From positions 29,293,087-29,357,086 of the forward strand of contig OZ029916.1 in assembly GCA_964023275.1 (NCBI GenBank): DNA of 64,000 nucleotides, in the 5' to 3' direction. Below, piece after piece: positions 1-64,000 of this stretch (positions are counted from its first letter, which is position 1; each line of letters starts with the position of its first letter). Under the pieces are notes generated by a model. It was given only the letters and a program-made list of their open reading frames with translations, ran no database searches and had not been told where the DNA came from. The DNA is from Norana najaformis (Eukaryota > Annelida > Clitellata > Crassiclitellata > Hormogastridae). Made by a program: the position numbers and the translations under genes.

Positions 1-40
1 ATCTGATCCAGTCTGGTCTAATCTTATCTAATCGATTCTA
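1..40. repeat. degenerate (AATCT)n pentanucleotide run
   Basis: Interspersed ATCTGATC and TCTAATCT words form a decayed 5-bp repeat. The same pentanucleotide ends SINE/LINE tails near 13600, 30910 and 61115, so this may be the tail of an element lying outside the window. Confidence 0.4.
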
Positions 41-184
41 GTTCCGTGATAATTTTGCTGTTGGATTGGTAATTTATACTTAATGATGTGTGCGCTTTGG
101 CATGTGACTGCCGACTCGTTAGTTAGTGTGTTTTCCATCGGTTTTGTTCAGTTTTCGGGCGTCTTAAGTTTTTTCTTTGGATAT

Positions 185-1555
185 TTACTCCGTCTCCATT
201 CACTACCTCGTCACTAACTCTCTAATGCCTTATCTTCAGTCTGGGTTCAGGAAATACCATTCCACCGAATCACTTATGACTCGCCTTCTTGCTGACGTTT
301 TTGTGGCTATTGATTGCAGGCAGGTCACCCTTCTGGCCATTTTCGATGTAAGTGCTGCTTTCGATACCGTTGATCATTCCATCTTATTAGAGCGTCTGGA
401 GATTTCCTTTGGCATCACTGGCTCTGCCCTCACCTGGTTTTGATCATTCCTCTCCGACCGCCTTCAATCTGTCTTTTTGGGCCCTCGCGGTCCTCTTGGT
501 CTCCCGTATTTTTCGGTCTCCCCAGGGTTTCGTCCTAGCTCCTCTCTTCTATATTTTATATACCTCTGATCTAGCTCGGACCCTCCTCCCACTGAGTGTT
601 GCCGTCCTTCAGTATGCAGACGACACCCAGGCTTATGCCCATGGTCCGGCGGAGGCGGCCCCTGCCCTCGTCCAGAGGATTCTCGATGCCACCTCTGTCC
701 TTGACCTATGGATGTCCTCCAATCGCCTCTGCTTGAACTGTAACAAGACCCAGTTCATCTGGCTTGGTGGCCGCTTACAGCTCGCCAAGATCGATCTCTC
801 CTCCTTACGCCAAAGATTTCCAGATATCTCCTTCTCTACTACGGTCCGGGATCTCTGGGTTGTACTGGATCAGGAGCTTTCCCTGTCTGCTCTTGCTAAC
901 AGCATCTCTCGCTCTTGTTTTTACCATCTTAGTCAGCTCCGCACCATTCGCCGTACTCTTTCCTTTCACGCTATCTCCACTCTGGTCCACGCCCTCGTTT
1001 GCACCAGGGTTGGCTTTGGGAACGTCATCTTTACCGGCCTATCGCTTACCAACATTGCTAAGCTACAATCTGTGCTCAACTCTGCTGCTCGTCTCATATG
1101 GGGCATTCCAAAGTATGGCCACATCTCGTCTTATATTCGTGACACTCTTCACTGGCTCCCCGTCCAGCAGCGTGTCCAATTTAAGATCCTATCCCTCATG
1201 CGCAATTGTGTTCTTGGCTCTGCTTCCCTTTACTTCATTGACTTCTGCACTTTGGTCTCCTCGCTGCCAGGCCGTAGCAACCTTCGCTCGGCCACTCAAG
1301 ATCTCCTGTTTGTCCCTCGCATGCGCACCGCTGCAGCCCAGTCCAGAAGCTTTGCCTAAGGTGGTCCCACTTGCTGGAATCGTCTCCCTCGAGAATTGCG
1401 ACTTGAGCTCCTTTCTCTCCCCCTCTCCTGAAGACTGAAGACTGTACTGTTCAACAGTGATTTTACTTTTTCAGGTCAGAAGCACCTCTGTTGAGTTTAT
1501 CCTCTAAGAGGCTCTTTATAAATCTCAAATTACAATCACAATTACAATTATATAT
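185..1555 (+). mobile_element. broken non-LTR retrotransposon (CR1/L2-superfamily LINE), 3' half
   Basis: The sequence encodes the reverse transcriptase of a CR1/L2-like LINE in at least two frames. The first part reads QSGFRKYHSTES and AAFDTVDHSILLERL. After a frameshift near 440 come YADDTQAYAHG (catalytic box), WMSSNRLCLNCNKTQFIWLG, RDLWVVLDQELSL and DTLHWLPVQQRVQFKIL. A second frame break falls near 1358, after AAQSRSFA. The 3' end is ATAAATCTCAAATTACAATCA followed by a TTACAA-type tandem, the usual simple-repeat tail of this superfamily. No endonuclease domain is seen, so the copy is 5' truncated and dead. It lies in the intron upstream of the first visible glutamate-receptor exon, in the same orientation as that gene. 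Clade (CR1, L2 or Crack) is not resolved by eye. Confidence 0.9.
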
Positions 1556-1559
1556 CTAG

Positions 1560-1999
1560 AAACCAAACAGCTCTTGAGGACTAAATATATGTCAGGAACC
1601 TGGCTGGTGTTTACTGGCAGATAAGTCGGATTCTGATTGATTTATGCATCTTGCCTCAGCCCATTGACACCTAGAACTCGTGGGATATCCTTCGGACACG
1701 TGATTACCTTCTGAAATGTAGACGTCCGTTGAACTTAACTTCATAGTTTTTGAAAGCTTAGATATCTTTTGAATATTACGTAGATCTTTTGAATTCGACG
1801 TTTTTATGCCTGCGAGTCCTCGCTCAGCCGATGGACACATGGCGTGCTAACAAATATCTTACTCATTCACTTGAACAAGTGGCATCTGTTTAATGGTTTG
1901 AATGCGCTTTGAACACGTGGATATCTTTCGTAAAACGTCGATCAGTGTATTAACCAGAGGCTGGCATTGTGTGCTTGTCGCACAGACTTCGAATGTCAG
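1560..1999. other. intron sequence of the glutamate receptor gene, nothing recognised
   Basis: No element or coding similarity is seen between the LINE tail and the splice acceptor ending at 1999. Confidence 0.5.
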
Positions 2000-2230
2000 C
2001 GTTTACGAAAAGATGTGGGAGTTCATGAGAAGTGAGCCCGGAGTGTTCGTGCGAACGATAGAAGATGGAGTGCAGCGGGTTCGAAACTCTAAGGGAAAGT
2101 ATGCCTTTATGGTAGAATCGCCAATGAACGACTACTACAACCAACGCAAACCGTGCAACACCATGAAAGTCGGACCTAACCTCGACTCGAAGGGATACGG
2201 TATCGCCACCTACATCGACTCCGATCTAAG
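2000..2230 (+). CDS. GluA exon: S2 ligand-binding lobe
   Basis: The acceptor AG is at 1998-1999 and the donor is AAG|GTATTC. Codons run from VYEKMW to SDLR, with the first base completing a codon and the exon ending after two bases of an Arg codon. It carries [19 protein letters not shown] and the Glu-bearing ESPMNDYY motif. Vertebrate receptors usually have EST where this has ESP. Confidence 0.92.
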
Positions 2231-4811
2231 GTATTCAAAATATGTTTTCATTTGATACACAAAGACTGATAATGATTGATTGATTGGTTGACTGCACAGT
2301 CAACCAGTCGATCGATCAAGATTGTTTTCATATTAGGTCTACTATGGCAGTGGGGCAAAGTGGCCGATTGGTTGGAGCGCTCGGCTAGTAACGCGGAGAG
2401 TACGGGTTCGAGCCTCCCCGAGGCGGTTACTGTGTAGGGACCTTGAGCAAGTCCTTCACTCACAATTGCTCAGCGCCATCGATTCATGCTTAGTCATTAT
2501 AGATTGTTAATAAATGTAGAAATAATATGACGAACTTTCAGAAGGTCACAGCCTCACAGGTCCTCATAATGACATATGATAGCTTATACTTCTCAGCATA
2601 CATCGACATATATATCATAGCGCCACGCGAATCATGTGAAATTTGCGTTGACGTGTAAACAGGGAGCAGATAAATGTGGCCGTGCTTCAGCTGATGGAGG
2701 CCGAAGTGCTGCAGAAGCTGCAGAAGAAGTGGTGGTATGACAAAGGCGAATGCGTCGTCGAGTCCGACTCTAAGGTGAGCAGCTCAGATGCCAGATTGCG
2801 ACAAAAAGGGAAAATCAGCAGAAAGACATAGTTAGCCATTTTCTCTCTGTTATGTGCAGCACCCGCATTACAATCGTGGCAATGGTGAAGCGGCTGCCAC
2901 AACTAATATTTTTCAACGCTGTTGGAACCGCGCAAAGACCTTTGACCCCAGCTGAAACCGGAATCAGTTCTATTGCTTATTGGAAGAGGCAAACGTGCGC
3001 GAACAATTTGCTCAATGTCATTATAGAGTCCGCTCAGCCGGTTTGAACTCGCAATCGTTAGCCTAGATCACGAGATGAGAACGCTACTGATTGGGCTAAC
3101 GCATCATAGAGCTCTTACCCTCTGCAAACGAATGGCTAACTTAAATAAAGGAAACTCCTAAATCAGAGTTCAATGACCGCATTTGCTATGAGATATGTAA
3201 AAATCTATTCATTTCTGAATATAACTTTTTACAAATAAATCTGTTTCGTTTTGGCTGGGGTACGTTTGCAGAAAATGTTCTCAAAATTTGCATTCTTAAA
3301 AGTAATATCTGCTGAGAACAGACTCTTATGTTACTAAAAACATGTGGATATTAATTGCCTGATGTTGAAGCAAATGAATTTTCGGCCACCACTAGACAGT
3401 TACTTCAAACAGTGATATTTAAAGTGTCTGCCTATAAGCCGGAGTAACTGCTTTATTGCCGCATTTGGCTAAGAGCGTTCTGGTCGTAGACATTAGTGCC
3501 TGCTGTTCCAGACATTACTTTTCAGGGGTAAGCCATGCATGACGCTAACACTCGTATCTTGTTTTCATTACTTTAGAGTGGTTCAACGCAAAGCTCTCTG
3601 TCGCTTAGCAACGTCGCTGGCATCTTTTACATCCTCATCTGTGGTCTTGGACTGTCACTAGTTGTTGCCTCAATCGAACTGCTCTACAAGTCACGATTCG
3701 GACACCGACACAAGGTATCTAAAGGCCGCCGTAGTCCGCACCGTTGTCCGTATAAGCAGATTATTATGCGCAAGCTTTTTGCCTTGATCATTTAGCCGAT
3801 ACATTCTCTTTTCTCTTGAGCCGATATAGCCTAGGTATTCTGCTTTCTTTTAAGCCGATACAGCCCTAGATATTCTCCGATATAGCCTAGATTATTCTCT
3901 TTTCTCTTGAGCCAATATAGCCTACATATTCTCTTTTCTCTTGAACCGATATATCCTACATATTTTTTATAATTATGTAATTATTATATAGAGCTTACCT
4001 TAGTTCCCACAAGTAAAAGCAGTGTCTCATTTGTAGGTGACAAGTTCCCTTGCCCTATCCATTTAGCCCCACCATATTCACTTATCTCACTTCGCCAGCA
4101 GTTAAAGTCTCATCTTGTTCCATCTACCCTCGCGTTTGAGGTGCAACTGTTACGCCTAATCATTGAGGTTGAACAGAAGGAAGAGCAGCAGCGCCTAAGT
4201 CAACCACCAAGAACCAATCACCCTACACGCAGTCTTAGCCACTTATTCTTATAGCCGTGGCGTATCAGGGCGGCTGGCTAGTACTTTTCCTCGCCGTCTG
4301 ATCAATGAAATCAATTCATACCCGAGTTCTGTGGATTTAGTAAGTAAATTCCAACATAGTATACGCACACGTGAACCCTAATTTGGTATTTCCTGTAGAA
4401 ACTCTGTCTGGCCAAGACGTGCACTACGTCTTCCTCTTCAGCAACTCGAACAATCGCCGATCCAAAAGATAATGATGTCGTTATGGTATGTAAGCACCAC
4501 TACACACAGACACACACGCAGACACAATACGCAGACACACACGCAGACACGACAAATCAGCTGCATACGTACATAACAATTTCATGCAAACATTATGTTT
4601 TAATGGAACTTGATTTAGCTAAACTCTGTCGACGACGATCGTTATGATGAGAAGGTTTGTGTCTGTGTGTCTGTCTTTCTGCGTGTATCTCTTTCTATCT
4701 CTCACGATGGGTTTGTTTGTGTGTATGTGATTACAGTACGCTCAGCTGTACGGACCTCAGGTAGCTCCAATCAGCAGCTTAGACGTAATCAGCGCACATA
4801 CGCTCGTCTAA
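2000..4811 (+). CDS. AMPA-type ionotropic glutamate receptor, 3' end of gene (six exons)
   Basis: Exons 2000-2230, 2663-2774, 3577-3714, 4399-4485, 4619-4654 and 4737-4811 join in phase with GT-AG introns. They encode the second half of the S2 ligand-binding lobe (VYEKMWEFM, then [14 protein letters not shown], then [10 protein letters not shown]), the helix before M4 ([10 protein letters not shown]), transmembrane helix M4 ([20 protein letters not shown]) and a 77-residue cytoplasmic tail ending HTLV. Known role of the family: glutamate-gated cation channel of the plasma membrane at excitatory synapses. The Glu of ESPMN matches the agonist-contacting Glu of S2. The amino-terminal domain, S1 and pore exons must lie left of the window. 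The family match is very clear; the last two short tail exons rest on phase and splice sites only. I see no polyadenylation signal close to the stop. Confidence 0.93.
2345..2530 (+). mobile_element. tRNA-derived SINE in GluA intron
   Basis: A box-A-like GTGGCCGATTGG is followed about 35 bp later by a box-B-like GGTTCGAGCCT. After it comes CCTTGAGCAAGTCCTTCACT, a body motif common in invertebrate tRNA-derived SINEs. It is not a functional tRNA because the T and acceptor stems do not close. Confidence 0.7.
2663..2774 (+). CDS. GluA exon equivalent to the flip/flop exon
   Basis: This 112-nt exon encodes [15 protein letters not shown] then [10 protein letters not shown], the segment that vertebrate AMPA receptors encode in the alternatively spliced flip and flop exons. 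The acceptor is AACAG|G and the donor CTAAG|GTGAGC. I find no second copy of it in either flanking intron. Confidence 0.92.
3022..3112 (-). mobile_element. tRNA-like SINE head (reverse strand)
   Basis: On the minus strand the sequence has GCGAGTTCAAACCGGC (box-B-like) preceded by a tRNA-like region starting GATGCGTTAGCCCAATCAGT. It is decayed and lies in the intron before the M4 exon. Confidence 0.45.
3577..3714 (+). CDS. GluA exon: transmembrane helix M4
   Basis: This 46-codon exon in phase 0 lies between TTACTTTAG and [22 protein letters not shown] and the following [15 protein letters not shown] are typical of the AMPA/kainate M4 helix and its membrane-proximal basic end. Confidence 0.94.
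3793..3967 (+). repeat. decayed tandem repeat, about 37-bp unit
   Basis: About five copies of GCCGATATAGCCTA followed by TATTCTCTTTTCTCTTGA lie in the intron after the M4 exon. Confidence 0.75.
4399..4485 (+). CDS. GluA exon: cytoplasmic tail part 1
   Basis: This 29-codon exon lies between TTCCTGTAG and ATG|GTATGT, in phase 0 on both sides. It encodes [20 protein letters not shown] and an acidic end (DPKDNDVVM). Ser/Thr richness suits a phosphorylated receptor tail, but the sequence is not conserved enough to recognise on its own. Confidence 0.7.
4619..4654 (+). CDS. GluA micro-exon: cytoplasmic tail part 2
   Basis: This 12-codon exon ([12 protein letters not shown]) lies between TGATTTAG and GAAG|GTTTGT. 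It keeps phase 0 but has a weaker donor. The call rests on phase compatibility alone. Confidence 0.5.
4737..4811 (+). CDS. GluA terminal exon with PDZ-ligand C terminus
   Basis: After the acceptor GTGATTACAG the frame reads [20 protein letters not shown] and then HTLV before TAA. The last three residues T-L-V fit a class I PDZ-binding motif. An internal CAG|GTAGCT could serve as an alternative donor, so this tail may not be the only one. Confidence 0.6.
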   Translation, partial: YAQLYGPQVAPISSLDVISAHTLV

Positions 4812-4893
4812 TTCCTCAGCGATAGTCAGCACGTTCAAGGAAACTAGCAGCAACGGAACCAGCCTGAAAAATCCACGACAGAAGAGAAACCCA

Positions 4894-5160
4894 ATGATCA
4901 GGTCCAAGATGGCGACGGTCATTTCATCGACTGAATACGTGTGCATCACTGGGCTTACTGGGTCACGTGCGCATATTCTGCGTGGTCATTGGCTCACGTG
5001 TTATGACTACGTCAGCAGTGGTCTTTATTGTGTCACGCGCGACTCATCTGAATGGCCATTGGCTGATAATTGTGCCAAGCGTGAGTCATCAAAATCCCTG
5101 TCGGCTGATAACTGTGTCATCTAAATAACTGTTGGCTGTTAATTGTGACATGTATGCGCG
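4894..5160. repeat. degenerate tandem repeat with CCAAT and E-box motifs
   Basis: CATTGGCTGATAATTGTG-like units recur about four times (near 4984, 5053, 5100 and 5125) with the CCAAT box inverted, and CACGTG occurs twice (near 4964 and 4995). This may be a promoter-like or solo-LTR-like stretch downstream of the receptor gene. No coding function is seen. Confidence 0.45.
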
Positions 5161-6020
5161 CCGTCTTAGAACTTAAAAACCTTCGGTTAAGACAAAAAGA
5201 AAGGCAGTCCGTTTTCTAGGAGAAGGCTTAGTTCGCAGGCTCTCTTACCAAGACTACAATTATGTATAGGCAGATCGCAAGTCTCACGTATAGTACGTCA
5301 TATTTTGAGTGTAACTATACAACCTTATTTACACGGCCATATATATATGTATGTGTGCGTGCGTGCGTGTGTGCGTGTGTGTGTGTGTGTCCCTTCAGTA
5401 ACGGTAACATATGAAGCAACATAAGCAGCTCGCTGTCTAGATATGTAACTGTAAGTTTCCAAAATTTATTTTGCTACTAAGGTGCTCCGTAACACCATTT
5501 GATTCAGATTTCCTGCAGCAGATTTGGTAATCCGTCTCAATTCATTTAATTTGCAACATACTTAGTTATGCTTCTTTTAATGACAGTGGGGTAGAGTAAC
5601 CGATCTGCCCAAAAGTAATGAAAAATTAATGGCACGATGTCACCTGGCGAAACAACGACGAGCGTCCACTATAGGATAAACACGTGCAATATACCCATTC
5701 CTAGCGTCCCTTTTGTGACCGCTACCATCATAAACATTTGCTTACAATCAGCTTTAGATGACGCCGAATCGATCGCTTCTTAAATGGGTCTATGTTTACA
5801 CGCGGAGGACTCGATTTCCAAAACGAAAGCAAACTATGAATATTATTATAGGACAATGAAGCCAACGACATAAGGCAAACGACGCTCTTATACAGAAGCC
5901 ATATTTCTTAGTTAACGATGGTCGATTAGACAAATACACCCGATCGATCTAACATTTTGCCCTCTCGTCTTGTCGATCGAAGTTCGATTTCAGGTTAGAT
6001 CATGTGAGATCAAAATAGAT
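5161..6020. other. intergenic DNA, one (GT)n run
   Basis: Only a short TATATG/GTGCGT dinucleotide-type run (5340-5392) stands out. No gene was recognised. Confidence 0.5.
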
Positions 6021-6024
6021 GGCG

Positions 6025-6190
6025 CTATATATAGGTTAGCGTTCTGCATTGTCAATCCAGAGGTCGAAGGTTAAAATCCCCGCCAAGGCAGCAAGATGTT
6101 TCGAGATTTCCGTTCCAGCTGATCCTCCCAGCGAACTCGATTACTTCACAGTTTTTATACATTGTAAATAATATTTATCGATTAAATAAT
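6025..6190 (+). mobile_element. tRNA-like SINE
   Basis: GGTTAAAATCCCCGCC is a box-B-like site about 35 bp after a decayed box A (ATAGGTTAGCG). It is followed by AAGGCAGCAAGATG, which resembles the body of the copies at 29111 and 61105. Confidence 0.5.
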
Positions 6191-6504
6191 ACATAATAGC
6201 AAAGAACATTTCCTATAGACTTCTAATAAGTAATATCTAGCAGTGAATATAGTAAATCTGTAGAATAAATGTTCTCATAAGTCTAAGAATGAGTCGTAGT
6301 AAAAACAATAAAGGTAACATCATGAGTTACGCCAAGGTAACTGCGATATGTTACGTCGAATTACTACAGCGCTTTTGAGAGATGCTTGAAATGCACTATA
6401 TAAATGCTTGTTACATTACATTACCTTACATTGCTGAAGGGAAAGTCGAGGAATTGGAAATAGACCTAGAAAGTGAGTGAAAACGGAAGGTAATTAAACA
6501 TATA

Positions 6505-6905
6505 TCTACTTTTATTCGTGATTCACTTCATTGGCTTCCTGTCAGTCAACGGATCCATTTTAAGATTCTTATCCTTATGCGCAACTGCCTTCTAGGCTCT
6601 GCTCCGTCCTACTTAACTTCTTTTTGTATTCCGGTTTTCTCGTTGCCTGCCCATGCCTCCCTTCGCTCAGCTACCCGTGGTCTTTTGGTAGTCCCTCGCG
6701 TCCGCACTACAACTGCCCAGTCCAGGAGCTTTGCCTTTGTTGGCCCTTCCAGCTGGAACTGCCTTCCTCTTGACCTGCGGCTTCAGTTACTTAGTCTCTC
6801 TCCTACCCAGTCCCGCAAACGCCTGAAATCCTTTTTGTTTGTTCAAGTCGGGAGCGCCACTGTTTCCTAAGTGGCGCTTTATAAATGTTCGTTTACAATT
6901 ACAAT
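6505..6905 (+). mobile_element. second copy of the 185-1555 LINE family, 3' end only
   Basis: It encodes DSLHWLPVSQRIHFKIL, MRNCLLGSAPSYL, RVRTTTAQSRSF and GPSSWNCLPLDLR, the C-terminal part of the same reverse-transcriptase ORF. It ends with GGCGCTTTATAAATGTTC and (TTACAA)n. It is 5' truncated and has fewer frame breaks than the first copy. Confidence 0.88.
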
Positions 6906-7157
6906 TACAATTACAATCTTAAAATCGGAGAGGCTGCAAGAAATGATGGAATAAAAGCCGAATTGATTAAACACGAAGATGAGACGAACAGTTGACTGAG
7001 TTGTGCAGTAACATCTGAGCAGTGGGCAAAGTCGTTCGACCTTCATTCTCTGCCCCTGTGTCTTATACAATAAGTTTTGTAAGATCTTCCAGTTCTCACG
7101 CTTCTCTGCAATCTTCACTATGCGTTCTACCAGTTTCTCAAAATCGCTCTATTCTGC

Positions 7158-7196
7158 TTTCTAGATGTCCATCGAGGGCGCTATATAAATGATTTG
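7158..7196 (+). repeat. L2-type 3' tail, left member of an inverted pair
   Basis: GGGCGCTATATAAATGATTT here matches the reverse complement of 7422-7460 (GGGCGTAATATAAATGATTT). The two are tails of elements inserted in opposite orientations. Confidence 0.65.
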
Positions 7197-7421
7197 ATGC
7201 ATACATACACTTTTTGAACCGTGAGGGTCTCAATCAGACAGGCGTGAGGAATGTGATATAGTCAACCACAGACCTTTATCTAACGTGACATTCTAGTCAA
7301 AAATTATTTTAAAATTGTCGGCATCAATTAACTCCAGTATCATTTAGGTCGGTGGTCAATGCCTTAGAGAGGTAACCTACTTAGAAAGCGCTATATCTAT
7401 GTGTGTATTATCAAATCATTT

Positions 7422-7460
7422 ATATTACGCCCTCGAGGGGCATTTCAAAAGCGCTAAACA
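7422..7460 (-). repeat. L2-type 3' tail, right member of an inverted pair
   Basis: It is the reverse-complement partner of 7158-7196, with about six differences over 35 bp by eye. Confidence 0.65.
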
Positions 7461-7611
7461 CACATATAGTCCTTCTCAGGAACTGTCATATAAGTGTGTG
7501 TGTGTGCGTGTGCGTAGGTGTAGGTGTGTGTGTATGTGTGGGTGGGTGTTTGCGTTTGTGCGTGGTGTTGTCGGGCCTATACTTAAATAGCATTGTTATA
7601 ATTATTGTTTA

Positions 7612-9000
7612 CATGACGTCGTGTTGGTGAAAAGATAACCACTTGTCTTGGCTTAACCTGTACACGTGTGCACGTAGCATTCATTAAAAGACTATTCATA
7701 TAGGCCCTAATTATTAGAAGCTCCCTATAAAACTGAAGTATTTTATCTTCTTCGAATAGCGAGTAGAGGAGAACGTCTTTATCGAGTTACATCATAGATA
7801 TATATGTGAAATGACAACCACGCGAATGGCTAATTCACGACCCAAGAGTTTTTACGATTCTTCGAAGATACAGGTGCTACATAATGCAGTGTTCTTGCCA
7901 CTTGGCCTGCTGTTCGTGCAGAGATCTGTCCGTCTGCCTGCTTGTCTGTCTATCTGTCTATCTGTCTGTCTGTTTCTCTGTCTATCTGCATGCGTCGGTT
8001 TCTCATAAACAAGCCTGTGACTAAAACAAACCCATATCCTTTTCTAAGAATTGACAAGAGGATGTTGTTTCGCAAACAATCGTGGGTATATTTCAGGTTA
8101 GCACAATCTCTATAGGCGGAACAAAAGATGGTGTGGCGCTCATTCAAACGTTGCAGAGGTGGTAACAGATCTTACCAGTAAATGCATTGAAAAACGAAGT
8201 CGAGGCTATACAATCGCTATAGAAAACGTATACATCCAGACGTACCTAACTATCTAACTACAAATAAACATACATACATCCATGCAAACTTACACACATC
8301 GATACATACTAACATACATACATACATATGTATATACATACATATAGATAGATAGAAGGACAGTCAGACAGACAAGACGGACAATAGAATTAATTCAGTT
8401 TGTTTCGCTAGATGTTGCTGGTTTCGTAGAAGCTGCGCAGGTGAAACTAAAGATTCGATTCCTAGCCATGAAACTCACCAGGAAATGTTGCCCTGATGCA
8501 TGGTTGCTGTTGTTGTCTTTGCGCTTCAGCCGAAAGATCCTTTAAACGTAAGGCTTTTGGTTGCCTCTTAGAACTATTGCTGATCGAGATATGTATCAAC
8601 ACTCTTATTGTAGCGGCTTTTAAGTACCCCTCAAAAAGCGCTATGAATAATTATCTGTTACTTTACAATGGCATACCTACCTAGCCAAAGACGTAAGTCT
8701 CAGTGTCCCTAATTTTATTCTAAGTATCTGCTAATATTGCTTGTCGACTACAATTATTTGCTTTTGTTAGAACCTATTCTAACCACTTCTGTAAAAATTA
8801 TAATCGTCCTATAACATTTAATGCACGTTAACTTGTCAGATGCCAACAAGAGTTGCTTATTTATTCATTACTTACTTATTTACTTTCTTACTAACTTTCT
8901 TACTTACTTATTTACTTTCTTACTTACTTACTTTCTTTCTTACTTACTTATTTGTTATATTTCTACAATTCACGCTGAAGTCTACTTTTAGAAATGCGTG
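7612..9000. other. intergenic DNA, microsatellites only
   Basis: Short (TCTG)n near 7930, (ACAT)n near 8270 and (TTAC)n near 8880 are seen. No coding similarity was recognised on either strand. Confidence 0.5.
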
Positions 9001-9044
9001 ATTCTCGGGCCCTTCATGGGGAAGACCTTGATAATTTCTAACGG

Positions 9045-9165
9045 AAAACTTCTACAGCGCCTTTACTGTCTTTACTGTAATAATGATCAAGGCATCAGTC
9101 GATGGTAGCTGATAAAATAAGTCGATGTGCTTGCAGAATTCCAGGGTAATTCCGACTGAAAGCCA
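9045..9165 (-). mobile_element. SINE/LINE 3' tail of the TTAGA-tailed family
   Basis: AACTTCTACAGCGCCTTTAC followed by AAGGCATCAGTCGATGGTAG matches the tails at 30905, 33735 and 61110, read on the minus strand. Confidence 0.6.
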
Positions 9166-9944
9166 AGAAGGCAGAGAAACGGCCTACGGATGAAAGGAGA
9201 CGAGGAGAAGATCGGTTTTCAGTCGAAATCTAAAGACGAACACAGACTCTTCAGAGCGAACATTCTTCAAAATATTGAACGCACAATTCGTTTGTTTGTC
9301 GGGTAAATTTAACTATATCTACTTAACAACAGTGGGTCAGTGAGAGCGAAATTAATATATACGCAGGAGTGTTACCTTCTCTAGGGTAAATATATACGTA
9401 TTCAACACACTCCTTCCTTTTTCATATCTTTACGCTAGTGTAATAGTTGAAAACAATTGGGGTAATACCTGATGCAACAGTTCTATTACATATACTACAC
9501 AGATGGAACATATCGCTTGCGATGCGCCTTTACAACAATAGTGACCAACAGCCTTTTGCATAGACAATCAGAAAAGCCAATGCGAGCAGATTTTTAGCCT
9601 TCTTGTTTTGTCCTGTCTTGTCTTGTCTTTGTTTAGCCGTCTTCGCTCTGAGGGGTTGGCCACGCTGTGAACAGTCCATCTCCAAGCGTTCTTCTCTTCC
9701 GTTGTACTGAGTAAATTACTCGTAATAAATCCTCCTGTTCAAGTTCTTATGTACCCATCCATGTTGTTCTCGATCTTCATTGTGCTCGTGATCCAGAAGT
9801 TGTACCCTACATTACTTCTTTCCCAAAACAATCTTTATGCTTTCTCATAATATGACCAAACAAAGTCAGTTTACTTGTCTTGATAAGTTTTACAACTTGT
9901 GTTCAAACCGACTTATTCTGGTACCTATTCATTGCTTGTCTTTT

Positions 9945-10092
9945 CTAAGATCATTGTACGGCCTAAGATCATTGTACAGCTTAAGATCATTGTACAGCCT
10001 AAGATCATTGTACAGCCTAAGATCACTGTACAGCTTAAGATCAATGTACAGCCTAAGATCATTGTACAGCCTAAGATCATTGTACAGCCTCA
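9945..10092 (+). repeat. 18-bp minisatellite, about 8 copies
   Basis: The unit TAAGATCATTGTACAGCC repeats with few substitutions. Because 18 is a multiple of 3, the array is open in several frames on both strands. The apparent peptides are artefacts of this. Confidence 0.93.
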
Positions 10093-10304
10093 TGCATAAA
10101 TCTTCGTTTTGTACCAATTCTGATGGAATATGTGCGCTTGCTCAGCATCGATTATCGCTCAGATTTAGTTACTGAGTAATTGTTAATCTCCAACACCATG
10201 ATGGCATTAGAACGAAATATCAATATGTGTATTGTTTATCATAGTTTAGTTATTTGCAAATTCACAGAGGCATACTTGAACTAATGAATCTCAAATAAGT
10301 GAAT

Positions 10305-10375
10305 TTTAGTTTGTGCGATAGTGTGTTAGACTGTAAATCCATAGGTCAGAGTTCAAAACCCGTATGGACAGAAAA
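10305..10375 (+). mobile_element. tRNA-like SINE head
   Basis: TTAGACTGTAAATCCATAGG then GAGTTCAAAACCCGTATGG resembles the head at 29111 (CGGACTGTAAACCCAGCGG then GTGTTCAAATCCCTACC). Confidence 0.5.
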
Positions 10376-10542
10376 ATAGGCCAGTATTTCTGTTCAATTA
10401 GAGTGAATACAATGACAGTAAACTGTCGGCGGAAAGATCAGACGGCGAGGAATAGACCCGCCTTTGCATATTCCGCAGCCAAGAAACTGATGCCAATAAC
10501 ACTTCACACCCATGGATGCCTCTCGCGGTTGATTTTCAGACT

Positions 10543-10622
10543 GTCCTCCTCCTCCTTCTTCTCCTTCTCCTCCTCCTCCTCCTCCTCCTCCTGGTCCTCT
10601 TGCTCCTCCTCCTCCTCCTCTG
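10543..10622. repeat. (TCC)n microsatellite
   Basis: Almost pure pyrimidine TCC/TTC triplets. Confidence 0.95.
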
Positions 10623-10759
10623 CTTTTTCTTATTTAGTTTTAAACTACATATTAAAAATCTGTTTCCGACATGTTCAAATGCAGATGCAAACTGACAGCC
10701 ATAATAACCACCAACAACGCCTAGCAGTGCTAATGATCTTAGCGTAACTGCGACCACTT

Positions 10760-12000
10760 GCATCTCTTCCTATCTTACGTCAAGTGAGTTTATCAAGTGT
10801 TCTTCCAGTTATTCCGAATGCCTCGAAGTGCCGGCGGACTTAACAACAAAGAACAGAGACAGGTTTGCGACTAATTGCTCGAGGATTCGGGCAGCCAACG
10901 TCATGTAGACAGAAGCACCCCAGCCCGAGGGTCCTAATTACGATCAGCTCAAACCCGTCTTTAATTAATGCCACGTCTTGTACCGATGCTATGTATTCTT
11001 GTCCCGTCTAAATTAGCGCTATATAATTTGCCGGGGAGGGCGATCGACGTGGACGATAATTGGGCCTTGATAAAATAATTGGCGCATTATCATATAGTAA
11101 AGCAGTCGCTGTCGTATAATTGATTAGAACGAAGTCTAGTGTTATTTATTGAACCAATCAGCGGATGACACGCTTCCGTGTGGGCCAGAATGGTCAACGT
11201 TTCTCCCCCGGGCGTACGTTTTCTCTACAAGCCAATCGCCGTATCATCAAAAGGAAGTTGCACAGACGTCATCATGGAGCATTGATAACAGGAGCTTTTT
11301 TCGTTCGGATTCATGAAGCGCATATTCGTAGAATAGGAGGAGGAAAAACATTCGGCGTCGGTTTGCAAGGTGGTTTGAGTAGGTGCCTAGTCTTTTAAAG
11401 TCACGTATGGGTTACAACGTACTTCTGATTGATATTTAGATCTGACAATTTATCTTAGTTACGCAAGGTTTTGACTTAGCCTACCTCGACTAGCGTGGAA
11501 TAGGTAATTCTGTGTGTTTAGTAAGCGTAATAAAAATAAATTACCAATTGAGGCTGGCAAACCTTTTGCATTTTGTGAGCTCTAGTTTGTTGGCATATCA
11601 CTCAGGAACAGATTTAAATATACGCTTACAGAAAGGAATTTAAATGTAAGCCTTTCCACGACACCATTCCGTTAACGCAGCCGATTACCATTATTTATTT
11701 TATTATTCAACAGCGGCCTATCGGTTATTTTGAAAGTCACAATCAGTGTGTAGAATCAACTCAACCTGCACACCTTTTTATAATAGGCATCTTGTAGAAT
11801 ACATTATTAAGATGCATTAGTAAAAGTAGCAAAGGAATTAAACAAGTGGTCATTAATATATTTTTACCAGGAGTGATAATATCATTCCCAGCTTAAGAAT
11901 GAAACTTTAATATAATTTTCAATAAAATAACAATAAAGAAGAAAGTTTTCAGCTAGTGAAGAAATGGTAGTGTGGTTACCGTTCGACGGTGGTCAGCCGT
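10760..12000. other. unique intergenic DNA with homeodomain-type and CCAAT sites
   Basis: No gene is recognised. Between 10930 and 11160 AT-rich TAATTG/ATTA words cluster, including TAATTGATTA near 11118. They are followed by AACCAATCAGCG (near 11152) and a second CCAAT near 11232. A regulatory role is conjecture. Confidence 0.35.
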
Positions 12001-12030
12001 TATTTGGTTGTATGCATATATGCATTATAT

Positions 12031-12129
12031 GGACATTTATATACCGCCTTTTATGACCTTTCAAAGTGCAGAGGCCTTTATTGAATGTCGCTGAAGATTT
12101 TACTTTGGACTGGCGCTATATAAATGTCC
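12031..12129. mobile_element. 99-bp foldback (MITE-like) element
   Basis: The left end GGACATTTATATACCGCC and right end GGCGCTATATAAATGTCC are an 18-bp inverted repeat with one mismatch. The motif is shared with L2-type tails, so two oppositely oriented tails are an alternative. Confidence 0.6.
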
Positions 12130-12204
12130 AATTACATTACACCACAATATGTTCCTTGCCTAAACAAGTTGTTTTAAATCTATTTCTAAGTAAGGGACGG
12201 GTAA

Positions 12205-12478
12205 TAACTCTATGTTGCTGTTCGCGGACCACTAATGAAAAGCACAAAATCTCGAAATATACAAAACTAACAAATTTATTAGGCAATTTTTTAAATTTGA
12301 TATTTTCAATTCACTATTGATTATAATTAAAGTACGTGTACAACTGATTGATTTCGAAAATAAGTTATGTTTGATTTTAAGGAGTATTTATCGGACCGGA
12401 GAGCAAACCTCACAGAACCAGAGCTCAATGGTCTGCGGATCGGCGTCGGTCCGCGGACCACCACTTTAAGAACCACTG
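12205..12478 (-). mobile_element. hAT-like (Charlie/MER5-like) DNA transposon remnant
   Basis: Read on the minus strand from 12478, CAGTGGTTCTTAAAGTGGTG then GTCCGCGGACC is the typical terminus of non-autonomous hAT elements. A GCGGACCACTAATGAAAA word occurs at the other side near 12222. No transposase is present. Confidence 0.6.
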
Positions 12479-13352
12479 CCTTGAACGAGCTGCAACCGAT
12501 ACAGCCAATTAACGGCTTTCATTTTAAAATCCAAACGGCGGCCATCTGGTGACTGGAGGGAAATTCAAGACCATCGGTCAGCCAATATAAACATCAGCAG
12601 CGCATGTATCGCGATTACTTGTGTGGGCTGCGGTCGCTAGCTGGCAGCACCATCGCCTAATCCGGTTAGCGTCGGTAAGTCATCAGAAGGCGAGCAAGTT
12701 GGTCGGCATCGCTGTCTGGCATATGATATTTCGAGATGGAAAGAGCAAAGAGAAGACGATCGGCCGGCTGGATGGCGCATTCGCAGCTAATTCGGGCAAT
12801 TACAAGTGCACGCCTCAACTACATCACACTCGGTCAACATCTCTTACATTCAATTACTTGCCAATCGCCTTCTCTTTCCCTCTCTCGTTTCGTTTCTGTC
12901 TAACAGCACAGACGAATTAATTACTTGATACGCTTCGGGAACTTGCCTCCTCCTCCTCCTCCTTCATCTCCTTCTCCTCTTTCTCCTCCTCCTTCTCCTA
13001 AATAGATTCGGCCGACGTCACAACCGTGTTTACTGGCTGCGTTGAAGGCCTATATCTGCCTATCCTTTCATTGCATGTGCACCACAGGCTGTGTCTTGAA
13101 GGTGTCCAACTGCGATGATTAAGAATAGTGTTACCGTTTTGGTGGGACATTCAGAAAGGGAGAGAGCGAATTGTGGGAAATTTTTTTCAGGAGGTTCAAG
13201 GAAATATTTGGAAGACATAGCTTCATCGTATTAATCATTATCTTGATCATCGTCTTGATCACCATCATCAACTTGTTCTTCATCGTCATCATCTTTTTCT
13301 CCTTCCACTCTTCCACGGCGTTGTAGGAGCAAGCTCCTTATAGAGCCCTGGT

Positions 13353-13420
13353 CAGTGGCGGATACAGGGAACGTTATGGGCGTGTATCCCCAAGCAAGGC
13401 AAACTGCGAACACTTGAACA
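13353..13420 (+). mobile_element. DNA-transposon terminus-like sequence
   Basis: CAGTGGCGGATACAGGGAAC resembles the CAGTGGCG ends found at 43331 and, altered, at 58146. The other end is not identified. Confidence 0.35.
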
Positions 13421-13499
13421 CCCACCCAGCTTCAGATATCCCCTCTGCTAGGACTGCTTTTGGGAAGTTTAAAAGCGATGCCGCGAAGTGATTGCAAGT

Positions 13500-13665
13500 T
13501 CGCACGAGTTTAAACTGATCTGATGGAATCTAATCTAATCTGGCCTGATATTATTCGATCTGATCTGATCCATAACATTCCAATCCAACCAATCCAGTCT
13601 AATCTAGTTTATTCTAATGACTTCTATAGCGCAGTTACCATAATGCTTTAATGCACAAAGCATTT
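13500..13665 (-). mobile_element. TTAGA-tailed element end
   Basis: A (AATCT)n/(GATCT)n run is followed by TAATGACTTCTATAGCGCAG and TTACCATAATGC. This is the same order as at 30920-30950, where a LINE reverse transcriptase adjoins. Confidence 0.55.
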
Positions 13666-13857
13666 GTTTACGGCCGCTTCGAGTGAATTGGTATAGTCAA
13701 AACTCGTAATCGGTTGGAGAAGTCTCGAGGAAATCCATGGAAAACCAGAAGTCCAGCAGCAGTCCGTTATAAGCAAGTTGAAACAGATTAGTTACAGATG
13801 TCCATAAGATAAGATATCGAGATCAGCTCAGCTCATCCAGAAGCCATCAGAACAACT

Positions 13858-13900
13858 AGTCTGACATTAAGATGACTGATAGTCATCTTAATGTCAGACT
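13858..13900. repeat. perfect 43-bp hairpin: 20-bp arms, 3-nt loop
   Basis: The left arm AGTCTGACATTAAGATGACT and right arm AGTCATCTTAATGTCAGACT are exact reverse complements around GAT. Such a perfect, tight palindrome is young or under constraint. Confidence 0.95.
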
Positions 13901-14539
13901 TCATAGATGATAGAAGACATTCATCTGGTCAAAATGTGAATCACTGAGGCTTTTAACAAAATGCATGAGTACATGAGATGAGATTAGATTAAATGAGACG
14001 ATGATGTGAGACGATGAGACGAGTCTCGATTGGACTGGATAATGCATAGGAATGGGTATGATATGGTAAGATAGGATAGGCCTACTATAGAACACGATAG
14101 CATGGTATATGATATCATAAGACATGACAGATCTATCGATTAGGATTATAGATAGGATAGAATCCATAAGACGAGATATCGAGATCAGATCAGACCAAAC
14201 ATACTCTAAACGGTTTGTAAATCGAAAGAGACGACCAGAATGTCATTTAAATTTACACAGAAACCAATGAGATTCCCATTAGCGGCGCGAAAAGCAGAGG
14301 CTAACTTGTTGCACCGCCCACCACATTTGATCGACAGCTCATCCAGCCACAAGCAGTGCAAGCAGTTAGGATACGCCTGTGGCACAGCTGACATTAAATC
14401 CTATATAAAGCAATCACTGATGTCATTTCCGGCCTTCTTAGTTACGAAATAAAGACTTACGTTGATCTCAAATCCGGAGAAAATCGTGCGTGACATTCCC
14501 GGAAGTAGAAAGTTCAAGCGAGACATCTAGCGACTGAAT

Positions 14540-14657
14540 ATGACTGAGGAAGTGCACGCGACTAGTGACCGGAAGCGTGCCGCTGTTTTGACCGGAAGTC
14601 ATGCATCGTGTAGAGCGAGGAAAGACAGCAACGGCAGAAAATCTACTGAGTTAAACG
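14540..14657 (+). CDS. candidate first coding exon of the Shox gene
   Basis: ATG with A at -3 opens a 39-codon frame (MTEEVHATSDRKRAAVLTG..., Arg/Lys/Ser rich). It ends AACG|GTTTGC after one base of a codon, exactly the phase needed by the next Shox exon (G+AT = Asp). Weak points are a poor donor and no resemblance to the known vertebrate SHOX amino terminus. The true first exon may lie elsewhere. Confidence 0.25.
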
Positions 14658-14819
14658 GTTTGCTTTATTCGTTTGATTATTTCCTCAGTCGTTCAGCTTG
14701 TCTTGTTTTCGTATTATACCAGCGGTAAGCAAGCTGTTAACCTCCACAGTTTACCACAGTATATAAGTTAGGCGTTTATATTTAAAAATGATAATAGTCA
14801 TGCATGTGGTTCTCTATAT

Positions 14820-14999
14820 CACAGTGATTACGAAAATGATGACGATGATGATGACAGATGATGACAGATGATGACAGATTAAGATGGTGATGATGATGAT
14901 GATGTCGATGATGATGATGAAGACGACGACAAAGGTATTGATGACGATGACAAAAATGATGAAGATGATGATGAATACGATGGTGTTGATGACGTTGTA
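14820..14999. repeat. (GAT)n-type microsatellite
   Basis: GATGATGAC-rich triplets lie immediately before the Shox homeobox exon's intron end. Confidence 0.9.
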
Positions 15000-15100
15000 G
15001 ATGATTATATCTGCTCTGTTATTTTTCTTTCTAATTCTATTCAATTTGATTCAACTGTCTTCTAATATATGTCTTCTATTATGTGTTATTCTGGTCTCAG

Positions 15101-15432
15101 ATAACGTGTCAGGGAAGTCGACCTCTGAACCTGACCCAAAAATTCTGGGTGAAGGTCGTCGTCCTAGCAACGAAGAGGCATGCGAGGGAGTGACAGATAG
15201 ACAAGAGCCGCCTTTTGATGTCAGCGAGCTTTCTGGAAGGCTGTCTTCGGAGGACCTTGACCTTTCAACTGAGGGTCAGACGCCGAAGGTCAAGCAACGC
15301 AGGAGCCGAACGAACTTCACGACGGAGCAGCTGAACGAACTGGAAAGACTCTTCCACGAGACTCACTATCCAGACGCCTTCCTTCGCGAAGAGATCAGCC
15401 AACGCCTCGGACTCTCCGAGGCTCGAATCCAG
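15101..15432 (+). CDS. Shox: Shox exon with homeodomain residues 1-46
   Basis: The acceptor is CTGGTCTCAG and the donor ATCCAG|GTCAGA. The pre-homeodomain part is acidic ([14 protein letters not shown]). The homeodomain part occupies 15295-15432 and includes [20 protein letters not shown], nearly identical to SHOX as I recall it. No in-frame Met occurs in the exon, so an upstream coding exon is needed. Confidence 0.95.
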
Positions 15433-18400
15433 GTCAGATCATCGGTTAAGATACAGGTCACGTGGTAAGCAATGGATCACAGGTCAGGGCTGTAATTGTT
15501 TTAGGACATGTGCACGCCTCTAGGTTGATGCATTCATTGCTCGCCGAACTGTCTCAAGACCAGAAATCAGTGAGTTTTCTTTGTGCCAATTCTAGTGGTT
15601 GCTCTGTGCTGTCCAACTTTCTTTTGGGTATTATTTGCAGTCGTCATCAACTAAAATTAACCAAAACACGTTCTATTTCAAATTTTCACCCGATTCAAAC
15701 AACAATTAAGAATGAAGCAAAGTGATGTATCATTGCTCCGATGTTAGCTACTTCCGTTTCCACTGCCTCGGGCTTCAAACCGCACGCAATGAATTTAAAA
15801 CAACCGCGAGCTACTTTTGTAAGGAAGCAATAGTTTTCTACGAGGCGAGTGAACGTTGAAAGCATGCAATGAGGTCGACTGCCGCCGATAGGAATTTGGG
15901 TGGCGGATCCCCATTTTTTAAATGACGAGTCTCCTCTTTTAGGTGGCAGATCTCAAATCTGAGGTGCCGGACCTCAAATCCGGCGGGATCCGGCTGAATT
16001 TTATTACTGCAGTCTCTGATAAGTCTCCATAGCTACATCGGTAAACGACTGAAACTTCAACAATGTAAGATTCTTACTTAAAACTGCGTGGAACGTGTTA
16101 TGACTAAATTATATGATAATCCTATTACGTAAACATATGCTACAAATGTATTACACTAGATAAGTAGAAGATTGAAATTCTATCGAAGGATAAGAGACTC
16201 AAGACTTCCAATGATTAAGAAATTGTTGAAATGATCCACTTCCGTTTGAACCTCGTAAACCAGTCATATAATGCTTTAAGCTAAATCGCGCATCGGTGTG
16301 TGATTAAATTCTATCAACATCTACCGATTGCTGGCGGAAACAGTTTAGGGTGTGTTGCTGTAGTCAACGTCCACTGAATGAATTATAATCTGCTTAAAAC
16401 ATATTTGGTCTATTACTTTGTTAACATCTCAACCGGAGCCTCTTACAACGTATAATTGAATACTGCCAAAGCCCATTTAATTGTTCTAGAACGTGAAAAC
16501 TACAAATCTAGAGAGGCGAAGTCTATTTTAACTATTTTTACTATTTTAAAATTCCCGTCTTGCTTGTGATATGGACCGAACAGCCGATGTTCAGAGTTAT
16601 GCTCAAAACCGAATTGTTAAAACACGCTTATGAAATGCACAAAAATGCTCTAACCTGTTATGGACAATGAAATTCCTCGAATTTAGAGCTCCGTAATTGT
16701 CCATTTTGTTCCAAAGAGCACATGAAGATCACTTGCTCAAATGGACTCGAAATCCGTTTTGGAAGCTAATAGCGTTTAATGAGATTCCAAAGAAGGTCAA
16801 GAAGAAGGTCAAGAGGAAGAAGGTGGTGAATATGGTGATGCACTTTCGAGCTTGCACTGCAAATTATCTACAACTTTTGAATTGTTCTTGCGCTGATGAT
16901 ACACGGCCCAAAATTGCCTTCACAGATAAATTTTTTCTCAGTGAAAACCGCTCAGCAGTACTTCGTATCAGGATTTCTCTTGAACTCATTAGAGGACTAG
17001 ATATCTAATCTCACCTAACTTTACCCTAAATTACCATGTTTGGCTACTTGCCCTTACGTATTTGCTTGGCCTCCGTTACATGTCTTCCAGTCTATCTATC
17101 TCTTATCGTGGAAAGGCCACTTTTATCGCGAGCCTGGCGGTCGAATATCTCAACAAAAGCGCCGATTTATTGTAAGGGCGCCGAGAAAATAGGCTATTGA
17201 TCTGACGTCATAGCCGGCGGCTCTCTGATCAACAGACCTCGATCGATGGACAAGAGAGAGAAATAGTAAAGAACTACGGACTTAATTATGTTAAATCGTT
17301 ATTATTAAAATCGTTAATTAGAATATAAGAATCGAAGTGTAAAGCGAACAGAACAACTGAATTATCACACTAATAGTTATGCAGTTTTATTTATACCCTT
17401 GTGGCATGTCCACCATAACTTACCTTGCTGATCTGACCATACCTAACGTTAGCTCATCTTATCTCTGGGTCTATTCCCACTTATAGGTAATACAATTTGA
17501 TTTCGTTTGCTAGGTTTGGTTTCAAAACAGACGAGCAAAATGTCGCAAACAGGAAACGCAAGTTCCAAAAGGTAAGTGCATTTACCCACCACCACCACCG
17601 CCGCCGCCACCACTACCACCAAAACCAACACCACCACCAACAACAAAGACACCATTTCCTTCTTGGTCAGCGCCATCATTGTCCTAGTCATCATCATCAT
17701 CATCATCATCACCATATCATCATCGTGTGGTTTTTGTTGTTGCCTGAGGTTTTTCTTTTCCATTGTCATCTAACGTCATCAAAGTGTGACTCGTATCATT
17801 GCTTTTCGACACACATTGATTTCGATTGGCAAAATGACAGATATTTGTTCCTCTAGGTCCATGAAGCTGATGTGCAGTCGGTGTCATATGCGCTTTTTCC
17901 TGTAAGACAAGTAAATGTTCGAGCTCCCATATGTAGGCCTACCTTAGGGGCTAGGTTTGAGATGTTTTGAGTTTCGTCAGTATCTTCATCAATTAGCTTT
18001 CTACTCGAGATGGTTGAATCACTGGACAGCTCGACTAATCCAGATCCAGACAAACCAATTAATCTGAACGCGAAAATGGAAGGATCAGAAAAGGCGCCGC
18101 TTTTGTCTCGTGTGCATTGAATTTCAGGAGACGATCAAATGAAGTTGATGGCTTTTCTGGGGTTGAGCACAGTTCAACCATGCGATCTATGAAGAGTTAT
18201 CGTAAAACTCGAGATATCTACAGCGCCCAAAGAAAGCTAAGTCGTGGGAATCGGCTTATTCATAGATGTTCAGTCAAAGCAAAATCAATAGGCAGGAAGG
18301 GTCAGATTCGGTTCCAGGTCAAGGTTCAAAGGTCAGGCAGATATACAGTCAGACGGCAACGTTGGATGGTGTTCAGAATTGGAGCTGCAGGATAATTAAG

Positions 18401-21100
18401 GAGAAGAGGAATCACGATAGGATTTGTGGAAGAGGAGAGTTTTTAGTTTTGAATGAAAGACCTGCGCAGAGATTACAAGGGATGAAGTGTTGGTGATGGG
18501 TCAGATAGTTGTTGTAATTTTGGGGGAGTTTATTCCAGAGGGTTGGAGCGGCTATGGCAAAGAAGCGATTTCCAAATTTTAAGGATGAGGTGACGGAAGG
18601 TCGGAGAAGTGTTAGGGCGGAAGAGTTTCAGGTTGAACAGAGTGTATAATGTAAATGTACATACTTTTCTAGAGCAGCCGTATAGCCTCTACCCTGTTCT
18701 TTTTCGGTGAATTTATCGGGTGAGAACCTTAACCACCCCGGTTGGATTGTAAATAATTGACGAAGATATAGGAGGCTTGGAAAGACTCGAGCGTACTGTA
18801 CAGTAGGCATTCAGCCAGCCGACCCAGAATTCGAACCCAGTTTGTACAGGTGAGAAACCGACTCGTTAGGTGCTTGGCCACTGTGCCACTTGACCATCTT
18901 TACCATTCCAGTGCCGCTCACGGGCGCCGGTGAATAAGCTGGTCTTTCTGAGGCAGCTTTTGTGTGGCGATGGGAAATTTCGAAGAGCTACAATACATTA
19001 TACATTTACAATACACGACAACGATGACATCCTCTCAGCCTTTGTTGCAGCTGCGACGAGTTTGTGCCCTTGACCTGGTCGGCGGCATGTTGCTTGATTG
19101 CAGAATGTGATTATTTCCCATTTTGCAATAATGTAATGTCATGAATAGGCCTTTCCTATCTGCATTCAGTGTAATCGTGTGTAAAATTATTCGGTAGGTG
19201 GCGTTGTCAGAACAGAGGCTAGCTTTTCTGGACTGGAGTAAACTAAGACATTTTCTCACATCTGTCTGACACGCGGTTTCTAATATTATAGCGAAAATAT
19301 GTAGACAAAATATTGCTTTTATAAGGCTGAACACCGCATGATATAACTTACAGAACTAGGTCACGTGATGTAGCCAGCAGAGGCGCGGTCCATTTCCTAA
19401 TCTGTATTTTCTGGCGTCTTTTCCGACGTCGTAAGCTCAGTTATTCTCCTAGATTTATCTCCAGAACTGGTGAGTTCTTTCCATCTATTTTAACTCTTCC
19501 TCTTTGTGGCCTTAATGCCTAATATGTTCCTACAGTCTGTATTCCTTCCTTTGTTCTGACCCCTCGCCTACTCACCTAACTCCATCTTTATCGCCAGCAC
19601 ATCATTCATTTGTATCTGTAAACAATCCTCTTCCTCTTCAGCCTACTTTGTATTGCTGTCCATACATGTTTTACCCCTCTCATTTACGCATACCATACAT
19701 AATTGGTACAGCCGAACATAGTAACTCTTCAGTTATACCATTGGCACATTTTCTTACATACCTTCAAAACTAAAAAATTATTTTCATCTCTCCTCCTCCT
19801 TCTGTCATGAGGGGATATTCTCCACTTTGACGACACACAACCCTTCATATCTTTTCTCCGCTCACTCTGTCTCAGACGCCTCAAACCACCTACTTAAAAC
19901 CACCACCACCACCACCAAGATATCAGCCTGGATGACTGCCAACCATTTGTGCCTCAACCATTCAAAAACAGCATTTCTCATTATTGGACTACATGAACAA
20001 TTACAAAAACTATCCTAAACTCCAGGTCTTTTCCATATCACTTCACTTGTGTTTTAGTCTTATTCACTTCACCTGCGTCGTGTTCTTCTCCGGTTCGCCA
20101 CCTCGGAATCATCTTCGACAAAAGCTCACCGCAGCCGACTACGTCACTCAGTTATCTCGAACTTGATGAATGTATATTCGTGACCTCCGCCATATTTGAT
20201 TACAAAACTGTCTGTATAATAGCCACCTCAAATGTTCACTCCAAACTTGACTATTGCAACTCCCTTTTTCTATAGCATTGACTCATTGCAAACGAAACGC
20301 CTTCAAACAATCCAAAAGTTCTTACCCGTGCAGTCACCAAAACTTCCAAACACTATCACTTAACCCCAGTGCTGAGGTCCCTTCATTGCCATGAGGTAAC
20401 TTAGCACATCCACTACAAAATTGCACCTCTCATCTACAATGCCCTTCAAACTTCTCATTTATGTAATTTAACATATAACACAGAACACTGCGGATTCTGA
20501 ACCTTTGCACTTTTACGTCAAAGTAATCCATTTACAGCCCTTTATAAGGTAGCTATATCTGTTTCTCGTATTATAATGGGCGGACAGATTCGAGATTGAA
20601 AAAGAGAAAGATCGATATGAATGGATGGACTGATGATAGGAGGTTAGATCTGCCGATTGACGGTCGATTTGATGCCGATTGTTTCAGGATTGCCATGCCA
20701 GGAATTTCCAAAGCTCGGACTGACGGACGCTGGATTCTTTGGGGCCCGTGTCCAGCTGCCCTTCGTCTCTTCCTCTCAATCCTCGATGGGGTGCGTCTTT
20801 GACCGCTTGTTCCTCCGTCGACTGCCTGGACCTGGTTTCCTGCCGTCACCGCCACCACCCCCTCCAGTCTACGACTACGCTTCTGCCGTTGCCATAGCAC
20901 CAACCATCAGAGACGCTGTTTCCCTGTTGTTGCGACCGACGCCGCAGTACCCGGTCAACGCCGCTGCAACTGTCGTCGCTTCCGGTCTGCAGTGCGCAGG
21001 CGCAACCGGAAGCGCCACCTGGCTGTTGACCAAGGACTCGAGTATTGCGCGGCTGAGAATGAGGGCCAAACAATACTCAGCAGCCCTAGGACTGAGATAA
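15101..21100 (+). CDS. Shox: Shox-type paired-class homeobox transcription factor (three exons seen)
   Basis: Exons 15101-15432, 17514-17571 and 20688-21100 join in phase. Together they give a complete 60-residue homeodomain starting [20 protein letters not shown] and ending [14 protein letters not shown], with Gln50 and Asn51. The intron falls between residues 46 and 47, the usual paired-class position. The last exon ends with [20 protein letters not shown], an OAR motif, followed by TAA. The homeodomain plus OAR matches SHOX/SHOX2, nuclear regulators of limb, heart and neural development in vertebrates; that function is inferred, not shown. A Pro run (PSPPPPPPV) lies between. The amino-terminal exon is missing or is the weak candidate at 14540. 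A LINE and SINEs occupy the last intron. Confidence 0.93.
15433..17513. other. first visible Shox intron
   Basis: No element is recognised. An AGGTGGCAGATC/GAGGTGCCGGACC duplication near 15940-15990 and a 103-codon open stretch at 16697-17008 of no recognisable similarity are the only notable points. Confidence 0.5.
17514..17571 (+). CDS. Shox: Shox exon with homeodomain recognition-helix end (58 nt)
   Basis: The acceptor is TTTGCTAG and the donor AAAAG|GTAAGT, a consensus donor. It encodes [19 protein letters not shown]. It is short and not an open reading frame of its own length, so simple ORF searches miss it. It is in frame with the preceding exon and ends after one base of a Gly codon. 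Confidence 0.95.
18640..18895 (-). mobile_element. tRNA-derived SINE, family copy 1 (most complete)
   Basis: Minus strand: GGTCAAGTGGCACAGTGGCC (box-A region) then GGGTTCGAATTCTGG (box B). The body includes GATAAATTCACCGAAAAAGA and ends GTATGTACATTTACATT. Truncated copies occur at 31325 and 38505 in the same orientation. Confidence 0.8.
18925..19015 (+). repeat. element 3' end related to 51240 and 62705
   Basis: GCGCCGGTGAATAAGCTGG is close to GCGCCTGTGAATAAGCTGG at 62720. It is followed by GAAATTTCGAAGAGCT versus GAAATCTCGAGCTT. Confidence 0.5.
19820..20560 (+). mobile_element. L2-clade-like LINE reverse-transcriptase remnant in Shox intron
   Basis: Broken frames give [45 protein letters not shown] and [10 protein letters not shown]. 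All are hallmarks of the C-terminal half of L2/CR1-type reverse transcriptases. Several stops and frameshifts make it inactive. It lies on the same strand as Shox, just before the last exon. Confidence 0.85.
20688..21100 (+). CDS. Shox: Shox last exon with OAR motif
   Basis: The acceptor is CGATTGTTTCAG, and the first two bases GA complete the Gly codon left by the 58-nt exon. The frame continues through [12 protein letters not shown] and a Pro run to the C-terminal OAR motif (21038-21097) and TAA. In SHOX the region between homeodomain and OAR is usually two exons; here it appears as one. Confidence 0.9.
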
Positions 21101-21318
21101 TGCTGCAATTGTAATATGATATAGTGTAATGTTATTTAATTAAATGCAGCGTAATGTAACGTGATGGCATGGGTGTAATGTAATGAAGTGTAATGCAAGT
21201 TAATGTAATATAATATAATGTGATGATAGGTAAAGGTAGCGCATTAATTGTTTAGCCCATAGAAATGAATAACAAGTTTGCTTCGGAGAGCAAAAATCTC
21301 TTGGCCAAATTGCACCAC

Positions 21319-21324
21319 AATAAA
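21319..21324 (+). terminator. candidate Shox polyadenylation signal AATAAA
   Basis: It lies about 220 nt after the Shox stop codon in CCACAATAAAACAAAA, and is the first AATAAA found downstream by eye. Confidence 0.45.
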
Positions 21325-21540
21325 ACAAAAGAAACCCTTCGACTTTTTATTATTTTAGTCATGCTCAGAATTATGCCTCTAAATGTGGAAAACTGAGGAG
21401 ATCCAAGCTTGTCAACCCCAACATAACTGAAAAATGAGAATGGGCAAACAATGGTGCTGATCGTTCTACTGTTCTACTCTATGTTTGCGCTGACTATTCT
21501 GCCGTTCTAATTGTAGTTGAAGCTGTAATCTGAAATTTGT

Positions 21541-21578
21541 GTAGCGCCTCTTCAAGATAAACTCATCAGAGGCGCTAC
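21541..21578. repeat. hairpin with perfect 11-bp arms
   Basis: GTAGCGCCTCT and AGAGGCGCTAC flank a 16-nt loop. It coincides with the 3' tail of the repeat at 21541-21810 and may be the stem-loop recognised by the partner LINE reverse transcriptase. Confidence 0.8.
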
Positions 21579-21810
21579 TCTGCGGCCGGCTGCTGAAGAA
21601 TGTCGTCCTTCACAGACCTGATGACTTAGGGATATCCGGAAGCAGTGTCTTCTACCATCTGCGAGGGACTGGTTGGCGTTGGGATTTGTGTGTTGCGAGT
21701 CTGGTCGCCTGTCGTCTCTCATCTTCCTCGAGAAACTCTGAACTATGATCACAATCATCTCTCAGTGGGAATCCGTCGGTTGGGCTCTACGTGTATGCGA
21801 AGGTCCGCTA
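21541..21810 (-). mobile_element. unnamed repeat family X, copy 1
   Basis: GATATCCGGAAGCAGTGTCT and the flanking blocks match 48180-48565 and, inverted, 47640-47970. Minus-strand translations share ...GRHSSAAGRRV versus NRHSSVAAGGG. It is probably a SINE or short non-autonomous element. Confidence 0.6.
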
Positions 21811-23050
21811 TTGGTGACTCTAGTTATCTGACCACTGTTCGTTTATTGATAACTTTATGTTCTTGACGAGTTTAAACTTAATTTTGGGCCAATGCAGGCA
21901 GCGCTCTTGTGATGCACCTAAAAGGCTCTATAGTAAGTGTCTCTATATATCTACATACATATACCGGTAATAGGACGTTTGATCACGCGACTTTTGATCA
22001 CACACCATTAGGTATAACGACCTTTGATGATTTAATTTAAGCAACGATTTATGAAACAGGAAAAGCCACCAGTAACCTCAAAGCAGTCAGAAACTTTATT
22101 AGTGATCAAGCCAACGACTAGAGAGAAATTGAAATTAAGCAATAGGTAAAAGGTTATACATAGATATCTGCTAATAGTCAAGAAATGGGCCTAATTTATT
22201 AAAGTTTCTGCCTGTGAATAAGTTAGAGGGGCTATGACCCTGAGACATGTTCTACATCTGTTCTTCTGGATGTTGCAATGGCAGGGAAATTTATCTAGCT
22301 AGTTGACGGTTCTTCTTTTGTGAAGGATTTTCTATCCCACTTACTATTTGCTAAAAAACAGCTTTCTGCTTCTCACTGTATTTTTTGAGCCCCTCTATTA
22401 AAAGCCACAATGTAGGATGAAACAGTGACTGGATTTCACAATGCCATCCTTCTACATTTTTACATCCTACTACATTTTATGTTTGTGCATGCGATACTTT
22501 CTGTTGCCATAAAATTTGCTTCCCGATTTCTACTCTACAAAAAGTCAACTAATTTCATGTCTGGTTGGTCTGGGATTCCACTGTTTTGCTCTTCATTGCG
22601 AACTGTTTGCCCCATTTCTTGCCCTATTTGTGCTTACATCTTCGTATGCAATTGCCCTCATCTGTTCAGAGCTAGGACCACTCACCAGCAAATGCAAACT
22701 TAATAAAGAGCTGTTATATCACCCGGTGGTAAGAGAGCATTTAATGCATCTCAGATCAGCCAATATTTGAAAACTGTCCCTAGTTGCCCGAGATAGGTCA
22801 AGATTTCTTGAAGGAGCGCTATATAAATCGCACATCAGAAAATATTATAACAAGCAATTACTGTAACTAAAGTTGATCTTCCTAGCGTTATCGGTAATTA
22901 TCAGTAATTACTATGGTCATTATTCATTTATTGGCCTAAAGTGCTGAAAACATGGCATACAGCAAAGCGCATGTCGTCTCACCTATGCCAGTGATGAGTT
23001 GTAAATTCACCTGAACCATTTGTCGTAATGCGATAGACTGACTTCAATTT
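21811..23050. other. intergenic DNA, one L2-type tail
   Basis: AAGGAGCGCTATATAAATCG near 22813 is an L2-type tail. No gene was recognised. Confidence 0.5.
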
Positions 23051-23062
23051 TTCTAGAAAATT

Positions 23063-23226
23063 GTAAGGCACTTCTTTTTCTTCTTCTTCTCCTTCTTCTC
23101 CTTCTTCTCCTCCTTCTTCTTCTCCTACTCCTTCTCCTCCTTCTCCTCCTCCTCCTTCTCTTCCTCCTTATCCTTCTCCTCCTCCTCCTCCTTCTCCTTC
23201 TCCTTCGTCGTCATCGTCATCGTCGT
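23063..23226. repeat. (CTT/CTC)n polypyrimidine tract
   Basis: About 160 bp of almost pure pyrimidine on the + strand, ending in a short (GTC)n run. Confidence 0.95.
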
Positions 23227-23539
23227 GAGCATCCATAGGAATTAAAATGGTAAATCTTGTAACTGAAATGAAAATGTTGCGTTTAGTTGCTGCTTGGAAT
23301 ATCATTTCTATTGTCTATAAAGTCATAATGGTATACCGAACAGTGTCAGAACCCATTTCTAATCTCAAAGGAGGTTTTTGAGTGTACACAGTTCCATCAC
23401 ATTACACTGTATTACATTAAATTGCCTTGTATTACGTTACGTCATGTCAAATTACACTATATTGCGTCAAGTTACATTATATCACAAACTATGTTACAGT
23501 ACATTCTATTATATTACATTCACTCTTCCTCATTCCTTA

Positions 23540-24100
23540 TTGTCTTTCTTTTTTCGGTTCTGCTTATAGTTACGAAAATGTAAGTCAACCTACATGACAG
23601 GGACTTACACTTTGTCAATATAATTCCCTCCCTCTGGCTGGTGCATTCCTTTATATAAGGCCTAATAAAGACCAGTGCCTTTACTGTCACCTGCAGACAG
23701 ACAAACGAGCGAATCGGTCTCACTTGAGATGAGTCAGAGAGGTCAGTCGAATAAACTCCGTCAGTTGCCCCGTAGAATCCAAATATCTTTGTTGCCCTTC
23801 AGAATACAACCAGAACGACATGCTTCTATTCTAACTGCTGCTGGAATCAAGATGAATTCGATTATCTTACCTGTGCATGTCGTCAACATAGGTACGTCTT
23901 ATCACAGTTTACTGAACATATATCCATAAGAGTAGTTTTTAGATCGTTTTATGATCTACCTTCCGTTTGTTTGCATCACGTTTTCTTCGATTAAATGCCC
24001 GAATTGTGTCTCTCACAACATCAACTTCAACTCTGAACTGCCTTCGTACTTGCTGACTCCAGCCCACACAAACATACAAGAGTGCATGCCCATCTAAAAA
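23540..24100. other. intergenic DNA
   Basis: No coding or repeat structure was recognised before the compound tetranucleotide array. Confidence 0.45.
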
Positions 24101-24105
24101 AGTCA

Positions 24106-24265
<160 letters not shown>

Positions 24266-25019
24266 TGCACGACTTCCTCCCTTACCATTTTCGAGCGTGA
24301 ATCGCATGATGGATCCAAAAATCTCCATTTGAACCAAAACGTTAAGAAACCTTAATTGACTCGGTGCGTCTGGCATTGACACGTGTCACAATAGCATTGG
24401 GTCGGAACAGGCGCCCAGAGTGCATGGTCCCATTCGAAAGTATGGTGACCAGAGGTGATTTTAGCCCCTTATTTTACCCTAAAGGTGAAAACTTTGGTGC
24501 CTAACTTCGTGTTGGAATAAAGCCTGAGAGGTGTGCTGGGAAGGATTTGGAAATGTAAGTAAGTCTATTTCCAAGAGTTGAGAACCTACACTGGTCAAAG
24601 AACGTGTGAGACTCAAAACCCACGGAATCCTCGAACAGCAGAAATGTCACCAGAATTTTTTGAGATTTTGAAATGGTCGTCTAAGTATCGATGACTAAGA
24701 GAAGGTCGTAAAACTATCGGCAACATCAAGCACAATCTTCCTCACTTTCGTCCTTTTTAATTACATCTAGATTCACCATTGCCCCACCCAATCTCAAAAC
24801 CTTGCCGACGCCCTTGCGCAGAGGCACAACGGTTCTAGCTTAAACTGTGCGACGAGACGATCAGCCTTTGTTCTTCAACTACATATTTACTCGGCTTTGT
24901 TCGCAGATGTTTAGCCAGCCTGTTGGAACAGACATCTCCGGGTGATGTCAACATCATCACACCTTCCACATAATATAGGCCTACATAAATACAGAATTTT
25001 AAACAGGCCTATATATATC

Positions 25020-25140
25020 ATACATATGCATATACATACACATATGCATATACATATACACGTGCATATACATATACCTATATACAAATGCATGTACATA
25101 CATAATTATATATAGATGCATTACATACATAATTATAAAT
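25020..25140. repeat. (CATATA)n-type microsatellite
   Basis: Alternating purine-pyrimidine CATATACATATG units. Confidence 0.85.
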
Positions 25141-25384
25141 ATATATACTGTATAGGGCGTTGACTGGCTGAATAGTTCAAATTCTTTTGCGGTGGAATAG
25201 AACTTGCAGCTGTGTTCAGAAGTGAAACATTTCTGAACCGAATAGTGAAGCCTGTATGCTACGTGTTAACTTAAAAGGCGTGTGCATCTACATTGTGCAA
25301 GAATAAACATTAGTGTTAAATGGCTTGAGGTCGATCGACTAATACCAAAAGACAAAGCCCTTTGGCGAAGTTGTCGAAATCTGT

Positions 25385-25518
25385 CATTCTGTCTGTCTGT
25401 ATGTTTCCAAGCCAAAAGCATACATGAATGTACATGTATACTACAATGGTATGTTTCTGTCTGTCTATCTTTGTCTTTGTCTCTGTCTCTGTTCTGTCTC
25501 TGTCTGTCTGCCCAGGTG
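25385..25518. repeat. (GTCT)n/(TCTGTC)n microsatellite, two blocks
   Basis: CTGTCTGTCTGT near 25390 and TGTCTCTGTCTC near 25480. Confidence 0.85.
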
Positions 25519-26141
25519 TCCATCTCTCCGAAAACTGGTATATAGGACAATAAAACGTGGTAGACGATCATCGTACATAACATACATAGTTGATTTCATA
25601 ACCAAAACTTTTTCCTGTCAAGTCTTAGCCCTCGATCACAAATATATATATATATTTATATATATAAATAATTATATATATATGGAATATTTGATTACTC
25701 GCTGCCAGTTCCAAGTTTAGAAGGCAGCATTTAAAACGATCACCTGGCGCATGCCTTGGAATCGATGCCGATTTTTTCATTCCGGGCTGCAACTGCGACG
25801 AATGTTGATCTATTTTTAAGAAACAATCTTTAAGGAAAAAGTTGTGTTGGAGTCATTAAGTATCGATTTGATAACGTTTATTTAACAACGGCGTTCCATC
25901 GAGATGATTGGCGTCTTTAAGTATCACTTTATGTTTCTTTTTTATAAATATGTAAAGTGAAACACGACGACGGGTGTGGTATCCTGCGTCAAATGTACTG
26001 ACACCTCTGAATGTATATTATGAATATTATATATAATTTATATATTATTGCTCGCTTTTGTAATTGTTTTATACACCGGTCGAATATTAAAAGCACTTTA
26101 TGAAGAAAACGCTCCCGTAGTTGAACAGCGTTTTTCTATAC

Positions 26142-26282
26142 CATGATGATGATGATGATGCTGATGATGCTGCTGCTGATGCTGATGCTGATGCTGATAA
26201 TGCTCGTGATGATGCTGGTGATGATGATGCTGATGCTGGTGATGATGATGATGATGATGCTGGTGGTGATGATGATGATGAT
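26142..26282. repeat. (GAT/GCT)n trinucleotide array
   Basis: GATGATGATGCTGATGCT units run over 140 bp and are open in several frames. Confidence 0.95.
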
Positions 26283-26534
26283 AAGACGATTTATAGAACA
26301 TCGTAGTAAGGCACAGACCGAAAAAGGGTGCTGTACATGTACAATCATTCGCAGACTGCATATTAGGCCTATATTTCAACGTATCCCGTAGAATAAGATG
26401 TCCGTCATGAGATTGTCGGTTGTCCAGTTGTTAGGTTGCTGCAGCTGTTGTCCTTGTGTTTCAACCTAATCTCCACGGAACCACGTTTTCTGACGACTAA
26501 TTTTAAAAGAGTCGTGTATTCAGTGAACGATTAC

Positions 26535-26705
26535 CTTACATAGTCTTACTTTACCTTACCTTACCTGACATTACCTCACCTTACCTCACACTATGTTACC
26601 TTAACTTAGTTATGTTACTTTAACTTACCTCACCTTGCCTTACCTTATTTGCCTTGCCTTAACTTACCTTAAGCTACCTAACCTTAAACTGTCTATACTT
26701 ACCTC
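26535..26705. repeat. degenerate (TTACC)n pentanucleotide array
   Basis: TTACCTTACCTTACC with many substitutions. Confidence 0.9.
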
Positions 26706-27257
26706 ACCTAGACGCATGTTGTTCTGATAACACACAAATGTGTAGACCTACATCTACATTTTAATATTTTAATGTTCAATATTTTAACATTTTAATGCTC
26801 AATATATTGATCTGAACTCGCATATGGCTGACATTAAGCATTCGTGTAAATAAGTCCCATCCACCCACACGCACGCACGCACACACACCCACACACACAC
26901 ACACCAGTCAATAGGCCTAATAACAGCTTTTGTCTACATCAAAGTCAATCCACACGACTAAGTGATTTACTGCAGACATAATTGTTTTAAGGTCTTTTGC
27001 AATGTAAAGGGACATCTATTTAGCGTCCAAAATCAACCTTTTGCATATAGATTTGCAAAGGCTGTCAAAGGAGGGAAGGCTAATAGTTCGAACAGAATAC
27101 AGGCCATTCCAGCGTAAGCGTAACTACCATTACATGCACATGTGGAGATTCTTCTAGAAGGGTCGGCTGTGTAAGAGTCTTCTTCATGCTTCTGTCCTAG
27201 ATGTTTCTGTTGTGTTCAGTGTCGCAGAATATTCAGTCGGATAAAGACTCGTAGAAC

Positions 27258-27271
27258 CAGTGACGTCACTG
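27258..27271. promoter_or_regulatory. CRE-type palindrome just upstream of the GT31 start codon
   Basis: CAGTGACGTCACTG is a perfect 14-bp palindrome containing the consensus cAMP-response element TGACGTCA. It ends 18 bp before the ATG, so it would lie in the 5' UTR or at the core promoter. Function is not tested. Confidence 0.5.
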
Positions 27272-27289
27272 CATTCGCGTCAGATCAAA

Positions 27290-28750
27290 ATGAATCCAAT
27301 GATGAGACCTCTGGTGGCAGTGATGTGTCTTTTCCTTGCTGTGCAGTGTTTTCTCTACGCGCTCTCCTTTTTGCGTTCGTCCAGTACGCTGCAGCTCAGG
27401 ATTAGGGAGGGGTCAAAAACTGGGATTGGTTCTATGCCGTCTGATGTGCACCAGTACCTTGGATATCATAATGGGAACGGGTCAACGTGGCAAGCAGATG
27501 AGGAGAGGGTAAAACTCAAAGAAGAAGTCAATCGCGACCTCTTGGATATGAAGGTAAAACCAAACGGATCTGAAACGTTGCTGAGAAACATAACAATGTT
27601 CTTGGAGTTATTGAGACTTATGTCGGACTCCGAATTAAGATCAAATCAGAGTAAACGTAGAAATGATTCCAACGGCGACAGGCGTTTCGATAACATCTCA
27701 CAGATGAAAGTCGTAAGTCGACCTTTGAACCCTATGGAGGAATATTTCATGACAGTGCGAAATAAAAGCTCGGACATCCGCGAGGGTCCGACTGTCAATT
27801 CCCTCGACTTCCCCTACGTCATCAACCCCGGAAACAAGACCTGCGCAGGGCAGCAGGTTTTCCTTATCGCCTTCGTTCCAACAGCAATCGAACATTGCGA
27901 CTTCCGCAGAGTCATCCGGAAGACGTGGGCAGTAACCAGCGACTTTCGGCTTCAGGTTCGCAATGTTTTCGTCGTCGGTCGGCCGACCGGTAAGAATGCC
28001 AGCCGACTCGAGCAACTCGTGGAACTGGAATCGCGCGACTTCGGGGACATCGTACAAGCGGACTTTCTTGACACCTACGACAATCTTACCTACAAGGCGC
28101 TGGTAGGTCTGCGCTGGGCCACAACCTACTGCAGTCAAGCGAGGTACGTTCTGAAGATCGACGACGACACCTTCGTTAACATGTTCGCTCTTTTAGAATG
28201 GCTGGAACAAGATGCGAAGCGTTCTTCCCGTTCTTCTTTCTTCGCCGCATCCTCTGTTTCTTCGTCCTCGTCCCGCTCCTTAATCTCTTCCACCGCTTTC
28301 TACACCTCCGACCTGGCACTCTTCGGTAGGGTGGTTCGCTATGACGCTGTGCACCGAACTGGAAAATGGGCCGTCCCTGAATCGAAATTCCGCTACGCGT
28401 ACTATCCGCCGTACTGCAGCGGACCGGCCTATGTCCTGACGATGGCCATGGCCGCTCAGGTCGTCACCGACTCCCTTTATGTGCCCTTCTTCCACCTCGA
28501 AGACGTCTACGTGACCGGATTCGTGACGATGTTGGCCGGAGACAGCGTTCGCTTCGTTCAGTGGGAACACGCATTCGTCTTCTTGGGAGCTTTTCCAAGA
28601 GTATTCCTCACCCACAACCGGAACAAATACTTGTTCGCGCTAGAGGTTGAAAATCACCGTCTGTACAAGAATACCTGGTTTAAAATGAGACAATTCTACA
28701 CGAACAGCAGAACTCAGTCAGCAGACACACAATACGCCGACAGACGATAA
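27290..28750 (+). CDS. GT31-family beta-1,3-glycosyltransferase (type II membrane protein), single exon
   Basis: 486 codons open without introns. I chose the ATG at 27290 (AAAATGA, A at -3); the frame extends a little further 5' only through non-ATG codons. Residues 8-28 (LVAVMCLFLAVQCFLYALSF) form a signal anchor followed by a long stem with many N-glycosylation sequons. The catalytic domain begins near residue 190 with QQVFLIAF. RRVIRKTWA follows near 206, then the metal-binding DDD in LKIDDDTFVN (Asp291-293) and the EDVYVTGF motif (Glu404). These are GT31 hallmarks. Family members transfer Gal or GlcNAc from a UDP-sugar in the Golgi lumen; the exact sugar is not predictable here. A Ser-rich insertion (about residues 309-335) separates DDD from the downstream YPPYCSGPAYVL. 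Longer than typical members (about 310-420). Confidence 0.95.
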   Translation: MNPMMRPLVAVMCLFLAVQCFLYALSFLRSSSTLQLRIREGSKTGIGSMPSDVHQYLGYHNGNGSTWQADEERVKLKEEVNRDLLDMKVKPNGSETLLRNITMFLELLRLMSDSELRSNQSKRRNDSNGDRRFDNISQMKVVSRPLNPMEEYFMTVRNKSSDIREGPTVNSLDFPYVINPGNKTCAGQQVFLIAFVPTAIEHCDFRRVIRKTWAVTSDFRLQVRNVFVVGRPTGKNASRLEQLVELESRDFGDIVQADFLDTYDNLTYKALVGLRWATTYCSQARYVLKIDDDTFVNMFALLEWLEQDAKRSSRSSFFAASSVSSSSSRSLISSTAFYTSDLALFGRVVRYDAVHRTGKWAVPESKFRYAYYPPYCSGPAYVLTMAMAAQVVTDSLYVPFFHLEDVYVTGFVTMLAGDSVRFVQWEHAFVFLGAFPRVFLTHNRNKYLFALEVENHRLYKNTWFKMRQFYTNSRTQSADTQYADRR

Positions 28751-29110
28751 CGAAAACGACTACACTTAAACAAAGAAACCCGCTGATTAATTAGTTTAAA
28801 TGAGAAAATTCTACTTCATCCTAAGATGGATCCAGGATTTGAAGTTGGGGCGAAGAAATAATGGATTCGGCGCATAGAGAGAACACTCTGTGTCCGCCAG
28901 GTTTAGGGCTTGGGGTCCCCCGTCCATAAGACCCCAACTGAATCCGCCGATGGCAATTGCACACCTCATTCAACATACAGGTTAAATGCGCGACCAAACC
29001 AAAGATAACATCTTGCAGTTCATTAAAGGCTGCCAGCTTATTAATAAGCCTGTGATAGAACTTAAGAAATTTATTGTTGGATGCTTTCTTTTGGCGCATG
29101 GGTGTTTGCG
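28751..29110. other. 3' flank of the GT31 gene
   Basis: GGATCCAGGATTTGAAGTTG near 28829 resembles DNA-transposon ends. No clear AATAAA follows the stop; an ATTAAA variant is at 29022. Confidence 0.4.
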
Positions 29111-29200
29111 ATAGGCTGATCTAGTGATAAGCGTGTCGGACTGTAAACCCAGCGGCCGGTGTTCAAATCCCTACCAGGGCAGAGAGATGCAGGAAGGCAG
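29111..29200 (+). mobile_element. tRNA-derived SINE head
   Basis: GGCTGATCTAGTGATAAGCG (box-A region) and CGGTGTTCAAATCCCTACC (box B) are spaced as in a tRNA. This is the clearest + strand copy of the family seen at 10305 and 61105. Confidence 0.7.
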
Positions 29201-29586
29201 AAGGAAAATAATAATGTTTTTGATGTTGCGGAGCGTACAGCGGGGCACATCACCATCTCTTCCCCTTTCATCCTTGCAGACAGTTTCGAACGGACACATT
29301 ATCCGGAAAATACGATGTTTAACCAAAAACTTTCGTTTGATATGTGAGTCTTGACGTGCTTATCGTCCTTTTCTGAGAATGACTCCTTCTTAGCGTAACA
29401 CACGCAAGTGGTGATACCAGTATGACCGATGGTCCTATGTACCCTCTGCCTGCAACCGATCTACCGGTCTCCGTCATCTTTGACTGGAGTTCTCAAATGA
29501 ATAACGATTTTGATGGTTTCATTTCAAACGACCATCGCTTGCTGCCCTATTCAATAACGATAACAGCATTAGAGAGGTAATCAGAC

Positions 29587-29670
29587 CAAATTAGATTAGC
29601 TTAGACTGGATTTGATCAGATTAAATTAGATCAACTCATCTAAGATTAGATCAGATGGGATTTGACATAA
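29587..29670. repeat. (TTAGA)n-type pentanucleotide run
   Basis: AGATTAGCTTAGACTGGATT-type words are probably the tail of a TTAGA-tailed element. Confidence 0.6.
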
Positions 29671-29811
29671 GTTAGGTGAGCAAGAAGCGTTTCTGCAAGG
29701 TTTAAAAGGCGCTGTAAAAAGACCAAGATGCATGTATATATGTAGGTATTAATGTATGTATGTGCGTATAGGTCACATGGTTTAGTAGTTTAGCATCAAG
29801 TAGATTTAGAC

Positions 29812-29853
29812 AGACAGACAGACAGACAGACAGATAGACAGACAGACAGACAG
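29812..29853. repeat. (GACA)n microsatellite
   Basis: About ten GACA units with one GATA. Confidence 0.95.
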
Positions 29854-30400
29854 TGCGAGAGCTAAAGACAAACAACATACAACTAGCATGACACAGACAA
29901 CATAGCGTCAACATAGCAACCTTCAAAAAACAAACACGACAAAAACAACTTCAACAGTTAACATACAACAAACACGCATAGAGACCATAGGCAACCAACA
30001 TAAACAACCAACATACAGTTGTCATCAAAGTCGTCATGAAAGCCCTGGTCGCCAAAAAAATGCGTCCCGCAATATTGGTAGCGGATCTGCGCCGCTGTCG
30101 CACCTGTTAAAGAGCTTTTACGGCTACAGAGGCTGGCTTCTGATGAAGACCTTGCTTTGGCAAGTGCAAGGATTGTCAATTGCAGTTCCCAAAGCAAACC
30201 AGACGACGAACAGTTCATGGTCTATTGATTCTTCTCTTCCCTCTGTCTACATTTGCCCTATCGATGGCTTGCACGAAAAGAACCCATTAACATCGACTGT
30301 CAGCGCTTAAAGCATTCAATTTCTATTTCGGATTGTACAATTTTTGTTGAAGTTGTTGATGTTTCAATAAACAATACAGGATCAAAACAGATTGCTCACA

Positions 30401-30668
30401 CACACGTACACAGACAAAGTACAGACACACATGACATCACATTACACATAACACACGTACACAGACAAAGTACAGACACACATGACATCACATTATACAT
30501 AACACACGTACACAGACAAAGTACTGACACACATGACATCACATTATACATAACACACGTACACAGACAAAGTACAGACACACATGACATCACATTACAC
30601 ATAACACACGTACACAGACAAAGTACAGACACACATGACATCACATTACACATAACACACGTACACAC
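30401..30668. repeat. 51-bp minisatellite, five full copies plus a partial one
   Basis: Unit starts are at 30401, 30452, 30503, 30554, 30605 and 30656. The unit begins CACACGTACACAGACAAAGT. Copies are almost identical and 51 is a multiple of 3, so long frames stay open on both strands. I do not regard them as genes. Confidence 0.97.
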
Positions 30669-30904
30669 ATCGTTTTCATAATGCATCGTTCAGTATTTTG
30701 GTTCTGCTACACATACACGCGTTGTGCACAATCAGCAGATTGTTACGAAAGTTTTTTTATTAACAGTCGAATGCGGTTTTGTTGGAAAATCACGCGTGCA
30801 TTTCTTATTCTTTTTCTCTCAAAACCCAAAATTGATGGAAACAATTCGATAAAACAAGCAGAACCTAAACGAGAATATATTAAGATACTATTATCTTCTT
30901 AAAT

Positions 30905-31200
30905 AAATCCAATCTAATATAATGACTTCTATAGCGCCGTTACCATAATGCCAAGGCATCGATGGTCGCTTCCAATGAAGTCGAAATCAAAATCATAATC
31001 CAAGACTGCAGCTCCTCAAAGGCATCCGACAACAGCTGCACAGACGAGTGACAAGACAAACTGTCAAATGAAATGTAGATTTGAGTATCATCAGCTCGGA
31101 AATGATATCGCAGAGAATGGCTGTCGAGCAGCGTACCTAAGAAGACCAAGCACGGAACCATGTGGAACACCTAATGTCAATAAAGCATTAGACGAACTGT
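30905..31200 (-). mobile_element. LINE fragment (reverse-transcriptase box plus 3' tail)
   Basis: Minus-strand translation contains RYHFRADDTQIYISFD and LLSDAFEELQSWI, the catalytic region of an L2-like reverse transcriptase. It is joined by an internal deletion to the tail that reads GCGACCATCGATGCC then GGCGCTATAGAAGTC and (TTAGA)n. It is inactive. Confidence 0.8.
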
Positions 31201-31324
31201 TACCATTTAATAGACTGAATGAGTGCGTGGGCTAAGATAAGCAGCAAATCAATAGAGGGCGGGACCAGAAAAATCAAACCAGTGCTGAAGATGATGCAAA
31301 AGAAGAGAATGATCCACAATATGT

Positions 31325-31400
31325 AAATATAAATGCATAAGTTTTTCTATAGCAACCGTATGGCCTCGACTCTGCTCATTTTTCAATTAATTAGGAAGAG
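31325..31400 (-). mobile_element. SINE family copy 2 (truncated)
   Basis: TTTTTCTATAGCAACCGTAT then CTCATTTTTCAATTAATTAG matches the 3' half of the SINE at 18640. Confidence 0.7.
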
Positions 31401-32389
31401 CCTACTAAAGCAAAGAAGTCGCAAAAAATGTGAAAATGGACAACCGGAGAGTCAAAGAGGGTTTGGAAAAGGCAAATGTCTAAAAAAGTCCGCAAGTCCT
31501 CAGAAATTTGTGGGACATGAATGATGTGGTCTTCGGTCTTCTACTTAATGTCAACAGTTTCTAAATTTTACGGTATGTTTATGAGTGTACTGTTAGCGTT
31601 AGATGGAGTATTTGTACCCATTCATATTGCCGCCTCTAGCGTATTAACGACGAACATTTCTATCCATCTAGGCATCAGAATGCTGGATAATGACAAAGCA
31701 AAGTAAGAAAAGAATCATTTTCATATTTTACCATGGTCAAGTATGTTTTAATACTTTTTATTTAAGTATTCTATACTTTTGAGGACCAAAACCTAATGGT
31801 CCAACATTTCCGTTTCGCCATAATTATGGCAAACACAATTAGTGGTCTGTAATAATAGCTAGGCCCCTATTAGTAGTTACAATTATTTCTATGGGCGCAA
31901 ATATTTTGCATAAAAATAAATGTGTTGTCTTTTTATAAATGCGCAGTTCAAAGGTGATGGGCAAAAGATGTATTGAACTTTAAACAAATAAAATGATAGT
32001 TCTTGTTCTGCATACAACCGTAGAAACAGGTATACCCCCTACATTTCTTTTACGTGTAGCAGGCATTTTATGGGGAGTTCGTGGTTTTTAATGCTAAGAA
32101 TGGACTGGATAATATACTGACGGCCACATTAATTTGGTAGGGTCTTCGATCATTACAAGTCTGTTTGCATTATCACTAAAAAATATCAAGATAGATATGC
32201 TTACTAAGCCTGCATTCCTTTGCAGTAAACGCTGGCTATAGATTTCTTTGCTTTATGTTATAATCTTCTACTTGAGAGGCCAACTCAGAAAAAGTAAATT
32301 ATTCACTTTATAGCATGCCATGATTTACTAATAAACATAGCACGAGCAAAGATAAATGGGGATAGTGCCGTAAAGTGCTTCTTCAGTGC
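31401..32389. other. intergenic AT-rich DNA
   Basis: No coding or repeat similarity was recognised. Confidence 0.5.
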
Positions 32390-32580
32390 TGGAGTTAATT
32401 TTAGGAAACCAAGTATTTGCTCAACCCCAACACCGGCACGTTCAATAGTTCAAGAAACATTTTCTGCCCATCTTAAGACGTTCCTATTTAGAGACCGTTA
32501 GGTAGCCGTGCTGCAGAGCCTTTGTGAGTTACTTAAAAGGCGCTTTACAAATTTACTGATACATACATACATACATACAC
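32390..32580 (+). mobile_element. LINE 3' end (L2-like)
   Basis: IVQETFSAHLKTFLFRDR resembles the last residues of L2 reverse-transcriptase ORFs. It is followed by AGTTACTTAAAAGGCGCTTT, ACAAATTTACTG and a (ACAT)n tail. Confidence 0.7.
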
Positions 32581-34800
32581 CGGCACAACGGCATGCAGTC
32601 GATTCATCTTTTCTCAGCCAGTTATATGAGGCAACAGTTGACCATCCAAATACAGAATCTGATGAAAACTTATGCTTCAAGGTGATGGCAAAATCTTTTT
32701 AGTTCCATTTTCCATGTTATTATGATTGAGAAATGACTGCATCATATTTAAGTCAATAAAAATTCAACAGTTATTAACAAGGGAGCTATTCCTACACAAG
32801 ACTTTCCTTTCCCCATAGATGACGGAAGGAAGGGAAAACGACATAATGGGTGAAACGTCCAAGCGCCAATGAACCTCTAAATATCCTTCAATCTACATCA
32901 AATTGTAACTGAATTGTTATTTTTTACAGTGAACTTATTTGGCACCACCCAATATTGGAAAACTGAAATTTTAGTGTTTACCATATATGCGTGGACCACC
33001 CAGTGTTCAGCCTACGAGTAAGTCACACTGTGCAGATAACAGGATCCACGAGGAAATCGCTCTCTAGCACATGGATGGAATGCTAAGATAGTTGAACTGC
33101 TGAATAAAGCTACCAAGAGGAAAGTTAGTCATAACCTTTCCAAAATGTCTAAAATAATGTTTATTACTGCTGCTAAAATTAGCATGTTGCATTTTTAGCG
33201 AACTAGATGTTCTTGCTATTTGCTCTGCATCTCTTTAATATTCTATATTGGCTCGAAGCCTAAAACTGCGTGGGCAAATATGATACTACTTGTGATTGCC
33301 TCAGCCATGCAGTGAGAGGAAGTACCCGCCATTCTACACCCTGGATATTGTGACTCATAAATTAGTTTCTAGCCACATCTCCAACCCCGGCTTGCCATCT
33401 GTTTTGGATTATCGCTATCTACTGATGTCTCGCCCAAAGAGGTCTTTAGATTAGATTAGATCATATGATAAAAATTAGTATCTTATTGAGAAGTAATCAA
33501 AAGGCGCTATATAAGTACATGCATATATATATATATATACATGTATGTACGTATCAAGACACTCAATATAGTATAGCTCACAAACGCGCTGCACATGTGG
33601 CTATCTAGCTGATCCATACAAGAGTCCAATAAAACGGAGCGCAAATGCAACGAAAGGCTGCTCCAGTAGATAAGATGTTTGGCTACAATTTAAGTTAATG
33701 TTGTGTATGTGTATTTCGAATTTAATCTATTCTGGAAACTTCTCTGGTGCCTTTGTCATAATGCAGAAGACGTCGTTCGATGTTCGGTTCTAAGCAAAAC
33801 CGTATTCCAAATCAAAATCATTTGGGCAAAGCCACTCTAGATCAATCGATTTGGGAAGAACTTGCTTTCTTTGTCAGCGAAATTGTTTACTCATCGCGAA
33901 CTGCTTTTAAGCCCAGTTTGGCGTAAACCTATAATTAGCGATTTGATTGATGTAACCCATTCAATTGTTTGACTGAGCGGCTCCTTGATTGACGCCGCGT
34001 TTGTCATTTGGCTTTTAATGGTTTGAGCTCCAGGTATTTTGACATAAGAAAGGAGACCTAAACGTCCAGCCATGCATGCGCCATTATATATACGAATCTC
34101 ACGCGGCCCTTTACATAGCCGCATACACATATGCCTATAATATATTTGCATGCCTACAATACCTTTATTCTCTCGCCTATACAAACCGACACAGACAGCG
34201 CGCCGTACGTGGAGACTGTTTGACGAGCAGCTGAACGACCACGCCTCTCCGAATGCTTCGAGTTTGTCAAACTTAAAAGCATTTACGCTAACGCCATCGA
34301 TCATTACGATCGAGTAGAGAGCAGAGACGTTGGATCGTCGATACGCTTTCTTCTAAATACAGCTTCGCTGAATCTATTAGACCGACATGGCGGACGTGTT
34401 GCAACCGCGCTGCACAGCTGACGTCTCTGCTATAATAAATCTATGCATCTTCAAATGGCACTGATAAAATATAGAGCTGCGTGGCGCTCGAGTAATTTGT
34501 GTTTAATGACGACCGGCTGTAAACTTGAGGAAAGCTGTCCATCAAACTGACAATGAGCAAAAGAAGGTTTGCAGATGCACGTGGAACTCGGTGCAAAACC
34601 ATCGCAAGAAAGTTCTTCGCATTGCGCAGTTATTAGTTTTGCTGTTAGTTATATAGGCTGTGGCGTTTCTGCTGTCTGAGTAGGAATTCTCGTTATCATG
34701 CAGATCCTTCTTTCTCAGAAGGAAGAGTTTAACTGCTTAACCGGGTACCAAGGAAGTGCTATCCTTAAGGATAAACGATAGATGCGGAGAAATAGTGTCT
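32581..34800. other. intergenic DNA with one L2-type tail
   Basis: AAAGGCGCTATATAAGTACA near 33502 and a TTAGA-family tail near 33735-33800 (minus strand) are present. No gene was recognised. Confidence 0.5.
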
Positions 34801-34810
34801 GACGGCGACA

Positions 34811-34941
34811 GAACTTCGTTCCGTGAGACTAGAAGTTGTTCCGTGAAATTAGAAGTTGTTCCTGAGACTGGAAATTGTTCCTGTGACTGGAAATTGTTTC
34901 ATGAGACTGGAAATTGTTCCGTGAGACTGGAAATTGTTTCG
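34811..34941. repeat. about 20-bp tandem repeat, six copies
   Basis: The unit is CCGTGAGACTGGAAATTGTT with 1-3 substitutions per copy. Confidence 0.9.
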
Positions 34942-34949
34942 GGGACGTG

Positions 34950-36130
34950 TTTATATTGATTTGCAGTGAACTCTTGATTGCGAAATCTGACGAATGTTCA
35001 GAAACATTGTGCTTACTTTTCTGAAACACTATCGAGGCCTTCATAGGAGTGAAAAACTTATATAAATCTTTTATAGAAGAAAGGATGACCTCATATTAAC
35101 AGGTGAGCTGCGTGGCATGTTGTGACCTTACATACACAGCGAGGCATGCGATAAACCTACATATTCATGTTTATATTTTTATATTAACAGAATATAAGGA
35201 TATACATGTTCACATATTTAAAATAATTTATACATTATATATGTCAACATGAATATATATGTCGCGCTTTATAGATCTGTCAGGTAGCCATGATTAATGC
35301 CTTTTGCGGATCTTGAAATACGCTATTTATTTTTTTAAATTTTTTATTGTTGCGGATGAATGAGATGACAAACAAATTGGCCACGATGAAGTCACGTGCA
35401 GAAGTTAAGATGTGCGGCATCTGACAGATGGGGGAGGGGGTATGCTAGACTCTGGGTAATGTCAGAGGTTCATGGGCTGAGCCATATAGCTAGCTTTCGT
35501 TCTACTTGAAATCGTGCAAAATCAGAACCGTCACACATGAGTGTAAAGCCATCGAAATTAGTAATCGATCGTCATTCGCTATTTGTATTCGTTTCCGCTC
35601 TGTAAATTTAAACAAACCAGCGAGTGTTTGCAAATCTCTGACATGGCCCTATATAATTTTTAGCGTACAGTAAAAGATTCACGGATCAAGCAATGGAACC
35701 AGATATGATCCCAAATTGATTGCATATGTGCTAAGGGAGTGGAGCTATAGCATTATCAGTAGTTCTCGGTCTCTCTTGGTGTTGCTGGGTTGGGATTATT
35801 TGGCGATCAGACTGAAGTTTTTAGCAACAAGTCAGTTACACCGGTGATTCTTGTATAGTTAAGACCTCCAGCTTATTTCTTGAGTAAAAGGCTACTATAA
35901 AAAGGCATGCAACTGAAAGCTACGCGCGGACCTATACACACAGCAAGATAGTCGATAGCATCCATTCGACGTTCCTCAGATCCCTAGTCGTTGGATCCCT
36001 CAATTTCATCCAGGTACCGGACACCCCCTGGCTAAAAAGTCGCGTACGTCACTGGCTGCATATGCATAGACCTGCTCTAAATTAGCGCAATGTAAGCGTC
36101 TGCTTAAGAATAACACCGCGAACTCAAAGG
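34950..36130. other. intergenic DNA, nothing recognised
   Basis: AT-rich, with no coding similarity on either strand. Confidence 0.5.
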
Positions 36131-36147
36131 CTCTGAGAAAGTCTTCT

Positions 36148-36400
36148 CGCCTTCTTCTTCTTTTTCTTTCTTTCTTTCTTCTTCTTCTTTGTATCTTCTT
36201 CTTTGTTTCTTCTTTTTCTTCTTTGTTTCTTCTTCTTCTTTCTTTCTTCCTCTTCTTCTTTCTTTCTTCTTCTTCTTCTTCTTCTTCTTCTTTTTCTTCT
36301 TTTTCTTCTTTGTTTCTTCTTCTTCTTCTTTGTTTCTTCTTCTTCTTCTTTTCTTCTTCTTCTTTTTCTTCTTCTTCTTATTCTTCTTCTTCTTCTTCTT
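36148..36400. repeat. (TTC)n polypyrimidine tract, about 250 bp
   Basis: Nearly pure TTC/TTT triplets. They give Ser/Phe-only or Lys/Arg-only frames that are not genes. Confidence 0.97.
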
Positions 36401-36886
36401 ACTCATTCGCGTGTATTTGTTTCAGCGCTGAGCCGCTGTCGACAATTAATCTCTCTTTACAACCGACCATCAGACAAACACACCACAACAAAGCAGTGTT
36501 CCTCTTTTTCCGTCCCTCCATCTTCGCTCCATCTAGCCATCCATCTATCCAGCCACATATCCACCCACCCATCCATCAAAATCCTCGAGACGAAGCAGAG
36601 AGGACCCATTGCTCTTCATGTATCCATAAATCATCGCAGCTACGTACAAAACCAATCTTACTTGAACCCACGTATATACTTAAACGAATACATAGTTGCA
36701 TCCAAACAGTAATATTTGTATACATTCAGTTGATATATATCTATACACACTACTATATGTACATACGATGTATTTCTATTCTAAGCTGAGAACTTCTGTA
36801 GCTCCATGCACTTTAGTAATGTTCAGGGCATCAATTGATAGTCGCTGATTGTATGAATATAGGCCTATATAATGCAAGTACAAGCA

Positions 36887-37100
<214 letters not shown>

Positions 37101-37620
37101 TAATACAGCATGTAGGAATATATATATATATGTAAGCTACGAATTATGCGTATACCATACAGGTATACATAATTAAGCCTATAGTTTATAGCTGCGGCAG
37201 AGGTTCACGGACCTTTCCAACGATCACCTCTTTCTTACCACCCACGCTTATTGCTCCGCCTACCCGTTCCCGTCCTCCCTCCCTCCCTCCCACGCCTTCT
37301 CCTTCCCGCTTTCCCTCCATCTCACGCTCCCTCCCGCGCTCCCTTCCTCCCCAAACTCTTCATCCTCTGCAGTTTTCTATGCAGTCATTGGTGAGATCGC
37401 AGGACTCAAGAAATCTCGCCAAAGCAATCACTTCACTTGTGAATCTCTGTGTATACAAGAAGCCGCTCACAACCAAACAGAAATACCAAGCGACAGGCAC
37501 AGTCTATATATCTTCATGCTAATTAGACGTCTACTATAAATAAACGTTCATATGTGTATATATAATATATGTTTTTATGTGCTTACATACTCATGTATAT
37601 AATACGTTCGTATATATACG

Positions 37621-37621
<1 letters not shown>

Positions 37622-37697
<76 letters not shown>
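37622..37697. repeat. (TA)n run of about 75 bp
   Basis: Pure alternating TA. Confidence 0.97.
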
Positions 37698-37698
<1 letters not shown>

Positions 37699-38504
37699 TT
37701 TCCTCAGTTACGGTATACCAGTCCGCATAAGGCAACTCGCAGTCTGTATTGGCCTATATATACGTATATACGTATGTATGTATTGCTCGTTTAACATTAT
37801 TGCCTATTCTTATTCAGCTTTGTGAAACGTAGGCCTAACAACATGTTACATCCTACATAATAATTATAACAATTCGAGAGATTCTTTAAAGGCGCTTTAG
37901 AATTAAGCAGATGAATAAATAACAATAATCAATAATTAAGGATGCTCTTATAAATACATGACGATTTCTTCGCATGATCCACTGGATAGAAGTAGTGTAT
38001 AAAGTCGTGTGACGATTAGTGGTTGACAGCATGCAGTAGGGAAGACCTATGTAGGCCTATCTGGGGAAGATGTAGGGCCTGTCTTCAATGAGAGATAGTC
38101 AGAAGCAAATGGGAGGATCTCCCGTCTTTCTTAGAACTTTATATATGTATAGCGCAATGTGTGTAGGTTATTGTAATGGTCTAGGGAACCCTTGCCGTAC
38201 ACTTCACCTCAAGCAATCATTCGATGAAATGGCACTACCGACTGTCAAAGGTTCAGGAATTCGGTGGTCATTGAAGTGGAACTTACGCCTTCACTTGGAT
38301 TCTACCTTTTACGATGCAGCATTTGTGCAGCGATTTGAATACCTGCCATGGCCGAAAAAACACGCAGTGCTTGGTTACGTTTTATTACCGGGTATTGTGT
38401 TTGGAGCCACAGATGTCCGCCTACTGCTTCATGTGTCTGCTCTAGCATATCTACTTGTGTCCCTGCATAACGAACATAAGTTATGCGAGTTGTAGTAGTT
38501 GCGT

Positions 38505-38660
38505 ATAAATGTAAATGTACACGTTTTCTCATAGCGACCACATATATCCCTCGACCTTGCTCATTTTTTAATGAATTTATCGGATAAGATCCTTTACCAC
38601 CGCATAGACAGTGTTGCGATTTGAAGAATCAGTGGGAAGCGTGCATGCCCTCACTGTTTC
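38505..38660 (-). mobile_element. SINE family copy 3
   Basis: TAAATGTAAATGTACACG, TTTTCTCATAGCGACCACAT and TTTAATGAATTTATCGGATA follow the same order as at 18640. Confidence 0.75.
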
Positions 38661-38967
38661 GGATCATTTCCAATTGAATTGCAATTTTCCTCATTCATTT
38701 TCGCTCCTATCCATATATAGTTATTTCGTGCTATAGATTCTATCCACAAATCGTAACCTGCGTATACATTATGCAGAGGTTGCACTTTGAGAGATACTTA
38801 AAAGGCGCTTCATAAATGACCGTACACAAGTGTATTATAATTATGTATTAAAGGTGAAATATAGGCAGCATCGTATATGTGGCAGTATCGTATGGGCAGT
38901 CATGAGTGTTGGCGGGGTGGAAGACCTATGAGCAAATCTTAGTCAAATCTAATGTGAAATGCACCTT

Positions 38968-39200
38968 CAAAGTATCAATATCAAACTATGTTCTTCATTT
39001 AATAAATAAGATGGTTTGAACCAGTGAGAGTTTCTTCCTTCTCCCTACAAAAGGTTAAGGAGATCTCTTCAAACTATTAAAGTCAAATTATCTTCTTCAT
39101 TTAATAAATAAGATGGTTTGAACCAGTGGGATAGTTTCTGCCTTCGCCCTACAAAACGTTATGGGGAACTCTTCAAACTATCAATGTCAAACTATTTTCT
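38968..39200 (+). repeat. tandem duplication, about 102-bp unit, two copies and a partial third
   Basis: TTCATTTAATAAATAAGATG then GTTTGAACCAGTG occurs at about 38995 and 39095. TCAAACTATCAATGTCAAAC starts a third, diverging copy. Confidence 0.85.
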
Positions 39201-39767
39201 TCGTTTGCCCTACAAATTGCACTCTGTGTACTCGCACTATTTCCATCGAATGGTCGATACACTTGTCAATACTAGGCATTTTAACACATCATTATTCCCT
39301 CGCTTCCTTCGACTGTCGACTGATGCCCATCGCCTTTCGACTACACATGTCAAGCCGTCCCCCGTCCCTCGTTCCCCCGCATGCCCTCCCATCCATCAGC
39401 TGGAGACATCGCCGATCAAGTTTACAGTCGGCTCTGGTAATTCGCCATGATTCGAACCGGAGTCGAAAATCAAAAGTTTGCTATGCCTCAGTCAACGGCC
39501 GCGATCATTTGATGTCACTTCCGCCACCGCGTGGTAGCCAAGGCGGCCGCTGCGAACGACCAGATGCTATTAATAACTGGGTGCGTGATTTATGGCGCGC
39601 CACTAATTGAGTTTGCATCGCGTTAAAGATGCCGCCGTTTCGTTTGTTGTTTTGAGCGGCTGTCGGTGAAAGCGGAAATAACGTAAAGACGCAGATCCCA
39701 TAAGTTTTCGTCCCGTGTGCATTCCCCTAGTTTTGAAAAAGAACAACATGAGCAAGAACAAGAAGAT

Positions 39768-39800
<33 letters not shown>

Positions 39801-39885
39801 GGAGCATGAGGAGGACGTGAAGAAGAAGAAGAAGACGACGATGAAGGAGAAGAGGAAGATCGAGAAGTAGAAGAAGACGAAGGAG
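39768..39885. repeat. (GGA/GAA)n purine tract
   Basis: Almost all purine over 115 bp. Confidence 0.9.
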
Positions 39886-40389
39886 AAAAAGAATAGAAAA
39901 TTTAGAGAATGTTAACAGTGGAAGATTCTGATTTGTTCCTTAAATTAAGGACGTAATGTAAATTCAAAGACATTTTTATAGTTGAGTTCTCTCTGGCCAC
40001 GAATCAACTTCCAGCCTCTGAATTGGTATCATCATCATCGTCATCATCGTCGTCATCATCAGCATCAACATCAACATCGGTGCCCTATCCCTCTACGGGG
40101 CACTGCCGTTTCCACGACGCGTTGCCATCCGTCCCGGTCATGGGCTCGTCTCGAGGCTATGTGTCGCCCGACGTTCACGGGTGAAGGTCTGTCTCCACCG
40201 ACAGAGTCCATTTGTGCCAAAGCCGTCCGACCGGTCTCTGGAGACCGGTTGTCAAGACTGGGAGCGCTCTTGCTTCTCTCAGCCACCGCAGCATGCGTAG
40301 GAGCCAAACATCTGGAGTCTCATCCAATCGAGAAAACTAAACAAAAGACTAAATCTGACAAGGCTAAATGTATTTGCTAAGATTCAGAA

Positions 40390-41340
40390 AGCCTTTTAGC
40401 GCAAGATATATAGGGCCTATTAAGTGGTACTAATGATATAAAGTTATCACTTTGTATATCAAGTTCAAAGCATACTTTGGGATTTCATGCATGTGCTGCT
40501 GCTTTGCCATGCAACGTGTGGACTGGTATGTTGTATCGGCGTTTTGAGATAACCTCTCAGTGTCAGCTAAAAATAGTTGCAATTAATTATCAGTGAAACA
40601 TTAGGATCCTTAAAATATCAGACCTTTAGATAAGCTTCTATATACGCACATGCATGCACGCATGCATGCATACAGTACGACATACATGCACACACACATA
40701 CGTAAACACATTTATAAGATCTGCTGGCTGAAGCATCGTCGAACAATGCAGCAACAGTAAACCCTCTCTGCTTGCGACTTACGACCGAGATTCAAACCTC
40801 TACTTGTAATGTAATCGCAAATTCATATAGCGCCTTTTCAAGAGAAATTCCTCAGGAGAGAGTCATGCCGTATATATATATGTCAGTTTTTGGCATTATC
40901 TGTAATACTGAGGCAAACAGATGCTGAGACACATACAGTGCCACATGTACCTATAGAGACATATACACACGGAGACGGAGACGGAGACAGAGGTTGAGAG
41001 GGATTCCACAAATATCTGTGTGTTTCTGTGTCTGTCTATGTATGTGTGTCCGTTTGAATACGTCTACGTGTGTTTGCTCATGTGTATATGCATCTTTGTC
41101 TGTCTGCTATATTACTCTGTCTCTCTCTCTGCATACATATCTGTGTATGTATATGTGTCTGTTCCTTTGTGTGTATAACAGATATACCGAATAAATTAAC
41201 CACATACATATCATATTATATACCCTTTTGTATGTTAATATATGTGAATATAATATATTACATGCCATATTACATACACGTGTATGTATTACATGCATAT
41301 ATTTGCACACATGTGCACAGTGTTAGACATATGTTATACT
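40390..41340. other. intergenic DNA with TG/TA microsatellites
   Basis: An L2-type tail in reverse orientation (CATATAGCGCCTTTTCAAGA near 40830) and (TGTA)n blocks. No gene was recognised. Confidence 0.5.
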
Positions 41341-41774
41341 ATAAAGAGTGCTATTTGGAGTCTCATCCATTAGTCATTAGCATAAGAAACGACTTATCTG
41401 TCGCGAAGACATCTGTGGACGAGATCAGAAGATTGATCGCACAAGAGGGCTTCGAAGATTATAATCCACCTGGTACCTCACACGAAATGAGTCGAAATAG
41501 ACTGACGAATCGGAATCCACTTGGAGTGTCAGCACAGTTTTAGAGAGCTTGCGAGTGGGGAGGGGTAAGGCAGATCCAGCATCCAGGAGTCTAACAAGCG
41601 GAAACCAATTAATCATGTTCGTGCTTTGCTTCACTTAAAAATGTGCGACGACCTATTATTGTTGTAGGCCCTAAACATTTTTGACGAACTGTTTTGTTGT
41701 CAAAATTGTTGAAGATTTTGTTGCTTTGATCATCGAAAAGCCTTTCCCAGGTATTCCACCTATTCATTAACCTT

Positions 41775-41880
41775 CTGACTGACTGACTAACGGACTGACT
41801 GACTGACTGAGTGACTGACTGACTGATTGACTCCGTCGTTCAGGTACGCCCTGACCGACTGACCGACTGATTTACTGACT
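41775..41880. repeat. (GACT)n tetranucleotide array
   Basis: GACTGACTGACTGAGTGACT with interruptions. Confidence 0.93.
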
Positions 41881-42080
41881 CAAAATGTAATTTAGGCATA
41901 CAGAAAGGTGGGTTAAGGTAAAAATAACTCTAATAGGCCTCATATTTGGCAATGATTTTTCGGAGTAGAGTCAGAGGAATTCTTCTAAATCCATTCGTGT
42001 GTCATTCAATCGTGGCAGAATCCTGTCTATCGGTGAGTCCCTCATCATAACTCGGTTCTTCTTTGGCTTCTTCTTCCGCC

Positions 42081-42136
42081 CAATTAACTAAGTAATAAAT
42101 TAACTAACTAATAAATTAACTAACTAATAAATTAAC
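42081..42136. repeat. 16-bp tandem repeat, about 3 copies
   Basis: The unit is AACTAATAAATTAACT. Confidence 0.9.
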
Positions 42137-42263
42137 TGGCACCGATTTGCGACGGTTTCCGCGGTCGAACCACCTCACCTGCAGGGGCCGCTTGCAACGA
42201 CTCAATCGCTGAAGACAATCTCATAAATCACAAGGATCGGCGAGCGGGCCGAGATCAAAGGCA

Positions 42264-42290
42264 CACCTGTGCACCGTTGATGCACAGGTG
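42264..42290. repeat. hairpin with perfect 10-bp arms, 7-nt loop
   Basis: CACCTGTGCA and TGCACAGGTG flank CCGTTGA. An E-box sits in each arm. Confidence 0.85.
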
Positions 42291-42409
42291 AGTCGCATCA
42301 AGTACCTAGGAGAGCATTGTTTTTGTACCCGCTGCATTGTAGAACTGCCCTCCTCGACTATTCCACCCAACCGCTGACCGGACACCGAACCTCCTGTGGG
42401 CTGGTCAGA

Positions 42410-42910
42410 GAGAGAAAGAGTGACAGAGACAGAGATAGAGGCAGAGACAGAGATATATGAGAAGAGAGAGACTGAGAGATATAAATGAAGAGAAACAGAC
42501 ATATAGACACAGACAGTGAGAGAAAGAGAGACAGAGGTCATGAATCCAAAAGTTTGTTTAGGAGTTTGTTTACGATTTGAAGGGACGCCAAAGTGCATCG
42601 CTCCGCTGCGACATCTGCCGTTATAGACAGATACAATGTCAGACAGACGGAGAGAGAGAGAGAGATACGGAGACAGAGACAGAGGCAGAAGGAGACAGAG
42701 AGCCAGTGAGATAGGGTGAGACAAAGAAATGACAAGATATAAATAGAGAGAGAGAGAGTGTGTGTGTGCATATGTGTGCACGGGAGAGATAAAATAACAA
42801 ACCAGAAGGAGACAGAGGTAGAAACAGAGGGACACAAATACAGAGCAAGACAGACATAGGATGAGACAAAGAAATAAGGACAAAGCAAGGCACACAGAGA
42901 TCGGGATGCA
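42410..42910. repeat. (GA)n/(AGAGAC)n purine-rich region
   Basis: Low-complexity AGAGACAGAG blocks are split by a unique 80-bp piece at 42540-42630. The long minus-strand open frame across it is a composition artefact. Confidence 0.9.
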
Positions 42911-43330
42911 GAGGGGAGGGGCGGTGGCCTGGATGACTGTATTTTGAAGACTCCCAAAGGGACTAATTGCCGGGTTGGGTCTCTGGTCAATCCCCCCTAC
43001 AATGCGACCATTTAACGCCCATCCTCGAGACTGACAGGTCATGACGGGCCTCTCTTCAGACAGAAAACTGTCAATAAATCATCGTATCAAATATACATAT
43101 GTACATCTCTTATATACATCTTTTATATACATATATGCATATTTTATATAAATACATATATAAACATCACTATTATGCATAAATAACTTGGGTTGTTTTG
43201 AGTGTGGAGCCAAACAGTGGAGTGTGATTGCGTCCAGTGGCTAATCAACGTCTGAAGCCAGCTTTCGCATTTTACGTTGGCGTAGCCAGACTGCATGTAC
43301 GATTAATCGGTCGACGGCTTAAATAACAAG

Positions 43331-43360
43331 CAGTGGCGTAGCCAGGAGTCGGAGAAGAGT
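43331..43360 (+). mobile_element. DNA-transposon terminus-like sequence
   Basis: CAGTGGCGTAGCCAGGAGTC is a widespread transposon-end motif. The second end was not found. Confidence 0.4.
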
Positions 43361-43396
43361 GTATCAATGATAATGACGATGACCTTCATAAAAAGG

Positions 43397-43475
43397 TAAT
43401 GGTGGTGGTGGTGGTTGTGTTGTTGTTGGCGGCGGTGTTTTGGTAGTGGTGGTGGTGGTGATGATGATGATGCTG
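43397..43475. repeat. (GGT)n/(GAT)n microsatellite
   Basis: GGTGGTGGTGG and GATGATGATGATGC. Confidence 0.9.
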
Positions 43476-43739
43476 ACTACTATCATGATGATACCGTATG
43501 GCCATTTGAACATTCTTCTTGGATCCTCTCGCAGCAACTCAGCTGCTTCTTCATCCATCACTGCTCAACATGGTTTCGTATTATCCGCAAACGTAGAAAT
43601 TTTAGATAAGATTCCATTACCTATGTCGTTAATAAAAATTATGAACAGCAGTGGCCCAAACACTGATTCTTTTTGGCACTTCGGAATGGGCGCTACACCA
43701 TTTGAGGTCCCTGTGTACGGACCGTGTTAACCCGAGATT

Positions 43740-44690
43740 TAAATCTCTTAAACATGGGCACGATCTGCAGTGTATGCGAACCGGCATCTTCATGCACAGC
43801 ACAGAGACGTCTTAATTAACCTACGCTTTAGCCAATGTAGCTAACCAGGACAGTATATGTTTTTCTAAAAGTGCGTAACCGCTTTTGATAGTCTAACGAA
43901 ATGCCAATCACTACTTTGGAGAGTCAGTATATAAACCTGTAAACTACAGGTAACCGCAAGATCATAAACACCATACGGCGACATACGCCGATGTGTATCA
44001 TCAAAGCACTTTTTGCATCGTATTCAGGCCGTTCATCCTCCCATGCGAAATAAGGCCTAATGTGGGTTATAGGCAAATTATATTTAGAAACATTTATAGA
44101 GATTTATGTGATTTCTTAAATTATCAGAATCACATGTCATATGCATAACACCTGAATAACTATATAAGACAGAAGAACTAGTGCCTCGAGCAGAAAGGGA
44201 GCTCTGCTAGAAATCGCAGTTTCCCTGGCATTGCCTTCATCAGCTCCTGCCATCTCTTCGTAAAGGACAAGTAAGAAAGAAAGGACACAAGAATTTCGCA
44301 AGAAAGGACACCCCTTCTCGTTAACTGTTTAAAAGTAGTTTTTTGATGCATCTCCAGTTATATTTAGTCGTACATTTCTGTGAGTTGTATTTGCTTGTGT
44401 TATAATCTTGTTTAAACATGTGTGTATTTGTTCTATACAGTGTAATGCATGTGCGCATGTCAGATGCTAGTAAAGGCTACTTACTTACTTATTTACTTAC
44501 CATACACTTCACAGATTGTTACGCCGCCATCACGGTGCATTGCTACACATGTGTACATTATACTATCACATACATAAAACAAAATATATACACAGTAATT
44601 TCGGGGAGGGGTATATTTAGAGAGCCTCACTCAGGAACAGTAACATTCCACGTCCCTGTCAGCCACTCACAGTCATTATCCACAATACTA
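43740..44690. other. intergenic DNA, nothing recognised
   Basis: No coding or repeat similarity seen. Confidence 0.5.
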
Positions 44691-44704
44691 TTATATAATA
44701 CTGG

Positions 44705-44765
44705 GGGGGGGGTGACACTGTGGCCGAGCGGTGATCAGGGTTCGAAGTCAGGGTCTTTCATGTGA
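44705..44765 (+). mobile_element. shortened tRNA-like SINE head
   Basis: GACACTGTGGCCGAGCGGTG (box-A-like) lies directly next to GGGTTCGAAGTC (box-B-like), so the anticodon region has been deleted. Confidence 0.5.
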
Positions 44766-45303
44766 AATCGACAGAGGTCGCATTGTTACCTGTGCGTAAC
44801 TTCAGAGGCCAATATCTTCGATATGAGGACATCTTTCTTTAAGTTCAATACATCACGTGGTGATGTGTGTAAACGGTAGAATTTGGTACCAGCGCAACCT
44901 GTGAAGTAAACTGCACGTCTTACGATGCGATGGCCCCGAGTCGAAGACCTTGACATTTGTTCATTACCGGCTCAATGGTCAAGGGTCGGAGAGCAGCAAG
45001 AAATAATTCCCTCCCCTACTTCCACGAGGGACATAAGAGCTTTACAGTGATTCACCTGCATACGCGGACTATATATATATGATTATATATATATAATATA
45101 TGATAATATATATATATACTGCCTGGACTAAGTTGCCGCCGTTTTCTGCTTCAGTTGAGACGTAGTTATGCGGCCGATCGCTAGATGGCACCAAGAGATA
45201 CGGTCTGCCGCAAAATGGCGTCCTTGCCCCACCCGTCCACCTTAACCCCGTGACCATTTCTACGGTTGCCTGCCTAACCCACCGGCCGCCCCTCCCCCCA
45301 CAG

Positions 45304-46394
45304 GTCTATCTCTATGCTTTGAATGGACATACAATGCATGGTGCCGGGCGACCCAATATCTTCAGCTGCAAGGGAGGGATCATTAATTTATGGATTAGAC
45401 CATTGTACTCCACTCCAGCCGAACTATTCAACGATGACAAGAACATGTGAGGGCAATTTCACTTAGAACCTATTCATATATATCTAATATATATTTAAAT
45501 ATAGGCCTATATATAGCAGTCATAATAATATAGAATGTCAATATAAAGGCCATATTATTCTTAATGTTAACAAGTAGATTATATGTATATGTATGTATTT
45601 CACATATACACGACGTCTGTGTACAATTGCTGTCAGAATAATTTGCAATTTCTTTATCTTCATTTGCATGCAAATGCCAATGTAAATCTCGGAAATTTCT
45701 CTCAGCGTCACATAAGAGCCGAATCGAGGAGACCATGCAGCATAGATTTCACCGGCGCTACATCAAATCAAGTCCACAAAAGCCAGACTGTTTGGTTAAT
45801 TTTATTGTCGGATCAGAATCCGGGAAGGGGGGTCAAGTCAGAGAGGTAATATGATTCTAAGGTGGTGATGGAGGTTATGAATAGTGCAAAAGCGGAAACA
45901 GGATAGGATAGCTTGGAGACTCAGTTTTCCGTCTTGAGTGGAAACATTAAACGAGAGAGCTAGGGCAAGCGGAGGAGTATTTGTATGGACAGGCTGGAAG
46001 GGAGGATGAGCGAACTGGATGAGGTTTTACAGGATTTTGTACCTCATATATAATATAATTATGTGTATACATATTATTATACAGTTTTCAAATGGACATT
46101 CACATGTATAAGATTTCCATTCTAATTCTATAATTATAATATAGAGGCATACAATAACTATATAGGACTCTCGTATATTTTCTTTTATATATATACACCA
46201 CTGATGACAAGTGATTTATACAGTTCCATTTACTGGTGACCTGTAAATGTATAAATTATATATTGTGAATATATAGCCTACTGAAGATTATTATTTACCT
46301 ATTATACATGGATTCAGAATTTTTAAATATTAATATTTGATTTGTTTATATTCCATTTTCAGGTAGATTCGACTTATACAGGGTATATCTATAG
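45304..46394 (+). CDS. possible 3' end of an unrecognised gene (three exons)
   Basis: Exons 45304-45446, 45717-45845 and 46367-46394 join in phase (0-2, 2-2, 2-stop) and would encode about 99 residues. These include GRPNIFSCKGGIINLWIRPL, then CSIDFTG, SQTVWLILLSDQNPGRG and a short end FDLYRVYL. Splice sites are CCCCACAG/GTGAGG, ATAAG/GTAATA and CAGGTAG. The second exon could instead start at 45706 after a better acceptor, but that breaks the phase. The VWLILLSD...GRG stretch is faintly CUB-like; I do not recognise the family. Upstream exons were not identified. The weak intron ends make this a low-confidence model. Confidence 0.35.
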
Positions 46395-46399
46395 GCTGC

Positions 46400-47600
46400 A
46401 CTATGCAGTGAAAAAGAAAGTGATGGACGGTATTTCAAGCCTATTTACCCCTCCTGCTGAAAGGGCATAAGTGACTGAGTTATGCTTTTGTTGAACGAAG
46501 GCTATTTCCAGCCACCAGAGGGCGATGGCTATGCCAATTAGTCAATTATAATCGTCTTAAAACGAAGTTAATTCCTTGCGACAACTCTCTAAACCATGCC
46601 TATATGTATTATATGCTAGATAAATACATCAGCCATGAATTATAGGTATGCACAGCTTATGTACACTTCATGATTTGATATAAAGTATATATCTATGTAT
46701 ATATATATATATATACGTATATATGTACCACTATGTGTGTATGTATATTTGATGCATGTAAATATTGTGATCTCCTGCGTCTGCATATATATGAATTATT
46801 TATGACGTATATATATGTGTGTTACTGTATATGTATGTATAATATATATTATTGCACCATGGAGCAAAATGTAGCATCGGCATGACTTTGAATAGAGCTT
46901 GATGGGTAAGGTGCCAGAGTGGTCGTGCTCGTCGTAGCAAGTGGCACTTATAACAGACGCCGAGTGCAGTCGGCCCAGCAGTAATTAGTCGTGTGAACTC
47001 TCGGATTGGAGGAGTGAACGAGCGGACGAATGAGCTGTAGATGGCGCCACTGTATACACATGCAAATGGCTGCCAGTTAAGGGTTTATAGCTCGCAGTCG
47101 CCAACATTGTTTGGCATTAAGACGTCGCGAGACGATAGTTGTATATATACTGAACGAATTGTGGAACTATGGCTGAGTTACTGGCTAAATGAAGATCTGT
47201 TCGATATGGCCAAATACGAGTATATAAATATCGAATAAAGATGGACAATTTCTCATAATCTGTCACGTTTATTATTAAATTCCGTTTTGTGTTTTGCTTG
47301 CGAAATATGCAAAACAATTGAAACATACTTTAAACGAATGACATTTCATATACATTTATATTGTTTTCTCATGTCAGAGATGCGCCTTACGCTTATGTAG
47401 GCCCTATGAATGCATACATACATGTATGTAGGTATGAGTGTATGAATGTATGTAGGTATGAGTGTATGAATGTATGTATAGGTATGCATGCATGCATTCA
47501 TGCGTGAACAAGACACATAGCATATCACCTTACAGTACCTATCAAAAGCGCCGAGTATAAGCTTGTATAAGTGGTGTTAAATTTAATTGATAGGTTCGTC
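46400..47600. other. intergenic DNA, TA-rich microsatellites
   Basis: TATATATACGTATATATG blocks near 46690 and (TATG)n near 47420. No gene was recognised. Confidence 0.5.
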
Positions 47601-47639
47601 TATGAGCAACTAATGCTCATGTTACGGGATAAGTTAGAG

Positions 47640-47970
47640 TGGCCGACTTTCGCACACACGCACAGCCCATTTAACCAAGTCCCATCCAGAACTGAAAGTT
47701 GACACAAAGTGTAGAGTTCTGTTACCATGTTGCGTTCAGGAAGCGGAATGACGACAATCGAATGAAGACCGCAGCCCACAACTACGCTCACCATCTGGCA
47801 TTCCCTCGCAGATGCATGGTAGAAAACGCAGCCTCTAGGTGTCCCTCAGGTCATCAGGCCTGCGCAGAACGTGTATTGTCAGTAACAGGCCACCGTGGTC
47901 GTATAGAGCCTCTCTGTTATGGACTCTCAATGCCACTCCAAAGTCTGGCCGAATGCGAGATATCCCGATA
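47640..47970 (+). mobile_element. unnamed repeat family X, copy 2
   Basis: CCATCCAGAACTGAAAGTTG, GTAGAAAACGCAGCCTCTAG, CTGCGCAGAACGTGTATTGT and CCACTCCAAAGTCTGGCC match in order the reverse complement of 48180-48565. Confidence 0.7.
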
Positions 47971-48179
47971 ACAGACGACAAAATAATATAAGTTTATTCG
48001 ACACAGTCGAAGTGGACCAAATACCGTCCAAACACGCACAAAATTCTTCATAAGAACTGTCGAGGAATCATAGCGTATGACGCACCAATCTATCAAAAGT
48101 AACAACACGCATGAACAACGGCTATCTTGACCTCTGGTCATCTAGCAGACATCTGTCACCGAACAGTCACCGCATCATG

Positions 48180-48565
48180 GTTCCCGTTTGAACAGTGCGA
48201 AGCAGCAGACTAGCATATGCCTTCCTCGACAGGGAAACCTAGGACTCGATGACGCGACAGCAGGGCAGATTTTGGAGTGGATCGACCGTCCACCACGGTG
48301 AGGTTTTGTGGCCCTCCCCCAGCGGCTACTGACGAATGCCTGTTCTGCACAGATCTCGCGAAGTGAGAGTGATATCTGGATGCAGCGTCTTCTAACATCT
48401 GCCGCGCAAGGAGGGCCCGTCGGTGAACGTAACCGTGTGCTGCGGACGTAGTTCCTCATTCGCAGTGCAACTCAGATCAGGAACTCTGAACTTTGTGTCA
48501 AATGTCAATTCTGGATGGAATTCCGCTGGGTGCCACGAGGTTCCACGTGTGCGCGAACGCCAACA
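48180..48565 (-). mobile_element. unnamed repeat family X, copy 3
   Basis: It is the inverted partner of 47640-47970 about 210 bp away. On the minus strand it has CCATCCAGAATTGACATTTG, TTAGAAGACGCTGCATCCAG, CTGTGCAGAACAGGCATTCG and CCACTCCAAAATCTGCC. It carries no coding capacity I recognise. Confidence 0.7.
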
Positions 48566-48764
48566 GTGACTTTTTCAGTTATTTGAGCATTGTTTACTTT
48601 ACAGACGCACTTTTTCTTTACGCTATAGTTAGAATCGCCTTCAAAAGATACTTAGAGGGCGCTAGGAAATGTTGAGCAACATGACATTGCATCACATTCG
48701 TTCGTCCGTCCGTCCGTTCGTTAATTCATACATATGAGCTTTTCCTGGCGATTGTAGGTACCGC

Positions 48765-48903
48765 ATGATGATGTTCATGATGAAGTCGTTATCGAAGATG
48801 ATTATGATGACTAAGACACTACTACAGTTCGTCATCATTATGATGTCATTTGACGCGCGATGTGTTCTAAGTGTCTCTCCTTCGTACATCGATCAGCTGC
48901 AGG
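48765..48903 (+). CDS. exon 1: signal peptide
   Basis: Several ATGs precede the hydrophobic core; 48765 is the most 5' in frame and the ATG of MTKTLLQF (48810) is an alternative start. The donor CTGCAGG|GTAAGA leaves phase 1, which matches exon 2. It overlaps an ATGATG-rich stretch, so the start is the least certain part of the gene. Confidence 0.6.
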
Positions 48904-51900
48904 GTAAGAAATCCCACTCTCGTCATTATGGAACTATACACTCTCAGTTTCAAAGAAGTACAAGCAATTACCGGAAGGTTAATGGAACATCACAGCCACT
49001 CAGTCGGACGGGTCGGGTCGGGTCGGACGGTCGGTTCAGGTTATTCGTTCGTAGAATCTATCATCCAGTATTAGGAATAATGGGACGATGAATGGTTTTA
49101 CAATGTTTCATTTTGTCACATCATTTGCGATTATTAAACTATTGTATTCAACGACCAGCGTCTTCACTCCGTCTCTTGATCAGTTGGGTCCTATTTGTCT
49201 AAATCTCTTAAACATATCTTTGACCGAATCTATTTAATTCTGCTTGATCGAGATTTTTGCTTGTCCTGCAGTCGCCCTTATTAATTGGTAATAGACCAGT
49301 TCAGCTGAGTTAAGTCCACTCAAGTATGGAGATCGACGAGTATTCAGGTCTCCATGCATGAAGCAGACATCGCGGTACCCTAGTGTGCGGTGCGGTGGTC
49401 TATTCGGTAGCGCACCGTAGGGTCTGCAATCAGATGATTGCAGGTTCGAGTCTGGTCCGTGTACCGCCCCTGGGCAAGGTGTTAGCTCATATTTGTCTCT
49501 CAGATTCACTGACCTTAGGCGCATATTAACTGCAATAAATAAATAAGTAGGGCTAAGTTTGCTTTTCTCTTCCTACATTAAGGTGCACCTTAGAGAGCCT
49601 TATCTACGTGGTTTTTGAGAGGTTCTTATGAGGCCTTATACAAATGTTCACATACGCGCATACGTCCTTACATAAATTCTAAGAGCGCTATAAGAAGTTT
49701 CTTTCTTGAAGTGACAATGCTTAAATTCCAGCCTGCGAAAATAACGGCCCGTTGGGTATGATAACTGGCCATATCCAGGACTGGCAGATAACGGCCTCTT
49801 CGACCTATCCACGTGACTGGGACAAGGAGTGTCATGAGCGATTCGCTCGCGTCTACCAGCCGAACGGAGTGGCCTGGTGTGCCAAGCATAAGTCGGCCTC
49901 AGAGTGGCTTCAGGTCGATCTCGGAATCCCTGGCAAGGTAGGTGATGATAGATGAACAGATCCTCTGATGCACTCATCGCCTTTCGCCGTTCTTTCAAGA
50001 CAGCCATTGTGATCGGTCTATGTCATGACGATTAGCAGATATAGTGTTAAAAGACATCTTTCGGCTGCCATCGCCGTTGACGTCGACCTTTCCTAACCTT
50101 GGCAGCTTATTATTACAAAACTTTTCGATATGAATCTCACGACTGAACGCGGTTGATGAATAGGCCAATATAGCGGCGTTTGACTGCTTTATAAAGATGT
50201 CAAATATCCATATGGCAAGCACGAGGATAGGAGATAGGAAATAGGAGATCGAAGATACAAGCAAGAAAAAAGAATGAGGAAAAAGTTGGCGTCGGTTGAA
50301 AGCTCTAAAGTTTTCCTTGGTATAGCATGAAGGAACAGGAGACAGGAAACAGGAGGAGGAGGAGGAGGAGGAGGAGGAGGAGGAGGAGGAGGAGGAGGAG
50401 GAGGAGGAGGAGGAGGAGGAGGAGGAGGAGGAGGAGGAGGGTTAGAAGGCGAGGAAGCTGGAGGAGGAAGAATAGAGGAGCAGGAGGCGGCGGATGAATA
50501 GAACGACGAAAAGGAAGAGGATTGCGATGAGGAGATAGATAAAAAGTGGATAGATAATTCAGCATACTGTAGCTCTGATGCATGCACTCATCTAAGTTCA
50601 TATAGGCGTTCAAGGCGGAGATTGCATGACTATAGACGCATGTTCTACTGCAGTCTTTCTAAGGTAGGCCAATCCTGGCAATAATCGGTGTAATGCTATC
50701 TTATGTAATGTTACATTATGCTATCTTGTCCATTTTTATCCATGCAAGTAATGTGATGTGATTACATGGGCCTCTGAAGTCTTTCTCGAAGAGGCGTTGC
50801 ACAGATTTGTATTAAATTAAATGTGATGTAATGTTATTTTCTTTAATTTATTTGATTTGTTTTGGCTAATCTATGGTTAGTCGTTTATAAACGATTCCTC
50901 ATATTACTGCAAGTAATGCGATGTGATGTCATGGGATGTACATTTATTTCATGTTGTCTTGTTCTTGCCGTGTCCTCTTCGGTACTATCTGGACCAGAAT
51001 TACGATATTATCTGATCCATCATACAAACTCACCATCACTTCCCCCTTGCAATCTCTGCGCAGGTCTTCCATTAAAAACTGAAAACACTCCTCTTCTGCA
51101 GATCCTATCCTGATTCCTCTTCTTCCTCTTATCTATCCTGCAGATCCAATTTCAAACACCACCCACCGTAGCCGTCTGACTGTCTGCCTGCCTGCAATCT
51201 TTTATTTTGAGCTGGAACCGAACCCTTCTTGCCTATTTATTTTGTTTTTCTGACAGCCTGTGAATAGCTGGTTCCCGCGACTTAGCTTTCGTTGGGCGCT
51301 GCAGAAATCTCGAGTTCGCGATTAATTATGTCATCTTATATTACTATATCCCATCCTACTGCGTTTACTCTATGATCTCATTTCATCTCATCCAGTCTCA
51401 TCATAGGTACATGAATATTATTGTGTATAGTCCAATATTTAGGTCCTTGAAAACGCATCAAGCGTGGATGTTTGTTCCAGGTGACCGGTTTAATGACCCA
51501 AGGAAGAGGAGATGGAACGGAATGGGTCGTTGCTTACCAAATCTCCTACAGTCTCGATGCATTTCACTGGCAATATATCTACGACCAATACGGTAACCAA
51601 AGGGTTAGTGGAGTAAACAGTTATGGTAACCGAAGGGTTATTGGATGCAGTAATTTTATTTATATAACGCCTTTGAAGAACCTCACAAAGACGCTACAAT
51701 ACAGTGGAAAACAAATCTAATAACGTGCGATTAACGTGAGGTTGAAAATGCTTCTTGACCTGTCCCTATCAAAATGTACGCAGTTTTAGTGGAAGATTCT
51801 CCCAGAAGATCAAAATGTACGCAGTTTTAGTGGAAGATTCTCCCAGAAGATCAAAATGTACGCAGTTTTAGTGGAAGATTCTCCCAGAAGACGGTCCAAA

Positions 51901-54900
51901 AAGCACGACTGTGCAGGTCCCATGGACTGCCGAAAGATCTCTCTGATCTGTTCTGCATGGGGCTGCAGCATATATGGCGAGGCTCGTACCATAAGAATTT
52001 TGAATGCAATGATGTCCTCGATCGACAGCCAGCTCAGCTAGCGTCGTAAATATCCATCGCTCAAACTATGTTACACTCTTATAGTAACGGTAAACCATAC
52101 AGCCAGTGCAGTAAATAGTTATGGAGATCAAAGGATTAGTCCATGAAGTAACTACAGTAGGCCCAATCGAATTCTTTCCATACAGTGGTTACAGTAGCAC
52201 TGACAAGAATTAGTGCAGTCATTTACAGTACTGTCATGCCTTGATTTTCAGAACTTATCGAAAGTTAACTTACCTTTATGACACGTGTACAGGTGTTTGA
52301 TGGAAACACCGATTCGTATCACGTGAAGCATGTCTACCTGGACCAACCGATTATAGCCAGGTACATCAAGTTCCACACGACACGCTGGAATCGACATCCA
52401 AGCATGCGAGTGGAAATCATTGGTTGCCAAGGTATACCGGCTTAATCTGCAAACCATAATACACGACTTACAAAATAATGATATCTTAAAATTATTTCCA
52501 TTTAGCAGCATGTGCTTCAAGAACTTACCAAACTCATTCTAAGAATGTTTCATTATTGTAATAAGGTTAAAGTTTACACAAATCCTTCCGCGAATTCTGA
52601 GTTCGAGTTACTGTTTGTAAATCGTAGATATCGGTAAACATACGTGTAGGTAATTACATTACGCTTCATCAGCGTTACACTGATTGCATTGCATTATATC
52701 ACAATACATTGAGTTGATTTACACTACTTTACATTTCATCTGATTACATTGCATTGCATTGCATTATATCACAATACATTGAGTTGATTTACACTACTTT
52801 ACATTTCATCTGATTACATTGTATTGCAATGCATTACACTTTATTACATTGCATGTTGATGACCAGTGTGCAACAGTTACGTGGCTCTGCCTCCATATGG
52901 CAAACTGACGGCGTCGAGTGAAAGAAACCAGCACACCGGAAGTTCCTGTCAAGCGGAGGACGGACATCTACTGACGCAGAAGGGATGGTGCGCCAAGGAA
53001 AACAACAGTCAGTCTCAGCATAACGGCTTCTCGCCTACACCTACACTACGATTCTTCCGTCCTTCCTTCCTTTGTCTCCACTATTCCAGCTATCCTTCCG
53101 TCTTTTCTTCCGTTCATTCATCCTTGCACTGCCTCCTTCCATCCTTCGCCTCTATCCTTCCATCCTTCCTTTGCCTTCTTCCATGCACCCAAGCATCCAT
53201 CCATCCATCCATTTATCCATCCATCCATCCATCCATCCGTCCAACCAATCTCACTCGCCCACAATACAGCTGATCGAACACTCATACAACTAACACCATG
53301 CAGCCACACGAACGCCCAGAGCAACCAACCATTATTGCTACCACTCACAAAAACATGGATGCCCACGTCACAAACATCTGTCTAATTTATTTATAATTAT
53401 ATTTATTATATTTAATTAAGCCTATTTATTTTGTTTATCTAACCCTATTTATTTATCTAGGCCTAACTATTTCTTTTGCCCTATTTAATTATCTAATATT
53501 TATTTATTAGTTTATTCGCATGGCTTGTATACTGTAGACAACCAGTGGCTTCAGTTCGACGTGGGGCCTCCAACCCTGATAACTGGTTTTGTGACGAAGG
53601 GTCGAGGAGAGCCAGGGCGGCAGCACTGGGTCACCCGCTACCGTCTGTCCTACAGCAACGACACTTCGCTCTGGTTCTTCTACAAGGACGCCTCCCACCT
53701 CGACATCAAGGTATACACTAAGGAATCAATACCTGTTCTCAAAACCAGATCGATACACAAGTAGGAGAGTATGCAGGCGATGCAGAATTGATTTTACTCC
53801 TGTTCTGTTAATTTGTCAAGATATTATTGCGTGCCTTTTCGAAGTAGCCTGCTCTTTACCTCACCTAACTATGTTAAGTTTATATCATTGTCAATTTTTC
53901 TATCGACACACGAAGACGAGTGACAAACGAATGAATGCAAATGAAGTTGGGGAATGCCGCCTTAATGGCTTTGTTTTAACTATGACGCAAGTCAAATGTC
54001 ATCAAGTCATATTCAGTTAATAAGTTAGTCGTCTTTCATACGATGGCACTTCAATTATCCTTCCAAAGGAAGCAGTTGTCACTAATCGTCCAAGAGAATT
54101 GCACAACAAGGATGAGCAACATTTAGAAGAAAAATTTAACTTAAAAGTTAATTTAAAAGTTAATTAAAAGTTAATTTGGCTAAACATATGTGATTAGACT
54201 TGGAAAAGACTTAGAGTTCTTTCGACATGTGTTGCATGAGTTTCATAAATACTCTAAGATGACCCTGCAATGCCTAAAAGAGCAAAGAAGACAACCGACT
54301 AAAACTCTGGATTTTCTTGCACTATAATAAAATTTTCTGATACTACAATTTGTTGTCAGAAGGAGGTTTGGAAACAGAGGTTCATAGCACGTGTTCTTTT
54401 AACTCGACTTGTCACTGACAACGAAGTATTTACTTGTACTTGCTACTTAAGTACTTGTAATGTAATACAGACTGGGTCTTGTAGCACAAGTACTTCTACT
54501 CGTTTTAGACCGCGAATATAGTTCATCAGTCGACAAAATTATAATGTATTCTATAAACTCTTGGCTCGTGTGTCACGTAGTGGGCGTGACTTGGTAATAA
54601 ACGACAAAGTTGAAAACTCCGCCCATGCGTCTATCTCCATTGTGATTGGTGTGCTTTTGAAGCGCCCTCTTTTGTCTTGGAATAAGGAGTCGTTCACAAA
54701 CGCCACCGTCACCTCCATCATCCCTGACCGCCAAAGCCTGGAGGGTTTGGTAAGAAGCATGAATGGTTACATGTGCGCATGCGTGCATGGCAGTCAGACA
54801 CCAAAAAATTAAGTGGCTAACACTTCATACCCATGGATGCCTTAGAGCTAACTTAAAAGTGACTGCTCTTCTAATGCATGATGTATATTCTAACGCGAGT

Positions 54901-57900
54901 CTTGTATATAAACGAGTCACTTTCTCACTAAAAGATGACCAATTATATTGGCCATGATCATCAGGGTTTCGCATATTTCGCCTACAGTGCATTTTCAAGA
55001 TATCTATTTTAGTAGGACACATAAATTATTACCACTGTAAGTCACAACTTTCGGGAGCTGTCAGACAGTCACTTTTCAGAGCCTTCGAGAGGCCTTTTGA
55101 AATGCGCTGTATAAATGATCACGTTACTGTAACGAGATCACATACGACGTGTGCAGCGCTTTTTAGACGTGTTAATTAAGTGTCTTGATACGTATATAAA
55201 TACGAGATGCATGTATTTTATTTACATATAGTTGTTTGACCTAAACATTTCTTTATATACCTAAGATAATCAGTTGCTGCGCTATATAAATGTTCGTTTG
55301 CTTGTTAACCGTGCGATGACGGGGGGATGAATGCGATGGTTATCCATGTTTTCATTTTCATCATGAGATGCACAGTAAGTTAACAAACCAACCGTCGTCC
55401 ACTGGTCGATCCATGGATCATCAATCAAGAAATCAATCAACCAAGCCAAACATCTAACAATCCAGCCAACTAACCAACCAACCAATCGTCAATCAATAAA
55501 TCAATTGTCCATCAATCCCCAATCAATAACAATCAGCAAATAATTAATTCATTTATCCTCTATCAATAAATCAATCAACCAATTAACTAATCAGTCAATC
55601 AACCAAGTATTCCAACAATCAAGCATATCATTTTATTAACATTCATGATACTAAATCCTGGGAAATAAATAACAAATGCTATGTCAGGAACTCTAAAAAT
55701 TATTAGAACTTGCAAAGATTTTTATAAATCTATCTATAAAAGTCAAATGTCTCAGTTTTCATATTGGCTTTTGGCTGGCAAAGTTTTTGTTCCCATGGGA
55801 AGCATAATAAACTGACTATACTACTGAGAAAATCATAATGAATTCTTGAAAAGATGATTTATTAAACCCTCTAAACAGTACTGACACGGCTATTTTGGAC
55901 GTTTATTTGAATGACTACATCGCTGGCTACGTCATCATTGCAGGAATTTGGCGGCAATCTGGACAAAGACACGGCCAGATACCACTACCTCACTTCACCG
56001 TTTGTGTCTCGCTATGTGCGCTTCCATCCCATCGAATGGAACACCCACATTGGATTGAGAGCAGGGTTGATTGGATGCCCCCATAAAGGTAGGCTAAAAC
56101 ATCAGTCTCTCAAACCTTATATGATACTAAAAGATACTTGTCATTTTTGGGATCACCGGCCAAAATCTATAAGACTCGCTAAGGAAACAGATATCACGTT
56201 AACATGTGTTATGTTAGAATATTCAATCACTGAGTCTCTCCTCTCAAGCGCTCTCATACTATCAATCACTGTCATTATGCCTGTCTGTCAGTCTGTCTCT
56301 CTGTCTCTTTGTCTACCCATCCTTTCCTGCCTTCGTTCCTTCTTTCCTTCCTTTCTTTCTTCCTTCTTTCTTTCCTTCCTTCCTTTCTTCCTTCCTTCCT
56401 TCCTTTCTTCCTTCTGTCCTTCCTTCCTTCCTTCCTTCTTTCCTTCCTTACTTCTTTTTCGTCCTTCCTTTCTTCCTTCCTTCCTTCCTTCTATGCGTCC
56501 ATTCTTCCATACTGTCTTACTTACCTACTCCCTTTCTTCCTTCCTTCCTTCATCTCTTTTTTGTCTTTTACTCTCTTCCCAGATATCTTTTTCTCCTTCT
56601 CATTCTCCCTTTCTATCTCTCTCACCGAGATTTCTGATTCGCGCGTCAATCATCGTGCTTTGCTTGGGCTTTTGTAGGTAACTGTGGACCAGGGTTTCTT
56701 CGGGTGGTCGTCAATACACCGTGTGGTCAGTAACCGTTTGTGCATTTATCTTCGTACATGTATGTGCATCTGTCTGCGTATTCATCCGCTTGTCTGCTAG
56801 TACGTATATATGTCTGCATACATCTGGCTTTATGTCTATCTATGATTTTTTTGCCTCAAACCATATTATGCACGTAGGCTCTAGTCCCTGTCGTCTATCG
56901 ATCTGTCCTTCTATCAGTCAGTGAAAAGCTGCATGCATCACCCTCTCCGACAATGATTTCATCGATGTTCATTACTCACCCATCGACTCATCCACGTCAA
57001 TCACTCCAATCAACGAATCAATTAACCAAATAGCCAATAATTTAGTAAGTCAATAATGAGTGGAAATACGATAGATAGGCCAAATCTCGGGTAATAACTT
57101 TCGTATATCACTATTATAATAATGCGCTGTTCAATCGATGGTTGGTGCTAAGTGCAACCGACAGGCAAATTGAGGTTCAAATATTATACGCCTACGTTAG
57201 GAGGAATTTGTGGATTTCAGTGGAGAACTTGGCTTATAAGAAGGAATCGTGGATCAACAACAAGCGGCAATTTAAACGTCACGTGCGCAATCAGTGGACA
57301 CGCGGTCAAGCGGGACGAGCAGTGGACGGTGACGTCAATTCGCCCACCTGTACGGTGCTGGACAATTACTATGTGGACAAGCCGACACTGATGGTTGACC
57401 TCGGAAAAAGGACGAAGATATCCGGCGTTCAGATAATCACAAGTCAAGGAAAAGACCCAGGTCTCTATTTCAGATCATAATTGATAGTAGATAAGATCAG
57501 ATTCAATGCAACTGTTCATTTCATTGCTATTGTGAATAAAAATATTTCTTATTTTTCTCTCATGTGCAACACAATATTGTATGTTCAGCAATTTGTGGAG
57601 GGCGTGCAGCATCAATTTATTCATTCGCCTTTTCATCCGTTCACGATATTTAGTCTTCCATGTAGCTACCACTACCACCGCCGTCACCACCACCACTACC
57701 ACCACCACCAGAGTTCAAGGTATCAGCATCAGAGGACTAAAGGAACAATAGTTTTCAAAGACCGATTGTGGTATCCAGCTGAATTTCAGTACTGCAGATC
57801 AATCGTCCTATGCACTGTTCATAATTCCTGGGCGATGGCCAAGCGCCGCTCGACCTAAAGCCATCGCCCTCAGCATGAGACCCGAATCAAGTGAACCGTA

Positions 57901-59165
57901 AAACTAGCTTTATCTGCTTTCCCAAAAGCGTTGGTTTGATTTCGGCGACCTTTGTCTTGATTTTGCTGTTTCTGTCAAGTAGATTTCCAGTGCAAATTAG
58001 TGCGCTTTGCCGTCGAGTATCTTTACAGCCCAATCTTTACCTCTAATTCGTTTACGATAAACCATGGAGGTTAGTATATATCATTGCGATAAACCTGCTC
58101 ATCCAGCTCCTGCATTAACTGAAAGTCTGAAACCATATATTAATCCACTGGCGGATCTAGAAGATTACAACGGGGGCATGTAGCAGCAAGGACTATGAAA
58201 ACGGTTTTTACAGAACTATGAAAGTTACTAGCCGTGTTGGACTTCGCAAAAACATTTTGGTCATCAGGACCTTTGAGGACCGTTTTGTGTAATCAAATTT
58301 TGCTATGAAGTTTTCATCAAAATATCGCTGAACAACAGAGGATTGTCAAGAGTTGCTGATGGCTTAGACATGTTATCAGAAATTTTGACGACGCAAACTA
58401 GTACTCAGAAGTCTTGATCGATGACTGAAATGGTTCCCACGACTCAAAAGATTTCAGTGACTTTTCCAGGAACTTTTAATTAGTTTTTCTCTTAGTTTCC
58501 CCAGATTTTCGATGACCTTTTCGGTAGGTAACATTCGCCTAAACCAGTTTTGAGGCAACGCAATGGTGTGAACCAAATCAAGTAGAGGCCATGTTTGGAT
58601 TGCTCACTGGATCGGCCCTTGTATTCATCCAATACATCTCTCATGTATACCCAAAGGTTTAACCATTAGGTGTTTAAGATTAATCCTATTTGTAACCCTT
58701 TGTAATTCAGTGTAATAATTTATTCATCTTCGGATCTAATAATGTACTCACTCACTATTTCTTCGATAGGCTTTGTCCATATTTCAACTACGCCAGTTCA
58801 TCAAAAGGAACCCAGACATACACAGTTGACGGAAACCTGTTTACCCTTAAGATTGGTTTAAGTTAACCTTTATCTGAATTTAACTTTCTGACATCACAGA
58901 CCAGCAGAACTCGGACCACATCTACAACCTCGACAAACTGACGATCTACGTGGACAACAAGGGTGGAAGGGAAAACGTCGAGCAACTTGAAAACATATGT
59001 GGGTTCATTTCGAGAGTAAATGACGCCATTTTTCAGGCGCATCTCCACGTCCAGTGCAGCGGACCAATGAGAGGCCGATACTTGTATGTCGAAGCGACAG
59101 GTGTCGCCACGCGATGGACGAGATTGTTTAGCGCTGTTATCTGCGAGGTTCTGATCTACGAATAG
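48765..59165 (+). CDS. secreted three-lectin-domain protein: discoidin - discoidin - fucolectin-like (ten exons)
   Basis: Ten exons join in phase with GT-AG introns: 48765-48903, 49732-49937, 51481-51603, 52293-52431, 52867-53007, 53538-53710, 55944-56088, 56678-56725, 57221-57460 and 58900-59165. The total is 1620 nt, 539 residues. Residues 1 to about 33 look like a signal peptide ([14 protein letters not shown] core). Residues 48-201 and 204-352 are two F5/8 type C (discoidin) domains. Each has the WLQ-D, TQGRG/TKGRG and RYI/RYVRFH motifs and bracketing Cys. Residues 372-539 are a fucolectin-like beta-sandwich ([43 protein letters not shown], stop). Such domains bind glycans or phospholipids. 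No transmembrane segment follows, so a secreted recognition or adhesion protein is inferred. I see no R-x-D sugar-binding motif in domain 3. Module-bordering introns are all phase 1. Confidence 0.85.
49385..49650 (+). mobile_element. tRNA-derived SINE with L2-type tail, intron 1 of the discoidin gene
   Basis: GCGGTGGTCTATTCGGTAGC (box A), GCAGGTTCGAGTCTGG (box B) and CCCCTGGGCAAGGTGTTAGC (body) are followed by GAGGCCTTATACAAATG, a variant of the GGCGCTATATAAATG tail. It is the most complete SINE of its type here. Confidence 0.8.
49732..49937 (+). CDS. exon 2: first half of discoidin domain 1
   Basis: The acceptor is AAATTCCAG and the donor GGCAAG|GTAGGT. It encodes [20 protein letters not shown], then [20 protein letters not shown], the typical opening of an F5/8C domain. 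Confidence 0.93.
50352..50440. repeat. (GGA)n run of about 90 bp
   Basis: Pure (GGA)n, giving Pro- or Leu-only frames on the minus strand. Confidence 0.97.
51240..51330 (+). repeat. element 3' end shared with 62705
   Basis: GGTTCCCGCGACTTAGCTTT and CGTTGGGCGCTGCAGAAATC match GGTCCCGCGACTTAGCTTTC at 62740 almost exactly. Both follow pyrimidine-rich sequence. Confidence 0.75.
51481..51603 (+). CDS. exon 3: middle of discoidin domain 1
   Basis: A 41-codon phase-0 exon. It encodes [20 protein letters not shown] and ends YGNQR, which joins to VFDGNTD of the next exon exactly as in the F5/8C consensus. The donor AGG|GTTAGT is acceptable; an earlier GTAACC would break the domain. Confidence 0.88.
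51648..51705 (-). repeat. L2-type 3' tail, reverse orientation
   Basis: TTATTTATATAACGCCTTTG on the + strand is the reverse complement of a GGCGTTATATAAATAA tail. Confidence 0.6.
51768..51890 (+). repeat. 41-bp tandem repeat, three identical copies
   Basis: Units start at 51768, 51809 and 51850 (ATCAAAATGTACGCAGTTTT...). They are identical by eye, so the duplication is recent or homogenised. It lies in an intron of the discoidin gene. Confidence 0.97.
52293..52431 (+). CDS. exon 4: end of discoidin domain 1
   Basis: It starts [20 protein letters not shown] and ends RVEIIGCQ, with the closing Cys. The donor CCAAG|GTATAC leaves phase 1. Confidence 0.93.
52679..52860 (+). repeat. 70-bp tandem duplication in ATTAC-rich DNA
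   Basis: GCATTATATCACAATACATT recurs at 52691 and 52761. Confidence 0.9.
52867..53007 (+). CDS. exon 5: first part of discoidin domain 2
   Basis: It encodes [20 protein letters not shown], then KGWCAKENN. The donor AACAACA|GTCAGT leaves phase 1 and matches the next exon. Confidence 0.88.
53040..53245. repeat. (CCTT)n and (CATC)n microsatellites
   Basis: Simple repeats directly after exon 5. Confidence 0.9.
53538..53710 (+). CDS. exon 6: middle of discoidin domain 2
   Basis: It encodes [40 protein letters not shown] and [13 protein letters not shown]. The acceptor is TACTGTAG and the donor AAG|GTATAC. It includes one N-glycosylation sequon (NDT). Confidence 0.93.
53711..55943. other. intron 6 of the discoidin gene
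   Basis: It contains TTAAAAGTTAAT triplication near 54140, L2-type tails near 55100 and 55272, and degenerate (AATCAATC)n near 55440-55600. No extra exon is needed because exons 6 and 7 join cleanly. Confidence 0.6.
55944..56088 (+). CDS. exon 7: end of discoidin domain 2
   Basis: It encodes [20 protein letters not shown], then [20 protein letters not shown] and LIGC. The acceptor is CATTGCAG and the donor AAAG|GTAGGC, phase 1. Confidence 0.93.
56290..56590. repeat. (TTCC)n polypyrimidine tract
   Basis: CTTCCTTCCTTTC-type repeats just before exon 8. Confidence 0.95.
56678..56725 (+). CDS. exon 8: short linker with Cys pair (48 nt)
   Basis: [16 protein letters not shown] lies between TTTTGTAG and TGTG|GTCAGT, phase 1 on both sides. 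It could be skipped without losing the frame. It is supported by phase and by its natural joining to VENLAYKK. Confidence 0.6.
57221..57460 (+). CDS. exon 9: first half of fucolectin-like domain
   Basis: The acceptor is GTGGATTTCAG. It encodes [30 protein letters not shown] and [20 protein letters not shown]. The donor CCCAG|GTCTCT is phase 1 but not strong. Confidence 0.88.
57665..57712. repeat. (ACC)n microsatellite
   Basis: CCACCACTACCACCACCACC. Confidence 0.9.
58146..58185 (+). mobile_element. DNA-transposon terminus-like sequence
   Basis: CACTGGCGGATCTAGAAGAT with GGGGGCATG nearby resembles the CAGTGGCGGAT ends at 13353. Confidence 0.3.
58900..59165 (+). CDS. exon 10: second half of fucolectin-like domain and stop
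   Basis: The acceptor is GACATCACAG. It encodes [20 protein letters not shown], then [20 protein letters not shown] and [13 protein letters not shown] before TAG. The protein ends on the last beta-strand of the domain, as in many fucolectins. Confidence 0.93.
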
Positions 59166-60290
59166 TTGTAATAACTGTCATTAACTGGATCAAACTATGC
59201 AGGCAGTGTATAAATGACCGGATTTGAGAATGTCTGCTCTATATTAATGCAATAATGGATTTTTCAAATTGTCTGCCGCTTTTGGAAGCTCTTTTTCAGA
59301 GCCGACGCGCTTTTAGTTTAGCATTTAAGGAGCTTCTGGTGGCACTAGACCTAACCATAGCTTTCATGTTAACTACGGGAATGCAGTGAAAGCTTCTATT
59401 AATGCCTGTTCTTATTAACATCGGCATTCAGCGACAGTTTCAGACAAACAAGTCTGTGGTAGGTGATGAACTAACGATTTTCGAAAAATTGTAGACTAGC
59501 TTGAGGCCCTAAAGCTATAAAATCACAACCTGAAGCCCCAAAACCCCCGTAGAATAATGACACCATGTTAGAGAAATGTTCCCGTAAGCAAAATAATTTA
59601 ATTGACAATACAGCTGTCCAGCCTTAATGGAAATTTTGGAACCTATGTAACCTTTACCTGCATTAATGGAATGTTCTAACCCCCTCCCCATTGAACTGCA
59701 AGACCAAATTCGGTTTCCATGATTTGGGTGCCAGTTTTATAAATATAAAAGCATGCTGTTCTGTTGTGCCCGGAACACGTCAAATGCTTAAATATGTTTC
59801 AGTTGCAAAATGTTTTATTCTGACATTTTGTGCGAATTATTGTATCAGCTGAAACTTTAAGCTGTGCTATTAGGCCTACTTCAATTTGACCTTAGAATAA
59901 GTAAATGAATTAGGCCTAAGCGGTTCTAGACATGCAGATCCTTTGCAGCTAACGTTTGGTCCCATATTTGTTAATCTTTTGATCTTATTCGCTTTTGCGT
60001 TGTGTGCATTTTCAAGTTGTACTCAGTCACGTGTAATTTAGTTGTTGCAACCAGCAAGCAGCCATGCAAACGTTTTTGAGATACGTATTTTTCTGACTGA
60101 TCACCAGTGAAACACTTAACTTTCTCGACTTAGCTTTTGGTTGTTCAATAAAAGCTGCATTGGCGAATTGGGCTACTAACAGCAGAGTCTTCTAACGTTT
60201 CGATGAATGAGCCTACGTAGCACTCAATGGAAGGCGAAAAGGTCTGAGGTTGGTCAAACAGTGTCGAATAATTTTTAGACGTTGCAGAAA
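59166..60290. other. 3' flank of the discoidin gene
   Basis: The first AATAAA found by eye is at 60147-60152, about 980 nt after the stop, and could end a long 3' UTR. No other feature seen. Confidence 0.4.
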
Positions 60291-60296
60291 CAAAGA

Positions 60297-60369
60297 CATA
60301 GATTTGAACCCATGCAGTCAAGCCTCTTCACCTTGAGTCTGGCGCCTTAGACCACTCGGCCATCCTGAC
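60297..60369 (-). pseudogene. tRNA-Leu-like pseudogene or SINE head
   Basis: Minus strand: GTCAGGATGGCCGAGTGGTC then TAAGGCGCCAGACTCAAG is close to metazoan tRNA-Leu(CAA) up to the anticodon loop. After it the 3' anticodon stem is absent, and the T stem (ATGGG...CTATG) and acceptor stem do not pair. Box B survives as GGTTCAAATC. It is therefore not a working tRNA. Confidence 0.7.
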
Positions 60370-60625
60370 AAACACGATTAGACCTAGCCCAAGTTCAGGG
60401 CTTTGAATGTTGTCTCAAGTCAGTTTATTTGCACCAAATGATGGCGAGTACACATTTCCGACTAATACTATTTACTTCGTTTTGTGCAGAAGAGATAGCT
60501 AATGTCGCAACAATTGCTACAATGTCATAGACAAAGCACACAACATCAAGTGCATATAGCAGTAAATAATAAACCGTTCACTAGAATAAACTATGATAAG
60601 GCTCAAATAAGACATATGCAGCCGC

Positions 60626-60725
60626 GAACCTGGTTAGTTCAGTCAACAGACTATCTGACTTTTAAAGCCGGATTCCTCAGTACAGACATCGAGGGTCATC
60701 GGTTCGAGTCCCATATCGAGCGTGA
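60626..60725 (+). mobile_element. tRNA-like SINE head
   Basis: CCTGGTTAGTTCAGTCAACA and TCATCGGTTCGAGTCCCAT have box-A/box-B-like sequence but widened spacing. Confidence 0.45.
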
Positions 60726-61104
60726 AAGGTTTTGTACACTCCAAGACACAACATACAACGTATTCCTTCGACACAGTGAACTTGCAATACGTCTACCGAC
60801 TCGACGACTTTCGATGAATATTAATATCTATCAAAACATGTCCCCTACCACTAAGGCAGAGTGTTGCATCGTACTTTGGTCTCCCAGCCTTGTTTCATTA
60901 GGCCCATATTTGACTTTCTTCTGGAGTATTTGATTCCTTTTTCTTATTTTGGTTGCAAACGGCAAATGGTGTCTTTTAAGAAAATCTGGGAAGCAGGCGG
61001 TCACTATACGCTAGCCACGACGAGCATTGTCATCAGGCTCCTACGTATTGTTCAATTCGACCTGCTGAAATTTACTGCAGGGGCCTCGGGGTGAACTGGA
61101 AAAC

Positions 61105-61390
61105 AAAATCCAATCTAAGCTAATCTAATCTGAAAACTTGTCTAGTGGCGCTATAATATTGCTCAAGGCATCAGTCGGTTGTTGCTACTAAGCAAAATCG
61201 GCGTGCAAGCCAAATTCTGTGACGATAAGTTCCTCCCACCCTGAGATTCGTCATGCTGTCAGGAGGCCTTGGAGGCCGGAAGGACCCATTTCCCTTCCTC
61301 TGGTTGGGATTTGAATGCCGGTCGGCGGACCCCTCAATCCGACCCCGGAAACTTTCCTCACCATAACACACCGGAGCCCTCTTACTCAAC
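61105..61390 (-). mobile_element. full-length tRNA-derived SINE with TTAGA tail
   Basis: Minus strand: GGCATTCAAATCCCAACCAG is box B. The body then leads to CCGACTGATGCCTTGAGCAA, TATAGCGCCACTAGACAAG and a GATTAGATTAGCTTAGATTG tail. The tail matches the LINE at 30905, and the head matches 29111. Confidence 0.75.
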
Positions 61391-61399
61391 TTCAAGTTA

Positions 61400-62700
61400 C
61401 TCCGCAGAACGGGAAGCTCTTACGAAAGAGGAGACTCAATTATAGCCTTCCCAGGTGGCCAACAAGTTCCTATAGCGACTGTGGGGTTCGTGGCTCCCGA
61501 GCTGGGAGTTGCCGCCCCTATGAGCAGACTTGGATTCGTTTGTACCTTAACGACAGACTTTTCTTTTGCCTTCTCTGGTGTGCCTTTTCCCTTCGACTTC
61601 CCCGCCAGGGTAATTTCGGCTTGGGTCTCTTCCGTTTTGGTTAGGGTCTCCGTAAATTTCTCTTGCAAGAACGATTGTCGTGCCATTAGTTCTCTTAGGC
61701 ACTCTCCTCCTATATAAGACTAACATAGAATCCTAAGCGACAAAATCGACGGGACCACACCTTACCCAGTAAGCCTGTTATACTCCTATCTGGCTAACAA
61801 GAACAGAATTCCGCCATTTCGTTTCCATAGTCTCAAAATATGATAGGCTAATTAATCTTCTCAACGTAGTTAAAGCGCAATCAATAGACATCAGTTATGC
61901 ATAAGGTGGTTGCTAACTTAAGACGTTCTTTCTAGATTGTAGTTTAACATAAAAAATAAAAAGAAATCTTCATTACGCTCAACCAGTACCTTCAGAGGTA
62001 GAAAGAGCCTCAGGCCAATTAAAGAAACTGAGGTTCATATGTTCCAATTTCCAAGCCTCCAACGCGAGAAAACTGAAACGAAGCGCACGCGTTTTTGTAT
62101 TCGCTTAATCGCTATCATAAAATAAAATCTTTCGCTCGAATAAGAATATTTCTATCATATTTAAAGTAGACGAAAACAGTAGGCTGTGTGAAGACGAAGC
62201 CCCTTATCATTTGAGGCCTGGACCAAATGGCCCTACTGGACCCCCTCTAATAGGGCCTGCGCCCAACAACACCCATTTGGAGATTCTGTGCCACTCTTTC
62301 TCTACATATGTAACGTGACACTGAAGTATAGATCTAGATCGTGTAGAAAGTAACTCAACGCCTGATTTTCGGAGTGGAAATGGGAAACCAACATGTGATA
62401 CTGTGGTTGGTAGGCCTATAAGTTAAGACAGACAATTCTGGACTAATTTTTTCATCAAGACCGAGAATATTGACCTTTGATCTAGTTATTAAACACTCCT
62501 ATAGGCTAGCAAGTAAGCTTAAGCGCAGAGAAATTTTAAATTGGTGCGATTTACATTACATATTACTGCCTTCCCATTTCTCTCAGCTTAAACATAACCC
62601 ACTCTAACAGCTCCTCATTACCAAAATAGTTAACCTTTCCTTATCTACGGGTAATTTCCCCCTCCTTTTCGAACACCCTCTTGTTACCCCTCTTCCTGTC
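61400..62700. other. intergenic DNA, nothing recognised
   Basis: Includes open stretches without similarity. Confidence 0.45.
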
Positions 62701-62704
62701 TACC

Positions 62705-62810
62705 AATTTTGTCTTGACTGAGCGCCTGTGAATAAGCTGGGTCCCGCGACTTAGCTTTCGTTGGGAGCTCTAGAAATCTCGAGCTTACATTACGATACAC
62801 ATATCGTCTG
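62705..62810 (+). repeat. element 3' end shared with 51240
   Basis: GCGCCTGTGAATAAGCTGGG, GACTTAGCTTTCGTTGGGAG and GAAATCTCGAGCTTACATTA. Confidence 0.75.
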
Positions 62811-63553
62811 CTAGATGACGCCAAACGCTCATTTATAATAGACTGACGTCATAGCATGCCTATGTTTATGTATAGTCCGTAGAAGTAGATTTTAAAGTGC
62901 TTTCTTAAGCATTTTCTCCTTTTTTAAAATTTTACAAGTTAACAAAATGCATTAATTTATCAGTCGATAAGGCGATGCTAATAACTGAAACTCAAATAAG
63001 ACTATAAAAAGTTCGTATGCTGGCTCATGCTGCCACCGTTGCCTGTGAGTAAATGTATTATGACCGCCTTGCAATTTGAAGGTTCCAAATTTATTGATGT
63101 TAAATTGTTTCATAAAATTAGTACACATGCATAAATCTTTGGAGTAAAATGTGAGATTGTTAATGGTTAATAGCTGTGGTTCTCATAAAGGTTGCTGCAC
63201 AGGACCACGATTGGTTTTCGGAAGAGATTTCCATGTTTTGTTACTGTACGGTGCAGCTGTAATTTGATATTTGCCATTCTTGCAAAGTTCATAAGTGCAT
63301 GTTGAAGCCGGGCAACAGGGAAAATTAAGAACCATTAAACGGACTGGGCGAGGTAGGTTTTCAGTGTTGAGTGAACAATAGTCTCAGTAAGAGAGTTGCA
63401 AACATGATGAGGTAGAAAGTTCAGATGAAGGGGCAGCAACTGTAAATGAACAGACTTTTTGTTAAGTCTCTGTGCTGTTCCATTGCATATGAAGTCTGTA
63501 AAATTTGTCAGAAGTGTAAATTTGTTTTGTCCTGTTTACAGTAGCACTTAAAT

Positions 63554-64000
63554 ATGGCTGATGATGATCCACTGACTCCTGCACTGTCAAAAAGCTCAAG
63601 TAAGAAAAGTCACAAGGCCCGTAAGTCTGCTGTGTGTACCGAGTGTGGCAAGACGTTTGGATGTAAATCTGACCTTAAAGTTCACACTCGTGTTCATACT
63701 GGAGAACGGCCATTTGCTTGTAAAATATGTGGTAAATGTTTCAAGCAGTCACAGGCCTTGAAGCGTCATCAGAATACACACGCTGAAGTGAAGCATGTGC
63801 TTGCTCATCATAAGACCTTTAAATGTTTGGAATGTGGGAAGACATTCATGCAGAAGGCGCATCTACAGAGACATGCTGTCCTGCATACAGGTGCATTCCC
63901 GTATAAATGCGCAGTCTGTGGAAGGAAGTTCCGATTGAAACACCAACTGAAGAGACATAATATGCTACACACTGGCGAGAAACCACATTCCTGTGAGGAG
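63554..64000 (+). CDS. C2H2 zinc-finger protein, N terminus (runs off the window)
   Basis: 149 codons are open from ATG to the window edge. After a short basic lead ([19 protein letters not shown]) come four C2H2 fingers: [20 protein letters not shown](H), [20 protein letters not shown](H), [20 protein letters not shown](H) and [20 protein letters not shown](H). A fifth starts after [10 protein letters not shown]. Linkers are TGERPFA between fingers 1-2, a longer [14 protein letters not shown] between 2-3, and TGAFPYK between 3-4. This is a DNA-binding Kruppel-type protein; the target is unknown. No KRAB, BTB or SET domain is visible upstream in the exon. The acceptor-like CCTGTTTACAG ends 13 bp before the ATG, so a 5' UTR intron is likely. 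Confidence 0.93.

Follow-up and report, generated by a model that had tools for sequence, protein, structure and literature searches.

Secretory "triple-CRD" F-type lectins, with three consecutive domains, are described in a 2022 survey of rotifers (PMC8878817), in which PF00754 was used for the screen as the 'F-type lectin/discoidin' domain. As that account has it, the first two domains of these proteins are well recognisable and the third departs from the canonical signature, the type is common to six rotifers (one protein lacks a signal peptide, which its authors judged a misannotation), and the proteins share about 40% identity with several proteins from molluscs and annelids. Our literature search found no functional work on this triple-domain layout. 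Tandem F5/8C pairs also occur as C1-C2 of factors VIII and V and as b1-b2 of the neuropilins, and F-type lectins are represented among solved structures by eel agglutinin (1k12) and striped bass FBP32 (3cqo). According to the part of a report on F-type lectins that concerns it, the related F-type lectin and F5/8 discoidin folds are joined in one protein of the bacterium Microbulbifer (PMC5712786). The salivary proteins of leeches that carry a discoidin motif, or several of them, are mentioned in another report (PMC7191736) and are a loose parallel only.

The gene analysed here lies at 48765-59165 (+) of the window, by which we mean the whole 64,000-nucleotide stretch of Norana najaformis DNA. 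Its predicted product carries two F5/8C domains (D1 and D2) followed by a third, F-type-lectin-like domain (D3), and it is best filed, by architecture and through comparison with the published description only, among the lophotrochozoan triple-CRD F-type lectins. Like them, as far as that description goes, it is of secretory type and has three consecutive domains, of which two are recognisable and the third is off-signature; unlike them, D1 and D2 are F5/8C domains and only D3 is nearest to the F-type, whereas all CRDs are called F-type in the survey (PMC8878817). The protein is thus a new example of a known, little-studied kind, and the order itself is not new. The initial annotation knew of no described family with exactly this order; the layout is in print, but it receives one paragraph in the survey and is not well described (PMC8878817). 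What the locus adds is a clean gene structure for a kind of secreted protein already reported without functional work. As it stands, it represents ordinary domain shuffling among the galactose-binding-like folds of invertebrates; should the protein prove conserved, it would become a candidate for a humoral factor of recognition or adhesion.

Nine spliced exons give a predicted single frame of 523 amino acids plus stop (1572 bases). Exon 1 (48765-48903) holds the start codon, although the true start is uncertain, and a probable signal peptide with a hydrophobic core. The first, middle and last parts of D1 are encoded by exon 2 (49732-49937), exon 3 (51481-51603), where an RGD falls in the loop matching spike 2 of the factor VIII C domains, and exon 4 (52293-52431) with the closing Cys, and those of D2 by exon 5 (52867-53007), exon 6 (53538-53710) and exon 7 (55944-56088). 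The two halves of D3 lie in exon 8 (57221-57460) and exon 9 (58900-59165), the latter ending with the stop codon TAG at 59163-59165; all nine exons are on the + strand. The first AATAAA on this strand after the stop was found at 60147, and none lies near the stop. All eight introns, which are up to 2.2 kb long, are GT-AG with phases 1, 0, 0, 1, 1, 0, 1 and 1, and the donors are only fair, matching 5 to 7 of the 8 consensus positions. Each F5/8C module is flanked on both sides by phase-1 introns. Introns of phase 1 at both ends of a module are the pattern of shuffled modules.

The gene structure is open, phase-consistent and intact-looking. The agreement of phases that had been claimed holds over the eight introns in one frame, and the claimed order of signal peptide, F5/8C, F5/8C, fucolectin-like domain and stop is recovered, with the signal peptide recognised by hydropathy. 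Ten exons had been proposed; nine already give the whole open frame, no spot requires a tenth coding exon, and we rejected the ten-exon model. A tenth exon is not needed because D1 and D2 align across their exons with known C domains: D1 aligns with the factor VIII C domains through its exon junctions, and of the 153 residues of D2, those from 39 to 150 align with factor V/VIII C domains and those from 14 to 145 with PF00754.

For exon 1 there is no homology to rely on, and any of its eight in-frame ATGs could be the start; the choice of this exon was examined by a search of 42000-49700 (+) for exons of 60-300 bases that begin with ATG, end in phase 1 and carry a hydrophobic 11-mer scoring at least 2.2 near the start. 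When donors matching at least 4 of the 8 consensus positions were allowed, 7 donors were left in this region; at 5 or more positions there were 3, all of them donors of exon 1, and at 6 or more only the donor at 48903. The stricter GTRAG donor rule left exon 1 alone, but only one of the eight donors of the gene fits GTRAG. The six best 19-residue hydropathy windows all fall within the signal region. Among 11-mers, the one at residue 511 is the most hydrophobic of the protein; it lies where D3 ends and is read as the last beta strand of this domain, and alone it is too short for a membrane span. No membrane anchor was seen outside the signal region, in accordance with the lack of a membrane anchor noted in the initial annotation. 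With the signal peptide judged from hydropathy alone, the protein is probably secreted.

The identity of D1 and D2 is clear. Both exceed the cut-off of Pfam F5_F8_type_C (PF00754, 28.2 bits) more than 3-fold, with 99.9 bits for D1 and 90.2 bits for D2, and the HMM search thereby confirmed the two F5/8C domains proposed before. F5/8C domains typically have a Cys at both ends. These end cysteines are present in D1 (Cys 48 and 201) and in D2 (Cys 204 and 352), and each domain has an additional Cys pair (residues 80/96 and 230/244, respectively). Each of the two domains is matched by 67 distinct PDB sequences at E ≤ 0.001, and, among the 60 of the 67 matches listed, factor VIII, factor V and the neuropilins are at the top and lactadherin is lower for both domains. 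The protein resembles factor VIII/V C1-C2 and neuropilin b1-b2 in having a tandem F5/8C pair with a strong sequence match. Unlike those proteins, it gave no Pfam match to an A or a CUB domain when the spliced model was scanned, it carries the extra Cys pair in both D1 and D2, and the tandem is followed by the F-type-like third domain. The RGD of D1 (exon 3, 51481-51603 +) could have arisen by chance.

Assignment of D3 was less direct, as it falls just below the Pfam cut-offs for PF22633 (27.4 against 27.8) and PF00754 (24.6 against 28.2), and phmmer found no PDB sequence matching it at E up to 10. When a profile built from three domains of F-type lectins, namely eel agglutinin (1k12) and both domains of striped bass FBP32 (3cqo), was compared with D3 using hhalign, a match spanning most of the domain was obtained with a score of 31.9 and E of 1.5e-4, at a probability of only 51.7. 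None of 150 shuffled D3 sequences reached this score (mean 12.5, maximum 24.2). The scores of D1 (21.8) and D2 (21.2) with the same profile are within the range of the shuffles, and the best of the 70 window ORFs of at least 100 amino acids that were scored reached 18.2. The 133-amino-acid ORF that holds exon 8 alone, which is presumably within this set, is not among the six best ORF scores, so that half of D3 is not enough for a match to the profile. That D3 might be one more discoidin domain of the ordinary type was also considered and rejected, since D3 scores above D1 and D2 on the F-type profile and below the cut-off of PF00754.

The cysteines agree with this assignment. In eel agglutinin the fold is clamped by the disulfides Cys50-Cys146 and Cys108-Cys124, according to the structural passages of the F-type lectin report (PMC5712786), and Cys 399, 469, 488 and 517 of D3 align with the four cysteines of these two clamping pairs. 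Thus D3 is like 1k12 and 3cqo both in matching the profile and in having four clamping cysteines, although in the alignment the N domain of FBP32 itself is without the second pair; the disulfide pairing in D3 is predicted from the alignment of cysteines only. The contiguous Cys82-Cys83 of F-type lectins is absent from D3. When the alignment was read against the residues named in those passages, the clamping salt bridge Asp64-Arg131 was found to be conserved and Arg41-Glu149 not, and the calcium ligands Asp38 and Glu147 are likewise conserved, with Thr in place of the ligand Ser49, a change listed there as tolerated (PMC5712786). Judged by profile and cysteine pattern, D3 has an F-type-lectin-like fold, for which "fucolectin-like" is the correct term.

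The same term should not be taken to imply binding of fucose. The fucose motif is given in that report as HX24RXDX4[RK], with 26 spacers in the eel sequence (PMC5712786), and no HX24-26RXDX4[RK] motif is found in D3, in strict or in relaxed form. As controls, the strict form was found in 2 of 3 F-type domains and the relaxed form in all three; the relaxed form also matches D2 once, which we took as chance. Where the arginines are missing, D3 has insertions, so that the loop there could be placed in the alignment only with uncertainty. Unlike the F-type lectins 1k12 and 3cqo, D3 is thus without the fucose motif as well as the contiguous cysteines, and we rejected fucose binding by D3 on the absence of the motif; a fucose-lectin activity of this domain is not supported by its sequence. 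The fucolectin-like domain of the initial annotation therefore stands as to fold (31.9 against at most 24.2 in shuffles) and not as to fucose binding. Oyster F-type lectin isoforms without the basic triad are mentioned in the same source (PMC5712786).

Taken together, these features suggest a secreted, soluble protein in which two F5/8C domains and a C-terminal F-type-lectin-like domain, all of the jelly-roll type, probably serve multivalent recognition or adhesion. The protein would act in the body fluid or in the extracellular matrix, where D1 and D2 may bind glycans or proteins through their loops, and D3, with its disulfide scaffold apparently kept and its fucose-binding triad lost, may be an extra site for a non-fucose ligand or a structural module. 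The class of ligand and the immune or adhesive role are inferred. Of the "multivalent soluble recognition lectin" proposed at first, a soluble recognition protein is plausible, as no anchor was seen, and fucose-lectin activity of D3 did not hold. With the fucose motif missing from D3, the word lectin is not demonstrated for any of the three predicted domains. A more specific version, which we offer tentatively and think rather doubtful, is that D3 has kept the F-type scaffold, including the clamping disulfides and the main calcium ligands, and has rebuilt the sugar site for another ligand, in which case the protein could be a soluble receptor, conserved in lophotrochozoans, whose dissimilar jelly-roll domains link two different ligands.

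Other roles can be proposed from D1 and D2. In a single stretch (residues 53-353), the two domains together align as a tandem with neuropilin-1, and the single RGD (residue 124) lies in the D1 loop that corresponds to spike 2 of the factor VIII C domains, as might be expected if the protein was a matricellular adhesion or guidance protein similar to EDIL3/Del-1 or neuropilin b1-b2, binding cell-surface proteins, perhaps an integrin through the RGD, and not glycans. However, Pfam finds neither an EGF nor a CUB domain in the spliced model, one RGD in 523 amino acids is not rare, and the rotifer survey, where it deals with this layout, classes it with the lectins (PMC8878817), and we consider such a role unlikely. 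The solved relatives lead to another proposal: for D1 and D2 the C domains of factors VIII and V rank first and lactadherin appears in each list, in line with a phosphatidylserine-binding opsonin or bridging protein that would act in the manner of lactadherin or of these C domains. In the factor VIII C2 domain, the hydrophobic spike of the spike-2 loop acts in membrane binding. Unlike factor VIII/V, charged loops replace the hydrophobic spike here. In the comparison, which concerned spike 2, KSLLTS of factor VIII C2 is aligned to GRGDGTEW in D1, where the loop is two residues shorter, and to a 10-residue loop in D2. The charged loops of both domains speak against a lactadherin-like role at membranes, and on this ground we rejected it as improbable.

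The model itself might also be at fault, if its exons come from two genes or if a longer, membrane-anchored isoform skips the last exon. Long introns, donors that are only fair, an exon 1 that lacks its own homology and a model built from sequence alone leave some room for this. Nevertheless, the phases agree throughout, the three domains look complete, inspection by eye of the + strand ORFs of at least 24 amino acids in 42000-48764 and 59166-64000 revealed no further domain exon for a protein of this kind, and phmmer with D1-D3 gave no other related exon in the window, so that we regard an artefact of this kind as very improbable. The secreted three-domain protein remains the reading that we prefer.

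In the wider comparisons, the pattern search found no match among viral contigs or plasmids and 16 matches among bacterial and archaeal genome contigs, none of which was confirmed, and the single NCBIfam match reached 12.1 bits, where the cut-off is 585. The Microbulbifer protein, as it is described, differs from the present one in being bacterial and in having one domain adjoining the other (PMC5712786).

The DNA of the window is animal-like, with introns that are long, simple repeats and a fragment of a reverse transcriptase. When D1-D3 were compared by phmmer with the window ORFs of at least 20 amino acids, the exons of the gene and one chance match on the - strand (E of about 1) were obtained, and a cluster of paralogues in the window was rejected, as no other exon is related to D1-D3. 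Eight ORFs in the window were scanned with Pfam; these neighbours have no bearing on the three-domain gene. The reverse-transcriptase fragment, which is LINE-like, is at 391-1356 (+; RVT_1, 33.9 bits), and 6481-6867 (+), which has no Pfam match, resembles it by eye. A C2H2 zinc-finger ORF at 63545-64000 (+) runs off the end of the window and is the sole clear domain in the flanks (42000-48764 and 59166-64000). A single-exon ORF at 27245-28747 (+) is similar to beta-1,3-galactosyltransferases (Pfam Galactosyl_T, 148.1 bits; beta-1,3 by eye). An exon at 15001-15465 (+) ends within a homeodomain (56.8 bits over positions 1-46 of the 57 in the profile), which by eye we take to be SHOX-like.
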